A stretch of 64,000 nucleotides of DNA from Spirodela intermedia (lineage: Eukaryota > Streptophyta > Magnoliopsida > Alismatales > Araceae). The translations under genes and the position numbers were made by a program. The DNA lies in contig LR746278.1 in assembly GCA_902729315.2 (NCBI GenBank), positions 2,501 through 66,500 of the forward strand, written 5' to 3'. Positions 1 to 64,000 of the stretch are shown in pieces. Below the pieces are notes generated by a model, which saw nothing but the letters and a program-made list of their open reading frames with translations, did no database searches and had not been told where the DNA came from. Numbering within the stretch: position 1 is the first letter of the stretch; each line of letters begins with the position of its first letter.

Positions 1-479
1 TTTGAAAATTCGGAATGAAAAGCCTTGCATCCGGCGATTAATTGGATCATTTAGAAGGCTAATTTGGGTTAGATTGTTTGTTTTCATCTTAATCTTTCAT
101 CATTTAGTGTTAATTTTACTTTAAGTATTGTAGATTAAGTTTAATTTAGTTTTAATTTCTGTTTTTAATCATTTCGCGATACGAAAATTTCTCTTAACTT
201 CAAACTTCGATTACTCTTCGAATTCTTATCCAAATCACCTGATTTTTAATTCCGTGGATTCGAAATTGAGTTATCTTTCTTAATATACTAAATTACCAAT
301 TTCGAACCTAATTTCATTGTCCGATTTGACCGAATTTCAAAGATATCTCTCAAATTTCCCTAATTCTCTGTGGATTCGACCCTTAATTATCATTATACTA
401 ATTAATTACTTTGATTAATCATAAATTGGTAAGATTAGGACTTTGTTTTGACACTGAATCGTGTGCATTCAACGACCAT
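1..479. other. AT-rich DNA with no recognisable gene
   Basis: Low-complexity AT-rich sequence with many short T runs. No ORF with codon structure and no repeat boundary is visible. It leads into the first 5S-derived unit. Confidence 0.6.
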
Positions 480-697
480 ACGATTTAGTCTCGTCAAGAG
501 GCACCCCTCCCACCATGACGAGAGACATATGTGGCATCCATCTCACCATGCCAAGATGCCCCCAACTATGAAGAATGTGCCAAGAGGTGCTAGTGGCATC
601 TATCTCCGAAGAATGTGCGAGGCACCAAAGTGTTTGGGTGTGTGAAGTATCGAGATGGGTGACCTCCCGAGAAGTTCGGCCCAAGACAGTTATCCTT
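480..697 (+). repeat. 5S rRNA-derived repeat, unit A (3' part)
   Basis: The last ~75 bases (about 621-695) resemble the 3' half of plant 5S rRNA: a GTGTTTGGGTG block, then GATGGGTGACCTCC and GAGAAGTTC, which correspond to the 5S C-box and its flank. Upstream, about 505-600 is one copy of the unit that forms the 92-bp array further right. The unit ends in a run of ~20 A (698-717). The poly(A) end points to an RNA-copied, SINE-like element rather than a genomic 5S array. A Cassandra-type TRIM, whose LTRs also carry 5S sequence, is the main alternative. Confidence 0.6.
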
Positions 698-733
698 AAA
701 AAAAAAAAAAAAAAAAACCCTAAACCCTAAATC
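698..733 (+). repeat. Poly(A) joined to telomere-like CCCTAAA motifs
   Basis: About 20 A residues are followed directly by two CCCTAAA-type repeats. This is the first of six such junctions in the left 16.6 kb, all in the same orientation. Confidence 0.75.
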
Positions 734-1228
734 ATAAGGCTTATGATACTAACAAGAACGTGCTGGTGCCTTATGGTACTAGCAAGATCTTGGCCAAAAG
801 GATTAAGCGCATGCAACACTAGGAAAACAAGTTCATATTTGGGCTTATTGTCATGCTCCAGCATAGTTCTGTCCTCCTCACTGCCCTAACCACTCTTTTC
901 TCACCACTTTATATCATTTTATTTATTTCTTAGAACCACTTACTGCAGCAAACTCTTTTTTTGCAAGAACACCTCATGGCACACAACACGGAGGTATACA
1001 CATCCTACTACTATTGAGCGGATCTTCCAACTTCATGAACTCAATGGCTCTTCCAGCCCAATGCAAATCAACCACCTTCTTCAAACATTATGAGCACACT
1101 AGAATCTATCTCCACTTTTGTCACATCCTCTCTTCAAAAGAGGTCCATAATCCTCCATCTCATCCTCGCCTTTGTGCGACCTCAGAATGAGGTCAAACTT
1201 CTAGCACTCAATCAAATTTCTTCATTTC
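734..1228. other. Spacer between 5S-derived units, no gene seen
   Basis: AT-rich unique-looking sequence ending in a run of A (1229-1244). No supported ORF. It may be an unrecognised retroposed fragment, because it too ends in poly(A) plus telomere motif. Confidence 0.5.
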
Positions 1229-1263
1229 AAAAAAAAAAAAAAAACCCTAAATCCTAAACCCCC
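1229..1263 (+). repeat. Poly(A) joined to telomere-like motif
   Basis: Sixteen A residues are followed by CCCTAAATCCTAAACCCCC, a degenerate telomere-type tract, immediately before the 5S-like head of unit B. Confidence 0.7.
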
Positions 1264-1925
1264 TATGTGGGAGAGTTGCCATCGGATCCCATAAGAACTC
1301 CGGAGTTAAGGGTGCTCGAGTGGGAGCAATCCCCAGATGGTTGACCTCCCAAGGAAGTCCCTGGGTACATGTGCGCACGTCGCATGGCACCTACTTTGCA
1401 TGTGCTGAAAGGCACTAGGCACATGTTATTAATCCCTCTGCCACCATGCCAAGAGGCACTCAGCTCCAAAGAACGTGTCGGGAGGCACCCTTGCCACAAT
1501 GCCGAGAGGCACATGTGGCATCCATCTCACCAGCAATGTGCCAACAGGCACTCAGCTCTGAAGAACGTGCCGAGAGGCACCCTTGCCACCATGCCGAGAG
1601 GCACATGTGGCATTCATCTCACCAACAACGTGCTGAGAGGCACTCAACTCCGAACAACGTGTTAGAGGCACCCCTGTCACCATGTCGAGAGGCACATGTG
1701 GCATCCATCTCACCAGCAATGTGCCGACAAGCACTCAGCTCCAAAGAACGTGCCGAGAGGCACCCCTTCCACCATGCCGAGAGGCACATGTGGCATCCAT
1801 CTCACCAGTAATGTGCCGACAAGCACTCAGCTCCAAAGAATGTGCCGAGAGGCACCAAAAGTGCTTGGGTGTGTGAAGTACCAAGATGGGTGACCTCCCG
1901 AGAAGTTCGACCCAAGATAGTTATC
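1264..1925 (+). repeat. 5S rRNA-derived repeat, unit B, with internal array
   Basis: Bases ~1265-1367 resemble the 5' and middle part of plant 5S rRNA (CGGATCCCATAAGAACTCC, then GAGTTAAG, then a degraded GGTTGACCTCCC box). Bases ~1852-1924 repeat the 3' half (GTGCTTGGGTG, GATGGGTGACCTCCCGAG). Between the halves lies a 92-bp tandem array. The unit ends in an A-rich tail (from ~1926). The internal pol III promoter elements are partly preserved but spread apart. I infer a 5S-derived retroposon family. Confidence 0.6.
1446..1860 (+). repeat. 92-bp tandem repeat array
   Basis: The landmark GCCGAGAGGCACATGTGGCA recurs at 1501, 1593, 1684 (one base changed) and 1776, giving spacings of 92, 91 and 92 bp. 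Each unit also contains an ATCTCACCAGCAATGTGCC-like stretch and a CTCAGCTCCAAAGAA-like stretch. Several frames stay open through the array, so long His/Arg-rich ORFs appear; they are by-products of the repeat. There is no separation into repeat and unique spacer, so it is not a CRISPR array. Confidence 0.85.
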
Positions 1926-2000
1926 TAAAAAATAAAAAAAATAAAAAAACCTAAACCCTAAACCCTAAAACCCTTAACGCTAAACCTAAACCCAACCCCC
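1926..2000 (+). repeat. A-rich tail and telomere-like tract
   Basis: An A-rich stretch interrupted by T is followed by several CCTAAA/CCCTAAA motifs, some degenerate, up to ~2000. It is the longest telomere-like tract in the window. Confidence 0.75.
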
Positions 2001-2002
2001 CT

Positions 2003-2166
2003 AAGTGAGAGAGTTGCCACCGGATCCCATAAGAACTCCGGAGTTAAGTGTGCTTGGGTGGGAGCCATCCCAGAGAATGTGTTGAGAGGCACCAAAGTGC
2101 TTGGGTGTGTGAAGTACCAGGATGGGTGACCTCTCGAGAAGTTCAGCCCAAGATAGTTATCCCAAA
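2003..2166 (+). repeat. 5S rRNA-derived repeat, unit C (compact)
   Basis: The head at ~2010-2065 has the 5S-like CGGATCCCATAAGAACTCC and GAGTTAAGTGTGCTTGGG blocks. An insert of ~35 bp (GAATGTGTTGAGAGGCACC) follows, then the 5S 3' half starts again (GTGCTTGGGTG, GGATGGGTGACCTC). The unit is about 160 bp and ends in poly(A). It looks like unit B without the expanded array, so it may be closer to the ancestral form. Confidence 0.6.
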
Positions 2167-2205
2167 AGAAAAAAAAAAAAAAAAACCTAAACCCTTAAAC
2201 CTAAG
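2167..2205 (+). repeat. Poly(A) and telomere-like tract at the HSP90 pseudogene left edge
   Basis: An A-run with one G is followed by CCTAAACCCTTAAACCTAA, which abuts the first recognisable HSP90 codon at 2206. Confidence 0.7.
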
Positions 2206-3643
2206 GAATACTTAGATCCTTTAGCATCATCACACTTCACAACTGAGGGTGAAGTTGAGTTTCGGTCTATCCTATTTGTGTGAAAACTTTAAGTCCTGCA
2301 GGAAGAGGATATGACATTGTTAATCCAAAGACGAGGAACATAAGGCTTTATGTCAAATGTGTTTTCATCTCTGATGTGTTTGACGGTGAACTTTTCCTGA
2401 GGTACCTAAGTTTTGTGAAGGGTATTGTGGATTCAAATGACCTTCCGCTTAATGTATCGCATGAAATCCTCCAAGAAAGCCGCATAATACAAATAATGAG
2501 AAAGCGCCTTGTTCAAAAGGCTTTTAATATGATTTTGGTATTTCTCTCAGTGAGAATAGAGATGACTATGACAATTTCTGGAGAACTTTGGTAAACACTT
2601 GAAATTGGGTTGCATGGAGGACCACCTAAACCACAAGTGCATAGCACCACTGCTCAGATTTTTCTCATCTCATAGTGAGCAAGAACTGATCAGCTTAGAT
2701 GAGTATGTGGAGAATATGAACCCCAAACAAAAGGATATTTACTATATTGCAGCTGACAGCTTGACAAGTACGAAAAACACTCCTTTCTTGGAGTGGCTTC
2801 TTGAGAAAGAATATGAAGTTCTATTCTTAGTTGATCCCATAGACAAGGTGGCCATTACAAAGCTTAAATCCTACAAGGAAAAGAATTTTGTGGACATCAC
2901 CAAGGAGGACCTAGATCTAGGTGATAGGAATGAAGAGGAGAAGGAGAAGGAGATCAAGTAGGAATTCGGCCAAATGTGCGATTAGATTAAGAACAAGCTG
3001 GGGGACAAAGTAGCTAGTGTCTAGATTTCTAACCGACTCAGTACATCTCCATGTGTTCTCGTCTCTGGGAAATTTGACTAGTCTACGAACATGAAAAGGT
3101 TGATGAAGGCTCAGACAATTGGGGATACAAGTAGCTTGGACTTTATGCGTAGCAGAAGAGTGTTTAGAATTAACCCAGACCATCCCATAATCAAAGATTT
3201 GAATGTTGCCTGCCTAACTTCTTTTGACAATCCAAAGGCATTGACAGTCATTGACCTTCTCTATGATATGGCTTTGATCTCCAGTGGCTTCACTCCCGAC
3301 AATCCCTCCGAACTCAGTGGGAAGATCTATGAGATGATAGCCATGGCGCTTTCTGTCAAATGGGTGGCGCCACCTGTTGAGATTGTGGAGCCACTTGTTC
3401 AAATTGAAGGATCGACAAATTAATTTATTCACAAACAAAATGTCATTGCAGAGTGCATCAAGAGCTTGCCCCTTGCGTGTATATTAACTTTCAAGTTGAC
3501 TTTCTCCTAGCTCTCGTACCGATAGGAACTCCCCACCTCCCCTTGTGGACTAATTTTGTCACAAGTAGTCTATATACACGGCAGCCCTCGCTCCCATCTG
3601 CAGGTTTCATGGGTCATATTAACCCTTGATAAAAATAAAAAAA
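2206..3643 (+). pseudogene. Processed pseudogene of plastid-type HSP90 (HSP90C)
   Basis: The sequence follows the middle and C-terminal domains of plastid HSP90 without introns. Segments recognised are EYLDPLASSHFTTEGEVEF (from 2206), IRLYVK/FISD with DGELF (~2340), SNDLPLNVS with EILQESRI, FFSSHSEQELISLDEYVENM (~2660), FVDITKEDLDLGD (~2890), MKRLMKAQTIGDTSSLDFM (3091), and INPDHPIIKDLN with SSGFTPDNP up to the stop near 3423. The reading frame changes around 2596 and in-frame stops interrupt 2960-3090, so it cannot encode HSP90. The N-terminal ATPase domain is absent. A 3' UTR-like stretch (3424-3630) and an A-tract (3631-3643) follow. Lack of introns, 5' truncation and the poly(A) end indicate LINE-type retroposition. 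Confidence 0.92.
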
Positions 3644-3665
3644 CCCAAAACCCTAAACCCTAAAA
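3631..3665 (+). repeat. Poly(A) and telomere-like tract at the HSP90 pseudogene right edge
   Basis: The A-rich end of the pseudogene is followed by CCCAAAACCCTAAACCCTAAA. The retropseudogene is therefore bracketed by same-orientation telomere-like motifs. Confidence 0.75.
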
Positions 3666-6600
3666 TGCTAAATTATTAAGGACAAGAAACTTCCCGAAGG
3701 GGACATCAAATCATTAGTTTTAGTATAATAATGATTACTAGAATGCCAACCCATAAATCATCACCAAATCAACAGCAAAGATATAGGTAGGAATAAATCG
3801 CACTCAACACCAGCAAAACTCACTAGAAGAAACTGAAGAATTTATTCTGAATCTCAATCAAAAGATAATCTTAACAAATAAAAGAATATTCAAAGAAAAA
3901 AGGGAAAGAGTAAGGAAGGCTCGACTATTAAATCCCCAATAGCTATTATCAATGACAAGATGAAAAATCTAGAAACATCAAACACTATCTCTCAAGAGAT
4001 GGTTGTCTTAAAAACCCAATTTGCTACCTCTATGGATGAAGCAATTACCTCAAAGAATCAAGGGAAATTTGGCCTGAATGAACTGAATCATAAGTCCATT
4101 AGAGGGAGATGAGCACATGATGGATGAATCACCTAAGGACAAAGATAACTCTGAGACACAATCGAGTGACTACAAACCCATAGGGGAATCATCATAGACA
4201 AGTATCACCACATCCACCTATGAATTGATGTAGAAAAAGAGGAAGATCAATGCCCCTAATTAAATGAATTGAGATATCAACTAGCCAAAGGGGGAAACAC
4301 AAATATCTTGAAATTATGTGACTTACTGAACATGGCAAATGAGGTGGTTAAGGAATCCTTCAACATTATTAATCCCAATAGTACAACTATCAAGAAAAAG
4401 GATGAAGGTCAATACTCCATACCAACTCTAAAAGGAAGAGCATTGACTAACCCCACCAATAGAATAGCGCTATGATAGACCAAGATCCAAACATTAATAG
4501 ATCTTGATTTAGAACAAAAGCAAAGAAAAGAAAAAGAAAGAGGGCACTAATATAAACATCATCAATAGCGAGCTACTAAAAGGGAATAAGTTAGAAGTTA
4601 GCAGTCAAACAATCAATGAAAATTAACCCCCCCCAAAGCACAATTAGAAAAATATGAGAGAAGACATCCTATCAAAATATGACAATACAATCAAAATAAT
4701 ACTATCATTAGTCAGCCCAAGTACTAAACCAAAATTCAGAGTCAATGGATGTAGAAAGAGTTGACCAACTGATGAACAATATGTCAACTGATAAGACCTA
4801 GTCACCAAAGGTGTGGGCACCATCTGCTCAACTCTCAATTCTTCTTCAATATTTATAACATACTTCTAGTTACAATTTAGACAATATAACTAGTGAGGAA
4901 GGAATCAGAGCATACACACAAAAAATCAAAAGCAATCATCGACCAGTTCAATGATGACATTGACACAAATCCTCACCTCATATATATCAATAACGGCAAA
5001 AGATTTTTAAAAAAATTCACAAGGTGGACAATGTATTACCAAACCACATTTCTATAAAGCATGTTAATCAAGTTAGTGAAGGCACTGCACTTCCAATGAT
5101 GTCATATGTCAAAATCATAAGAAATGAACACATAGGCCCCAATATGTGCAAACTAAACCCAAGACACCACCATACCTACAAGATGGCATTCCCATGATAG
5201 AATTCACAAAAGAAAAAATCAAACAATTAGCCACCCCTTTTAAAGACGCTCTAGTAGAAAAAAATTCCTGAAATTGACAACTACTCATTACTATTAGAGA
5301 TGAAATAATAAAGATACAAAACCTAGAAGAAAGAATCTACGTAGAAGTCTTAGATGCTAGAAATATAATAATCAGATTTGAACTAGAAATAGAGTTTAGA
5401 TATGTATGGAGTATATCTATATGGCTCATTAAGAAGGATGTTATGTCTACATTTAGATGAACCCCCCACTTTTCACCATTGTTGACTCCCCACTAGTACC
5501 AATCTAGATAGGATTTTGAAGCATATGGCCCCACTTCCTAAACCTAGAGGCATTCAAAGTCATAGAAAGACTCCTAGGCAACTTCATTAGAATGAATAGA
5601 GACGTAATAGAATTTACTAGGCCAAGATATGTTAGAGCCTATATAGAGATTGATATTTCAGTCCCCATCCCTAAATATATTATGATAAAGCATAGTGACT
5701 AAGAAAACATTTAGCAACTGATTGTGGTAGAATCAATCCCACCTTCTTGTATGGTGTGTAGATAACTAGGCCATAATATAATGAATTATTGGTATAACTA
5801 TATGGATAATGCATTCCAAGCTTTGCATCAAAGGAAGAACAATAACCAAGAAAGGAGTAAGAAATACTTCAGAGATGAATGAAATAACTCACCTAGGAAT
5901 AATATAATAGAGATATGGAGGAAAAAAGAGATAGAGAGCTCACATAATAGAGACATGGTAGATAACAACAAGGAAAAAAGAAAACTTATCACCGAAACAC
6001 CAAATATCTAGGTAGCAGAGGAGCACACCCTCAACATAAGTAAAAGTATGACCGAAACCCCAAAACAACCAAGAGAGGATAACCCACACCCACCCAAAGA
6101 TAAAGATGAAGGAAAACTCCTTGATAAAACAATCAAAATTTTCCCAAATGAAAACATAACTCAAGAAATTGAGAGTCAAAATCACATCCCCATAAGTAAT
6201 AACCAACTAATAGAAGATATAAAAGATAATGAGGTAGCATAATTCAAACCCGAAAAACTAATGAAAGAACCACTAATAACTTAAGCAATGAAATACCCAC
6301 CCCACCCCACTACAATCACTACGTAATAAGAAGAATAGAATAGAAAATATCCCTCCTAGTCTGAAAATCATGAGAATAAAAATATGGATTACTAGATGCA
6401 AGACACTAGAGCACACAGAGAAAACAATACAAGAATCTCCTAGACATTCAAACCCCCATTATATTACCATTAATAGATAGAGGATAAGTCTATCAATTAG
6501 CAGTAACAATATTATCAATAGGAAGAGAAGAACAAGAAGTATGCTCTAAGAGGAGCAACCCATGACACATTAATGTAGAAACATAACATGAGAAAAACTC

Positions 6601-7693
6601 TAAAGCTTCAACATCTAAAAAGAATGAAAAAAAACTAATTGAAGAGATAGAAGAGGACACATGTATAGAGAAAGACTACTCATACCAAGAGGAGATAGTC
6701 ATATGACAACTCAAATTGAAAAGAGAAGAGGAGAGCAAACCTAATGAACCACACACAAAAAATAAAAATATAAGGAAAAATACCACACACAATTATAGAA
6801 GATCAAAGAGACTAAGATCGGGACCATCTTGATTAACTAACTATTCTAATGTATAACTCCCTAATATGGAACTATAGAGGAATAAGAAACTAAAAAATAA
6901 AACATAGAATTAGGTGACGAATACATGAGCACAAAATTGAGCTAGTTACCACAATGGAACCTATGCTAAAATAAGAAAAATTAGAAAATTCTAAACAACA
7001 ATTAAAAAGAGAACATACATGGACCAAAAAAAGTAACAAAATATGGTTTTTTTGGCGAAATCATATTTTGATCACCATCACATCTGATCATGAACAAATA
7101 GCAACAACTTAAATATCCTATCAAAACATAATAGAAAAAGTAAGTATAAGATATGACTCTTATGAAGCACAATCAGAAGGGACTTCAACATAATAATAAA
7201 CTAACTAAAAAAAGAGGTGGCACCAAAACGAATTTCAATCATATGAATAAATTTAACAAAACAATTCAACACCTCAAACTCATTGAAATAAGTCATGATG
7301 GAAACAACATGACATGGTTCAATTGAACTAAAGGTGTGAATAGAATTTACTAAAGGCTGGATAGAATACTAGTTAACAAAAAATTTACCAAAATTAAGTA
7401 ATTTAACATCGCTTACCTCCCAAGAACCTACTTGGATCATACTCTTATCCTAATCTCAGAATTTACAGCTACGTTGATTAGTGGAACATCATTTTTATTT
7501 CAAAACAGGTGGACTAAACATAAATAATTTAAATCATTTGTGAGAGAACACTAGGACGGAAAAGTGACAACAAGTGACATGGTTAACCTAAGTTATAAAT
7601 TACGAAACATGAAAATACACTTAAAATGGTGGAACAAAAATATATTCAGAAACATTAACACTAAAATGTAGAATATGACCATGGAGTTAGAAG

Positions 7694-7698
7694 AACTC
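7694..7698. repeat. Target-site duplication, left copy (AACTC)
   Basis: AACTC lies immediately before the solo LTR and recurs at 9437-9441 immediately after it. Skipping the element rejoins the LINE reading frame. Confidence 0.85.
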
Positions 7699-9436
7699 TT
7701 AGGTGACTTATTCGTTGTATAGTAAATCACATAAATTTAAAATTTATAAAACTAGAAAATATGAATTTTTAGATATTTAAAAGTATTTCTAAACAAATAT
7801 ATTAATTATAATTCAATACCTAAAATAGCGGTAATTTTCCAAGTCGATCATAGAAATGTAATATAATATTGGGTAATTATTCAGAATTGTTTTCAAAGAA
7901 TACTATCTTTTATGAATTTTATACTAGGAAATAAAAATTAAATATATTTAAAATTCATGAAAAAGGGAAATAAGAGTGCAAACGTCAGGATGACGTCAAG
8001 GCCTGGCAAACGAATTGGCAGAAATAGAGTTCCACCTAGTAATTCTTACGTAAGTGATTACAAATGATTTAATTGATTAAATTAAAATCTATAAAAGCTG
8101 AAAGAATCATAATTGAATGAAGTATGTCTTGGTAAATTTAAAGTACATAAATTATCAGTAAATAAAGTAAAAATTAAGTTGAAAGTAGGAAAAAAGAGTT
8201 CTAGCGTCACGGCGGCGATGTGTCGACGATGCACCAAAATGTTGAGCATTTGAGAGGATCGTTGTATAGTGTCCACAGCCTTGAAGGCTCTCCTTAGACA
8301 AGGACGACATGGGTAATCTCTAGATCTCCTTACGAAATCTAGAGTTCAAGGAAATGGGTTGTTGAATCATCTCCGGTAGCTGTCACCCAGCGGAGAGGAA
8401 AAATGGCGACTTTGCAGCTCTTCGGTGGCTGTCACCCGACGGAGAGGAGCTGAATGGAGGTGGGATGCGTGTCAAGGAGCTTCATCCTCAGGTTCACACA
8501 GCAAGAGAAGGCTCTTCATCGCATCTAGTACACTCGCAAGAGGTGGCGACTCGTCTCTTGTTGGATCGTCTTCTTCCCGACAATGGCTTGTTCATCGATC
8601 AATCGGAGATGCTTTACTCAATAGATTCGTGATCTTTTTATCGTGAATCATTCAATAATTTTAGTAATAATAGTCCGCGAATCATGTTAATAAGATTTTT
8701 GCCAATGATCCAGTGATTCTGGTGGCTTAATCTTTCACTAGCGATCTGCAAGAAAGTCATGATAATCAGATAAAAAATATGAGTTTTGGTTTTGAGGGGA
8801 TTTGAACCCCTATCAATTGCCTACTTGCATGAGAGAGATTGACATAAAGTACTCTAATGCCCTTATAAAATGACATCATCATAGTATATCTCTATTATAA
8901 ATAAGGGGTATCGTAGGTATTAAAATTATCAAAGCCTTCTAGGGAAGGTTTGACGTGGGTTTAGTCCCACATTACTTGTGCGTCGAAGTTTTGGGTGAAT
9001 ATATAATAATATTACATTTGCAAGTAAGTTCATTTCTCCCCCGTGTACGACCACTCCTTGTCCCACAACCGGTTGGCCACCGGTGAGGTGGAAGGGGAGT
9101 AGCGCACATGTGCCCCAATCAGTCCTAGCCACTTGAGCCCCTACTCGTGGCTCTTCCTTGACTGCGCTTCCGAACCACTTGCGGGCCTAGCTGGTTAACG
9201 AGTACCCCCTATTTTGCTATATTTTTATTTTTATTTCTTTTTCTTCATTTATCTCAAAAGTAAGATTGTAAAAATTATATAAATTCGTATAAAATCACAT
9301 AATTAGCCAAAAATTCACGTTAATCAATTGAAAACTACTTTTTACACTTTAACACAAATATAAGTCTATTATCATGAGTTAAGGCTAAAATTATATTATT
9401 TACTAATTATTAACTCATGATAATGAAGACTTATCA
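7699..9436 (-). mobile_element. Solo LTR, copy 1 (1738 bp, minus orientation)
   Basis: Read on the minus strand it starts TGATAAGTCTTCATTATCA and ends ...AAGTCACCTAA, with AACTC duplicated on both sides. Its full length matches 13475-15189 in reverse complement. Examples are the AT-rich outer end, the ATAATA/TTTATTTT inner part, and the GC-richer middle with repeated GGAGAGGA motifs. No protein-coding pol segment is inside. Size, TG start and 5-bp duplication fit a solo LTR. The final CA has decayed to AA in this copy. The family is unassigned. Confidence 0.8.
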
Positions 9437-9441
9437 AACTC
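9437..9441. repeat. Target-site duplication, right copy (AACTC)
   Basis: Exact match to 7694-7698. The next codons continue the LINE RT region. Confidence 0.85.
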
Positions 9442-9649
9442 GAATGGGAAATCAAAGACAATTATAATGAAGATAAATTGAAGGAATACACTAAACTTAA
9501 AACAAAGGTAGATGATATAACCACACAACATAAAACCTTTTTGAAATAAAAAGCTAGAATCTATTGGCTAAAAGAGGGTGATGGAAATACCAAATTTTTC
9601 CATGCTACCACAAAATTAGAAAGAAAAACAATCCATTTAGCCATATACT

Positions 9650-10220
9650 AAAAGAAGCTAATAGTGAAGGCTCTCCTTTGTAGCATGGTGTATGGTGTGA
9701 AAAGAAAAATAAGGGAGAGGTCTCCACATGGTTGGGCTCTAAACCTAACACCTTTCTCTCTGTAGTGTGGCCTCTCATCATCTTTTCTACTGTGTAGTAC
9801 CAACTGATGGAATGAATTCTCAAATTGAAGTGATAGAAGATGTCACTAGAGTTGTGAACAAATCCCTTATCTCTATTATTTTGATGTCTTGACTTGATTC
9901 TAAGGGTTAAATCGAGCAATAATGTAGACAAGTCTGGATTCACACTATCCCGACCTTTCAATTGGGTGGCGGGACTAGGAAGCCAAGTGCCATTGCGAAT
10001 TCGTGTGGTCTTTGTCAAAGAGAAGTAGCGTGATGTCGTACCACAAAGATTCAGATTCTATGCTCTAACTCGTGTAGTGCAGGAAAACGTACAATTAGCA
10101 AGAAACAACCCTTGGAGGGGTGGGGAGACCTGAAGAAGGTACATCCATCTTCAACGACATGCAACGTTAATGGCGTTTTGGTGCATTGCATATAGAGGAA
10201 AGATAAGAAAAAACTATGCA
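9650..10220. other. Unidentified insert within the LINE RT region
   Basis: LINE RT similarity stops after ~9640 and resumes near 10230-10320. The sequence between is less A-rich than its surroundings and shows no LINE-like residues. No terminal repeats or target duplication were found, so its nature and exact ends are unknown. The long minus-strand ORF here has no recognisable domain. Confidence 0.4.
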
Positions 10221-12726
10221 ATGACGAACCATTCTCAAATTAAACTATTCAAAACAAGTTAGGACAAAGAGAGGGAGAGTGTATTATTATTTATCCAACA
10301 TATAGAGAGAAGGGATGAATCACTTCTCAAACTTACTACAAATAGAATCACAAAATCATAAGCACAAATTACTTGACGTAATCTCCAAATGTATAAATGA
10401 GGATGACAATGAAGCACTAAGTAGATTACCAAATAACAATGAAATTAAGAAAACAATATTCAACATGAGGAAGGATACTGCTTTGAGGCCGGATGAAATA
10501 GGTGTGAGATTTTATACCGAATGTTGAGATATAATAGGTGAAGATGTATGTCAAGCAATCAAAGAATTCATGTCATCAAACTCCTTATCACATTCATGGA
10601 AAGCTACATTCATTACTTTAATAACTTAACAATAATTACCGAAAAACTTCTCTAAATTCAGATCAATTAGTTTATACAATGTTTGTTACAAAAGAATTAC
10701 CAAAATACTATCCCAAAAACTTGAGAAAATCTTATCCAAAATTATATCGCCTAAATAAGGGGCTTTTTTGGAAGGAAGATCAATCACTAAGGACATTGCG
10801 TTAGTTCATGAAATCACCAAATCCATCAGCAACAAGATACTAGGAGGTAACATCGTATTAAAACTTGACATGGCTAAAGCATATGACATAATTGAATGGT
10901 GATTCATCATAGAAGTATTAGAAGAATTTGGATTTAGTAAAAAAATAGATAGAATGAATCAAAGTATGCATAGAGAACAATCACTTTTCTCTTATCATTA
11001 ATGGTAAATCTACACCTTTTTTACTCCAAGTAGAGGACTGAGACAAGGCGGCCCTATTCATAATAGTAGAAGAAGTAATGAGTAGAGGGTTGACAAAATT
11101 ATTTCAAGATGGAAACATCAAAAAATATACAATGATAAGAAATTGTCCACTAGTCTCACATGAATTATTCACGGATTATTCAACAATATTTACTAATAGC
11201 AAAAGAAATTCCATAAAAAAATTGATATGAAATTTCTAGCTGAATACAAAAAAATATCAGGGGAAAAGATTAATAAAAACAAATCAACATTCTTCTTATG
11301 TCAAAAAAGCCCAAAGAGAAGAGAAAAAAGAATCAAAAAACTAACTAGCTTCAACAAAGAAAATATGCCATTCACCTACCTCGAATGTCCAATCTATAAA
11401 TGAAGAACGAAACAATCTTATTTTGAATACATCCTAAAAATAAAGAGAAAAGTGGACTGATAAAAATCAAAACTATTATCACCAAGAGGGAGAATATCCT
11501 AATCAAAAGCATTTTGAGCAGCATCCCCATACATACCCTTGCTGTATATGATATCTCTACTAGCATTATTAAAAGAATAGAAAAAATGATGACAAAATTT
11601 TTATGAAGAGATATAGAAAATAGGGCGAAATATCACTAAATTTCATGAAAGTACATTTGTCAACAAATTGACGAAGGAGTATTAGAAATTAAAAGGATAA
11701 AGGACCAACTAAGATGTCTAAGAATGGAGATAGTATAAAGATGCAAAACAAAAACATCCTAATGATTCAAATTGGTTAAAATAAAATTTAAAGAATAGGC
11801 AATAGAAAAAATCTAAAATTAAAGGCCCTATAAGATGAAAAAGAATGCAAGAAACATGAATAGACATGAAAAATGTAGTAAGATGAGAAGTGGAAAAAGG
11901 AAACATTAATGTATGGAATGACAATTAGTCCAAAATGAGAATCTTAAACCAACTAAAAATGATCCACACTAATAGACCAAAAATGATAGTATCTTAATTA
12001 ATGGCAAGAAACTAGGAAGAAATCCTATACACTACATGAGTGAACATGAACCTCATAAAACAAATTGACAAAACATTCCACATTACAAACCCAAGAGAAG
12101 ATCTACGCATATGGCCATTAACTACAAGTTGAGAATTTAGTGTAAGTTCAGCCTAGGAATACTTCAAAAATAAGGGGTCAAAAAATTGATTGGGGAAATA
12201 GTATCTGAAACAAAATACTATCAACGAAAATCTCTTTCTTTATGTGGAATCTCCTTTTAAACTGCCTGCCATTAGACATGAATATTTGAAAATTAGGATT
12301 CAAATTTCCATTAAAGTGTGTATGATGTCCATAGAACCCACAAGAGGAAAACATGGATCATGTTTTCTTTAAAAGCAAATGGGCCATAAAATGTTAGATG
12401 TGGTTACTTCAAAAATGAGATCTATGGGGAGTTTGAGGTACCAATTGTAAAAACTACTTTGAACACATAATGTTTAAGAAGACAAGAACAAGAGAGAGAA
12501 CAACAAAATCAATGGTGCAAAATAAACATTTCGTGCTTATTGTGAGAACTATGGATAGGAAGGAAAAAAATACAAATGAATGATGATAAAATCCCCATAC
12601 CACTAATTATGCACAAATGTAAAATGTAGATGAAAAGCCTAGGATGAATGTAAACAAGAACCAAATAACCAACAAAGAAAAATTAATTCTACAAAGATAA
12701 GAAGTAGAGATTGAAAATGTTATATA

Positions 12727-13045
12727 TTACCCAGCAATAAAGATCATCAAATGGGTTCCCCCTCCAAAGGGTGAAATGAAACTGAACATTGATGGGGCAT
12801 CCAAAGGGAACCCTGAAACATTAGGAGGAATAATTCGAGATAACTCCATAAAGTTAATAGAAGCATTCTCAGCCCAATCTGAAATACTAACCAATATGGA
12901 AGCAAAATGCAAAGCACTAGATGATGGATTAAGATTATGTGAAAAACTGAACATATATAACATCGCAATAGAAACTGACTCAATGACACTCACAAATATG
13001 TTTAGGAAAAATAAATGTAACCAATGGAAATTACAAAGAACCTAG
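12727..13045 (+). pseudogene. LINE RNase H domain remnant
   Basis: An open segment contains KWVPPPKGEMKLNIDGASKG, then GGIIRDN, an EAKCKALDDGL-type helix and IETDS. This is the order of the RNase H domain found at the C-terminus of many plant LINE ORF2 proteins. The acidic residues D (NIDGA), E (MEAK) and D (ETDS) are present. It is part of a decayed element, not an independent gene. Confidence 0.85.
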
Positions 13046-13469
13046 AAATAAATTGAAACACAAAGACATAGAATCTTGGACTTGATTCTATGTCTTTGTG
13101 CACAAGACATATTTATCACACAGGCAACTAATCGGCTGATTGTCTAGCTAACTGAGCTTACTACAGGAAGAGGAGAAAATCTACAAATGTGTGCAAGATC
13201 TACCTTCGGAAGGGAAAAGCATATATAATTTGGAGCACTGGGGCATGCCATACATCAAGTGCACAAGACAAAGAAGGATCAAACCAAACCAAGAAGGATG
13301 AACTGAACAATAATAAGGATCATGAATGAAGGAGCACGATCTAGAAAGAACACAAAAATAAGTATGAAGACCCAATGAAGTGACAAGCAAAAAGATACAA
13401 CAAAAAGAACATACATAAGAAAATGAAAGGTACAACAAAGACTTAAATTGCTTCATCTTTACATACAAC

Positions 13470-13474
13470 ATAAG
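13470..13474. repeat. Target-site duplication, left copy (ATAAG)
   Basis: ATAAG directly precedes TGATAAG of the second solo LTR and recurs at 15190-15194. Confidence 0.8.
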
Positions 13475-15189
13475 TGATAAGTTTTCATTATCATCAGTAA
13501 ATAATTAATAAATAATATAGTTTTAGTATTAACTCATGATAAATAGATTTATATATGTGTTAAATTATGAAAAGTATATTTCAATTGATTAATGTGATTT
13601 TTTGGCTAATTCTGTGATTTTATATGATTTTTATAATTTTATTTTTGAGATAAATAAAGAAAAAGAAAATAAATAAAAACATAGAAAAAGGGTGGACCCG
13701 TCAGCCAACTAGGCCCGCAAGTGAGTTGGAAGTGCAATCAGGGCGAAGCTGCGAGCAGGGGGCTTGAGCAATTGTGGACCAATGGGGGCACATGTACGTC
13801 ACTCTCCTTGCACATCACTAGTAGTTAGCCAACTGTCGAGCAAGGAGTGGTCGTACACACACGAGAAAGGGACTCATTGCTTCTAAATCTGGTATTATTA
13901 TATATTTCTCTAAACCTTTAGCATACAATCGATGTGGGACTAAACCTACCTCACACTTTCTTTGAAATATCTCAAAGATTTTAATACCTAAAATACTCTT
14001 TATTTATAACAACGAGATATTATGACGATGTCACTATATAAGGATATTTAAGTATTTATTCACTCTCTCTCATGTAGGCAAGCAACAAGCATGGGTTCGA
14101 ATCCTACTAGAGTCAAAACTCGTATTTTTATCTAATTAAATCACGACTTTCTTGTAGATCGTCGATGAAGGATTAAGTCGCTAGAACCATTCAATCATCA
14201 GCGAAAATCCCATCAACGTGATTTGTGAAGTATTATTACTAAAATTATTAAATGATACATGACAAAAAGACTGTGAATCCACCTAGTAAATCATCTCTAA
14301 TTGATCGACGAGCAAGCCATCATCGGGAAGAGGACAATCTATCAAGAGATGATTCGCCACCTTCTAAGAGCGTACTAGATGTGATAAAGAGCCCTATGTT
14401 GTTGCGGGGACCTGAAGATGAAGCTTCCTAACACGTGCCCCACCTCCATCCAGCTCCTCTCTACTAGGTGACAATCGTTAGAGAGCCACAAAATCATCAT
14501 TTTTTCGCTCTGCCGGGTGATAGTCGTCGGAGAGGATTTAATAACCCATTTTATTGATCTTTAAACTTCACAAAAAGTTTTTGTCCAAGTAGAGCCTTTA
14601 GGGCCATGGACGCTACACAACATCCTCTCAAACACTCAAGATTTCAATACATCATTGACACATCACCACTTCGATGCCAGAACTCTATTTCCTACTTTTC
14701 ACTTAATTTTCGTTTCATTTAGAGATAATTTGTGTGATTAAAATTTTCTAAACTACTCTTCAATCAATTACAATACTTTCGACTTCTACGAATAATAATT
14801 TGACTAATTAAATCATTTGTAATTACTTATGTAAGAATCACCAAGTGAAACTCTATTTCTATCTGATTCACATTTGTCTGGTGCTGACATCATCTTGACG
14901 ATGCACCCTTATTTTTCTTTATTTACAAATTTTTAATATATTTTATTTTTCTTTTTTATTTTAAGATTTATAAAAAATTATATTATTTGATATTTTTTTT
15001 GAAATATTACGTGATAGTATATTACATCTCTATGATTGACTTGAGAAATTTTTATTATTTTTAAAACTTTTATTGAATTACAATTGATATATTTATTCAT
15101 AAATATTTTTAAATATCCAAATTTTAGTATTTTTAGTTTTATAAATTTTAAATTTCTGTGATTTACTGTACAACGACTAAGTCACGTCA
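13475..15189 (+). mobile_element. Solo LTR, copy 2 (1715 bp, plus orientation)
   Basis: Starts TGATAAGTTTTCATTATCA and ends ...AAGTCACGTCA, so it keeps a TG...CA structure. It is flanked by exact ATAAG duplications and is the diverged reverse complement of 7699-9436. Near 14094 it carries GGTTCGAATCC, a perfect match to a tRNA B-box, preceded by CTCATGTAGGCAAG; copy 1 has the matching site. No tRNA fold was established. The separate target duplications indicate two independent insertions. Confidence 0.82.
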
Positions 15190-15194
15190 ATAAG
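15190..15194. repeat. Target-site duplication, right copy (ATAAG)
   Basis: Exact match to 13470-13474. Confidence 0.8.
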
Positions 15195-16521
15195 TCATAG
15201 TGTTAATTTCATTCTTCAATGCTCGAATAGAAGGAAAAATCATCATGAATACATTATAAGGAGCAATAGACCATACAAAATAAAATAAAATAAAATTTAT
15301 GAAGATCATAGAATTGAACTTTGACAGCCCAAACTTGATGCCTTAATTATGAGAACAACATGATGATGATCATGGATATGGATGTGAAGTTTGAAGGGCA
15401 TAAACAAGCTCAAAATTCCACCCAATCATCCAAGAAGGCATGTATAAGTCAACGAATCAAAGTACATGAAGGAAGAAAAAAGAAAGAGGAGTGGAAGTGC
15501 CAACAGCCAATAATGTTCTCCCCTCCTCTCTTAGAAAAGGAGAAAAAAAAGGGGAAAAAATAAGAGAGAAGGTGAAAATGAGAGGGGAAAGGGACAAACA
15601 ATCAGTGAGGAAAATGCTACCCTTCTATCCAAAATACCTACCTCAAAGAAAGGATTCAAAGACAAAAGCAACCTCGAGGAAGAAAGGGTTGAAGGAAAAG
15701 CCTCAACAGACCCAAAAGTCTTCACACATTAGGAATGGTCGGAATCAATCTAATTGCAAGCAAAGAAATTAGGAACGAGCAAACAAGTGAATAGTTTATA
15801 CATGAATACTTCATAACTAATTAAAAGAACAAAAGACAAAAGAGGAAACCTAGAGAGAAATAAAGTTAGGAATCAACTAGGTGACCAGAGAAAGATTGAA
15901 AATGGATAAACAGTCCTCAATAAGAGGAACATCCTATTTTCTCCTGTATATGGTATACTGCAGTGCTTTTTCTTATTCGAAATGCAGGCCACAAGAAAGA
16001 AACAACACACAACAATCATTACAGAAACGAGAAGTTTAAAGGAAAAAGAGCACACAAAGTAATTCAAAGAAGAAAACAAGCCCCAAAACAAAAATTGACA
16101 AGGATTAGCAGCAGAGGAAAGGGCATCCCTAGCTGGAAAAAGATTACCCAAAGTCATGATTGCTAAGGTCTGAATGGTATGAAACACCTCAAAAACCTAA
16201 CTACCCAATGGCCGACTCAACGACCTCCAATCGGTTCAACAACCTCAAACTCAAGACCGTCAACCAAAGTCAAGATCCAAAAACAATAGGCCCAACAACT
16301 AGAAAGAAAGCTCAATAATATGCCACATTATGCAAGACACCCAATAGTAGAAGGACGAAATCAACGGCCATACTATCAAATAGGGAACCAAAGGGGCTAC
16401 ACAAGTTTAACTAAGGGGTCATTTAGTATCTGTAATTCTATTCCCCAAACTCAATAAATTCAAAGAATGATCCAAAATGATGTATAAATCATGGATCATC
16501 AATCAATGAACTACTTTTGAG
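15195..16521. other. Purine-rich DNA, unidentified
   Basis: Plus-strand A/G-rich sequence with overlapping Lys-rich ORFs (for example 15491-15772) that show no recognisable domain and probably reflect base composition. It may be remnant retrotransposon leader or gag-proximal DNA, but nothing diagnostic was seen. Confidence 0.5.
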
Positions 16522-16550
16522 AAAAAAAAACCCTAAACTCTAAACCCTAA
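16522..16550 (+). repeat. Poly(A) and telomere-like tract before the gypsy remnant
   Basis: Nine A residues are followed by CCCTAAACTCTAAACCCTAA, then a motif AAGGAGAAGTTT that recurs three times up to ~16670. Confidence 0.7.
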
Positions 16551-19438
16551 GGAGAAGTTTGCTCCTCTACAACTAGACTCTTTGGAGCAGTATTCAGCTA
16601 AGGAGAAGTTTTCAGCAAAGAGATAAGTTGTGTGATGGAGGACTAACAGAATCAACTAAGGAGAAGTTTGTTCCAGACCAATCTAGCCCTCCGCTAATTT
16701 TGGAGCTACTACCTTCACATATGAAGTATGCATTCTTAGGCTTAAACCGCTCATCTCTTGTAATTATTTCATCATCATTAACATGTGATTTGGAAGGGAG
16801 ATTAGCAAGATATTGAAGAAGTACGTAGCAACGATTTGATAGACTATATTGGATATACAAGGCATTAGTCTTGAGGTATGTATGCATTGTATTTTTATTG
16901 AAGATAATGCTCGACCAATGAGAGATGTGCAGCGAAGATTAAATCCAATGATGTTGGAGGTAATCAAGGTTGAGATCATAAAGTGGTTAGAAGTGGGGAT
17001 AATCTATACAATATCTGGCACCATGTAGTTAAGTCTCATTCATATTGTTCCAAAAAAATCAAGTATAATAGTTTCTAAAAATACAAAGGGAGAAGATACC
17101 TAAATAAGACTCGGTACTAGCTGATGTATTTGTATTAACTATAGAAAGCTCAATCAAGTAACAAAGAAAGATCCTTTTTCTTTACTCATTAATGATCAGA
17201 TTTTAGAATGTCTTGTAGGACAATACTATTTTATTTTTTTAGATGGTTACACAAGTTATAATTAGATTAAAATTTGTCCAGAATATCAAGAGAAGACAAC
17301 ATTCACTTGTTCATTTGGAACATATGCATATACAAAGATGCCATTTGGATTATGCAATGCATTAGCAGTATTCCAAAGATGCATGAATGCATTTTTTTCT
17401 AATTTAGTAGGATATTGTCTTGAAAATTTTATGGATGATTTTTCTATATTGAGATAAACTTTCAATGATTGTTTAATAAATTTGACTAAAGTGATGTAAA
17501 TTTGTGTTGATAATTTGCTCATTCTAAGTTGAAATAAGTCTCACTTTATGATAAGGAAGGCGTGGTGTTTGGGCATGTAGTCAGTCAGCATGGATTAAAA
17601 GTCGACAAAGTAAAAATTGAGATAATCAAGAATCTTCCTCTATCTACTTCTCTTAAACAATTGTGTGCATTCTTAGGACATAGGGTTTTCTAGAAAATTC
17701 ATCAAAGGATTTACAAATTTAGCTAAAATCCTCACTGAATTACTTTTTAAATATACTAATCTTATGATTAGCACCAAAGGAAAAGAAGCTTTCATGAATT
17801 GAAACAAGCATTGATAGAAGCCCCAATTTTACAGGGCCTTAATTGGTCTTACCTTTTTACTGTAGGAGCAGTCTTAAACCAGCGAATTGATAAGAAATTA
17901 GTCATGATTTCAAGTAAAACTCTAGCTGATGCCCAATTAAATTACATTACTATAGAAAAAGAGTTATTGGCTATTATCTTTAGATTGAAAAAAATTCGAT
18001 CATATTTGTTAGGAACTAAGGTAATTGTCTATACAAACCATTCAACTATCAAGTTTCTTTTAGTCAAGAAGGAAGCTAAATTGAGATTAATTTGATGGAT
18101 ACTTTTATTACAAGAACTTGATTTAAACATCAAAGACAAGAAGGGTAGCAAGAATTATGTCACAAACTATTTAACTAGACTTTCATGTATCTACCAATCT
18201 GCCTATTTTAGACTATTTTCCTACTTAATATTTATTAAAAGTTGATACATGTGCACTGCCATAGTATGCACATATTGTGAATTTTTTGATGACAAGTCGT
18301 GCCCACAAGTTGGTAGAGCATGAGACCTAAGTTCCTCAATGACCTTAAGGTTTATTTTTAGGAAGAACCTGAATTATTTCATTTAATAATTGATCAAATC
18401 TTGCACCAATGTGTGCTTGAAGAGGAACAATTCAGCATACTAACCGTGTTTTATTCTTCAACATGTGGAGGACACTTTGAATCTAAGAAGACTACAACAA
18501 AAAAATTATAATGTGGATTTTATTGGCCTACAATTTTTCAAGATTCTCATCAATTTTCAAGACATATGTCACATGACAAGTCTTGGTAAACATCTTGAAG
18601 AAGGATGCAATGCCCCTTAAGTCAATTTTGAAGGTAGAAATATTTGACCTTTGGGGATAGATTTTATGAATCAATTTTCTTTATCCATAAGTAATGAATA
18701 CATTTTATTAGCCATTGACTATGTTTCCAAATGAGTAGAAGCCATCTCCACTATGACCAATGATCATAAAATTGTATGCAACTTCACTGTGTATAATATT
18801 TTTTCTAGATTTAGATGTCTGCATACTATCATTAGTGATGGCAGATCTCATTTTAATAATTTTTACTTTTAGAATTTACTTTAAAAATATAGAGTGCAGC
18901 ATAGGATGATGACTCCCTATCATCCTCAAGCTAATGGATAGGTGGAATTAAACAATAAAGAACTTAAAAAGATCTTGAAGAAGATCATATGGCCTAATGG
19001 TAAAGATTATGTCAAGAAGCTTCTTAATGTGCTATGTGCTTATAGAATAGTGCTTAAAAATTCAATTGTCATGTCTCTTTTTCACCTAATTTATGACAAA
19101 GTATGTCATTTACCTATAAAAATTGAATATCAGACATATTAGGCCATCAAACAACTTAATCTTTCTTTAGATCATGCAAGAAATCAACATGTTCCTTCAG
19201 CTGCAAGAATTACAAGAGTTAAGAAATAAAGCTTACGAGAATTCTAATATCTACAAGGTCAAGCCTAAAGTATTTCACGAAAAAAAGATCAACCATAAAT
19301 TATTCTTTTAAAAGGAAAATATTTGGTTGTATAATTCTCATTTAAAATTATTTTCAGGTAAACTCAAATCTTGTTGGGATGATCCATTCGTCATTATGCA
19401 GAGTTTTAGCTCAGGAGCTGTAACCTACCACCACGCAT
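16551..19438 (+). mobile_element. Decayed Ty3/gypsy retrotransposon pol region (Athila-like)
   Basis: Domains run in Ty3/gypsy order. The protease/RT linker (LLPSHMKYAFLG-like, ~16700) comes first. RT follows with a INYRKLN-like segment (~17130), FLDGY (~17235), a TKMPFGLCNA-like segment (~17330) and the FMDDFS active-site region (~17430). RNase H-like sequence is at 17799-18095 (with YTNHS). Integrase follows with IDFMNQF (~18655), a D-containing IISDGRSHF (~18830) and TPYHPQANG (~18910). Numerous stops disrupt it. No LTR, PBS or PPT is visible. The 3' side stops abruptly at ~19430, where duplicated GATA-gene sequence begins. Confidence 0.88.
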
Positions 19439-19568
19439 GAATGACCCTCGGGGCCTCAAGGTAACCTGTCACCACACATGAATGAACTCGCTTGCCCCCT
19501 TTTTCTAGTAGATAAGATACTATGTCGGTTCCCCTCAATATCCGAGGCCTTTGTTTTCCATGTACGGG

Positions 19569-19863
19569 ATATCTGGTGCAGTCTCTGTGCAACGCATGCG
19601 GCATCCGCCACAAGAAGGAAGAGAGGCGCGCCGGCTCTTTCGCGGGCAACCCTTCATCCACATCTTCCTCCACCACATTGTCCACAGCTTCGCATCTGGA
19701 GCTACCGTCTAACCATCTTCAACAGGCAGTCGGATGTGGCTACCAGAATCCGTGGACGTGCCCTACCTTTCCTGGGGGTCAAACATTCCCGCTTCCCACC
19801 ATGCGGCGGAGTTCTCACACAGCCTCCTCTGAGCCAGTTGGGAATTCCGGGGCAGAGCGTTGA
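19569..19863 (+). pseudogene. Orphan exon 2 of a HAN-like GATA factor
   Basis: An acceptor-like TGGTGCAG is followed by codons for SLCNACGIRHKKEERRAGSF and the C-terminal tail, ending in TGA at 19861-19863. These match exon 2 of the intact gene at 28765-29046. Only the last ~17 bases of exon 1 are present, so half of the zinc finger (the CANC knuckle and LWRNGP loop) is missing and no GATA protein can be made here. The exon lies between the gypsy remnant and the duplicated glycosylase promoter region. Confidence 0.9.
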
Positions 19864-20134
19864 TCCGTCCCTGAAAGAAGGCTAAAACCGTGAAAGATGG
19901 GACGACCACTTTCTCTTCCTGCGCCGGCGGATCAAGATTAGTTCCGACAATTGTAGTCCTTCTCCCAACGCGTACGCGCTTCCTGATTGGTTTAGAGGCA
20001 GGAGGTGAAACCCAAGACGGCGCCCGTGGATGGTTCCTTCTCGCATTGCTGCTTTCCGTCTCAAAGACTAGTATTTTCTGCCCTCACTCTCCAGTTTTGT
20101 ACGCGAGAAACAAAAATGTCCATTCAAATATCTT

Positions 20135-20165
20135 CGGGGGGGGGGGTGGGGGGGGAGGGGGGGTG
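20135..20165 (+). repeat. G-rich tract, copy A
   Basis: Near-continuous G with single T and A interruptions, within the ~1.33-kb almost identical block. The identical tract occurs at 29318-29348. Confidence 0.85.
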
Positions 20166-20879
20166 TGGATGAGCGGGGATGGCCTTGCTCGTTTGTCCTT
20201 CATCAGGGATGCTCTCTTGTTGTCCAAAATCAAGCTCTTGAAGGTGACGGCGAAAAGGCCACGAAGAAAGGCGAGTACTCGAGATTGACCGATCCACGCC
20301 GAGTACAATGACAGCGAAGTGGACGGCCGAGGGTGCCATGCCAGCGCATAGTTGGGCCGAGGCTAAGCCCAAAGGGTGGCAGGCCCATTTTTCTTTTACA
20401 CGTCGGAAAAGTGCGAGAGATGCTCTAATTTATCCAAACGACGACCAAATGGGCTATGGGCTTACAGTCGAGGCCCAGATAACTGATGAGTATGGGGGTG
20501 ACCAGGCACAGAAGAGTTCCCATCGCCTGCCTACCCGTTCGGCATATCGGTGGACGTCTATACTTTAAGAGACGGAAATATTTCCCCACAGACGGAGAAC
20601 CATGCCTTCGAATTTCGGGGCTTCATCATAAAAATAAATCCTCGGTACGTGCCGGGATGTCCTCAAATGTGCCGATGACATTTTGCACGTGTGCTTCTTG
20701 CACAAGAGTAGGTGGGCTGTTTGGGAGTAGGGAGGTGTTCAGCGAGAGAGAGAAGGGGGATTCCAAGACTGCAAGAGAGCTTGTGGCATCTCCCCTGGAG
20801 GAGGGAACAGCGTCCGCATCAGCCGCGGCGGTGGCTGTCGCCGATCCCTCTCTCTCCGCCATCCTCCACAATCTAATCG

Positions 20880-22832
20880 ATGTCCAACCCCCAGCCGCAG
20901 GCTTCCCAGCCGCAGTCCAAGGCTACGCAATCCTCTCAATGTCCAATTCCCGCTTCCCTCATGGCATCCGCACCGCCACCGACGGCCCCATCGGCAGTGC
21001 CATCGCCGGGAGTCGGATCTCCCCATCCCGCTCCATCCACTCCTTTCTTGTCCCACGTTTCCACATCTGACCACAACCTCAGTATCAACCCTAGCCACAA
21101 TCCCTCTGCCTCCGGCGGCTCTGCCGGAAAGCCCGATCTCCCAACCACGGCAACGGAATTGGCTGCCGCGGGGACGGCCCCCTCGAATGGCCCGACGAAG
21201 ATCCCGTTCCGTCCCAGAAGGACAAGGAAACTCGCCGCCACCTGCTCCCCCGCCAAGCCAGAGACTGACGACAAGGTGGATCCCGGCGCTGCCTCTCAAG
21301 AAGGCAACAATGGTGCCATAGTTGTCGCCGGGAAAGTGGTGAACCACAACCATCCACGGGCAGTCTACCGCGTGCCACTTCGCCACCTGTTCACCCTCCT
21401 CATCCTACTCATGGTCGTCATAATCATCGAGGCGAGCCGCACAAGCGGCGATGACCTCTACCAGCTCTGGCACGATCTTTGGTACAATCTTTTCGGCTTA
21501 ATTGTTTGCTCTACCTTCCTCTTATTTGGCTCCACTGTCTATTGCATGACCCGCCCTCGCACCATCTACCTTGTCGACTACGCCTGCTACCGTGCGCCAG
21601 ATGCGCTCCGTGCCCCCTTCAGCAAGTTCATGAAGCACTCTAGGTTGAGTGGTGCCTTTGATGAATCGTCCCTTGAGTTCCAGCGCAAGATCCTTGAGCG
21701 CTCTGGGCTTGGTGAGGAAACATACTTCCCTGAGGCCATGCACTGCCTGCCGCCCCAGCCTTCCATGGCTACTGCACGTGAAGAGGCTGAGCAAGTCATG
21801 TTTGGTACACTCGATATCCTCTTCTGCAATACTTCTGTTCGGCCGAAAGACATTGGCATCCTGGTGGTCAACTGTAGCTTGTTCAACCCCACGCCGTCCC
21901 TTTCTTCCATGATTGTGAATCGGTACAAGCTTAGGGGCAACATCCTCAGCTTCAACCTGGGTGGTATGGGCTGCAGTGCTGGTGTTATTGCTGTTAACCT
22001 CGCAAAGGACCTCCTTCAAGTCCATAGCAACACCTATGCCGTTGTTGTCAGCACTGAGAACATCACCCAGAACTGGTATTTTGGCAATCGCAAGTCCATG
22101 CTCATACCAAACTGCCTCTTCCGTGTAGGTGGAGCAGCTCTTCTCCTGTCCAACATTGCAGCTGACCGCCAAAGGGCCAAGTACAAACTTTTGCATGTTG
22201 TCCGAACCCACCGAGGAGCTGATGACAGGTCATTCAGATGCGTTTACCAAGAACAGGATGACACGGGCAGGGTTGGTGTCTCCTTGTCTAAGGATCTTAT
22301 GGCTATTGCTGGTGAGGCCCTTAAAACGAATATTACGACCCTTGGGCCTCTTGTCCTGCCCATTAGCGAACAACTACTTTTCTTTGCAACACTTGTGATA
22401 AGGAAGTTATTCAACGCCAAAGTAAAGCCCTATATTCCAGACTTCAAGCTCGCATTTGACCACTTCTGTATCCACGCGGGAGGTAGGGCAGTGATCGATG
22501 AGCTAGAAAAGAACCTTCAGCTCCTTCCGATCCATGTGGAGGCCTCCAGGATGACCCTGCACCGTTTTGGGAACACGTCATCTAGTTCCATCTGGTACGA
22601 GCTGGCGTACGTGGAGGCTAAGGGGCGGATGCGGAGGGGAGACCGCATCTGGCAGATTGCATTTGGGAGTGGGTTTAAGTGCAACAGTGCCGTCTGGCAG
22701 GCTCTCCAAACTGTTAAGCCTTCTCCAAACAACCCGTGGCATGACTGCATCGATAGGTACCCTGTGGAATTGGCGGATAGTGTAACAGTTGTGGAGATGG
22801 AAAAAACAGCAGCCTTTGTGTCAGCGCATTGA
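20880..22832 (+). CDS. Chimeric ORF: AlkA-derived N-terminus fused to 3-ketoacyl-CoA synthase (KCS11-like)
   Basis: An uninterrupted 650-codon ORF. Residues 1-~168 match the Pro/Ser/Ala-rich N-terminus of the AlkA-like glycosylase at 30064, including [12 protein letters not shown]. From ~169 to the end it is a FAE1-type KCS, the condensing enzyme of very-long-chain fatty acid elongation at the ER. Two hydrophobic segments (~169-187 and ~203-222) match the usual KCS membrane anchors. The active-site set is present: Cys365 in GGMGCSAG, His532 in [11 protein letters not shown], and Asn565 in [10 protein letters not shown]. Typical KCS proteins are ~460-510 aa with a short N-terminus; here its start is replaced by ~168 foreign residues. 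The upstream DNA is the duplicated glycosylase promoter region, so expression probably follows that promoter. Whether the fusion is translated as one protein or starts at a later Met is unknown. Confidence 0.9.
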
Positions 22833-25420
22833 TAAAGCCGCTCTCGTGTGCATTGTTGAGTCCATGGACATTTAACTCCATGCCACATGTCTGATTCATC
22901 TGTCTTCTGTGGTTTCCTTGGAAACTATAGCCTCTCTATTTCTTTTCTACTTTCCACGTGGTTATTCATATCACATACCTGACGGTTTCTGTGCTCGAGT
23001 CATTCTTAAGGTGTCGTCATTGTCAAATTATGTTTGGAAAACGTCTCTCTGTTTGTGCTGTGAATTTATCTCTTTTGTGTCCACATTGAAAGGGACGACA
23101 TACCATGTGCTATATGTCCCGTTTGTGAATCGTAATTTATTTTCTTGGGCTGTATGACGGTTAGAATTTTCGATTCCCAAATATGAACATCAATTATCAC
23201 ACAGAAAATGTGGACACCGAAGAGATTTTCTGAAATTTCGCTGTTTCTAGTGCCAAGCGCTCTAGTTAGACGCCCTCTTCTTCCATGACTATTATCCACA
23301 ATCCAGGATAACTCAAATTGATTGTTTCGCTGTGTATGGTTTTCCTTGACCTGTCATTAGTTCATGTCTAGCTTTTGTATTCTTCCTTTACACAGTTTAA
23401 TCAAAATCATAAGAGAAAGAATCTTTAGGATTCTGAGGATTTTGTACTGATTTGCGTTTGAGAGTTAAATGAGCTAGTTGCATAAAACTTCAAACCTTGT
23501 ATGCTGATGTTATTACCATTCTCGCTATCCCTTATTTCATGGAACTCTTCCTTTCAATGTGGCGATCTTATCAGGTACATCGGAAAGAATATCCATCTCT
23601 CTTTTTCTTCTGCATAAGTTTGTTATCCCCTACGTGCAAGAGGAAGTGGTTGTAGGTTTGCAAGAGGCAAAGCGTGCAAATGTTCGGTACGGTAGAGCAT
23701 CCTTACGTGATACAAGGCAGCTCTTCATACTCAGGAGCATGGTCGAGTCCGTAGCCATTGGTTCACGTCCCTACCCATGGGATTCACATGTTCTGTCAGT
23801 TGCCAGTGGTGAGAAAGAGAATGGAGAGAAAGTTTACTACCTGATGTCTACCACAACCAGGTAGATATGGACCACTGCTACATGATCTCAGCTGAATCGT
23901 TGAGAGGTTGTAATTGCCTTGCCTTTCTTTCAACTTCTCGTTTCCTACTTTCTTCTCTCCTTCTTCCCCACTTTTCTTGGAACAAGAGTCTAGTGATTCA
24001 ATGAGTTCAGAAGATGTTTTTACAGCTTACTGAAAATTAGGATAACCTTTGATGCTTTTTTAATTGCTTCTGAAATAGGATTGGTACTTTTCTTAATGTT
24101 TAAGCAGTAAAATCCATGTGAATCTACTCGAAGTGATGTATTTGGATGGAAACAACGAGCAAGATGACTGACAGAATTTTCCTCAATAGAGCTTTTGGAC
24201 CAAATTATCCTGACGACTTTTAAGTAACAAAAAAGTAGTGTAATAAACTTTTGTGCATGGGCAACACCAAAAAAGTAGCTTTCACTTGAGTGGAACTTGG
24301 AGGCCATAAAATTAAATTGGACTAACAAGGAATTATTTTTATCCTAGAAGGTGCCTTGTGACATAAACACAAGAACCGTGTATAAAGGAAGTCATTGCCA
24401 TCCTGAGTGCAGAGATACTGTTCTAGAACCGTCAAAAGTTTTCTCATTATTTCCGAAATGTCCGCGGTACGACAGCGGTGCTCCCTGATCATTGATTCAT
24501 CCGACGGTGCTGCTATATGTCATTGTAGCTGTTTACGATGGAGGCTTTGTTAAAAACATGGAGCCGGCGGGCCACAGGATTAAACAGTAGGTCTCTCTTT
24601 TTCTCATGTGATGAATGCACGGGCATCATGTGATTATTTCATTCTTCGTCCGCTTGGTTGCTTGCCTTCCATCGATCAATCTATTGCTGGGTACGAGTTT
24701 TATTTATCACATAACACAAATTTGTTGGCTCCGCCATTTGAAAAGCTGAAACATAATTCCCCCATTTGATGATATTCGAATGAGAGCGTTGAATACAGGA
24801 AGATAATACAGATAAGCCAAAAGAAAACGGGCTTTTTAGGTCCTCAGTTCATGCCAAAGCCGCCAATAAACCCTCATAAATTGATTTCTGCAACTTTTAG
24901 TCTCCCGAAACTGTTCGATTATGATTTTTCGGGTATTACGGTTTGTTCTTTGACCGAGTTCTCAGTGAACTAACAGAAGAAATTATCGTCTTACGCTGGC
25001 TTTAACGAACAGGGGTCACAACAGAGAAGGGATGAGTGCGGGACGGCGAAACAACGGAGAAAACCACCAGAACGATGGGAGATGGGGGGTGCTAGCGTGA
25101 GCAGTGAAGTGGCAGGGAAGGAATGGCGGCAACGGGGGGAGGCGGTAGGACTCACCCGGATGGGCCGCATAAGAACATTTCTCTTATATTCTCCCTTCTC
25201 TGTCGATCCCTCGTCCAGGAGGACAGGAGGAAACCATAATAACGAATAGTTTTGGTGCCACAGAACTGCGGGAACTTGCGGACGCTTTCCGGAGGATGAG
25301 AAGAAGGAACTCGAACATGCGTCAGTGAGTTTATATCGAGTTTTTCTGAGTTGCTAATATCTGAACTGCATTAGCAGACTCAGGAGCCCCGCACCCACCA
25401 GTTGCACCCATTTCTTTAGG
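22833..25420. other. 3' flank of the KCS chimera and intergenic DNA
   Basis: The KCS 3' UTR presumably covers the first few hundred bases. The rest is AT-moderate intergenic DNA with short ORFs (for example 23559-23864) lacking recognisable domains. No duplicated counterpart was seen at the downstream locus, consistent with copy A similarity ending at 21384. Confidence 0.5.
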
Positions 25421-27900
25421 TTGTATTTTTTTTTTTATTTTTATTTTTTCTTCTTTAGGTTGTATTTGTCGTCGAAAAAGTACCGTTCGGGTAGCTTACT
25501 GACTAGCGTGGTGTATCTATTTCACGGCTTATTTACCGTTCTTTTACTTGTCTTCAGAGAGAATCGGCGGGTTTTCCCTTCATATTCATATGCCCGACGT
25601 GAAATCCCCCTTGCTACACTGTCGCACACACTTTCTTCCTGCCCGTTGACTACATCGTCGTGGGTTTTTTCTTCGGCAGTCCACACTGCCAAATAGAGAG
25701 AGCTCTTTATGTTTCCTCGGGTAGCTTCGTACGAAGTGGCGAAGCCGCGCATACGCATGCTGCCCATGGGCTCGAGTGCCGCATAGAGGCGGCGGTCGTG
25801 TTCTCCCCCGCGGCGGATTCCGGGACGGGTTGATCTTCGGGCTCGGTCTTTAAGGTGGTTGGTGAAGGTCTGGCGGCATCTTTCGGAAAGCGGTGGGCAA
25901 GCCCGAGGGAGGAGCCCCAGACGATCAAATCCCGAGCCTCGTTGGAACCTCGCAGTGCAGTGATGGGAGATCAGGTCCCTGATCTCTATGCGGCAAGAGG
26001 TGGGGGAGGCTCCCCCTCCAAGGGCTCTGTCGAATTTTGAATGCTCTCAGTACGCTAACCGTGCCACGGCCGACGAGGAGATGGCTAAACAACAGTAATG
26101 GGTTCCACCCACGGCCTCCAGTCGTCTATCATCGTGCTCGCCCTTTTGTTGCCTAGCTTTTCTTTCCGACTTTTCTTTTCTTTAATTTACTTTCTCAGAG
26201 AAAATTTAAATCGCCTCTCTAATCTCGTTTCCTTCGATGCGTGGACTGCCTGTTTCTGTCGGACGGAAGAAGTTCGATTGTGTAGGACGCGGCTGTAGTG
26301 GCGGGTCCTCACGTAAGCTCTCTCTCTCTCTCTCTCTCTCTTCCCCCTCCCTACCCACGAAGGAAGACCTGCTCGCGTGCCACTGTTTGAAGCAAGTATA
26401 CAAGAGTATATCCATATGCCGGTTGCTGCGGGATTGTCTCTCCGTCTGTCTGTCTAGACTCGTTGGCGATGAAAAGAGTAGAATGGGCTAAAGAGTAACC
26501 ATCATCGCATGAAGCCCCACGGCCGGTGCCCTTCTTGGGAGCTTGGAGGTAGGATCCCATGGGGACGCATTGTTGAGGATGACTAAGATGATTGCTACCT
26601 AGGTATGGCTTTCTTTTTTTCAGCTCGATCGTTCGATGCGCTCGAGACGGATAGCAGGAGGCGGAAACAGGAAGGAGATCGATCAATATCTTTGTTGTAC
26701 TCCGGGGGATCAGTCTTCGATTTTCGCTTCCGCACGCCGCCGTCTTCTTTCGCTGAGACGTCAGAAGACAAGCAGGTACAGACGTAACCAGCCCCATTAC
26801 GGGGCACCATGGCTCTGAGTGACGGAGATATCTGCCGTGCGTTGGCCGGCTGCCTCTCTCAGGGGGGCCTCGAAGTCCCGACATTTGAAAGCCTCGGACC
26901 GCGCACGCCCACGTGTACTTGGTTTGTTTACTCTTGTTCTCCCGCTCCGTTGGGAAGCGCGGGGAATGAAACCGGAGATGGTTGCCCTTGTCCGTAAATG
27001 TGAACAGATTCCGCTCTTCGGAAATCTCTCAATTTTCCTGCCTTGAAGATCCTCTAACCATCTGGGGGGTTCCGTTTTCCTTTCTCTTCTTCTGCTGCCA
27101 GAGAGTAACAGGACATGACCAGCCGTTTACTGTCTGTCTCCTTCCTCCGCTTCCGTACCCACCGTGATCGGGAAACAATGCATCTCGACCTGGAAATGGA
27201 TAATCGCTATGGAAGACCGTCCCGAAAGTCACGTGGGCTCCTTTTGACTGCCGGGCATCGTCTGCCGTGCCTATGTTTCAATCCCTTGGGGTCCCTTCCT
27301 ACGACCGCTGGCTGCCCTCTGCCTGACTCTCTGAGCAGCAGGCGATCGGGATCACACGCCGCTGCAGAAAGCTGAATGACGAGCCGCGTTGCACGTCACC
27401 GCCAGGGTTGCGACCACAAGGAGCTATCGATAGAGACCCAAAAACCGAGGAGCGTGGTTCCAATTAACTGGCCTGGGCGAGATTTAGGGCCGAAGTGAAG
27501 AGAGCGAGAGGGAGGGGAGGGGCATAAACGACGGAGAGAGACACTGAAGGTGTGAGTGCCAAACGGCGTGGTCTGCTAGCTCTCCCGACGACTGACCTCC
27601 CCCCCTGGGACACCCATCTCTCTCTGGTGCCTCCCTATTCCTCTCTCTCAAAAGTTAGCCGCGAGTTTCTTTCTTGTCCGAGAGGAAGAGACAAACTTAC
27701 CAGGAACACTCCTTCCACCATCGAGAATGCAATGCGAACATTTCCTTCATACCAGTCGCTTCACTGTTTCATGACTGTGTCCAAGGGAAACGAAAACTTT
27801 CCCTTCGACCATCGACTACGGAGGAAGGAGAAGCCGCAAACCCGAGTGACATCTCCAGAGAGAGGACCTAGGTAAGTGAGGTTACATTATAAATACTCCA
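25421..27900. other. GC-richer region upstream of the GATA gene, no supported CDS
   Basis: Many overlapping short ORFs on both strands, none with recognisable domain content. A CT microsatellite lies at ~26318-26342. The region may be promoter or long 5' leader of the HAN-like gene, or an unrecognised gene. I could not support a coding model. Confidence 0.4.
26318..26342 (+). repeat. (CT)n microsatellite
   Basis: About twelve uninterrupted CT dinucleotides. Confidence 0.9.
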
Positions 27901-28065
27901 CGTGTCCACATATAAAGCTGGAGAGCAGTATTGCTGCTCCGATAGCCGATACTCTGTGCCATTAAACCCCGTTTGGCCTTCGTACTCCCTTTTGCAGCCA
28001 CCGGCTCTTACCCTCCTTGCATCCTTTCCGACTCAAATCCTTCGCTCAGGGAGAAATCCGACAGA

Positions 28066-28095
28066 GAAGGGGAGAGAGAGAGAGAGAGAGAGAGC
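28066..28095 (+). repeat. (GA)n tract in the GATA gene 5' leader
   Basis: A GA run followed by CAGCTGCAGCAGCAGCAGC, about 60 bp before the ATG at 28154. GA/CT tracts close to starts are common in plant 5' UTRs and can bind BPC/GAGA-type factors; that role is an inference here. Confidence 0.75.
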
Positions 28096-28153
28096 AGCTG
28101 CAGCAGCAGCAGCTTTGTCCTTCCTCGTGAAGTGACCATCAAAGGTAGCAGCG

Positions 28154-29046
28154 ATGCAGAAGTGCAGTACGCACAGAAGACGCTTCTCGTCCCAGGATCA
28201 AGGAAGCGCATTGATGCCATGCTCGTGTGGACTTTCCCGAGGCATGGGTGGTCGCTCGGGGTCGTTCTCAATCTTCTTAGCTCCGACCGGCTTCCATGGA
28301 CAGCCAGAGGAAGGGGACAGGTCCTCCTCTCAGGTTGACTGCACCCTTTCCCTGGGAACACCCTCCACAGGCCACCAGTCGAAGCCCCACAGCAAGGCCT
28401 CGACGCTGTCTCTTATCTCGCAGCAGAAACCCCACAACTACCCACTCCGTTTCGATTCCATGCCCTTCCAGCCCGATCAGACACCGTCGACAGAAACAGG
28501 TGGAGGTTTGATCCCCGCCATTAGAGAAACAGGGACGGGCGGCAGTAGCTTCAACTTAGGAGGAGACCCTCTGCTTGGTCGGAGGTGTGCTAACTGCGAC
28601 ACTACCACCACACCCCTATGGAGGAATGGCCCTCGGGGCCCCAAGGTAACCTGCCACCACATGAATGAACTCGCTTGCCCCCTTTTTCTAGTAGATAAGA
28701 TACTATGTCGGTTCCCCTCAATATCCGAGGCCTTTGTTTTCCATGTACGGGATATCTGGTGCAGTCTCTGTGCAACGCATGCGGCATCCGCCACAAGAAG
28801 GAAGAGAGGCGCGCCGGCTCTTTCGCGGGCAACCCTTCATCCACATCTTCCTCCACCACATTGTCCACAGCTTCGCATCTGGAGCTACCGTCTAACCATC
28901 TTCAACAGGCAGTCGGATGTGGCTACCAGAATCCGTGGACGTGCCCTACCTTTCCTGGGGGTCAAACATTCCCGCTTCCCACCATGCGGCGGAGTTCTCA
29001 CACAGCCTCCTCTGAGCCAGTTGGGAATTCCGGGGCAGAGCGTTGA
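28154..29046 (+). CDS. HAN-like GATA zinc-finger transcription factor (two exons)
   Basis: Exon 1 is 28154-28645, the intron 28646-28764 (GT...AG, 119 bp), and exon 2 28765-29046. Both exons are in phase, giving 257 aa. The splice joins GPRGPK to SLCNACGIR and completes a single C-x2-C-x18-C-x2-C GATA finger (CANC...LWRNGPRGPK...CNAC). The N-terminus has PCSCG and SIFL-type residues and VDCTLSLGTPS, recalling the HAN-domain proteins (HANABA TARANU; NL1/TSH1 in grasses), which act at organ boundaries and in inflorescence bract suppression. The assignment to the HAN clade rests on these short motifs. HKKEERRA after the finger departs from the more usual FKKEERRA. It ends about 1 kb before the glycosylase on the same strand. 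Only exon 2 was carried into copy A. Confidence 0.88.
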
Positions 29047-30063
29047 TCCGTCCCTGAAAGAAGGCTAAAACCGTGAAAGATGGGACGACCACTTTCTCTT
29101 CCTGCGCCGGCGGATCAAGATTAGTTCCGACAATTGTAGTCCTTCTCCCAACGCGTACGCGCTTCCTGATTGGTTTAGAGGCAGGAGGTGAAACCCAAGA
29201 CGGCGCCCGTGGATGGTTCCTTCTCGCATTGCTGCTTTCCGTCTCAAAGACTAGTATTTTCTGCCCTCACTCTCCAGTTTTGTACGCGAGAAACAAAAAT
29301 GTCCATTCAAATATCTTCGGGGGGGGGGGTGGGGGGGGAGGGGGGGTGTGGATGAGCGGGGATGGCCTTGCTCGTTTGTCCTTCATCAGGGATGCTCTCT
29401 TGTTGTCCAAAATCAAGCTCTTGAAGGTGACGGCGAAAAGGCCACGAAGAAAGGCGAGTACTCGAGATTGACCGATCCACGCCGAGTACAATGACAGCGA
29501 AGTGGACGGCCGAGGGTGCCATGCCAGCGCATAGTTGGGCCGAGGCTAAGCCCAAAGGGTGGCAGGCCCATTTTTCTTTTACACGTCGGAAAAGTGCGAG
29601 AGATGCTCTAATTTATCCAAACGACGACCAAATGGGCTATGGGCTTACAGTCGAGGCCCAGATAACTGATGAGTATGGGGGTGACCAGGCACAGAAGAGC
29701 TCCCATCGCCTGCCTACCCGTTCGGCATATCGGTGGACGTCTATACTTTAAGAGACGGAAATATTTCCCCACAGACGGAGAACCATGCCTTCGAATTTCG
29801 GGGCTTCATCATAAAAATAAATCCTCGGTACGTGCCGGGATGTCCTCAAATGTGCCGATGACATTTTGCACGTGTGCTTCTTGCACAAGAGTAGGTGGGC
29901 TGTTTGGGAGTAGGGAGGTGTTCAGCGAGAGAGAGAAGGGGGATTCCAAGACTGCAAGAGAGCTTGTGGCATCTCCCCTGGAGGAGGGAGCAGCGTCCGC
30001 ATCAGCCGCAGCGGAGGGCGTCACCGAACCCTCTTTCCCCCGCCATCCTCCGCAATCTAATCG
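29047..30063. promoter_or_regulatory. GATA-glycosylase intergenic region (probable glycosylase promoter and leader)
   Basis: About 1 kb between the GATA stop and the glycosylase start, with a G-rich tract at 29318-29348. It is duplicated almost without change at 19866-20879, upstream of the chimeric KCS. No TATA box or defined operator was identified. The promoter role is inferred from position. Confidence 0.5.
29318..29348 (+). repeat. G-rich tract, copy B
   Basis: Same tract and interruptions as 20135-20165. Confidence 0.85.
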
Positions 30064-31443
30064 ATGTCCAACCCCCAACCGCAGGCTTCCCAGCCGCAGT
30101 TGAAGGTCACAAAATCCTCTCAATGTCCTATTCCCGCTTCCCCCATGGCATCCGCACCGCCACCGACGGCCCCATCGGCAGTGCCATCGCCGGCAGCTGG
30201 ATCTCCCCGTCCGACTCCATCCACTCCTTTCTTGTCCCACGTTTCCACATCTGATCGTAACATCAGTATCAACCCTAACCACAATCCCTCTGCCTCCGGC
30301 GGCTCAGCCGGAAACCTCGATCTCCCAACCACGGCAGCGGAATCGGCTGCCGCGGGGACGGCTCCCTCGAACGGCCCGGCGAAGATCCCCTTCCGTCCCC
30401 GAAAGACAAGGAAACTTGCCGCCGCCAAGCAAGAGACTGACGACAAGGTGGAGCCCGGCGCTGCCTCTCAGGAAGGCAACAATGGTGCCATAGTTGTCGC
30501 CGGGCCAGTGGTGATCCACAACCATCCACGGACAGTCTACCGCGTGCCACCTCGCCCCTTATCAGCGCAAGGCGAGGTCGCCGCCGCCATTGGTCACCTG
30601 CGCTCCGCCGATCCCCAGCTGGCCCAGGTCATCGATGCCCACGATCCGCCCGTCTTCCAGAGCCTCCACCCGCCATTCCACTCCCTGACGCGCAGTATCC
30701 TCTACCAGCAGCTAGCCTTTAAGGCTGCGGCCTCCATCTACTCTCGTTTCCTGGCACTCTGCGGCGGTGAGGATGGCGTCGTTCCCGAAGTCGTGCTCGG
30801 TCTCAGTGCACATCAGCTGCGTCAGATTGGGGTCTCCGCTCGCAAGGCCAGCTACCTGCATGATCTCGCCAACAAGTACAGGAGCGGCATTCTTTCCGAT
30901 TCGTCAATTGTGGCTATGGACGACAAGTCACTTTTTACTATGCTTAACATGGTCAAGGGAATTGGTGCCTGGTCCGTTCACATGTTTATGATATTTTCCC
31001 TCCACCGTCCTGATGTTCTCCCCGTTGGAGATGTTGGCGTGCGCAAGGGAGTTCAGCTCCTATATGGTCTCGACACACTCCCCAGACCATCCCAGATGGA
31101 ACAGCTCTGCGAAAGGTGGAAACCCTACCGCTCCGTAGGCTCCTGGTACATGTGGCGGCTTGTGGAAGCCAAGGGCATGCCGGCGGCGCTGGCAACAGTG
31201 TCCTCTGGTGCTGCTGTAATGGTAGCTGCCAATGGAGGATCAATTGAGGCTTCGCAGATTGTTGGAGTTCCGTCAGCACTTCCGTCGCACCTGCGGCAAC
31301 AGATGCCCCAACAACACCAGCATTTGCACCCGCCCCAGAATTTACATCCCCACCAGCATCAACATCAGCAACAGCACCAGCACCAATTGCAGATGCAGTC
31401 TCAACTGGTTGATGTAATTCACAGCATCCCAAATCTTGGCTGA
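30064..31443 (+). CDS. AlkA-like DNA-3-methyladenine glycosylase (HhH-GPD family)
   Basis: A single open frame of 459 aa. Base-excision repair enzymes of this family remove alkylated bases from DNA, in plants in the nucleus. The N-terminus (1-~165) is Pro/Ser/Ala-rich and low-complexity, with KIPFRPRKTRKL, a motif familiar from plant AlkA-like proteins. The catalytic HhH-GPD domain spans ~180-380 and includes LTRSILYQQLAFKAA, the hairpin MVKGIGAWSVHMFMIF (Gly299, Gly301, Trp303) and LPVGDVGVRKGVQ with the likely catalytic Asp323. WRPYRS-type and SWYMWRLVEAKG residues follow. The tail (~415-447) is His/Gln-rich. The N-terminal region is duplicated into the KCS chimera. No intron is needed. Confidence 0.92.
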   Translation: MSNPQPQASQPQLKVTKSSQCPIPASPMASAPPPTAPSAVPSPAAGSPRPTPSTPFLSHVSTSDRNISINPNHNPSASGGSAGNLDLPTTAAESAAAGTAPSNGPAKIPFRPRKTRKLAAAKQETDDKVEPGAASQEGNNGAIVVAGPVVIHNHPRTVYRVPPRPLSAQGEVAAAIGHLRSADPQLAQVIDAHDPPVFQSLHPPFHSLTRSILYQQLAFKAAASIYSRFLALCGGEDGVVPEVVLGLSAHQLRQIGVSARKASYLHDLANKYRSGILSDSSIVAMDDKSLFTMLNMVKGIGAWSVHMFMIFSLHRPDVLPVGDVGVRKGVQLLYGLDTLPRPSQMEQLCERWKPYRSVGSWYMWRLVEAKGMPAALATVSSGAAVMVAANGGSIEASQIVGVPSALPSHLRQQMPQQHQHLHPPQNLHPHQHQHQQQHQHQLQMQSQLVDVIHSIPNLG

Positions 31444-34250
31444 AGTTTCGCACATCTCCCTCTCTCTCTCTCACTCAGAGATGAACTTCCCGTCGTTGTC
31501 ATCTGGTGGGGTGTCGTTAGTGCAGTGAGCTTTTATCCATGTGGCTAGTATTTTCATTTTTCATGTGTTAATTCCACTCCACCATACTTCAGCCTCGTGA
31601 TGCTATTGCCTCTTCTGCCTGAATATGCCTTCACATTAGTTCATGATTGAGTGCCTGACAAACTTCTGGAACATAACCCATTAGGACAGTGTAATTCGTC
31701 GGACTGCAAAGTCTTATTTATGCTCATGGAAGAACTAAATTCCTGATACCATACTCTTTTCAGTGTTAAAACAGCTTCTTCTGTGAGATTAAAAATGAAG
31801 GTAACCTATACATTTTAATTCCCCTTGTTAAGTTTACATTCTTGATCAATTTTTGTCCCTTTTTTCATCAACATCAGGTTGGTGATAATTTTATAGATTG
31901 GGAGGTACATTAGTTCGTGCCATCATATATGGATTTAAAACTTCTATTCTTATTTTACAAGCTACCATCGGTCTCATAGATCCTGACATTTATGAACGCT
32001 CGACTTTATTAATCTGTGTCGATACTTTATTTATGCTTACAATTTCTCAGCATGTCGAGAGCCTAACAGCCGCACATTAGGTCTATGCGTTACGTTAATG
32101 TTATTAGATTCACCTTGACCGTTGGGCGACATACCTCTGGCCGTTCTTGTATGAGATATCATAAAGTTTGTTCAGTGGACTAATATGCAGCATGAGCCAG
32201 AATAGATAACTTCCCTTCCCTACTTGCCCAGATACCAGTAAGGCAACGAAATCAAGCAACTTTAAAGTTGGTTTCCACACAATAGATAAAATGAAGGAAC
32301 ACTGTTCCTGAGAAAGTGTGATGTTATGAAAAAATATATTTCTTCTGTGACTTGAGCCAGAAAACCTCAACCAATTGAAGAAAAGCGTATGACTGATTAT
32401 TAATTGTGAACATTTTAACTGACCTATTTCCATATTCACTCTTCCTGCGAGAGTTTCGCATTTTCTTGATCAGGTGGAGCATTTTAACGTCTCGTCTTCC
32501 GTGGCAGATCATTCTCCTGAAACTGTTGTTATTTGTACCCTTACGGATGGAAAAAGTTTCTGTTGTGATTCACTCATTCATTCAAGCTCCACTCATCTTG
32601 AAAAATAAGAAGTAGCATGGAGCGAAATGATAGGGTCAATCTTCCTCCTCTGGGAGTATTTTTGTCCCTCAAATCCTCAGATTTTGCCCATGTTTGGCTT
32701 TAAGATTCTCAGTTATATACAGGACAATAGTGCACAAACATCATCGTAATCTCGCAGCCCGAGATACATCACTAACCCGAAGTTAATTTGAGTTTTAAAT
32801 AATTACCACTTTCAATCTAGAATAATTATCATGTGCAACAAAATTATTGCGTCTTCATGGTTTATAACCTCTATGCCTGACTTTTCTGGTGAATTCAGGA
32901 GTTGTTCACATTTTATTAGAATGCAGCATTAGTATTGCAGCACATTTTCTTTACCTTGTTTCCCTACGGCTGTTTACCGCCTCCTTCCTCTCTATCTTCT
33001 TATGTGTCCATTTCCTTCGCTTACTACTTCCTCTTCTTTTCTCCTCCTAAGGAAACACTGAAGAGCTACAACACTGGAGGTCCGATGTTAGAGTCTGGTC
33101 CCACTCAGAGCTGTATCTCCTCGTGAGATGCAATTAAATTCCCCACCACCAAACTACACGTTAGTCAAACAAAAACACGGACAGAACAGAACACATCACA
33201 ATACGCAATAGTGCATGTGGAAAACCTCAACCTGGAGAAAAATCAAGAAAGAAAGAATATACATTTCACAAATTGGAACTCAGAGTTCATCATGCCCAAA
33301 CACTGGCTCCTTCACGCGAACACCACACCACCTTGACGCCTGTGTTTTCTCCACATGCTATCCCCTTTCACCCCTGGCTCCTTGTGGAGATCGACCCACA
33401 GATATCTCTAAGTGGAGGCCAATATTGACTTCACCCATTTTACATAGAAAAAATACAAGTCACAATGCGGATATTTGATTATTTCTTTCCAGTTTCGCTT
33501 TGAAGTTAAAGGCAGTGGTATGATTTAACCAGAGTTATAAGTGCGGAACTGTAATGTCTTGATCTCTCTAACCCATCCAACTACCCGAGTAATTTCCATC
33601 CTATTGTGATGGACAATTGAGCATTTCCTTACATTAATACTAATAAAGTGAACATTTGTACGACTGAGACCAGAATTTAAGTGCGTGTAAGATTTAAAGA
33701 ACACTTGAGGATAGCCGGATGTTCCATGGACTCAAAACTTCTTGAAATGCACAAAAGTCAAAATTTCCGGAAGTATAGGACCATACTTCAGGAAATTCTG
33801 AGCCAAAAGTTGGTTTTATTTTAAAATGCTTTTGCTGCTCTTTTGGCTGTAGAGAGTTAGGCGTCAATGCTTTAGTTTAACGGAAGTCTTGAGTGATGTT
33901 ACTTTTTCTCACAATGTGGACACTTGTTTGTAGTAGCTTTTTTTTTGTCAATCTTTCAATGTTGATTGCTGACTTCTAGTGATTTGCTGTGTATTGACTT
34001 GGCAGTTCTTCTGTGAACTCGAGCCTAGCTCTAATTGACTGGGGTCCTAGCTCTATGATGAGGCTCCTGGTTCATAAACATATAAATTTTACGGTTATCT
34101 TCTTGACTTGGAAAAAAATGGTTTAAACTTATCCTAACATAAACACTAAATTCTCCGTTCCCTCCCAATCCCCCCACCCACCAAGTGCTTTCTTTCTCTC
34201 TCGGTCTCTTCGTCTCCATCAGCCTCTCTTTCTCTCTTTACATATGTAAC
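31444..34250. other. Intergenic DNA downstream of the glycosylase
   Basis: The 3' UTR of the glycosylase begins with a CT-rich stretch (~31456-31472). The remaining ~2.7 kb is AT-moderate with only short ORFs. I recognised no gene, LTR or repeat boundary. A poly-C run lies at ~34255-34266. Confidence 0.5.
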
Positions 34251-34289
34251 TCTGCCCCCCCCCCCACAGGGGAGTGAGTGGACTTTAGA

Positions 34290-34740
34290 GGTACGTGATA
34301 AATCGGCGAATCCACTACCCTTTTCCAGATACAAAGAAGTTACCATAAGACTCAATAGAATTCGATCAATTCTTTTTTCTATCCTTATTTTGGAGAAATG
34401 AACCAAGAATTCGCTTTCGTCATCATCAATCGAATCACTGTTCGCGACCCAGGATCCTATTTTATCATCAATCCAATCACCTTTCGCGTTTTTTCTTTTT
34501 CCTATCTTGAATTGTTCATTGAATAAGCATTCTCAATATTATGCTTCGAAGAGGACTCAAGCCTCCACGCTCTTTAGCACGAGATTTTGAGTCTCGAGTG
34601 TCTACCATTTTTCTATTATTTCTAGGCATAGAGAGAGAGAGAGAGAAGATACCCGCTCGGTATCTATTATTTGTGTTCTGGGATCTACATTCCGATTCTT
34701 CCTACACGGCGATAAGGGGGTTTTTATGATCCGATAATTC
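34290..34740 (-). other. Plastid-derived DNA (NUPT) with a trnL-CAA neighbourhood
   Basis: The segment resembles the plastid inverted-repeat region around trnL-CAA. It contains the tRNA remnant (34542-34627), the typical 3' flank CATAATATTGAGAATGC read on the minus strand, and plastid spacer-like sequence either side, including CCCGCTCGGTATCTATTA-type spacer. Boundaries are approximate. Point differences and indels show it is an old nuclear copy. Confidence 0.7.
34542..34627 (-). pseudogene. Plastid-type tRNA-Leu(CAA) pseudogene
   Basis: Read on the minus strand it contains GACTCAAAATCTCGTGCTAA (anticodon arm and variable region), GAGCGTGGAGGCTTGAGTCC (T arm) and the 3' acceptor strand. The T loop has changed from the expected GGTTCGAGTCC, and the 5' acceptor/D-arm has insertions and substitutions, so it should not fold into a functional tRNA. 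Confidence 0.85.
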
Positions 34741-34743
34741 AAA

Positions 34744-36890
34744 TGTTCTGGCTATTCTAGATTTTCTTGAAAAAAGACCTTGTGGCGCTCGGTACCAAAC
34801 ATGTATTAACCATCTCTCCAAGTATGTGTCCGGATTTCTCAAACAAATAAAAAACTTATTGGCGCCCCCAGCGAGGTGTTTGTGTTTTCTAGTTAGACGT
34901 AACTATAATGAGAGCTTGATAATCAACATTAAATATTTTTTAGTGTGAGTAAAATTGGAAATTTAAAACATGCTATGAGAGAAAATTTAAGATGTCTAAA
35001 CTAATAATGTTTTGTTTATGTAATTCATGAATTTATTTAAATTATTAGTACCAATAATAACCTACATTATTTCTTTAAAATTATAATTATATATTAAATA
35101 ACTACTTTTCATTCCATTATTTGATTATTTTGTGTGACAAAAAAATGGCTATAATCAACTAATAAAAGAAGTTGTAGGTTTGAATGAGGTTACATGAAAA
35201 ATGAAGAGGGGTGAATTAGGCTTTTTTGAGTTTACTTCTAAATTCAAGTTGACTATCAATTTGTAGAACTAAAAATTATAGCATTTCTGCCTACATGACG
35301 AACTTCACTTTTGATGATCACAGACAATAAGTTCAATATACTTGTTAGAACATTAGTTGAATACAAAAGCTTCATCTTCAATTAGCCTCACACTACATCT
35401 CATGGCTCTAGTCTACCTAGTATTTTCTTAAAACAATCCCTTCAGATTCATAACTCTATGGGACCAACTAGATTAGTGCCCACTTCACCTAACTCTAGAA
35501 TTATGGTTCTAATTAGGTTGAGTAGTACAATTATTCTATTACAAGAATAAAAAAATTAAATTCTCTTATATATGTGGCGTAAGGTTTATGTTCACATTAA
35601 TATGTGGTGGGTCTTATAAATGTGTGAGCTTCTTTTAAAGAGGAACTTGTTGAATAGTTAACATAGACTATGAAAATGAGTTGCCAGATTGTTAAATCTT
35701 CGTATGAGGCACTAGGGAGGGTAATCCTTGGAGTATTTTTCACTTCATTTTTGTCCCTCTAGTAGTAAAAAATAACCACCCCAATGATTAGTCATGTTTC
35801 CAAATGACTAGTTGTGAGTACTATATAAATTTGTCTTATTCTCATTTCTCCCATCATGGGGCTCCCTAATTCTACATGTTCTCTTCACAAGTCATCTCAT
35901 TCCTTGTAGGAAAGTAAAAAATAAAAAAACATTAAAAACATCAGCCATGAAGTTTTACCAACTTTTCTACAACTTAAATTCACGTATTGACACTATATGC
36001 AAAGCTCATGTATATTCAAATAATTTAGTGACGTGATATTATCATGTTACCCCTTGATACACTTTCCTCAAAATTGGTTCATAGCCTCTAATTGGCTCAT
36101 GTTACCCCTCCGTAAGAGTTATCTTTTCTTCACATAAGATGAATAGAGTCACTCCCATAAGGGCAAATTGATCATTTCTCAAACCAATTAAGTTGATCAC
36201 TTTCCACAAAAGAAATTGAATTAATAAAACTTTCAGGACTAAATGGTTTATGAGTTTTTCATGTGTGTAGAGTCTAGTCTTATAAATGTATGATTATCAA
36301 TTTACTTTAACACAATGACTTTCTCTCTTAGTGAAAACTCATTTAATTAAGTTTTATATACATGAGCCAACTCTCTTCTTCTAAAATCAAAAATAACATA
36401 ATGGGTCATGCAATCAGACTCAAAATCTTAGAGATTTTTTAACAAATATTTTTCCAATTTTTTAATAAACTTTTGATAATATTTTTTGTATTTTTTCAAT
36501 TTCAAACCTATAAATCCTTGAAAAGCAAACACTATATATAGGTGCCTTTCTTTTCAAAATCGTTATAATTTTTTTGAAAATTCATGCTCTTAATCCATTG
36601 TATTTATCATGGATAGAAGAGATGAAGAAAATATACTGAAATAAATCCATTTTTTTCTACAGGCTCTAAAAAAATAAAAGACCACCATGATTGTTGAAGA
36701 AAGAAATGTCACTACAAATAATATTATTGAGTTTTTCAACTTGAATCAGAGTCAAAAGTTGAGAAGGTAGATAACGGAAAAACTTTTTAGTTGAGTAGCT
36801 AAGTTAATGATGTAAAACAGATTTGCAGAAAATATGAAAGGCCCAAAGTTATTGTTCAGCAGAACTAAAATGATCGTGATGAACGTCAGT
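34744..36890. other. AT-rich DNA, no gene seen
   Basis: About 2.1 kb of AT-rich sequence with no sustained ORF. TTGGCGCCCCCAGCGAG near 34860 loosely resembles a retrotransposon primer-binding site, but no LTR pair was found, so an element is not called. Confidence 0.5.
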
Positions 36891-37058
36891 TGACGATCAT
36901 CGGGGGCCAAATCGGGATCAGCGAACACGTGTTGTTGCCAGCTTTCATTGCCTCCTTGAGATGCCACGCTGCAGACGGCCATCTCCCTTCGACCGCCTCC
37001 TCTTCGCTTCTCGCTTGCGGCTGCCCCTGTCTGAAGGCATTGTCTGAAAGACTTGCCG

Positions 37059-37877
37059 ATGGCTCGTGGAAGGAAGACAGTAGCAGGTGTGCCGGCGCTC
37101 GTCTTTCTGCTGCCGCTGCTGCCTCTGTCGTTGTCATTCCTCGTCACATGTACCTCCATGATGAAAGACGCCACCGAGGATCCACAGCCCAAGATTTTAG
37201 ATGGCGTGGAGGAAGGCAAGGAGAGGGTTATGTTGCGGGCTGATTGGACTCGGGACATGATCTCTAGGTGAGTAGATTATCAGCACAATTTCTTCTCGCC
37301 GGGCCTTGTTCAGTGCCCGTGATTGGTTTCTGAAACTTAGCTTGCATCGCTGACTGCAACGACCGAGTTACGGGAAATTTGTTGTGCTTCTTGCCGTGGG
37401 AGTAGGATCCTCGGTTGGTGGCGCGGTTACCCAGGGGAAGCTGCTGATCTGGGGACAGAAAATGCGGAGAAGATCGTCTATGAGGCCAACGATCACTGCG
37501 TCGACAGGGAATCAGGTGTTCACCACCACGGCAGTTGTTCCTGTCGTACCTTAGTTCTCTTGGTTCTGAAAGTAGCACCTACACATGGTTTGACACCTCT
37601 CGTTGCAGCGGCGACCCAGTTTGCTTCCGAGCAGATGGGGCACGCCGAGGACGCGGCCCGGTATGTCTCGGCGAAGGTGTCCGAGAGGGCGGACCGGAGC
37701 AGGGAGGCGTTGGAGGCGGCGTACCGGGAGGCCATGGAAAAGGAGGTTGAGGCCTACAAGACCGCTACGGAGACGCTGACGGAGGCGGCGAAGGTAATCT
37801 ACGAGGAGGCCAAAGAGAGGATGTCGCGGGCGACTGGTGATCTTGGTGCCGAGATGCTCAAGGAGGCGGAGTTATGA
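37059..37877 (+). CDS. Small secreted LEA-like protein (three exons)
   Basis: The model is 37059-37267, 37406-37515 and 37609-37877, with GT/AG introns and matching phases (2, 1), giving 195 aa. Residues ~1-31 form a signal peptide or anchor: basic MARGRK, then a hydrophobic VFLLPLLPLSLSFLV core. Exon 3 encodes an Ala/Glu/Lys/Arg-rich amphipathic stretch with repeats of the type AEDAARYVSAKVSERADRSR, AYREAMEKEVEAYKTATETL and AAKVIYEEAKERMS, typical of group 3/LEA_4 proteins that are disordered in water and helical on drying. Entry to the secretory path would be unusual for that group but is known for some plant members. Exon 2 was placed by phase only and is the least certain part. The GC-rich exons sit in AT-rich surroundings. 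Confidence 0.7.
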
Positions 37878-40100
37878 CCAAGGGAGGAAGTGCGCACCAA
37901 GTAATATGTACCAAGCTTCCTGCCACGGGTGTACTTGTTCCTCTCACGTTTGCTCCGATCAATCTCCTTTCTTCTTGAGTTTGGCGTGGAGTGGATCCTT
38001 CCTTTTCTTCCCTCCATTGACGTCTGGCGCGGTGTCTGCTGCATCTGATTCTTCCGCCATTGCCCAGTGGCGTCTTTACCTCTTTATGGTGACATACATT
38101 TTAGGGCGTGGTTCTCCTTAGGAACGTAACATATGCCATCAGGTCGGCCATCACGTCACCCAGTTACAAACGTCGGGGCTGCGAAAGCGTGGTGACACCT
38201 AATGGGCAATCTGCAGGCTAAGTTACTTACCGCACATTAGAAATATAAGATTATGGTCTTGGGCTCTCCAGCTCGCTTTGTACGTACGCCCTCATCATGG
38301 AGGATCCCGGTTCCATTCACAGAACATCGTTCCATGCGTAGGTCGGTGTGGCAGTTTGTCCGATGCGCACTGCACGCCGAGTTGGCGCAGGACAGCACGT
38401 CGCGGTATGCACAGAAGAGCACCGTGCACGCGGCAGCGCGTTGTCGTACAATGGAGCACGGTGTTAGCCACACAAGCAGGCGCAGACATGCGCGGCACGG
38501 GGAGAGCTGAGCGCCAACAAGCACGGGTCCACGTAACGGACGCGCGTAAGGCGAACTGGCGCGAGAGTGCGCCAGCTAGCGAGAACATGTGTAAGCCCAG
38601 TGGACGTAACACAGAGAACGGCAACGAACTGTCCCGCCTACCCTGCTCTCTCCCAATAAATAGAGGAACCCCTGGCAATGTCCAAAGTAGTGAGCACGCA
38701 TGCTCGAGTCTTCCCTCTCCTTGCTTATAGTTGTGAAGCATACTTTCCCTGTGTTGCTAATTGGCGTTGAGGAAACGTCCAAAGCCACACTTTACTTCGG
38801 AGTCAGCTCAACGCCAACCATGTTTCAGCAGGTGAATACGAGAGCAGGCTGATCAAGCGTCTACACTCCAAATTTATGAAAAGATTTGCAAAAATCGAAA
38901 CTCCCTCCCCAAGACCACATCTGCTCCTCGTCTGGTGTGGGAAGGGGGAATAAGAAGAAGAGAGAACCGAAGTCAAATAGAGGCCAACTGGAGGCATCTC
39001 ATAGATGGAGAAGAGATCAGTCCGACAGTCGGCAAAAGCGACTGTCCTCCGCGACTCCAGACGTCACTCAAATTTGGCACACGCCGATTAGAGATTAGTC
39101 GGCACCAGGAGATCTACCAGCCTGCTGCCCACACACGGATGACAGTTTACTACTTTTCTGTAGAAGGCTTTTGTTGTACGCTGCGACTCCGGTCTCGTCA
39201 GTCTTGATCTGAGTGCGGACAACATCTTGGTTGATTAAGGAAAGAGATCATTGGGATTAGAATTAGAAGAGTGAGAAGGATCAAAGCCAAATTAGAAGAG
39301 AAGCTAGTGCTTGGGAGCAGTGTCTAAAAAGGATCCAACCGTGCACTTCCAGGTGACTAGGAGTGCGGCTGGGTGTTTGAGGAAGGCTTCTCTCTTTGAT
39401 GCCGGATAGGGGGGACAGCCGTAAGCGGCTAGTTTTAGGGCAGAAGGCACTATTTTGCCTATTTACATAGTAGGCACCCTCTTTAGGTAAGGCATATTCT
39501 CTAAACGCACAAAGCGCCATTCCAATGGGGCTCATCTTCCGACATAGAGTACGATGGAAGTACGATTACGTCCCCATGCAATGATTCATTATTTTCGTCT
39601 CATGAACCCAAGGCGATGTTCCCAGGCATTAAAACTCGACCGATTCAAGTATTCACAAAAATCTCTTTCCTCCGAGAGTGGGCAGAGCTAGGAGAGGATG
39701 GGACCATGTTGTGGGAAAAATTGAAGCACGGAAGAAGCTGTGAAGATGGTGTAACCGCTATAAGATGCTCACCCTGGTCGCTGCTGGATAAATAAGGCAT
39801 TAAGTAACGAAGGCAGATGGAATGCTCGGCGTGATAAGCCCTGTTATTATTGACAGCTCAAATTAGTGGGCCTTTACAGCAGCGCAAGAGAGAGGGGAGG
39901 GAGTAAATTATAATGGATCCCCATCCATTATAATAGACTCAAATCTGTTACAATGGATCTACATCCGTTATAACCTCTCTCTTTCTCTCTGTCTGCTTTG
40001 TCCTTCTCTTTCTCATGTTCCTCCATTTAAAGGGGAGGAAAGTTGTAAGAGGTGGTGTGGACGTGATGAAGTTAAGCTTAGTGAGTGAACAAGAGGGTAG
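37878..40100. other. Intergenic DNA, possible LTR-like remnants
   Basis: Includes a GC-richer block (~38240-38640) and an AATAAATAGAGG box near 38648 that could belong to a promoter or LTR. A TTATAATGGAT-type motif repeats in both orientations at ~39910-39975. No terminal repeat pair or coding domain was found, so no element is called. Confidence 0.4.
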
Positions 40101-40105
40101 GGTTC
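40101..40105. repeat. Target-site duplication of the chromovirus, left (GGTTC)
   Basis: GGTTC immediately precedes the 5' LTR and recurs at 49269-49273. Confidence 0.85.
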
Positions 40106-40433
40106 TGAGGGGCTACTCATATTACCTAGGCCACCACGGAGGAAAAGGAGTTGATCATGGAACACTGGTGACGATTTGGTCAACCAACAATCTTTTCTGG
40201 TATAACAGACGGATCATGGGCCGTCCGCCCACCTACTAAAATAATAGAAATAATTAATCGAAGGAGTGTTTGTAGAAGGAGGCCCTCTCAATTCTCTACC
40301 TTGTATTCTTCCTTGTCCTTATCGTGTGCCTTTGTTCTCTCCTAAGTCCAAAACCAACTTGTCAGTTCGAAATTCAGCTCAATATGAGTTACAATTGATT
40401 TTCCATCATTTTGTTTTATTTGGGCCTCTACCA
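40106..40433 (+). repeat. Chromovirus 5' LTR
   Basis: Starts TGAGGGGCTAC, ends CTACCA just before the primer-binding site. It aligns with 48915-49268 through shared blocks such as CACCAC.GAGGAAAA, CTCTCAATTCTCT and CAATATGAGTTA. Confidence 0.85.
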
Positions 40434-43300
40434 TACTGGTATCAGAGCAATACCTCCTAAGACAAGTGATGTAAGAATAGAATTTTTTGAACGTGAACCG
40501 AAGGAAATTTGTTAGAATTTTCAGCATAATATAACTACTTTTTTTGGCTAGCAATGAAGAAAACCAGGATGAGATTCAGCAATTAAACAATAGCTTAGAG
40601 TTATTCTCCAAACCTTGGAGTACATCTATCCACAATCTGTCTCTTCTTCACAAAGAGACCTTGTTGAAGACCACTTACCTGGAGAATGCAATCAAGATTT
40701 GTAAACACATTAATCAAATTGATGTTGAAGATGAAATATTTTCCTACGAGCTTTGTCAATTGAAAACTACCACATCATTACCTCAATCTCCATTTAATGA
40801 CCCATGACAAGGAGGGAGCAAGGTTAAAAAATGTCCATTTTTAATGGTGAAGATTTCAAAGGATTAATTTTTAGGGTAGAGATATACTTCTCTATGTTCC
40901 AACCCTCAAAAGATATAAGCTTTGAACAATAGGGTTTAATGGGTGCATACCTGAGAACCATTTCAGAATTGGGGGGAATGAAGACATATTTTACTCTGAT
41001 GTTTTACTGTCCATTAAATCGCATTATTTTGACAGAAATCTGTAGAAAGTAGACAGTGGGGATCAATAGTTGAAAATTTAGAGGAGTTTGAGTTAATGGC
41101 AACAATCATTGGGGATCTTCTGGAATGTATATTTGAGAATAAAATTCTCTAAAGAATAAGAGAAGACAAGGCCAAGGTGCTATTTGTTTGAGCCAATTGG
41201 GTTGATGACTATAATGAAAACTTCCCAGAAGGTAGAAATGAAAAACAACAAAATCAAGCATCTCAATAATTTGCATAAAAACCAAGATTCAAAATTCTCA
41301 AAAAATTTGGCCAATGATTACGGGTTCTACAAGAGGAAAGGACTGAATTTTTTTTATCCAAGAATTAGAGATAATAGAAATCCAAGCATAGAAGGTTAAT
41401 TCAATATCAGAAGTTCAATCACTAAAAGAAAGAGGCTCAATCTCATAGTCATCGAGATTTAGTCATGACTAGTGCAAGAACTTTGTTTTCATGTAATGAA
41501 TTTTTTTTCCTAAGACGTAAATGCTGCAAGGAATTAAAAAATTTAATTTTCAAGGATGAACTTAAAAATGAATGATCTGGAAATCCCACCAACAATGTAA
41601 TTATAGAAGAAGCAAAGTGTCTCTCACTTCAATTGCAGATGAATCTCCTTAGAGAGATCTCAAATTTCAATGAAACATTGCCAGTTTAACAGTCATTATG
41701 CTCATCAATATTGGAGCAACTCATGATTTCATTTTTCAAGCCAACTCAAAATGAGCTACATTAAAGCCATAATCTCCAGGGGCTGTAGGGAAAATATCCT
41801 TCAGATATCTATCCAAAGTAACAAAAGGAAAAGGTAATTTACATTATATCATTGGACAGTTCAACAGTTGACATCTCTGACTCAAAACATTGATTGTGGA
41901 GTAAATGCTTTGTCACCTTTCAAGATGATATTACCCTTCCACTAGAGCATGAAGTAAAGTATACTATTTTATTGAAAGACAATATCTAGGACATCAAAAT
42001 AGGACCATTTTGGTATCCATATTTTCAAAAATGAAAAATGAAAAATTACTGAATGAAATGATTAAGGTTGGAGCAAGTCAAAATTTTAATAGTCCGTATC
42101 AGTCCAATGCTACTTGTAAAGAAGAAAGAGAAGTCATTGAGATTATGTGTTGATTACCACACTCTTAATAAAGCCATGATCTTTGACAAGTTTTCAATTT
42201 TGACCATAAAAGAATTACTTGATGAATTATAGAGTGCAGTTATATTTTTCAATTTATATTTATGATCAAGGTATCATCAAATTCTCATTAGAAAGGAAGA
42301 TATGCACAAGACTTTTTGAAGGTATGAAAGACATTGCGAGTTTCTCATAATTTTATTTAGTTTGTCAAATGTCCTACCTTACTTCAAGCTCTTATGAACT
42401 AGATATTCAAGAAATTTCTGTGCAAATTTGTGTGTTTTTTTTAACAAAAAGTGTCTTGGGGGAGGCAAAGATTGCATACTTGGGTCATTTGGTTTCTAAT
42501 GACAAGGTGATAGTCAACATTGACAAGGTAAAAGCTATCATATTATGGCCTTCCATAACAAAGCTAAAGGAGTTTCATGGGTTCCTCAAGCTGACATGCT
42601 ATTATTAGCATTTCTTCAAAGGAAATGGATTCAAAACGTAGCCTTTGACTCAAAACGAAGAAAAACTATTTAAAGATAAATCATAAATTGTAAATAAAAG
42701 CTTTCAAAATTTGTTAGATGTATTTTTTTCATCACCATACAAAAAGTGATCAGATTTAGAAATATAAACATTGATTCAAATCATGGTCCTTCCCAATGTC
42801 ATGAAAAACATCAAAATAAAAGTTCTAGTGTCATTCACTCTCATCAAATATAAATGCATTTGACTAAAATTTAGAAGTAGACTTACTCTTTCACCTAGTG
42901 AAGACTTATCTCACCACATCACTGATACTAGCCCTATAATTTTTTTGTAAGCTTTTGAACTCAAAGCAAATGACTCAAGTAGGGGAGTAGGGGTGGTGTT
43001 AATCCAAAATAGGCTACCCATAATATTTTTTAGTCAAGCTCTTTGTTCCAAAAAAAAGTACAAAATGACTTACAAGTGAGACTTGATGACAATAGCTTAG
43101 TTCAATAACTTTTATGATTTATGTGATATGAATATATTTTTAATTTTTAATCTATGTGCTAACATGATTAGCTAAGGTTTAAAGTATTAAAAATCATCTT
43201 ATAATAGATAGAAAATTGATAATGAAGTTAAAGTTAGAAAATAGATTATTTTTAGCATTTTTACAGAATTTATGAGAATTTTGTAGCTATTTTCTACAAA

Positions 43301-43305
43301 TTTAT
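43301..43305. repeat. Target-site duplication of the nested copia element, left (TTTAT)
   Basis: TTTAT precedes the copia 5' LTR and recurs at 46363-46367. Confidence 0.8.
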
Positions 43306-43489
43306 TATTAGAATAGGCCCACTAAGTCCACCAAGCCCATTTTAGACTTATTCTCTCCACGTCCTTATTTTTCTTTTACTATTTTTACTTCTCCTTCTCT
43401 CTCTCTTTCTTCCCTTTTTCGATATAACCTCATATACTCCTCTTCTTCAAAATATAAATTCTAGGGTTTTTCTTTTTCTCTTGTCAACA
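43306..43489 (+). repeat. Copia 5' LTR
   Basis: 184 bp, pairs with 46180-46362; the first dinucleotide has decayed from TG to TA. Confidence 0.88.
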
Positions 43490-46179
43490 TGGTAGCAGAG
43501 CACTAGGGTTTCTTTGCCGCCACTACTCTACCTCTTCTCCTATCTTGGCATCACTTATCCTCTCCTAGCGCAATCTTCTACAGCACCGCCTTGCATGCTT
43601 ACTCAATGCCTGATTTGCATAGCCTTGCTTGCTTGCCACACTCACTTGTGTGCCCATCCAACACTTGTCTAGTGCTATCCTGCATGCCCTCTCGACGCGC
43701 TGCAATGCTTGCGCACCTAATATAGCCATCTCCCACCAGTGCCCCATGCACCGACTGTAGGTGCTGCCCACGCCGCCTCTCGACACCCACGTGTCACCTC
43801 CAGCATGCCACACGTTGCCTCTCGGAGCCCCACACAACTCTAAGGATGTCTCCTCCCAGCATCATCTCATCTTCCACTAATCTTGATCTATGGATCTAGT
43901 GGGCAAATCCTCAATGTCTCAGGCACCTCTTCCACTAGTTCTTCAGTCGACTATCACTCTTCCTCTGATCGGGTTGACTACTCCACAACACTCCATCATA
44001 GTACAATTCACTCGACCAACATATGTCTTCAATGGACATAATTATGTATTGTGGGTCTCTAGATTCGAGCACTTCTTAATGTTGCATAACCTTCTCTATC
44101 ACTTGTCAATTGATCCACCTAGCCTCACTAATCTATCCTTTGTTTTATGATCTCAACTTAATTCAATCATCTTTACCTAGATGCTTCAGAGCATTGAGCC
44201 GAGTGTTGTCGAGCTTCTTGTCCGAGTTCGCCTTACACAATAACTCTAGATGACATTAGAGAACATGTACATCAATTGAACAAATATTAATCATATGGTT
44301 GAGATCTTCAAGTCGTTTCTTGCCTACAAGTAAAGTAACTCTTCACTTCAATCTCATTTCAGTTATCTCCATGTCTTGATATAAGAACTTGCCATCTATC
44401 AACCTTCAACTACTGACCTCTAGACATTTAAGCACTACTGTCAAGAGTTTCTTGCTGAAGTCTATCTGAGTGGGCTTCACCCAACAATTATCTCTCAGAT
44501 TTGTGGGACAATCCTCTCTAGAGACTGGGTACTTGATATTTCTCACATTTTCTCCGATGCACTTCATTTGAGTATAGGCACCCCTCCTATTATCCCCAAT
44601 GGTATATCTAGTCCTTCGATGATGGCCATCTCCACTCCTCGAGCACCAACATGACACTCCTACTTCGAGACCAGATAGTGGCCGTCCATCACGAAGGGCC
44701 ACAATTCTTTTCTTTCTTACATCTACTGTGACAAGTAATTTTCAAGAACCACTCGTCCAAAAAATATTAAGAACAATTCAAGAAGCCCAACTCTACCTAA
44801 TCGACTTTCCTACCTCCTTCACCAACTTCTTCAGTGCCATCTGGTGTCATGTCTTTGACTTTTCAGGTGACATTGACCTCAACCAAGTATGAAGTACTAC
44901 ATTACTTGACTGATATCATGGCTCATTTCTCGATCAATTTAGCATTGCTTCTGAATCCTTCCACGTCAAGTACACATGCTCTTCTTGTATCTTCATCTCA
45001 CCATAGATTATTGACTCAAGGGCTTCCACCCACATAACCAGCACACCCACCATTTTATCATTGTACCAGTCTATTCCTTATCATCCATCGGTTACCATTG
45101 TCGATGGTCAAACTTATCCGATCAATGGACATGACAATATTGTTGTTACCTCAAGTATTTTTCTCACCTAGGTTTTCTATGTTCTTGAATTTCCTACTAA
45201 GATCTTATCTATCAGTGTCATTACTCGAACCATTATTTACTCTGTTACATTTTTTTCTTTTTATTATACCTTCTAGGATTTGTATACCAGGTAGAGGATT
45301 GATTTCAGACATGAAATAGACAAGGTGTCTAAGAACTAATTTTTAATGAACCTTCTTTTGACCTTCGAGCTCTTTTTGTTTCCTCTACAATCACTTCATC
45401 TGTTTTCTGGCATCGTCATTTAAGACATCTTTATTTTGAAAATTATTAAAAAACCTTGTCTTGACTTTTTCTTAATAAGTTTGTGTGTGAATCATGTCAA
45501 TTAGGTAAACACTATCGTTATTCATACTGAAGTTGAGATGAGATTTCATCCACATCACCCTTTGACTTTATTCATTGTGATGTTTGGGGTCTTTTTCGTA
45601 CTTCATCTATCTTAAGTCATCGTTATTACATTGTCTTTGTTGATGACTACATTCAGGTGAATTAAATCTATCTTCTCTAAGATTATACCTAAATTCGTAT
45701 TACAGTTGTTCACTTCATTATCGAGGTCATCACTTAGTATTCTACTATGTCAAAGATTTTTTGAATTGATAATATTTTATCAAATATTTTATGTTGATTA
45801 TGATATTCTTTATTGAACCACATATCCACACACATCCTAACAAAATGATATTACCGAACAAAAATATTATCAACTACTTAACATTACTTAACATTACTCG
45901 CACACTACTCATTGATATAAATATTTCTCATTATCTATGATTTGACACTCTCCTAACAACCACATATCTCCAAAATCAGCTTCCTTCTACTCTACTTAAT
46001 GAGACCATTCCACTTCATCATCTTTCACCTTATTCTTTTCTTTTCTCCTTACCCCCTCGTGTCTTTGGATGTACTACTTCTCACGGATGTGTTCACCAAG
46101 AGTCTTGCAAGGATCTCTTACGATGCGACATACATCAAGCTAGGCATATTTGACTTGTATGTTCCAGCTTGAGGGGAAG

Positions 46180-46362
46180 TGTTAGAATACATCCACTGAG
46201 CCCACAAGGCTCATTTTAGACTTATTCTCTCCACGTCCCTATTTTTTTTCTACTATCTCCACTTCTCATTCTTTCCCTTTTTCTTCTCATCTTCTATATA
46301 ACCACATGTACTCTTTTTCTTCAAGATATCAATTCTATAGTTTTCTCTTCCTCTTGTCAACA
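46180..46362 (+). repeat. Copia 3' LTR
   Basis: 183 bp, TG...CA, preceded by the polypurine tract and followed by the TTTAT duplication. Confidence 0.88.
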
Positions 46363-46367
46363 TTTAT
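46363..46367. repeat. Target-site duplication of the nested copia element, right (TTTAT)
   Basis: Matches 43301-43305. Confidence 0.8.
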
Positions 46368-46679
46368 AATTTATCAAAATAATTAAAAAATATATAGTAA
46401 TTCTTCCCCACAATCAAGAGGATATGTCAAGGGTTTATGAACCATATTAGTATTAGTCAACTAAGGAAGAGGTCAACATTTTAGGCCACATCATCAGCAA
46501 GAGAACATATACATCAATTCTATATTCTATTTTGACCAGTGAAATGAATGGAAATAAATGTGGTTTTTATGATGATATTGAGATATTATTGCATGAAAAT
46601 ACGAACAAAGCTTTGAGGAAAAGGAATTAAGTTTTCTACATGATAAAAAGTGAAAGATTTGTGTTTTAGGGTTGAGTTC

Positions 46680-47115
46680 TCTCCAAGTGACAGGCCAAGA
46701 TGAGTGGATCAACTTATGACGATGATTTGTGCTTCTATTGCATTTTATTTTTATTCTCGCTTAATCTATTGTCTAGGTGATGGGAAGGCAATGAGATTAA
46801 ACATTTACATTTATTTTTTTCTTACCACTTTTTAGACTAATTTCAGATTAATTTTATGGTACTCTATTTTTAGGCGATGGATGAGTTTAGAGACATGGGC
46901 GTTTGCATATTTCATTTCTACTTTTATTTGGTTTCATTTTTTATTTCTCTTATACCATCATCTAGGTGATAGGAAAATAATGATATTAAGTATTATATGT
47001 ACATTTTTATCATTTTTTAATCATTTTTCCATTCCACTTTCTTATTATGATGATACTCTATTCTCACGTGACAGACCAGTACAAGTTTGTGTATTTATTA
47101 GATTTTTTTAGTTCT
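46680..47115 (+). repeat. Degenerate ~187-bp tandem repeat inside the chromovirus
   Basis: AGGTGATGGGAAGGCAATGAGATTAAA (~46775) is echoed by AGGTGATAGGAAAATAATGATATTAAG (~46963). GTGACAGGCCAAGATGAGT-, GCGATGGATGAGTTTAGAGA- and GTGACAGACCAGTACAAGT-like stretches recur at ~46687, ~46873 and ~47068. The spacing is about 187 bp and the copies are heavily diverged. It fits neither the gypsy nor the copia reading frames and may be a satellite fragment captured in the element. Confidence 0.5.
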
Positions 47116-48914
47116 TTTTCTTACGATTTTAATGTTTTTGGTGAAAATTAACTTTATTACATCATTGTGGTTTATTTGTTTCAAATTTTTACTTAGGTTT
47201 ATAAGTATTTAACTAAAAATTATTTTCTCATTTCACCACCAATGGGGAAACCCTACTCATGGTCCTACTTTCTCTCTTCTCCCCCATTTCTCCTAATTTT
47301 ACGTTTATTTCCCATCATTTTATTTTATTTTATTTTTATTTTTTATCTTGAATATTTTACAACTCTTGGGTTATTTATGAATGTTGAATGTGAGAACACA
47401 TCAAAATTCAGAGATTTAGAGGTAAAATAATTTGGAATATTCAAAGAACATAGAAGATTATTTTCTTCTTTTATATAATTTTTATTTATTTATATTTTAA
47501 TATATCATTTAAAACATAAAATTCATATTGAGATTGATCATCATCCTTGTGGATCATTTACTCGTCACAATAAATGGCCTATTTGGAGCCTGTAACATTG
47601 AATTTTATTTCATGAGGGCCAAATCGTTCTTCACAAAAACTTGGTAAGTATGGCATCAATTTTACAAGAATTTCATGATTCAGCCATGTGGGTGATGAGG
47701 GGGGACACTTCAGTTTTTTTTGCACCTAGAAATACATCTTACAAAACGTATGATGGAATGGCATGAAAAATTGTATTAAAAGATATGTTCTAGCTTGTCA
47801 AACCTTATAGAAAAATAAGTTCAAATACTTATCCTCAGTAGGTCTCTTTCAGCTTCTTCGCATTCATGATCAAATTTTGGGAAGATATTTCAATGGATTT
47901 GTCAAAGGGATGCTCAATTAAGAGGGATTCAAATTAATTCTTGTTGTTGTCGATCAAGTCGATAAATATGCTCTCTTTTCTAGTTTAAAACATTCATTAA
48001 CTGCTCAATAAGTGGCCCATACCTTTAAACTTATTGTGGTATCTTCAAATACAATTTCAATGTTTATTATTACTAATTTTGATCGTATTCTCATGATCAA
48101 TTTTTAGAGTGAACTCTTTCATTTGTGGGCACATTCCTCTAGAGGGCTGGGTCTTATCATATGCTGTAAGACGAATGAATGAAAGTTGTTAACCACAGCC
48201 TCGAGACTTAAGATGCTTCATTAGAGACTGACCATGACAATCAAGTGACTTCATTGTGCAGAGTATTAGTTCAACACAAATTTCAGCACATTGGCAGGCA
48301 CTACACCCTTCAAAATCATTTATAGGTAGGATACTCCAACTCTTCTTAGATTCAACAATCATTCGATTTGAGATGATGAGGTGGGTCATCAATATGAGCG
48401 AAATATCACTTTAGGGCAGCTTAAGCTATACTTGGTCCAAGCTTAGGCTCGAATAAATAATTCTGTAGATAAAAAGTGGTAGGATATTGAATTTGTTGTC
48501 TTTGACATGCTTTTTTTTGTAAATTTGATTGTACCAATAGAAGACTCTCAGATGACGATTTTATGAGAAGTTGGGGACACAATTCTTTGGGTTATAAAAG
48601 ATTATGGAGTGTATTGGGCTAGTTGCTTACCATCTTACATTGCTCACCCCATGTTCCACATCCCAACTTAAGTAGGCAATTGGGATTGTCTCTTTAGTGA
48701 AGCTTAATCCATTGAGTCTAGATAATGATCTCTATTAGACTGCTCAATCAACTGTAGTGCTTGCTACTCAACATAGGACTCAAGGTCTTGAGGTCTTTAT
48801 CCAATGGCTAAACCTATCGGATTCCACAACCAATTGGAAATATTCCAAGACCATCCAATGCCATTTTCTAAAATTTCACCTTGCAGATGAGGTGAAAGCT
48901 TTAGGGGGGAGCAT

Positions 48915-49268
48915 TGATAGGCTACCCATGTTACTAGATCACCACAGAGGAAAAAAGTTGATCATGGGTTGTTGGCCCAACTGATGTTATAACAAAAACA
49001 ACTAATTGATTCATCTATAAAAGTGGGGTGACGGCTATAAGAGGAAAGGGGGAAAGAGTATTAGTAAAAGGAGAATAACCATCTAGAAGCAGCCATTATG
49101 TTAGAGTATTTGTCATTCCTCTCAATTCTCTCCCTTGTATTCCTCTTTGTTCTTCTCTTGTGCCCCTATTCTCTCTTAAGTCCATGATCAAATTTGTCGG
49201 TTCAGAATTCAATTCAATATGAGTTAGAATTGATTCCCTATCTTTATCTTTTATGTGAGCCTCCACTA
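48915..49268 (+). repeat. Chromovirus 3' LTR
   Basis: Starts TGATAGGCTACCC after a G-rich purine tract and ends CCTCCACTA; pairs with 40106-40433. Confidence 0.85.
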
Positions 49269-49273
49269 GGTTC
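49269..49273. repeat. Target-site duplication of the chromovirus, right (GGTTC)
   Basis: Exact match to 40101-40105. Confidence 0.85.
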
Positions 49274-49732
49274 TCACTTCTTCAATTTTAGTTTTTGTTT
49301 TGTACTTTAAGAAGAAGACATTTAGCATGTGTTAAGGAAAAAAATCTAGGCATTTTGTAAGGCTCCATTTATAATTTTGTTTCCACCAAATGAATATTTC
49401 CAACTCTCTTTGTAGATTCAGGAAGATGTTTTCAAACCAAAAAAATCTTAGCATATTTTATCTTTGAGATTCATCTATGCTGTAATGGGAAATACATTTG
49501 AGGTTCTATTTCCATTATGTGTATTAATACCAATTCTGTTTTTACAAAGAATGGTCTCCTATACCTAGTAGAGATAGACCAACCAACAACGCTGAGGGCT
49601 GACTACAATCAGCCTCTCCTTAGATAAAGAAAAGCCCGATAACAAGAGGTGGTACCATTAGATGGACAAGCAGAGAGAGAAGGCATGGTTTCAAGAGGAA
49701 GAACATTTGGTTGTTGACTCCCGTTCAAATTT

Positions 49733-49763
<31 letters not shown>

Positions 49764-51111
49764 CGCACAAAGGCGCACAAAGACAAATTAGGCATCCATC
49801 ACCTTAAAAAAAAAACACTATATACTAGCCACTGCATCCAGTCTAATCCCATCACTGAAAACATGGTTGAATTTCTGTCTAATGAACGGTAAGAGAGATC
49901 CAAATCATACCATGCTTTCTTATGAAGGAAAAACCCATGCCATTAAGATATCCACATTCAATGACAATCCAGGGGGGGGGGGGGGAAGGGAGGAGAAAAA
50001 TGCTGTGGAGTATAACCAAGTGGTACAAGCACTAACAGCAGAATTTCGATCACACAAGTGCTCATATTTTCAGAAAGAAATCACTTAGATGTGATGCACC
50101 AAGATTTACATGATTAAGAGAAACCCTCCTATGTATATGGGAGTTAGAGCTATTTCTTTGACAAAAGAACAGACGAAAAGAGAGTCTTACAGGATTTAAT
50201 TCTCTTACCTTAACTTTGGAATGTCTTCCCCTTCAAGAAAAGGAAAACAAAATGGAAGAAGTGTAACCCTGCCCTCTTCTTTCACCAAACCCTTAATCTT
50301 TCTCTCTCACCCTCTTCTCACTTTCTATAACTCTTCCTAATTCTTACCAACACTTGAGATACCCTATCTCTCAATCCCCCAACGCCCCCTTCTATAGAAG
50401 AGAGGAGGGTAAGCCAACGAGAGAGAGGGAGGGGGGGTTAAAATGCCCCTCTTACTGACTAGGATGTTTCTAACGCGCCATACATAACTTTTGGGGCGGT
50501 ATAACATCTCCCTTATTTATTGGGCAATTATAATGGACCACAAGTTGTCTGAGTCAAAAACAATGGAAACAGTATTTTTTTTTGTCTGGGAGAGAGCCAA
50601 CTAATCAGCGCAAGCTCTTAGCCTGAAAATACTTCCAAGCTCTTAGCCTGAAAATACTGTTGCGTCTCCCGATGTTGAGAAGAATACAGCCACTGAGGTG
50701 TTTGTGTTGACGGAGGAGTCATCAGGCGCGCCGTTCCGTGACAAAACGGTATTTTAGCTGGCAAGGGGCCTTTCCAAGCTCAGGCCTCACCTTATCCTCC
50801 TAGGCAGTTAGGTGCGATCACCTAACACGCCGGCGCGGTGCTTGGTAGATGGGATAATCACGGGACCTGATCGAGGTGGACTGACGGAGCGAGCCCGCCG
50901 GTGGCACCCGGAATGAGGGCACCAACGGCCCTTCAACAACAACAAAAAAATGAGACGCACATGCCTGAGCAAAGATACTATTGAAATATATATATCTATA
51001 CATGCTCCCACATGCATGGTTGTAGGAACGTATCATTTGCTCTTTCTCCCTCGGGCCCTCCTCCGTCTCTTCTCTCGTCTCCCTGTCAGCCGGCGAAACA
51101 AGTCTGAAAGG
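49274..51111. other. Intergenic DNA upstream of DFR
   Basis: Contains a (GA)n run at ~49735-49763, a G run at ~49973-49986, and a short direct duplication of CAAGCTCTTAGCCTGAAAA at ~50607-50660. The last few hundred bases are the likely DFR promoter and 5' UTR, but no regulatory motif is called. Confidence 0.5.
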
Positions 51112-52619
51112 ATGGTCGACAAGGGCACGGTGTGCGTGACGGGGGCCGCAGGGTTTATCGGCTCGTGGCTGATCATGAGGCTCCTCCAGCAGGGTTACAC
51201 CGTTAGGGCCACAGTCAGGGATCCCAGTGAGTATCATCGTCGTTCTTGTTCATTTAGATGCATAATCCGGCGTCGAAGTGTGTTTGCAAAAGCTATGCGA
51301 TTACCTCGGTAAACGAGATTCTCTGTCCACTGTCCCAGCCAACATGAAGAAGGTGAAGCACCTCCTCGACCTCCCGGACGCCGAGAAACGGCTGACGCTG
51401 TGGAAGGCTGACCTCGTCGACGAGGGCAGCTTCGACGAGCCCATCCACGGTTGTGAGGGAGTCTTCCACGCCGCGACGCCCATGGACTTCGAATCCAAGG
51501 ACCCTGAGGTCACATTCACACCCGCTCATGCTATTTATCCAAGCGTCATCTATCGTTGTAAATGGATCGAAATATACATGTGTTGTCTTGTGCTAGAATG
51601 AGGTGATTAAGCCGACGATCGACGGAATGCTGAACGTATTGAGATCGTGCTTAAGGGCGAAAACCGTCCGCCGAGTCGTCTTCACATCGTCTGCGGGGAC
51701 GGTCGCCATACAAGAGTCCCGCCAGTCAATCTACGACGAGAACTGCTGGAGCGACGTCGACTTCTGCAGGGCCAAGAAGATGACCGGATGGGTGCTCGAC
51801 TCGTCCATCTACTCATCCCACTCACTCAGCTTCCGCCTCCCGATCACCGGTTAGAAATACTTCCTCCTCCCTGCAGATGTACTTCGTGTCGAAGACGCTA
51901 GCGGAGCGGGCAGCGTGGGACTTTGCCGAGAAGAATAACATCGACTTCATCAGCATCATCCCCACCCTTGTCAACGGGCCCTTCATCATGCCCACCATGC
52001 CCCCCAGCATGCTCACTGCCCTCGCGCTTATAACAAGTATTTAATCCACGGGAAAATCCGTGTGCATACAAACGTATTTTCTTTCCGTGTGAATTAATGG
52101 TCCCTTATGCGAGGACTGATCCGGATTCACAGGGAACGAGCCTCACTACTCCATCCTCAACCCGGTGCAGTTCGTCCACCTTGACGACCTTTGCAACGCT
52201 CACATCTTCCTGTTCGAAAACCCGGAAGCCAATGGCAGGTACATCTGCTCCTCCCACGACGTCACCCTCACCGAACTCGGCCGCATGCTCAAAAAGCGCT
52301 ACCCGGAATTCAACGTGCCCACTGAGTACGCCCTTCGCATCTCCACAATTGCATCCAATCCTCTCTGCCACGAACTGAAGTTGTTCACCGCAATGCTACG
52401 CCTGGTGGGTGCAGGTTTGGAGACAAGGAGGTGTTCGATATCGTAAGCTTCTCGTCGAAGAAGCTCACGGACCTGGGTTTCTCGTACAAGTACAGCCTCG
52501 AGGATATGTTCGACGGAGCGATCCAGTCTTGCAGAGAGAAAGGGCTGCTACCGTCCCCTGAAGCGAATCCAGTAATCCCTGCGCCTGTGGAAAACGGATC
52601 ACTCACCATTACGGCCTGA
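51112..52619 (+). CDS. DFR: Dihydroflavonol 4-reductase (six exons)
   Basis: Exons are 51112-51226, 51339-51508, 51597-51791, 51877-52036, 52133-52325 and 52415-52619. All introns are GT...AG and phases agree, giving 345 aa. DFR reduces dihydroflavonols to leucoanthocyanidins with NADPH in the cytosol, on the route to anthocyanins and proanthocyanidins. The N-terminal Rossmann motif is [24 protein letters not shown] follows across the first junction. The short-chain dehydrogenase elements are FTSSAGTV (Ser) and YFVSK (Tyr162, Lys166). [11 protein letters not shown] and [19 protein letters not shown] are typical DFR signatures. The residue that normally decides Asn-type or Asp-type substrate preference, directly after SSAGTV, is Ala132. 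Anthocyanidin or cinnamoyl-CoA reductases are less likely given these motifs. All exons read open, so the gene looks functional. Confidence 0.92.
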
Positions 52620-55216
52620 GGTTGCGAGCTTCAGGAGAGCTTGTGGTCGCAGTTGTCGATCGCATAGGTAGTGGATACCATCGCAATGCCCGACAAGGAA
52701 GAATAAATGTGGGGTCTTCGGGTTTTCAAATCAAGATTTCCGTTTATCAGTCGCCTGCCAGTCAAATGTAGTTATCACTTCATCCAGTTCCAAACTATCG
52801 AACTCAGATTTCCATTTTGATGATTCTCCTAAGGAACGTTTTTGAGTTGGTTTGTTCAACTCAGCTCTTCATGAAAAATCTGAAAAAAAGGATGTGATGA
52901 AACTAGACTTGAAGAAAGTTTTTATCAATTGGAATTGAAATTTCTCCTGGACATGCTGGCTTCAGTATTACCGCATTGTTCTCCAAGTAATCAGTTTTTT
53001 TTTTAAAACTTAATACCATTTCATCTCTCACAATGAGCAAGATAGATTTTGAACAAAAAGGGGGAGAGTTAATCTTTTTTACGAAGGTCATGGACTAGCC
53101 TCGCCTGATTCGGACAATTTGGTAAAATCCTTTAGAAAGAGCGGTTCATGTGAGTCAACTCTCTTGCAGATAAAGCAAATATGTGTAGGTTAGTTCTTTT
53201 GATTCATAACTCACCTAATGCTGTTAAAAGCACAAACCTTTGGTATCTGCTACCACCACGAGCACATAATGAAAGCTCACTCTTATGCAACAAAGTTTAC
53301 GATTCTAATTTTCTAATCACCATACATTTAATATTAACGAATAATTCCAGGATCACAAGCGTAAAATCACTTCAAATGCTTACACAGCTTAGACACCTCA
53401 ATTACCAAAATGAACGTAGCACTTAAGCCAAAAACAAATTATAGATTAATGATAAAATATTTGCTTTAAACGACACAAGAGACATCACTGGTCGAAGCTT
53501 TTATGTGTTTATGCACAATTCAACGTATATAAAAGTTTTATATTAATTAGTTTGGTCTTCAGTATCACAATAATAATTATTCCATGAGCATAAAGCTTTT
53601 TTAAGGCTTAAAATTGTTAAATAACTATTATTCATAGATGTTCTACCAACTGTATGCTACATAATGATCAGTTTGCAACATTAAAACAACGTGCTCTTAA
53701 GTTTTTTTTATCCTCTTAGTGATTTCTTATGTAGGATGAGTCAACTCCCTGAGTCAACTAATATTCTCAAATATACAAAGAATAAATGTACTGTTATATA
53801 GTCCTCATGGTCATTGGAATACTTTTAAGGGTTGAAAGTGAAGATATAAAGCTAATACTGACATGATGATCACCAAGTGATGATTTTACTCTTCCATAAC
53901 TTCTTTGAGACATCAAATATTATTGAGTCAAATGCTGACAATGCATAAAGATGTTGTACTCAGATATAATGAAGATTCAAATAAAAGATGTTTGCTCTTT
54001 GCCTTGCATCGGTTACTATTTCAAGCAAGTGAAATATATTTCCCTCTTGGATCAGTTGGAAAAAACAATGGAACATGGTATAGAAAATGATATACCGACC
54101 ATTAACTAGCTAGCTCCACTGAGGGTGCTCATGTGAAGAGTCAGATGCCAAGCATTAGGTTGAGAGCTGTGCCGTCACCCATCATCCACAGTTAAGGCCA
54201 TTATATAAAAACGCGCATAAAAGACTGGAGGTAGAAAACTTTTGCTATAAAGAGGTGGACGATGAGTTGGGCTCAGCTCAAAGAAGAGCCACAGAACAAG
54301 GAAATCATGAATTTTTTCCGTTGCAAAATTTTATGTAAAAAATACACAAGAGAAAGCACTCCGAAAACGAGATGAGCGTCAGATCCTGATGATACAAGTC
54401 ACAAGAAGCGTCAGATCTAACCCGAAAGCAGTGACGATGTTCTCTTCTGAGGCGATGGAGACTAGAGAAAATGGGATGACCGCTTCCAGATTTTGGAAAT
54501 GTGGAGAGGAGCTCAAGCCCGCATCCACAGAAACAACAGGACGTCGCGGGAGGTCAGACCAAGCAGTTGTGTTCCATTCCTTCCTATTCGACCAGCACCC
54601 AACGTTCTCTCTCCGAGGCCCCTACGGATCGCGGGAGTTAGAAGACGACAATAGAATGGCCGACCGCCGTCATCGGAGAATCATCACCGAGGTGAGTGGC
54701 CGGGAAATTCTCCGCGAGTTCGAGTGTTAGGTAGGTTTCTCTCGGACGAGATCCCTGGCCCTGAGATGTGAACGTGAAGTTACAAGTATCGAGATCTGGC
54801 AGTAGAATGGAGTTTCGAACAGATTCACCGAAAGAGTTCCACGCCAATCTGCAATGCGTGCCGCTCATCGAAAGAGTTTCACACCAAGCTGCAATCTCGT
54901 CATTCCGCACTTTCTTCCGACGACGAAGTGCCATTTTTCCTGCGGAAAGGAAAGCTACAACATTTTCCCTTGGCCGGCGCACACAGAAACGTCGATGCTC
55001 GTTGTCGGACCGGCCGGTTCCCTTGGCCGGTTCCCGAATGAGATGTGAAATGTGAACCGGGCCGGTCGGGAGGTACGGGCCCCTTCTTAAGGAAGACGGA
55101 TCTCGACGGCGATCTGCCCTTCTTGCAGAGCAAGTAGTAGAGAGAGGTCTTGGCCGAGGGCACGCAGGGAAGCCCCGTGGAGCTGCAAGGGCAGGAGTTG
55201 GAAGCATCGAGGGAGG
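52620..55216. other. DFR 3' flank and intergenic DNA to the proteasome gene
   Basis: AT-rich from ~52700 to ~54300, then GC-richer towards the proteasome gene start. ORFs at 54389-54730 and 54638-55501 (minus) have no recognisable domain. The last ~300 bases before 55217 are probably its promoter and 5' UTR. Confidence 0.5.
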
Positions 55217-58200
55217 ATGTTCCGGAACCAGTACGACACGGATGTCACGACGTGGAGCCCCGCGGGGCGCCTCTTCCAGGTCGAGTATGCCATGGAGGCT
55301 GTGAAGCAGGGTTCGGCTGCCGTGGGGCTGCGTTCCAGGACCCACGTCGTCCTTGCCACCGTCAACAAGGCCGCTTCCGACCTCTCCTCCCATCAGCGCA
55401 AGGTCTTCAAGATTGATGATCACGTTGGCGTTGCCATCGCCGGTCTGACGGCGGATGGACGGGTGCTCAGTCGTTACCTGCGGAACGAGTGCATCAACCA
55501 CTCCTTCGTCTACGAGGCACCGCTCCCCGTCGGCCGTCTCGTTGTCCGCCTTGCTGACAAGGCGCAGGTACGCCCCCCTCTTTCATCTTCTCGCTCCCCT
55601 TCTCCTCTCTTTTTTATTTTCCATAAGTACCGTATGGGGTATGGTATGCACAATTTATGTGGGAAATTTTATTCCTCTGGAGTTAGGGTTTTATGTCCAC
55701 AATTTTTTTATCTGTGCCGATCGACAAAGCCGAGCAGATACAGTGTCGCATCGTTATTGTCTTGGTAACCCTCACTTCGCTTGGAATTGATGTGCTTTCA
55801 TGATGAAGAGATAGGATATTTCCTAGTGCGTTTATTGAGGGGTTGCAAAGGAATATAGTTTTGGTACATCTTGTGAAGAATTTGGGAGATGTTAGGCGGG
55901 ATCTGGAATCGTGGCTTATGCTTCTACCAGAAGTCTAGATCGTTTGAATTTGATCGCAGAACTTAAGTATGGTCCATCTTTTCTTTAAATGCCATTCTGG
56001 ACTCTCAGGAAACAAAGAGCTGTCTTCTTCTCAGGATGCAAAAATTGACTTGGAGAATGTACCAATGAAAGTTTCTGAGAGAATTCAGTGGTCTAGTATT
56101 GATAGCTAACTTTCCACCTGCTGTAATTGTAAAAGCTTGTCATGCCTTCGAATGAAAGCATCTATATTTTTTATGTACCTTCTCTCCATTTCCCGCCTTC
56201 ATAAAATAGGTTGGTCATATCACCCTTTTTCTCAAAAAAATGAAACGTTGGTTCCATGTAGGGGACTGAACTGGTGCCGAGAGTTTATGTTGACCTTGGA
56301 TTCTGAGGAAGTCCAAGGTTTAGGGTTTTTCTGTTTTCATCTTGCCATCTGTAAAGCCAGCTCCTCTTTGCATGCTTCTTGATGTCCATTCCTACTCACT
56401 GGATCGGTAAATAAAGTTGTTCATTTGTTGGCATCGTAGAGGCTTCCATCTACGTGAAAGGGAACAGAATGATGTTATACTAATGGTGGAGAACGCCAGT
56501 CAGGATATTTTTTTGTTATTCCAACTCATTTTCTTGGAACTTGTGGTATAGCTAGTTTGGGCCGCTTCATTGGGATAGGGTTTTGAACTTGTTTTGTATT
56601 TGATCTCTTTCCTCTTGGAAGGGTCTGACCTAGCGTCACATTTTTGCGATTTATCGGAATTTGCAGTAGGGATGAGAGGTAACATTCATCCTCACACGGG
56701 AATGCTGGGCTTTTTCTGGTTTTACCTTGCACCGTCGTATTGTTTAATAGGCAGCATAAGGCGTTGTGGCTGCATCTTAAGACTTGCATACTGGGCGAGG
56801 TCTCCTGTTCAGTGAATATTTGTGTGGTTCATGTTGGGACTGAATTAAATAATTGAATCTGAGAATCACGCATGTGCTAATTGTTTCGATTTTTTTGAAA
56901 CGTGAACCTTTGGTTGTTCTAAGTGGTTCCACTGGACCACTTCTGGTGTGGTGAGTTCTGACGCATTCGCTATCTCCCATCCTGTGACGGCCCGAGTTTT
57001 GGATGAATTTTGGAGCTCTCCTATGGCAAATGATGATATTGGTGCTGAATGGAGCAGTCCTCGTCATGACATGACTTGTTCATTTGAACATTTTACTTGG
57101 CTTTCTTCCCTTGAATTATCCAAATCCGTGGCAGTGCTTCCTGACACAGACGGTTTTTGCAAATACCCGATTCTCTCTATGCTGGACGCTCTTAGCTCAT
57201 CCAAATCGGAGTAATTCATCAGAAATAAGTATAAATTTACATGGTCCTAGAATCTCTATGTCATATTTGTCTGGTGAATCTGGGCTCATTGCATGCCCTG
57301 CGACAAAAGATACTAAAATTAGTGGCTTCTGTCAAGTTAATATTTCATGATTCATATAATAAATGAAGAATTTTGATATAATGAAAGATGAAGGAAATCT
57401 GTTTCCTCTTATAAACAAGTCTGTAAAACAGCTGAAACAAAAAACAGTAGACATATTTTCGTGCTTGAATTAAACAGGCATCAAGGGATCCCATCATACC
57501 AAACCAACCTTCAAGAAGAGAAATGATCAAGTTTACATTAAGTTTTTCTCCTCTGTTTGGGAGAAAAATTAACTGATTTATTCTCTTGTTGCTGGAACTA
57601 CGTTATTAATGATTAGTGTCTTTGAAGGCGTTATGAATTGACAGCACATGTCTTATTAGCTGAGGACATAAATGAAGGATGCATGTGATAACATCAATTT
57701 AATATTGAGCACATTGTCTCAATGAACGGGTTTCAGTTGATAATCTTCTAGGCATATTGTCTTCCTTTCCATACTCATTTATTGGCCGAAAGGGGAGATT
57801 TCAATATTTCCTGTACATAATTTTCAACATCATTTCCCCTAAATTCACATGATTAGCATTTTAATTTCGTGATGAATATTACAGCTGACTTGGAATGCTT
57901 TCTCCATTCTGTGATTATTGGAACATAATTTCAAATATAATGCAATAATTAATGAATAAACATAATTGACATTTACTTTTGAGGAAATTAATGAGATAGC
58001 GGACAGTGTCACAGCTTCACAGCTGTGAATAGTTCTTCATCTTATGCGAACATGATGATAACGCTTCACAGCTCTGAATTTCTTCCATTTTTATTTGCAT
58101 ATTATTTTCTTCCTACATAGGATATCAACAGAAATCTCTGATGTTAGTCTTGCCCCGAGCTCAAGGGTTATCCTTAGGAAAAGAACTAACGTGACTGTCA

Positions 58201-59350
58201 ACATAGTTGTGTCATAATTATACTGCTCTACTTTGACAAAACCATTGAGAGCTGTTGAGGATTCGCGATACAGTGAGGTGGACTAAGATTTTTGGGAAAA
58301 TGAAATTTTAGTTCTGGACCCAGCGGAATAGGGGTGAAACGGGCCGCCAGTGTAAGCTATGTTGGTTCAGAAGGCAAGGACATCCAAGCTTGAAACAGTA
58401 CATGGGAGGTTCTTCTGTCAGCTACTGCGAAGGAAGAAGTTAAATAAAGGGGCTGCAGACTGACAGTAGGCCTCAGCTCACTGTCTCTTCCTCTCATCCC
58501 TTCGCTTCTCCGATTCTTCCCCGGTTCAAAATGGGTAGAGGCCAATGAGTGTTTTGAATGCCATGAGGGGAGAGAATCCTAGCCGGGATGACATCAGGTG
58601 AGAGGAAATTTGTGAGGCGCAAAGAGGCCAGGAGTCTTGGAATCATTGTCTTCAGATGTCCTACTTTAGTACTGTGATAGGTTGTTGTAGAGAAGTTGAA
58701 GGCTTTTGAGCTAAGGTGCGGTGGGAATAGAAGATTATGCAGCGAATGGAGTGCTCGTATAACTAATTTGGATCTCTTTTCCTCTATCTATTTTTCGCCT
58801 CCCCGTGCCACATATATTATCGGCGAAAAGTCATCAGATGAGACCCAACTTCATTCGTAGCTACTACCCGGCTTACTGTCTATTCGTTCTTTCTATGCAG
58901 GTGTGCACCCAGCGGTCTTGGAAGAGACCCTATGGCGTGGGCCTCTTGGTTGCCGGCTTGGATGAACTGGGCGCCCACCTCTACTACAATTGCCCAAGCG
59001 GGAACTATTTCGAGTACCAAGCGTTTGCCATCGGGTCCCGATCCCAGGCTGCCAAGACCTATTTGGAACGCAGGTTCGAGGCTTTTGACAAGTACTCTGC
59101 GGAAGAGCTGATAAAGGACGCCCTCTTCGCCATCAAGGAGACGCTGCAGGGGGAGAAACTCACTAGCTCCATCTGCACCGTGGCCATCGTGGGGATAGGG
59201 GAACCATTTCACATAATCAGCGAGCAGGCCGTGCAGGAGATGGTCGACGCCCTGGAGACCCGGGAGGAAGCTACCGCCGAGCAGAGCGGCGGGGACATGC
59301 AGGACGAGAGCGGCAACCCAGACGCCGCTGCGCCCATGGAGGAGATTTGA
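55217..59350 (+). CDS. PAF1: 20S proteasome subunit alpha type-1 (PAF, two exons)
   Basis: Exon 1 is 55217-55567 and exon 2 58901-59350, separated by a 3333-bp GT...AG intron in phase 0. The product is 266 aa. It starts [20 protein letters not shown] with the proteasome alpha signature, then [20 protein letters not shown] and [18 protein letters not shown]. The exon join gives [20 protein letters not shown]. Exon 2 adds [39 protein letters not shown] and a Glu-rich tail ending PMEEI. Alpha subunits form the outer, non-catalytic rings of the 20S core in cytosol and nucleus. No frameshift or stop is seen. In exon 1, AAVG and VNKAASD replace the commoner AAIG and VNKAQSE. Confidence 0.93.
55568..58900 (+). 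other. Long intron of the proteasome alpha-1 gene
   Basis: AT-rich 3.3-kb intron starting GTACGC and ending TTCTATGCAG. It contains short ORFs only. No transposon boundary was recognised, though its length next to two compact exons suggests inserted DNA. Confidence 0.7.
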
Positions 59351-60398
59351 TTTGCCTTCATTTCTGCCATCTTTTTTTTTACGGTCCGTTATTTTATCGT
59401 CGTATCGGATTGTCGTACGCCAACTAGATATCGTGTCGGACGGACGGCCCGCTGCCGTCTGAAGCAGGTTTCGTCTACGTTCAATGTTTTTTTTGTACTA
59501 TTCTGGAGACGATGGCCCTACCCTGTGATGGGCAGGGCAGGCAGAAATCCTTTTGTCTGCTGTGACTTCTGCCGGGTATAGCCTGGGGAGCGTTTGTTAC
59601 CCCAGGCTCTGTGTCCCGTCGCCTGCGCCCGACAAACACCGTGGAGACTGACTCTTCTCGCGCACGCAAAGGAAAGGGTCGGTCGATCGACGGACCTGGA
59701 AGAAAGGATCTCCCGGAAGGGCCGGAAGGGCCATGGAGAAGGACAGGCTGACTGGTCGAGGGAGGGATTTACCCTGGCGACTTCTTCCATCATTCGCCGC
59801 GCGATGATCGGAGCGGAGTCCAGACGAGGCTCCCAAAATGTTAGCAGTAGTCAACCACCAACCAATGTTTGCTTCGTCCTCTAAAAAGCTTCGGTTATTT
59901 GCCGTCCTGCGACGTCGAGCGGTGATCGGCTGCTGTGATGAAATCCTCTTTGGGGGCTCAGCACGCCGTGACGCGTGGAACTAACTGATGATGCTCTTTC
60001 TTCCAGGTTACTAACGGCGTCGGGGTCAATGGATGATCAGCTAGCTGGTGGCGCCCAAGGGGACGACGGAGGGACGAGAGAGGACTAGACCAATATACCA
60101 GTGGGTGGTGATGCCCAAGGGGAAAGGAAACGGTTTAATCTCCGTCTTCACGGAGAAGGATGGAAGAGATGGAAGATAAAGACCTTTTTCTGGACCGAGG
60201 GGCACGCCGTTAATACCCGTTTTCCTGTGGAGATTGGAAAAAGATAATAAATAAAGGGCTCCCTTCGATACCGAGGGTTCCCTGACGGCATTGACCTCCT
60301 CCACCCCCAAAACAGCCTCCCAGATCCGCACCTTGCTTCCCCCCTTCCGCCGCCGTTGATACGCTCCCTTGGAGCGAAGCAGCGGACGCCGTTAGCCC
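59351..60398. other. Proteasome gene 3' flank and RER1 promoter region
   Basis: A T-rich 3' UTR to about 59500, then GC-richer intergenic DNA. No supported CDS; ORFs on both strands lack recognisable domains. Confidence 0.5.
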
Positions 60399-60760
60399 AT
60401 GGAGGGGGGTCCATCGGGGTTTGGCGACGCCGCCGACCCGCCGTTGCCTCTGGCGAAGTGGAGAAACGACTTCTCCAGATCGTTTCAGTACTATCTCGAC
60501 CGCTCGACGCCGCACACTCTCTGGAGATGGATGGGCACGCTTGCGGTGGCCTTGGTGTATGTGCTGAGGGTGTACCTCCTCCAGGGTTTCTACATCGTCT
60601 CCTACGGTCTTGGCATCTACCTACTCAATCTGCTGATCGGCTTCCTCTCTCCCAAGGTCGACCCAGAATTGGAAGTACTTAACGACGGGCCCTCTTTGCC
60701 AACCCGCGGCTCCGAGGATTTCAAGCCCTTTATCCGCCGGCTTCCCGAGTTTAAGTTCTG
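60399..60760 (+). CDS. RER1-like ER retrieval receptor, exon 1 only
   Basis: Codes for [15 protein letters not shown], then [19 protein letters not shown], two hydrophobic segments (~44-60 and ~62-84) and [19 protein letters not shown], ending at [13 protein letters not shown] plus two bases of a Trp codon before GTGAGC at 60761. RER1 proteins are four-helix Golgi receptors that return ER membrane proteins in COPI vesicles. The full protein is ~190-200 aa, so about 120 residues are here. The expected next exon (YSITKAF...) is not visible in the remaining 3.2 kb. Either the intron is very long or the gene is cut by the gene-fragment block that follows. Confidence 0.9.
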
Positions 60761-61900
60761 GTGAGCCCTGATCCGCTTCCAATTGCCCTCGTATCTGGTT
60801 TTATCTAGGACAAGTTGCTGATTGGGTATTGAGATTAAGCTACTGCCACCTCGGATGTGTTCAAGTAGGTAGATATTCAGGTTTTTCTTCTGTTCATGGG
60901 TTTTGGACGCGCGTCAGTGAAGGACCGACGTCCCTTCATGTTGGATCCGCACTTGGAATATTAGATCAGATAAATGTTTCTTTCACTTTTGTGGCAATTT
61001 AATGTCTCCATGTGCGTTTAATTATTGCTGGAATGGAATTTTCTCTCTTTCTTTCGCTCTCTATGCACGGCGCTGCTTGGTTAATGGATGATGATGTACA
61101 TTGTCCTCGTGAAGTTATAATATGCTTTCATGTAACTATTTCATTTCAATTGAAGCAAATTTAATGCCTCTCACGCTCAATGAATTGTCACTGAATCAGC
61201 TTCTAAACCCTCTGCTTCATTTTATCTGGCATATTTCCCTAGGTGTAGTTTACAGTCTATTATATATAAAAGTGAGAGCTTTTTCCATTTCGCTTTACAT
61301 TTGGATTATAAAATAACCTTTGTTTCTTGAGATAAATGTCTTTATTGTGGTATATCCTGTGTTGTTTTGGGAATCGCCTCCAGGGCTTTAGACACGCATG
61401 ATCTTTTCCCCTCTCTAGAAGGGAATCTGCAAATAATCGGTAAGCATGACTCCTAAGATATGCCTAACTTCTGTTGTTTTATATATGTCTAATAATTTTC
61501 TCCACTAATATTTATGGAACTAGGAAAATGAAGCAATGTAGAAGAGATGAAATGAGAAAAATTTAGAATGAAGGTGTTGTAATGAAGTAAGCGGAATTCA
61601 GTTGATTCAATCTAGTCAATCTGTCTGAAGAAGTAAAGCAATAGAGCGTGGTAGCATTATCCTAGATTTCTGATAACAAACTCCCATGCCTATCAAATGA
61701 GGATAATTTTCAATACTCTGATGTCTTAGTCATAGGATTTGAAATTTAAAGTGTGAAGGCGTTTATTTCAGCGACGAAAATGACTAGTTCGTTGGTAGAT
61801 TACCTGGTTGAATGAATGATTCTAATATGACCCCAACACAATATATTCAGGGTAGGAGGGGAAGAGAGTCAAAGTCATGAGTGTCATGGGGCTCTTTGCA
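60761..61900. other. RER1 intron-like DNA, no exon found
   Basis: AT-rich sequence after the RER1 donor site. Short ORFs only; no RER1 exon or known repeat was recognised. Confidence 0.5.
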
Positions 61901-62121
61901 AAAGTTCAGGGTGATTGGGGAGACAAATAGGGTTTTCGAAAGAAGGGGGATTTCAGTCTTTTGAGGTTAAGGGGAGTGCAGCAGCCCTCTTGAACGGTTG
62001 CCAAACAACTAGGGTTCCGGTGGAGCCCTGTTTGTCATTCACTATCAATTTTTTATTTCTGTGCTTCTGTTCAGTAGATTGCTATTTGATTTATTGTTGG
62101 AAATCCGGAGTCGTGGACGCC

Positions 62122-62301
62122 ATGGCACCCAGACATGTCAACACCTGTCTGGACCACTTGGAGTGGGTGATCAAGGTGGTCAAGGACGATATGAAGAAGT
62201 TAAGGGAGTACATGGCCAGTATGCTGGACATGGTCTTTCAACGCCTTGACAGAATGGAGGACCGTCTGACAGCAGTCAAGCAAGGAGGCTCTACCGCATA
62301 A
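62122..62301 (+). pseudogene. Short coiled-coil ORF of unknown origin
   Basis: A 59-aa ORF reading MAPRHVNTCLDHLEWVIKVV and then a charged helical stretch with REYMASMLDMVFQRLDRMED. The heptad-like pattern recalls N-terminal coiled coils of some plant retrotransposon gag proteins, but no zinc knuckle or pol follows. It sits just before the gene-fragment block and could belong to the element that carried those fragments. Confidence 0.35.
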
Positions 62302-62595
62302 CATCCAGAAGGACAACCGGACCTATAGGGAAGAAAACCATAGAAAATCATGTCTCAAGTGCAAGAAAGCAAGGAAAGTGCGAGAACCTTACCAAACACA
62401 AGAAAGAATGGTGCGACCACAGAGGAACCACCTTGAATCCTCAACAAGGGTGGAACCAACCGGCTACTCTGATTTAGGCAAGAGTGGACGAAGATGGAAA
62501 ATGCTAAGTTCTGAAATGGTAGGACTATCGAAGGAGGAACTTCCTCCATTTTCAGTAAATGAACTGAATACCACTATAGTGCATTTGGCCTAAAA

Positions 62596-62838
62596 TTGAA
62601 GGCAATTTCAAGGGCCACATTTCAAAATGACTTTGGGAAGTTTTCAGGTAAATGTGGACTTAGTTATGGTGATCTGTATGGTCGTCCTTCGACCCTTTAT
62701 GAAGCATTTAACATTATGAATGAAATTACAGAAGAAGATGCCATAACATGGTGTGCTAATAGGAGAATATTTCCACAGCAAGTGTTTATGATGTGGAAAA
62801 GAACTCGTTACAAAATTGAATTTATCAAAAGACAGCTT
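62596..62838 (+). other. Unidentified coding-like fragment
   Basis: An open stretch including LSYGDLYGRPSTLYEAFNIM, EEDAITWCANRRIF and MMWKRTRYKIEFIKRQ. It is protein-like in composition but I do not recognise the family. It runs directly into the HAT3.1-like fragment in another frame, so it may be a further captured piece. Confidence 0.4.
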
Positions 62839-63654
62839 GGAAAAGATTAAGCTTAAGATGGAACTTCAAGGAGCTGAATCTAAAATGTTACATTGTAAAT
62901 TGGAAATTCGTAATCTATTTCAGCCACCAGAGTTTATTCGATTCAGAAGGGAAAATCTGCAGTGAAAATATTTTTTGTGCCAAGTGCAAATTATGCTGTT
63001 TGATGGCATTCGTGATCAAGGTTTTCACCAGACGTGTTTGAATCCTCATATTGATAACACTCCCCCGGATGAGGAAAGTGGATTCTGCCCTGGCTGTGCT
63101 TGTAAAGTAGCTGGTATTGACTTGATTAACGAGAACCATGGAGCATACCTTTCAATCAAAGAAGAGTGAGAGAAAGTATTCCTTGGTTTTTGAGTCTAAA
63201 GATGGTCAACATGTTAATCTCAGGTTGCCATCAGATGATCTGAAAATCATGATTATTCTCCTAATGACCTCGGAGTTGAAAACTTTGAAGCTGATGAAGA
63301 GGTGAGGGAAGGATCAAGTTCTGATGATCTGATGAATCAGATTTCACATCGGATATGGATGATTTGAATGTTTAGAGTAATGAGGTCTATATTGCTAATG
63401 AAGCATCAGCATCCCCAATATCTCTGTAACTAGTGCTTGGTGGATGAAGTGTCACATGTCCCTTGTTTGCTAATTCTGCACCTTACTCCTTCAAGTAAAA
63501 ACTGGGCCAAGAAAATGCTATCCCATTGCCAAGTAAAAGCCAATGGAAACATCTGGAATACAAGAAGTTATACAATGAAGCATATGAGAACAATTTGCCA
63601 GATTCTAGTGATGATAAAGAATGGGCTGATGTGAGTATACCAGCGAAATTGATT
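62839..63654 (+). pseudogene. Fragment of a HAT3.1-type PHD/homeobox gene
   Basis: Segments resembling HAT3.1 occur in order: MELQGAESKMLHCKLEIRNLF (~62858), SLFDSEGKICSENIFCAKC (~62930), and a damaged PHD finger (FDGIRDQGFHQTCLNP...GFCPGCACK) followed by LSIKEEWEKVF (~63000-63180; written here across a frame change). An acidic region (~63230-63360) and PLPSKSQWKHLEYKKLYNEAY with DSSDDKEW (~63520-63630) complete it. Frameshifts, stops and lost zinc ligands (LFDGIRD in place of LCDG.CD) make it non-functional. The homeodomain is absent; alpha-mannosidase sequence takes over at ~63655. From 63499 onwards the frame is open. Confidence 0.82.
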
Positions 63655-64000
63655 TATGACGAAAGTACTGGAACAGAAAAGCAATATGTAGCTAATGATT
63701 ATGCTAAGCGATTATCTATCGGTTATGTGGAGACTGAGGAGCTTGTGGCATCTTCATTTGCTTGCTTGACAAAGTCAACATCAAATTCTAAATGCTATAA
63801 TCCTTCAGCGAAATTTGAGCAGTGCCTTCTTTTGAACATTTGTTACTACCAACTGTCAGAAGCAGAGTTATCCCAAGGAAAGGACTTGGTTATTCTTGTC
63901 TACAATTCACTTGGTTGGAATAGAGAGGATATAATTAGAGCATCGGTCTTTAGTGCATCTGTGATTGTCAAGGATTGTAAGGGAAAGATTGTTGACTCAC
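63655..64000 (+). pseudogene. Alpha-mannosidase fragment, fused in frame to the HAT3.1 fragment
   Basis: Reads STGTEKQYVANDYAKRLSIG, then FEQCLLLNICYYQLSEAEL and LVYNSLGWNREDIIR, characteristic of plant class II (GH38) alpha-mannosidases in the region after the catalytic domain. The frame is open to the window end and continuous with the preceding DSSDDKEW stretch. No catalytic residues are in this piece. Whether more follows beyond 64000 cannot be seen. Confidence 0.82.

Follow-up and report, generated by a model that had tools for sequence, protein, structure and literature searches.

A fused reading frame in Spirodela intermedia that joins the N-terminus of a DNA glycosylase to a 3-ketoacyl-CoA synthase

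Plant fusion genes are well documented. The available text of one survey of four Oryza species reports 310 fusion genes, more than 44% of them expressed, and among them a class (Type II) of fusions with one detectable parent (PMC9199173). The fusion gene described here lies in a window of 64,000 nucleotides of the duckweed Spirodela intermedia, the whole stretch that was analysed. It is a further case of this known way in which genes arise, and it would count as Type II: it derives from a duplicate, has one detectable parent and lies next to that parent. It differs from the Oryza fusions of the same text in that a near-identical tract upstream of it suggests later gene conversion and in that its second parent, a 3-ketoacyl-CoA synthase (KCS), was not found. 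What appears unusual is that, after the fusion, the upstream region was apparently made near-identical to that of a DNA-repair gene, in a genome where we found no unfused KCS of the close type.

Each half of the gene has a well-defined counterpart. KCS4-type synthases share with the fusion a complete catalytic domain, the Cys/His/Asn set and two membrane helices. The best KCS match outside Spirodela among 22 protein matches is of this type, a Colocasia protein (P0003) with an ordinary N-terminus that is 84% identical to the fusion over 483 aligned positions. In the fusion, by contrast, the KCS4-type's own N-terminal segment has been swapped for a 166-residue tail derived from a glycosylase. 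Plant HhH-GPD DNA-3-methyladenine glycosylases (mag2-like) share with the fusion its first 166 residues and the DNA upstream of them, but they have the HhH-GPD domain and the fusion is without it. Literature searches on KCS N-termini, chimeras, structures and Spirodela KCS returned nothing on point among the matches listed. We moderately favour the account that the gene is a tandem-duplication chimera with a constrained KCS half and an upstream tract that was later converted.

The fused frame and its surroundings

The fused ORF (20880..22832, forward strand; from the ORF list, Pfam and an AlphaFold model) is a single frame of 650 codons with an ATG start and no internal stop. It consists of 166-168 codons from the N-terminus of a neighbouring HhH-GPD glycosylase, followed in frame by a KCS4-type 3-ketoacyl-CoA synthase that begins inside the first membrane helix of the KCS. 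The ORF, the Pfam matches and the alignments all bear out the original prediction that one 650-codon frame joins these two proteins. The glycosylase-derived part (20880..21384, forward; codons 1-168) is rich in Pro, Ala and Ser, is predicted to be disordered to residue 160, and holds a 12-bp stretch that is absent from the intact glycosylase. The KCS-derived part (21385..22832, forward) comprises the remainder of membrane helix 1, helix 2 and the complete catalytic domain.

The source of the N-terminus is an intact HhH-GPD DNA glycosylase gene of 459 aa (30064..31443, forward; Pfam), which was expected 9.2 kb downstream and is found there. BLASTN aligned the duplicate at 19439-21388 to the source at 28624-30559 with 96.4% identity over 1,951 columns. 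Homology to the glycosylase stops and homology to KCS begins at 21384-21388, which confirms that the duplicated DNA ends where the KCS begins, a boundary earlier placed at 21384. There is no N anywhere in the 64-kb window, the fusion junction included.

The duplicated DNA also carries part of a GATA-factor gene. At the source, this zinc-finger gene (28154..29046, forward; 257 aa) has exon 1 at 28154-28645 and exon 2 at 28765-29046 by predicted splicing, and its zinc finger is complete only after 28645 is joined to 28765 (61.4 bits spliced vs 28.6 unspliced). At the fused locus a copy of exon 2 without the rest of exon 1 lies 5' of the fusion (19582..19863, forward), accompanied by no more than the final bases of exon 1. 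All three genes (fusion, GATA factor and glycosylase) have a common orientation, and the repeats are spaced 9.17-9.18 kb apart.

The fused gene is about 23 kb from the contig end and is perhaps subtelomeric; the contig starts 2.5 kb to the left of the window and begins with N. At 1447-1856 the window has an array of 4.5 units of 92 bp, and degenerate AAACCCT repeats come after it (1946-1993). It also contains a pair of 1.7-kb inverted repeats that are 4 kb apart and 75% identical (7703-9436 and 13475-15185), and two frames matching the N-terminal and C-terminal parts of a proteasome alpha-type subunit (55091-55768 and 58763-59350, respectively). An Rfam search of the window gave no match, and a bacterial-type promoter scan, which has no bearing on a plant gene, gave nothing.

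Origin of the fusion and the missing parent

The geometry of the locus makes an origin by tandem duplication fairly likely. The starting order would have been KCS, spacer, GATA, glycosylase. If a unit of about 9.17 kb, with one end inside the KCS (now 21385) and the other inside the glycosylase (now about 30556), was duplicated in tandem, the glycosylase front would have been fused in frame with the KCS back, the GATA gene standing before the chimera and the intact glycosylase after it. The full upstream KCS and the rest of the first unit would then have been lost, leaving the chimera as the sole gene of the close KCS type found. The ends of the duplicate unit coincide with the fusion junction and the copies have the same orientation. 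According to the available text of a study of arthropod chimeras, fusion by tandem duplication results in reversed segment order (PMC13389597), and tandem duplication fits here because the order is reversed as that text states. Among the features of a tandem chimera, the in-frame junction and the downstream parent fit, and no upstream parent was found. A comparison of 1-19438 with 21389-28623 gave three short matches, the best of 28 bp at an expect value of 0.008. Since there is no clear trace of the first unit upstream, the tandem step rests on the geometry.

The fusion could also have arisen if a GATA-glycosylase segment had been inserted 5' of the KCS as a dispersed duplicate, by template switching or with the help of a mobile element, and the KCS front had been lost; we regard this as possible, though doubtful. 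It would agree with the lack of any trace of a first tandem unit, and a decayed Ty3/gypsy-type integrase remnant with stops (18204..19438, forward; recognised by eye from its translated frame) adjoins the left edge of the duplicate. There is precedent in rice: of 19 expressed fusions for which one parent was detectable, 18 are attributed in the available text of the Oryza survey to a copy inserted beside the other parent (PMC9199173). Against insertion stand the adjacency, the orientation and the exact unit geometry, and the tandem model needs no deletion of the KCS front. Moreover, there are no inverted repeats of at least 40 bp in the interval 15-40 kb, none of 13 shorter inverted pairs lies at both edges, and no convincing terminal repeats were seen at the edges of the duplicate.

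Whichever event joined the two genes, the segment LPDFLQS...KYVKLGY that precedes helix 1 is gone from the fusion and glycosylase sequence stands in its place. Among the full-length KCS frames of the genome, the five closest (L015-L019) keep this segment or a close form of it. Five more distant KCS frames (L021-L023, L026 and L027; L025 was left out of the comparison) are also without it, so the segment is no marker of the whole KCS family.

Searches for the remainder of the KCS parent covered a 136.5-Mb assembly. With the fused protein as query, no unfused parent was seen among the 28 matches listed, which include the fusion itself, the glycosylase and separate exons. The nearest KCS of the same genome is an old paralogue (78% protein identity; dS 1.77, near saturation; dN/dS 0.077). 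A search with an ordinary KCS N-terminus returned 10 matches with expect values of at most 10. Ninth among them was the fused locus, which aligned only from query position 14, without the LPDFLQS part; two others (C4:6870870 and C16:78606) are close to KCS exon matches. No detached KCS N-terminus was recognised among these 10 matches, not each of which was inspected. In this genome, then, no gene of the close KCS type was found apart from the chimera. At C9:1861533-1862033 (L042) a KCS gene is cut by a long run of N, and the 1,857-aa open frame that seems to hold this KCS piece proved to be an artefact of the gap.

The predicted product and its start site

Pfam places FAE1_CUT1_RppA at residues 221-510 of the fusion and ACP_syn_III_C at 527-607, with scores of 470.6 and 45.7 bits against cut-offs of 27 and 26.6. 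It finds no HhH-GPD domain in the fusion, and so no glycosylase activity is expected. The Cys/His/Asn set, which the original prediction had called intact, is present in full as C365, H532 and N565, which we take to be the catalytic residues of KCS. The title of PDB entry 9uu4 describes an inactive C222A mutant of maize CER6.

An AlphaFold model of the fusion built from 69 sequences reached a mean pLDDT of 75.7; it replaced a first model from 26 sequences, which was poor (mean pLDDT 40.8). Residues 1-160 are disordered in the model (pLDDT block means 28-40), in keeping with the disordered N-terminal domain proposed earlier. They are followed by helices at 164-187 and 190-224 and by a catalytic domain that mostly scores above 85. 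The six best PDB matches of the model are KCS chains of the maize CER6-GL2 and CsKCS6-CER2 complexes, with TM-scores to the target of 0.92-0.96. The most likely product on this model is a very-long-chain 3-ketoacyl-CoA synthase that is membrane-bound and carries some 160 disordered residues as an N-terminal tail, and we infer that it has retained enzyme activity.

Full-length translation is predicted with modest confidence. The long product is favoured because only a start at Met1 or Met28 leaves membrane helix 1 whole; read from either, both N-terminal membrane helices of KCS are present as hydrophobic stretches and as predicted helices. The context of Met1 is poor (T at -3 and T at +4). The intact glycosylase and its relative P0001, a glycosylase 94% identical to it, start at the same Met1, and the context is likewise poor in the intact glycosylase.

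It is rather unlikely that the glycosylase part serves as mere leader DNA, with transcripts that start within it or ribosomes that start at the in-frame Met178 (21411..21413, forward) to give a 473-aa KCS without the tail. This reading would be consistent with an annotated S. intermedia protein of 473 aa (P0002) that matches from Met178 and equals residues 178-650 of the fusion apart from two differences in 473, with the poor context of Met1, and with KCS4 models of 446-469 aa in other plants (among 120 of 249 matches listed), one of which (P0154) has its start at the site homologous to the junction. However, the available text of PMC7645714 has the S. intermedia gene models made by similarity with GeMoMa, and because that method is similarity-based the start of P0002 says little about the true one and may be a choice of the model. 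A start at Met178 cuts membrane helix 1, keeping only residues 178-187 of the predicted helix 164-187. On a full transcript, ribosomes would moreover have to pass Met1, Met28 and three out-of-frame ATGs, one of which, at 21310, has A at -3 and G at +4. No protein that spans the junction was seen among the 22 protein matches (357-1,137 aa), judged from the coverage, identity and domain columns, or among 120 of the 249 matches listed (about 149-472 aa), judged by the coverage columns.

Age, constraint and the near-identical upstream tract

Between the N-terminal copies 22 of the 162 aligned residues differ and a further 4 form an indel, a result that corrects an earlier count by eye of 28 of 165. 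A dN/dS for the glycosylase-derived half, which the original prediction had called for, is 0.53 over the 162 codons with both branches taken together (dN 0.069, dS 0.130). When P0001 served as third sequence, the 161 compared residues included 14 changes specific to the fusion, 8 specific to the intact glycosylase and 8 specific to P0001; by these numbers the duplication split would be roughly as old as the split from the species of P0001. The difference between 14 and 8 is not significant (p = 0.29), and the comparison of leader with coding divergence gave p = 0.12. Because the fusion and P0001 both keep the 4 residues, the 12-bp difference is probably a loss in the intact glycosylase and not a gain in the fusion. 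It is the only indel in the coding part, as first described; outside it there are two smaller gaps, one of 1 bp in the leader and one of 2 bp at the left edge of the duplicate. Fusion-specific changes seem denser near the junction (4/17 vs 11/145, p = 0.055), a hint from a comparison chosen after the data had been seen, and two of the near-junction changes go towards the KCS consensus (I to N at 155 and P to L at 167).

That the fusion has persisted for some time is supported by the dS of 0.13 between the N-terminal copies; the open frame, which had been offered as an argument, is weak evidence by itself. In neutral simulations with substitutions only (indels left out), the N-terminal half stayed free of stops in 55% of runs at 0.065 changes per site (43-70% over 0.04-0.09), and for that reason its open frame alone is little proof of selection. 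The KCS half stayed free of stops in 7% of such runs at 0.065 changes per site (19% at 0.04 and 3% at 0.09). Among 245 columns that are invariant in 22 other KCSs, the fusion has changed 4, and leaving out each of the 22 in turn gave 0-8. The neutral expectation, which rests on dating the fusion by its N-terminal copy, is about 34 changed columns at 0.065 changes per site (Poisson p ~1e-10). Given that dating, the KCS half has been under purifying selection since the fusion, because so few invariant columns changed relative to the number expected under neutrality.

Divergence from the source is distributed very unevenly along the duplicate. The left edge (19439..19475, forward), which holds the end of GATA exon 1 and the start of its intron and by eye maybe extends about 15 bp further left, differs at 3 of 35 sites plus the 2-bp gap. 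The leader directly 5' of the start codon (20807..20879, forward; site-by-site alignment) differs at 10 of 73 sites plus the 1-bp gap, and the coding stretch 20880-21377 at 39 of 486 plus the 12-bp gap. Between the left edge and the leader lies a tract over the promoter region (19476..20806, no strand assigned) that differs at one of 1,331 sites from its counterpart at the source locus (28659..29989, no strand assigned), whereas the duplicate outside it is 8-14% diverged (Fisher p = 2e-26). The longest run without substitutions is 1,041 bp, a length that none of 20,000 shuffles reached (maximum 396). A long G-rich run lies at 20136-20163 within the tract and also at the same place in the source copy.

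Near-identity between diverged homologous flanks is a hallmark of gene conversion and is present here; the right border of the tract carries most of the weight, because the left flank is just 35 sites. Provided that the locus is real, this putative conversion tract is likely to be due to conversion and not to an error of the assembler. The donor was probably the source locus, where the GATA gene runs unbroken through the tract and splicing completes its zinc finger. The original prediction held that the upstream region came with the duplication and gave the KCS a new promoter. Upstream DNA was indeed carried along, but the promoter region is now almost base-identical to the source amid diverged surroundings, and so was either overwritten later or mis-assembled.

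An assembler might in principle have created the junction, or the near-identical tract alone, and we consider this improbable. G-rich runs are badly handled by short reads, and one lies inside the tract. A hybrid assembler could lay the short-read contigs of one locus on the other, and the matching published assembly, of S. intermedia clone 8410, was made by MaSuRCA from Illumina super-reads and nanopore reads, as the available text of PMC7645714 states. However, the 39 differences in 486 coding sites mark the N-terminal copy as a separate sequence and exclude that the source was recently copied and joined wrongly, the junction contains no N, and an error in the tract would require that the fused locus's own reads were missing or overruled over 1.3 kb. 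That the fusion destroyed the gene and left a decaying pseudogene whose frame is open by chance is very improbable: the fusion has indeed lost the segment that the genome's five closest KCS frames keep, and the N-terminal half would be open by chance about half the time, but 4 changed invariant KCS columns contrast with about 34 expected, the KCS half is free of stops in only 7% of neutral simulations at 0.065 changes per site, and the window and P0002 have only two residue differences in 473.

In the favoured account, then, the KCS half would have been kept under purifying selection after the tandem duplication, and a 1.33-kb stretch upstream would later have been overwritten from the glycosylase locus by gene conversion. 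The outcome would be an elongase whose upstream region matches that of a DNA-repair gene almost base for base. A bolder reading, which we offer only tentatively, is that the full fused protein is made, that its tail replaces a conserved KCS segment, and that repeated conversion keeps both promoters near-identical, so that the elongase is co-expressed with the DNA glycosylase.

The locus seems to offer a clean and datable example of a single event that replaced the promoter region of an enzyme together with its N-terminal part, with no unfused parent found. Should the fused protein be made, then the N-terminal segment that its nearest KCS relatives have kept is replaceable. If the upstream identity is real, it suggests that conversion can keep the regulation of two unrelated enzymes linked after a fusion.
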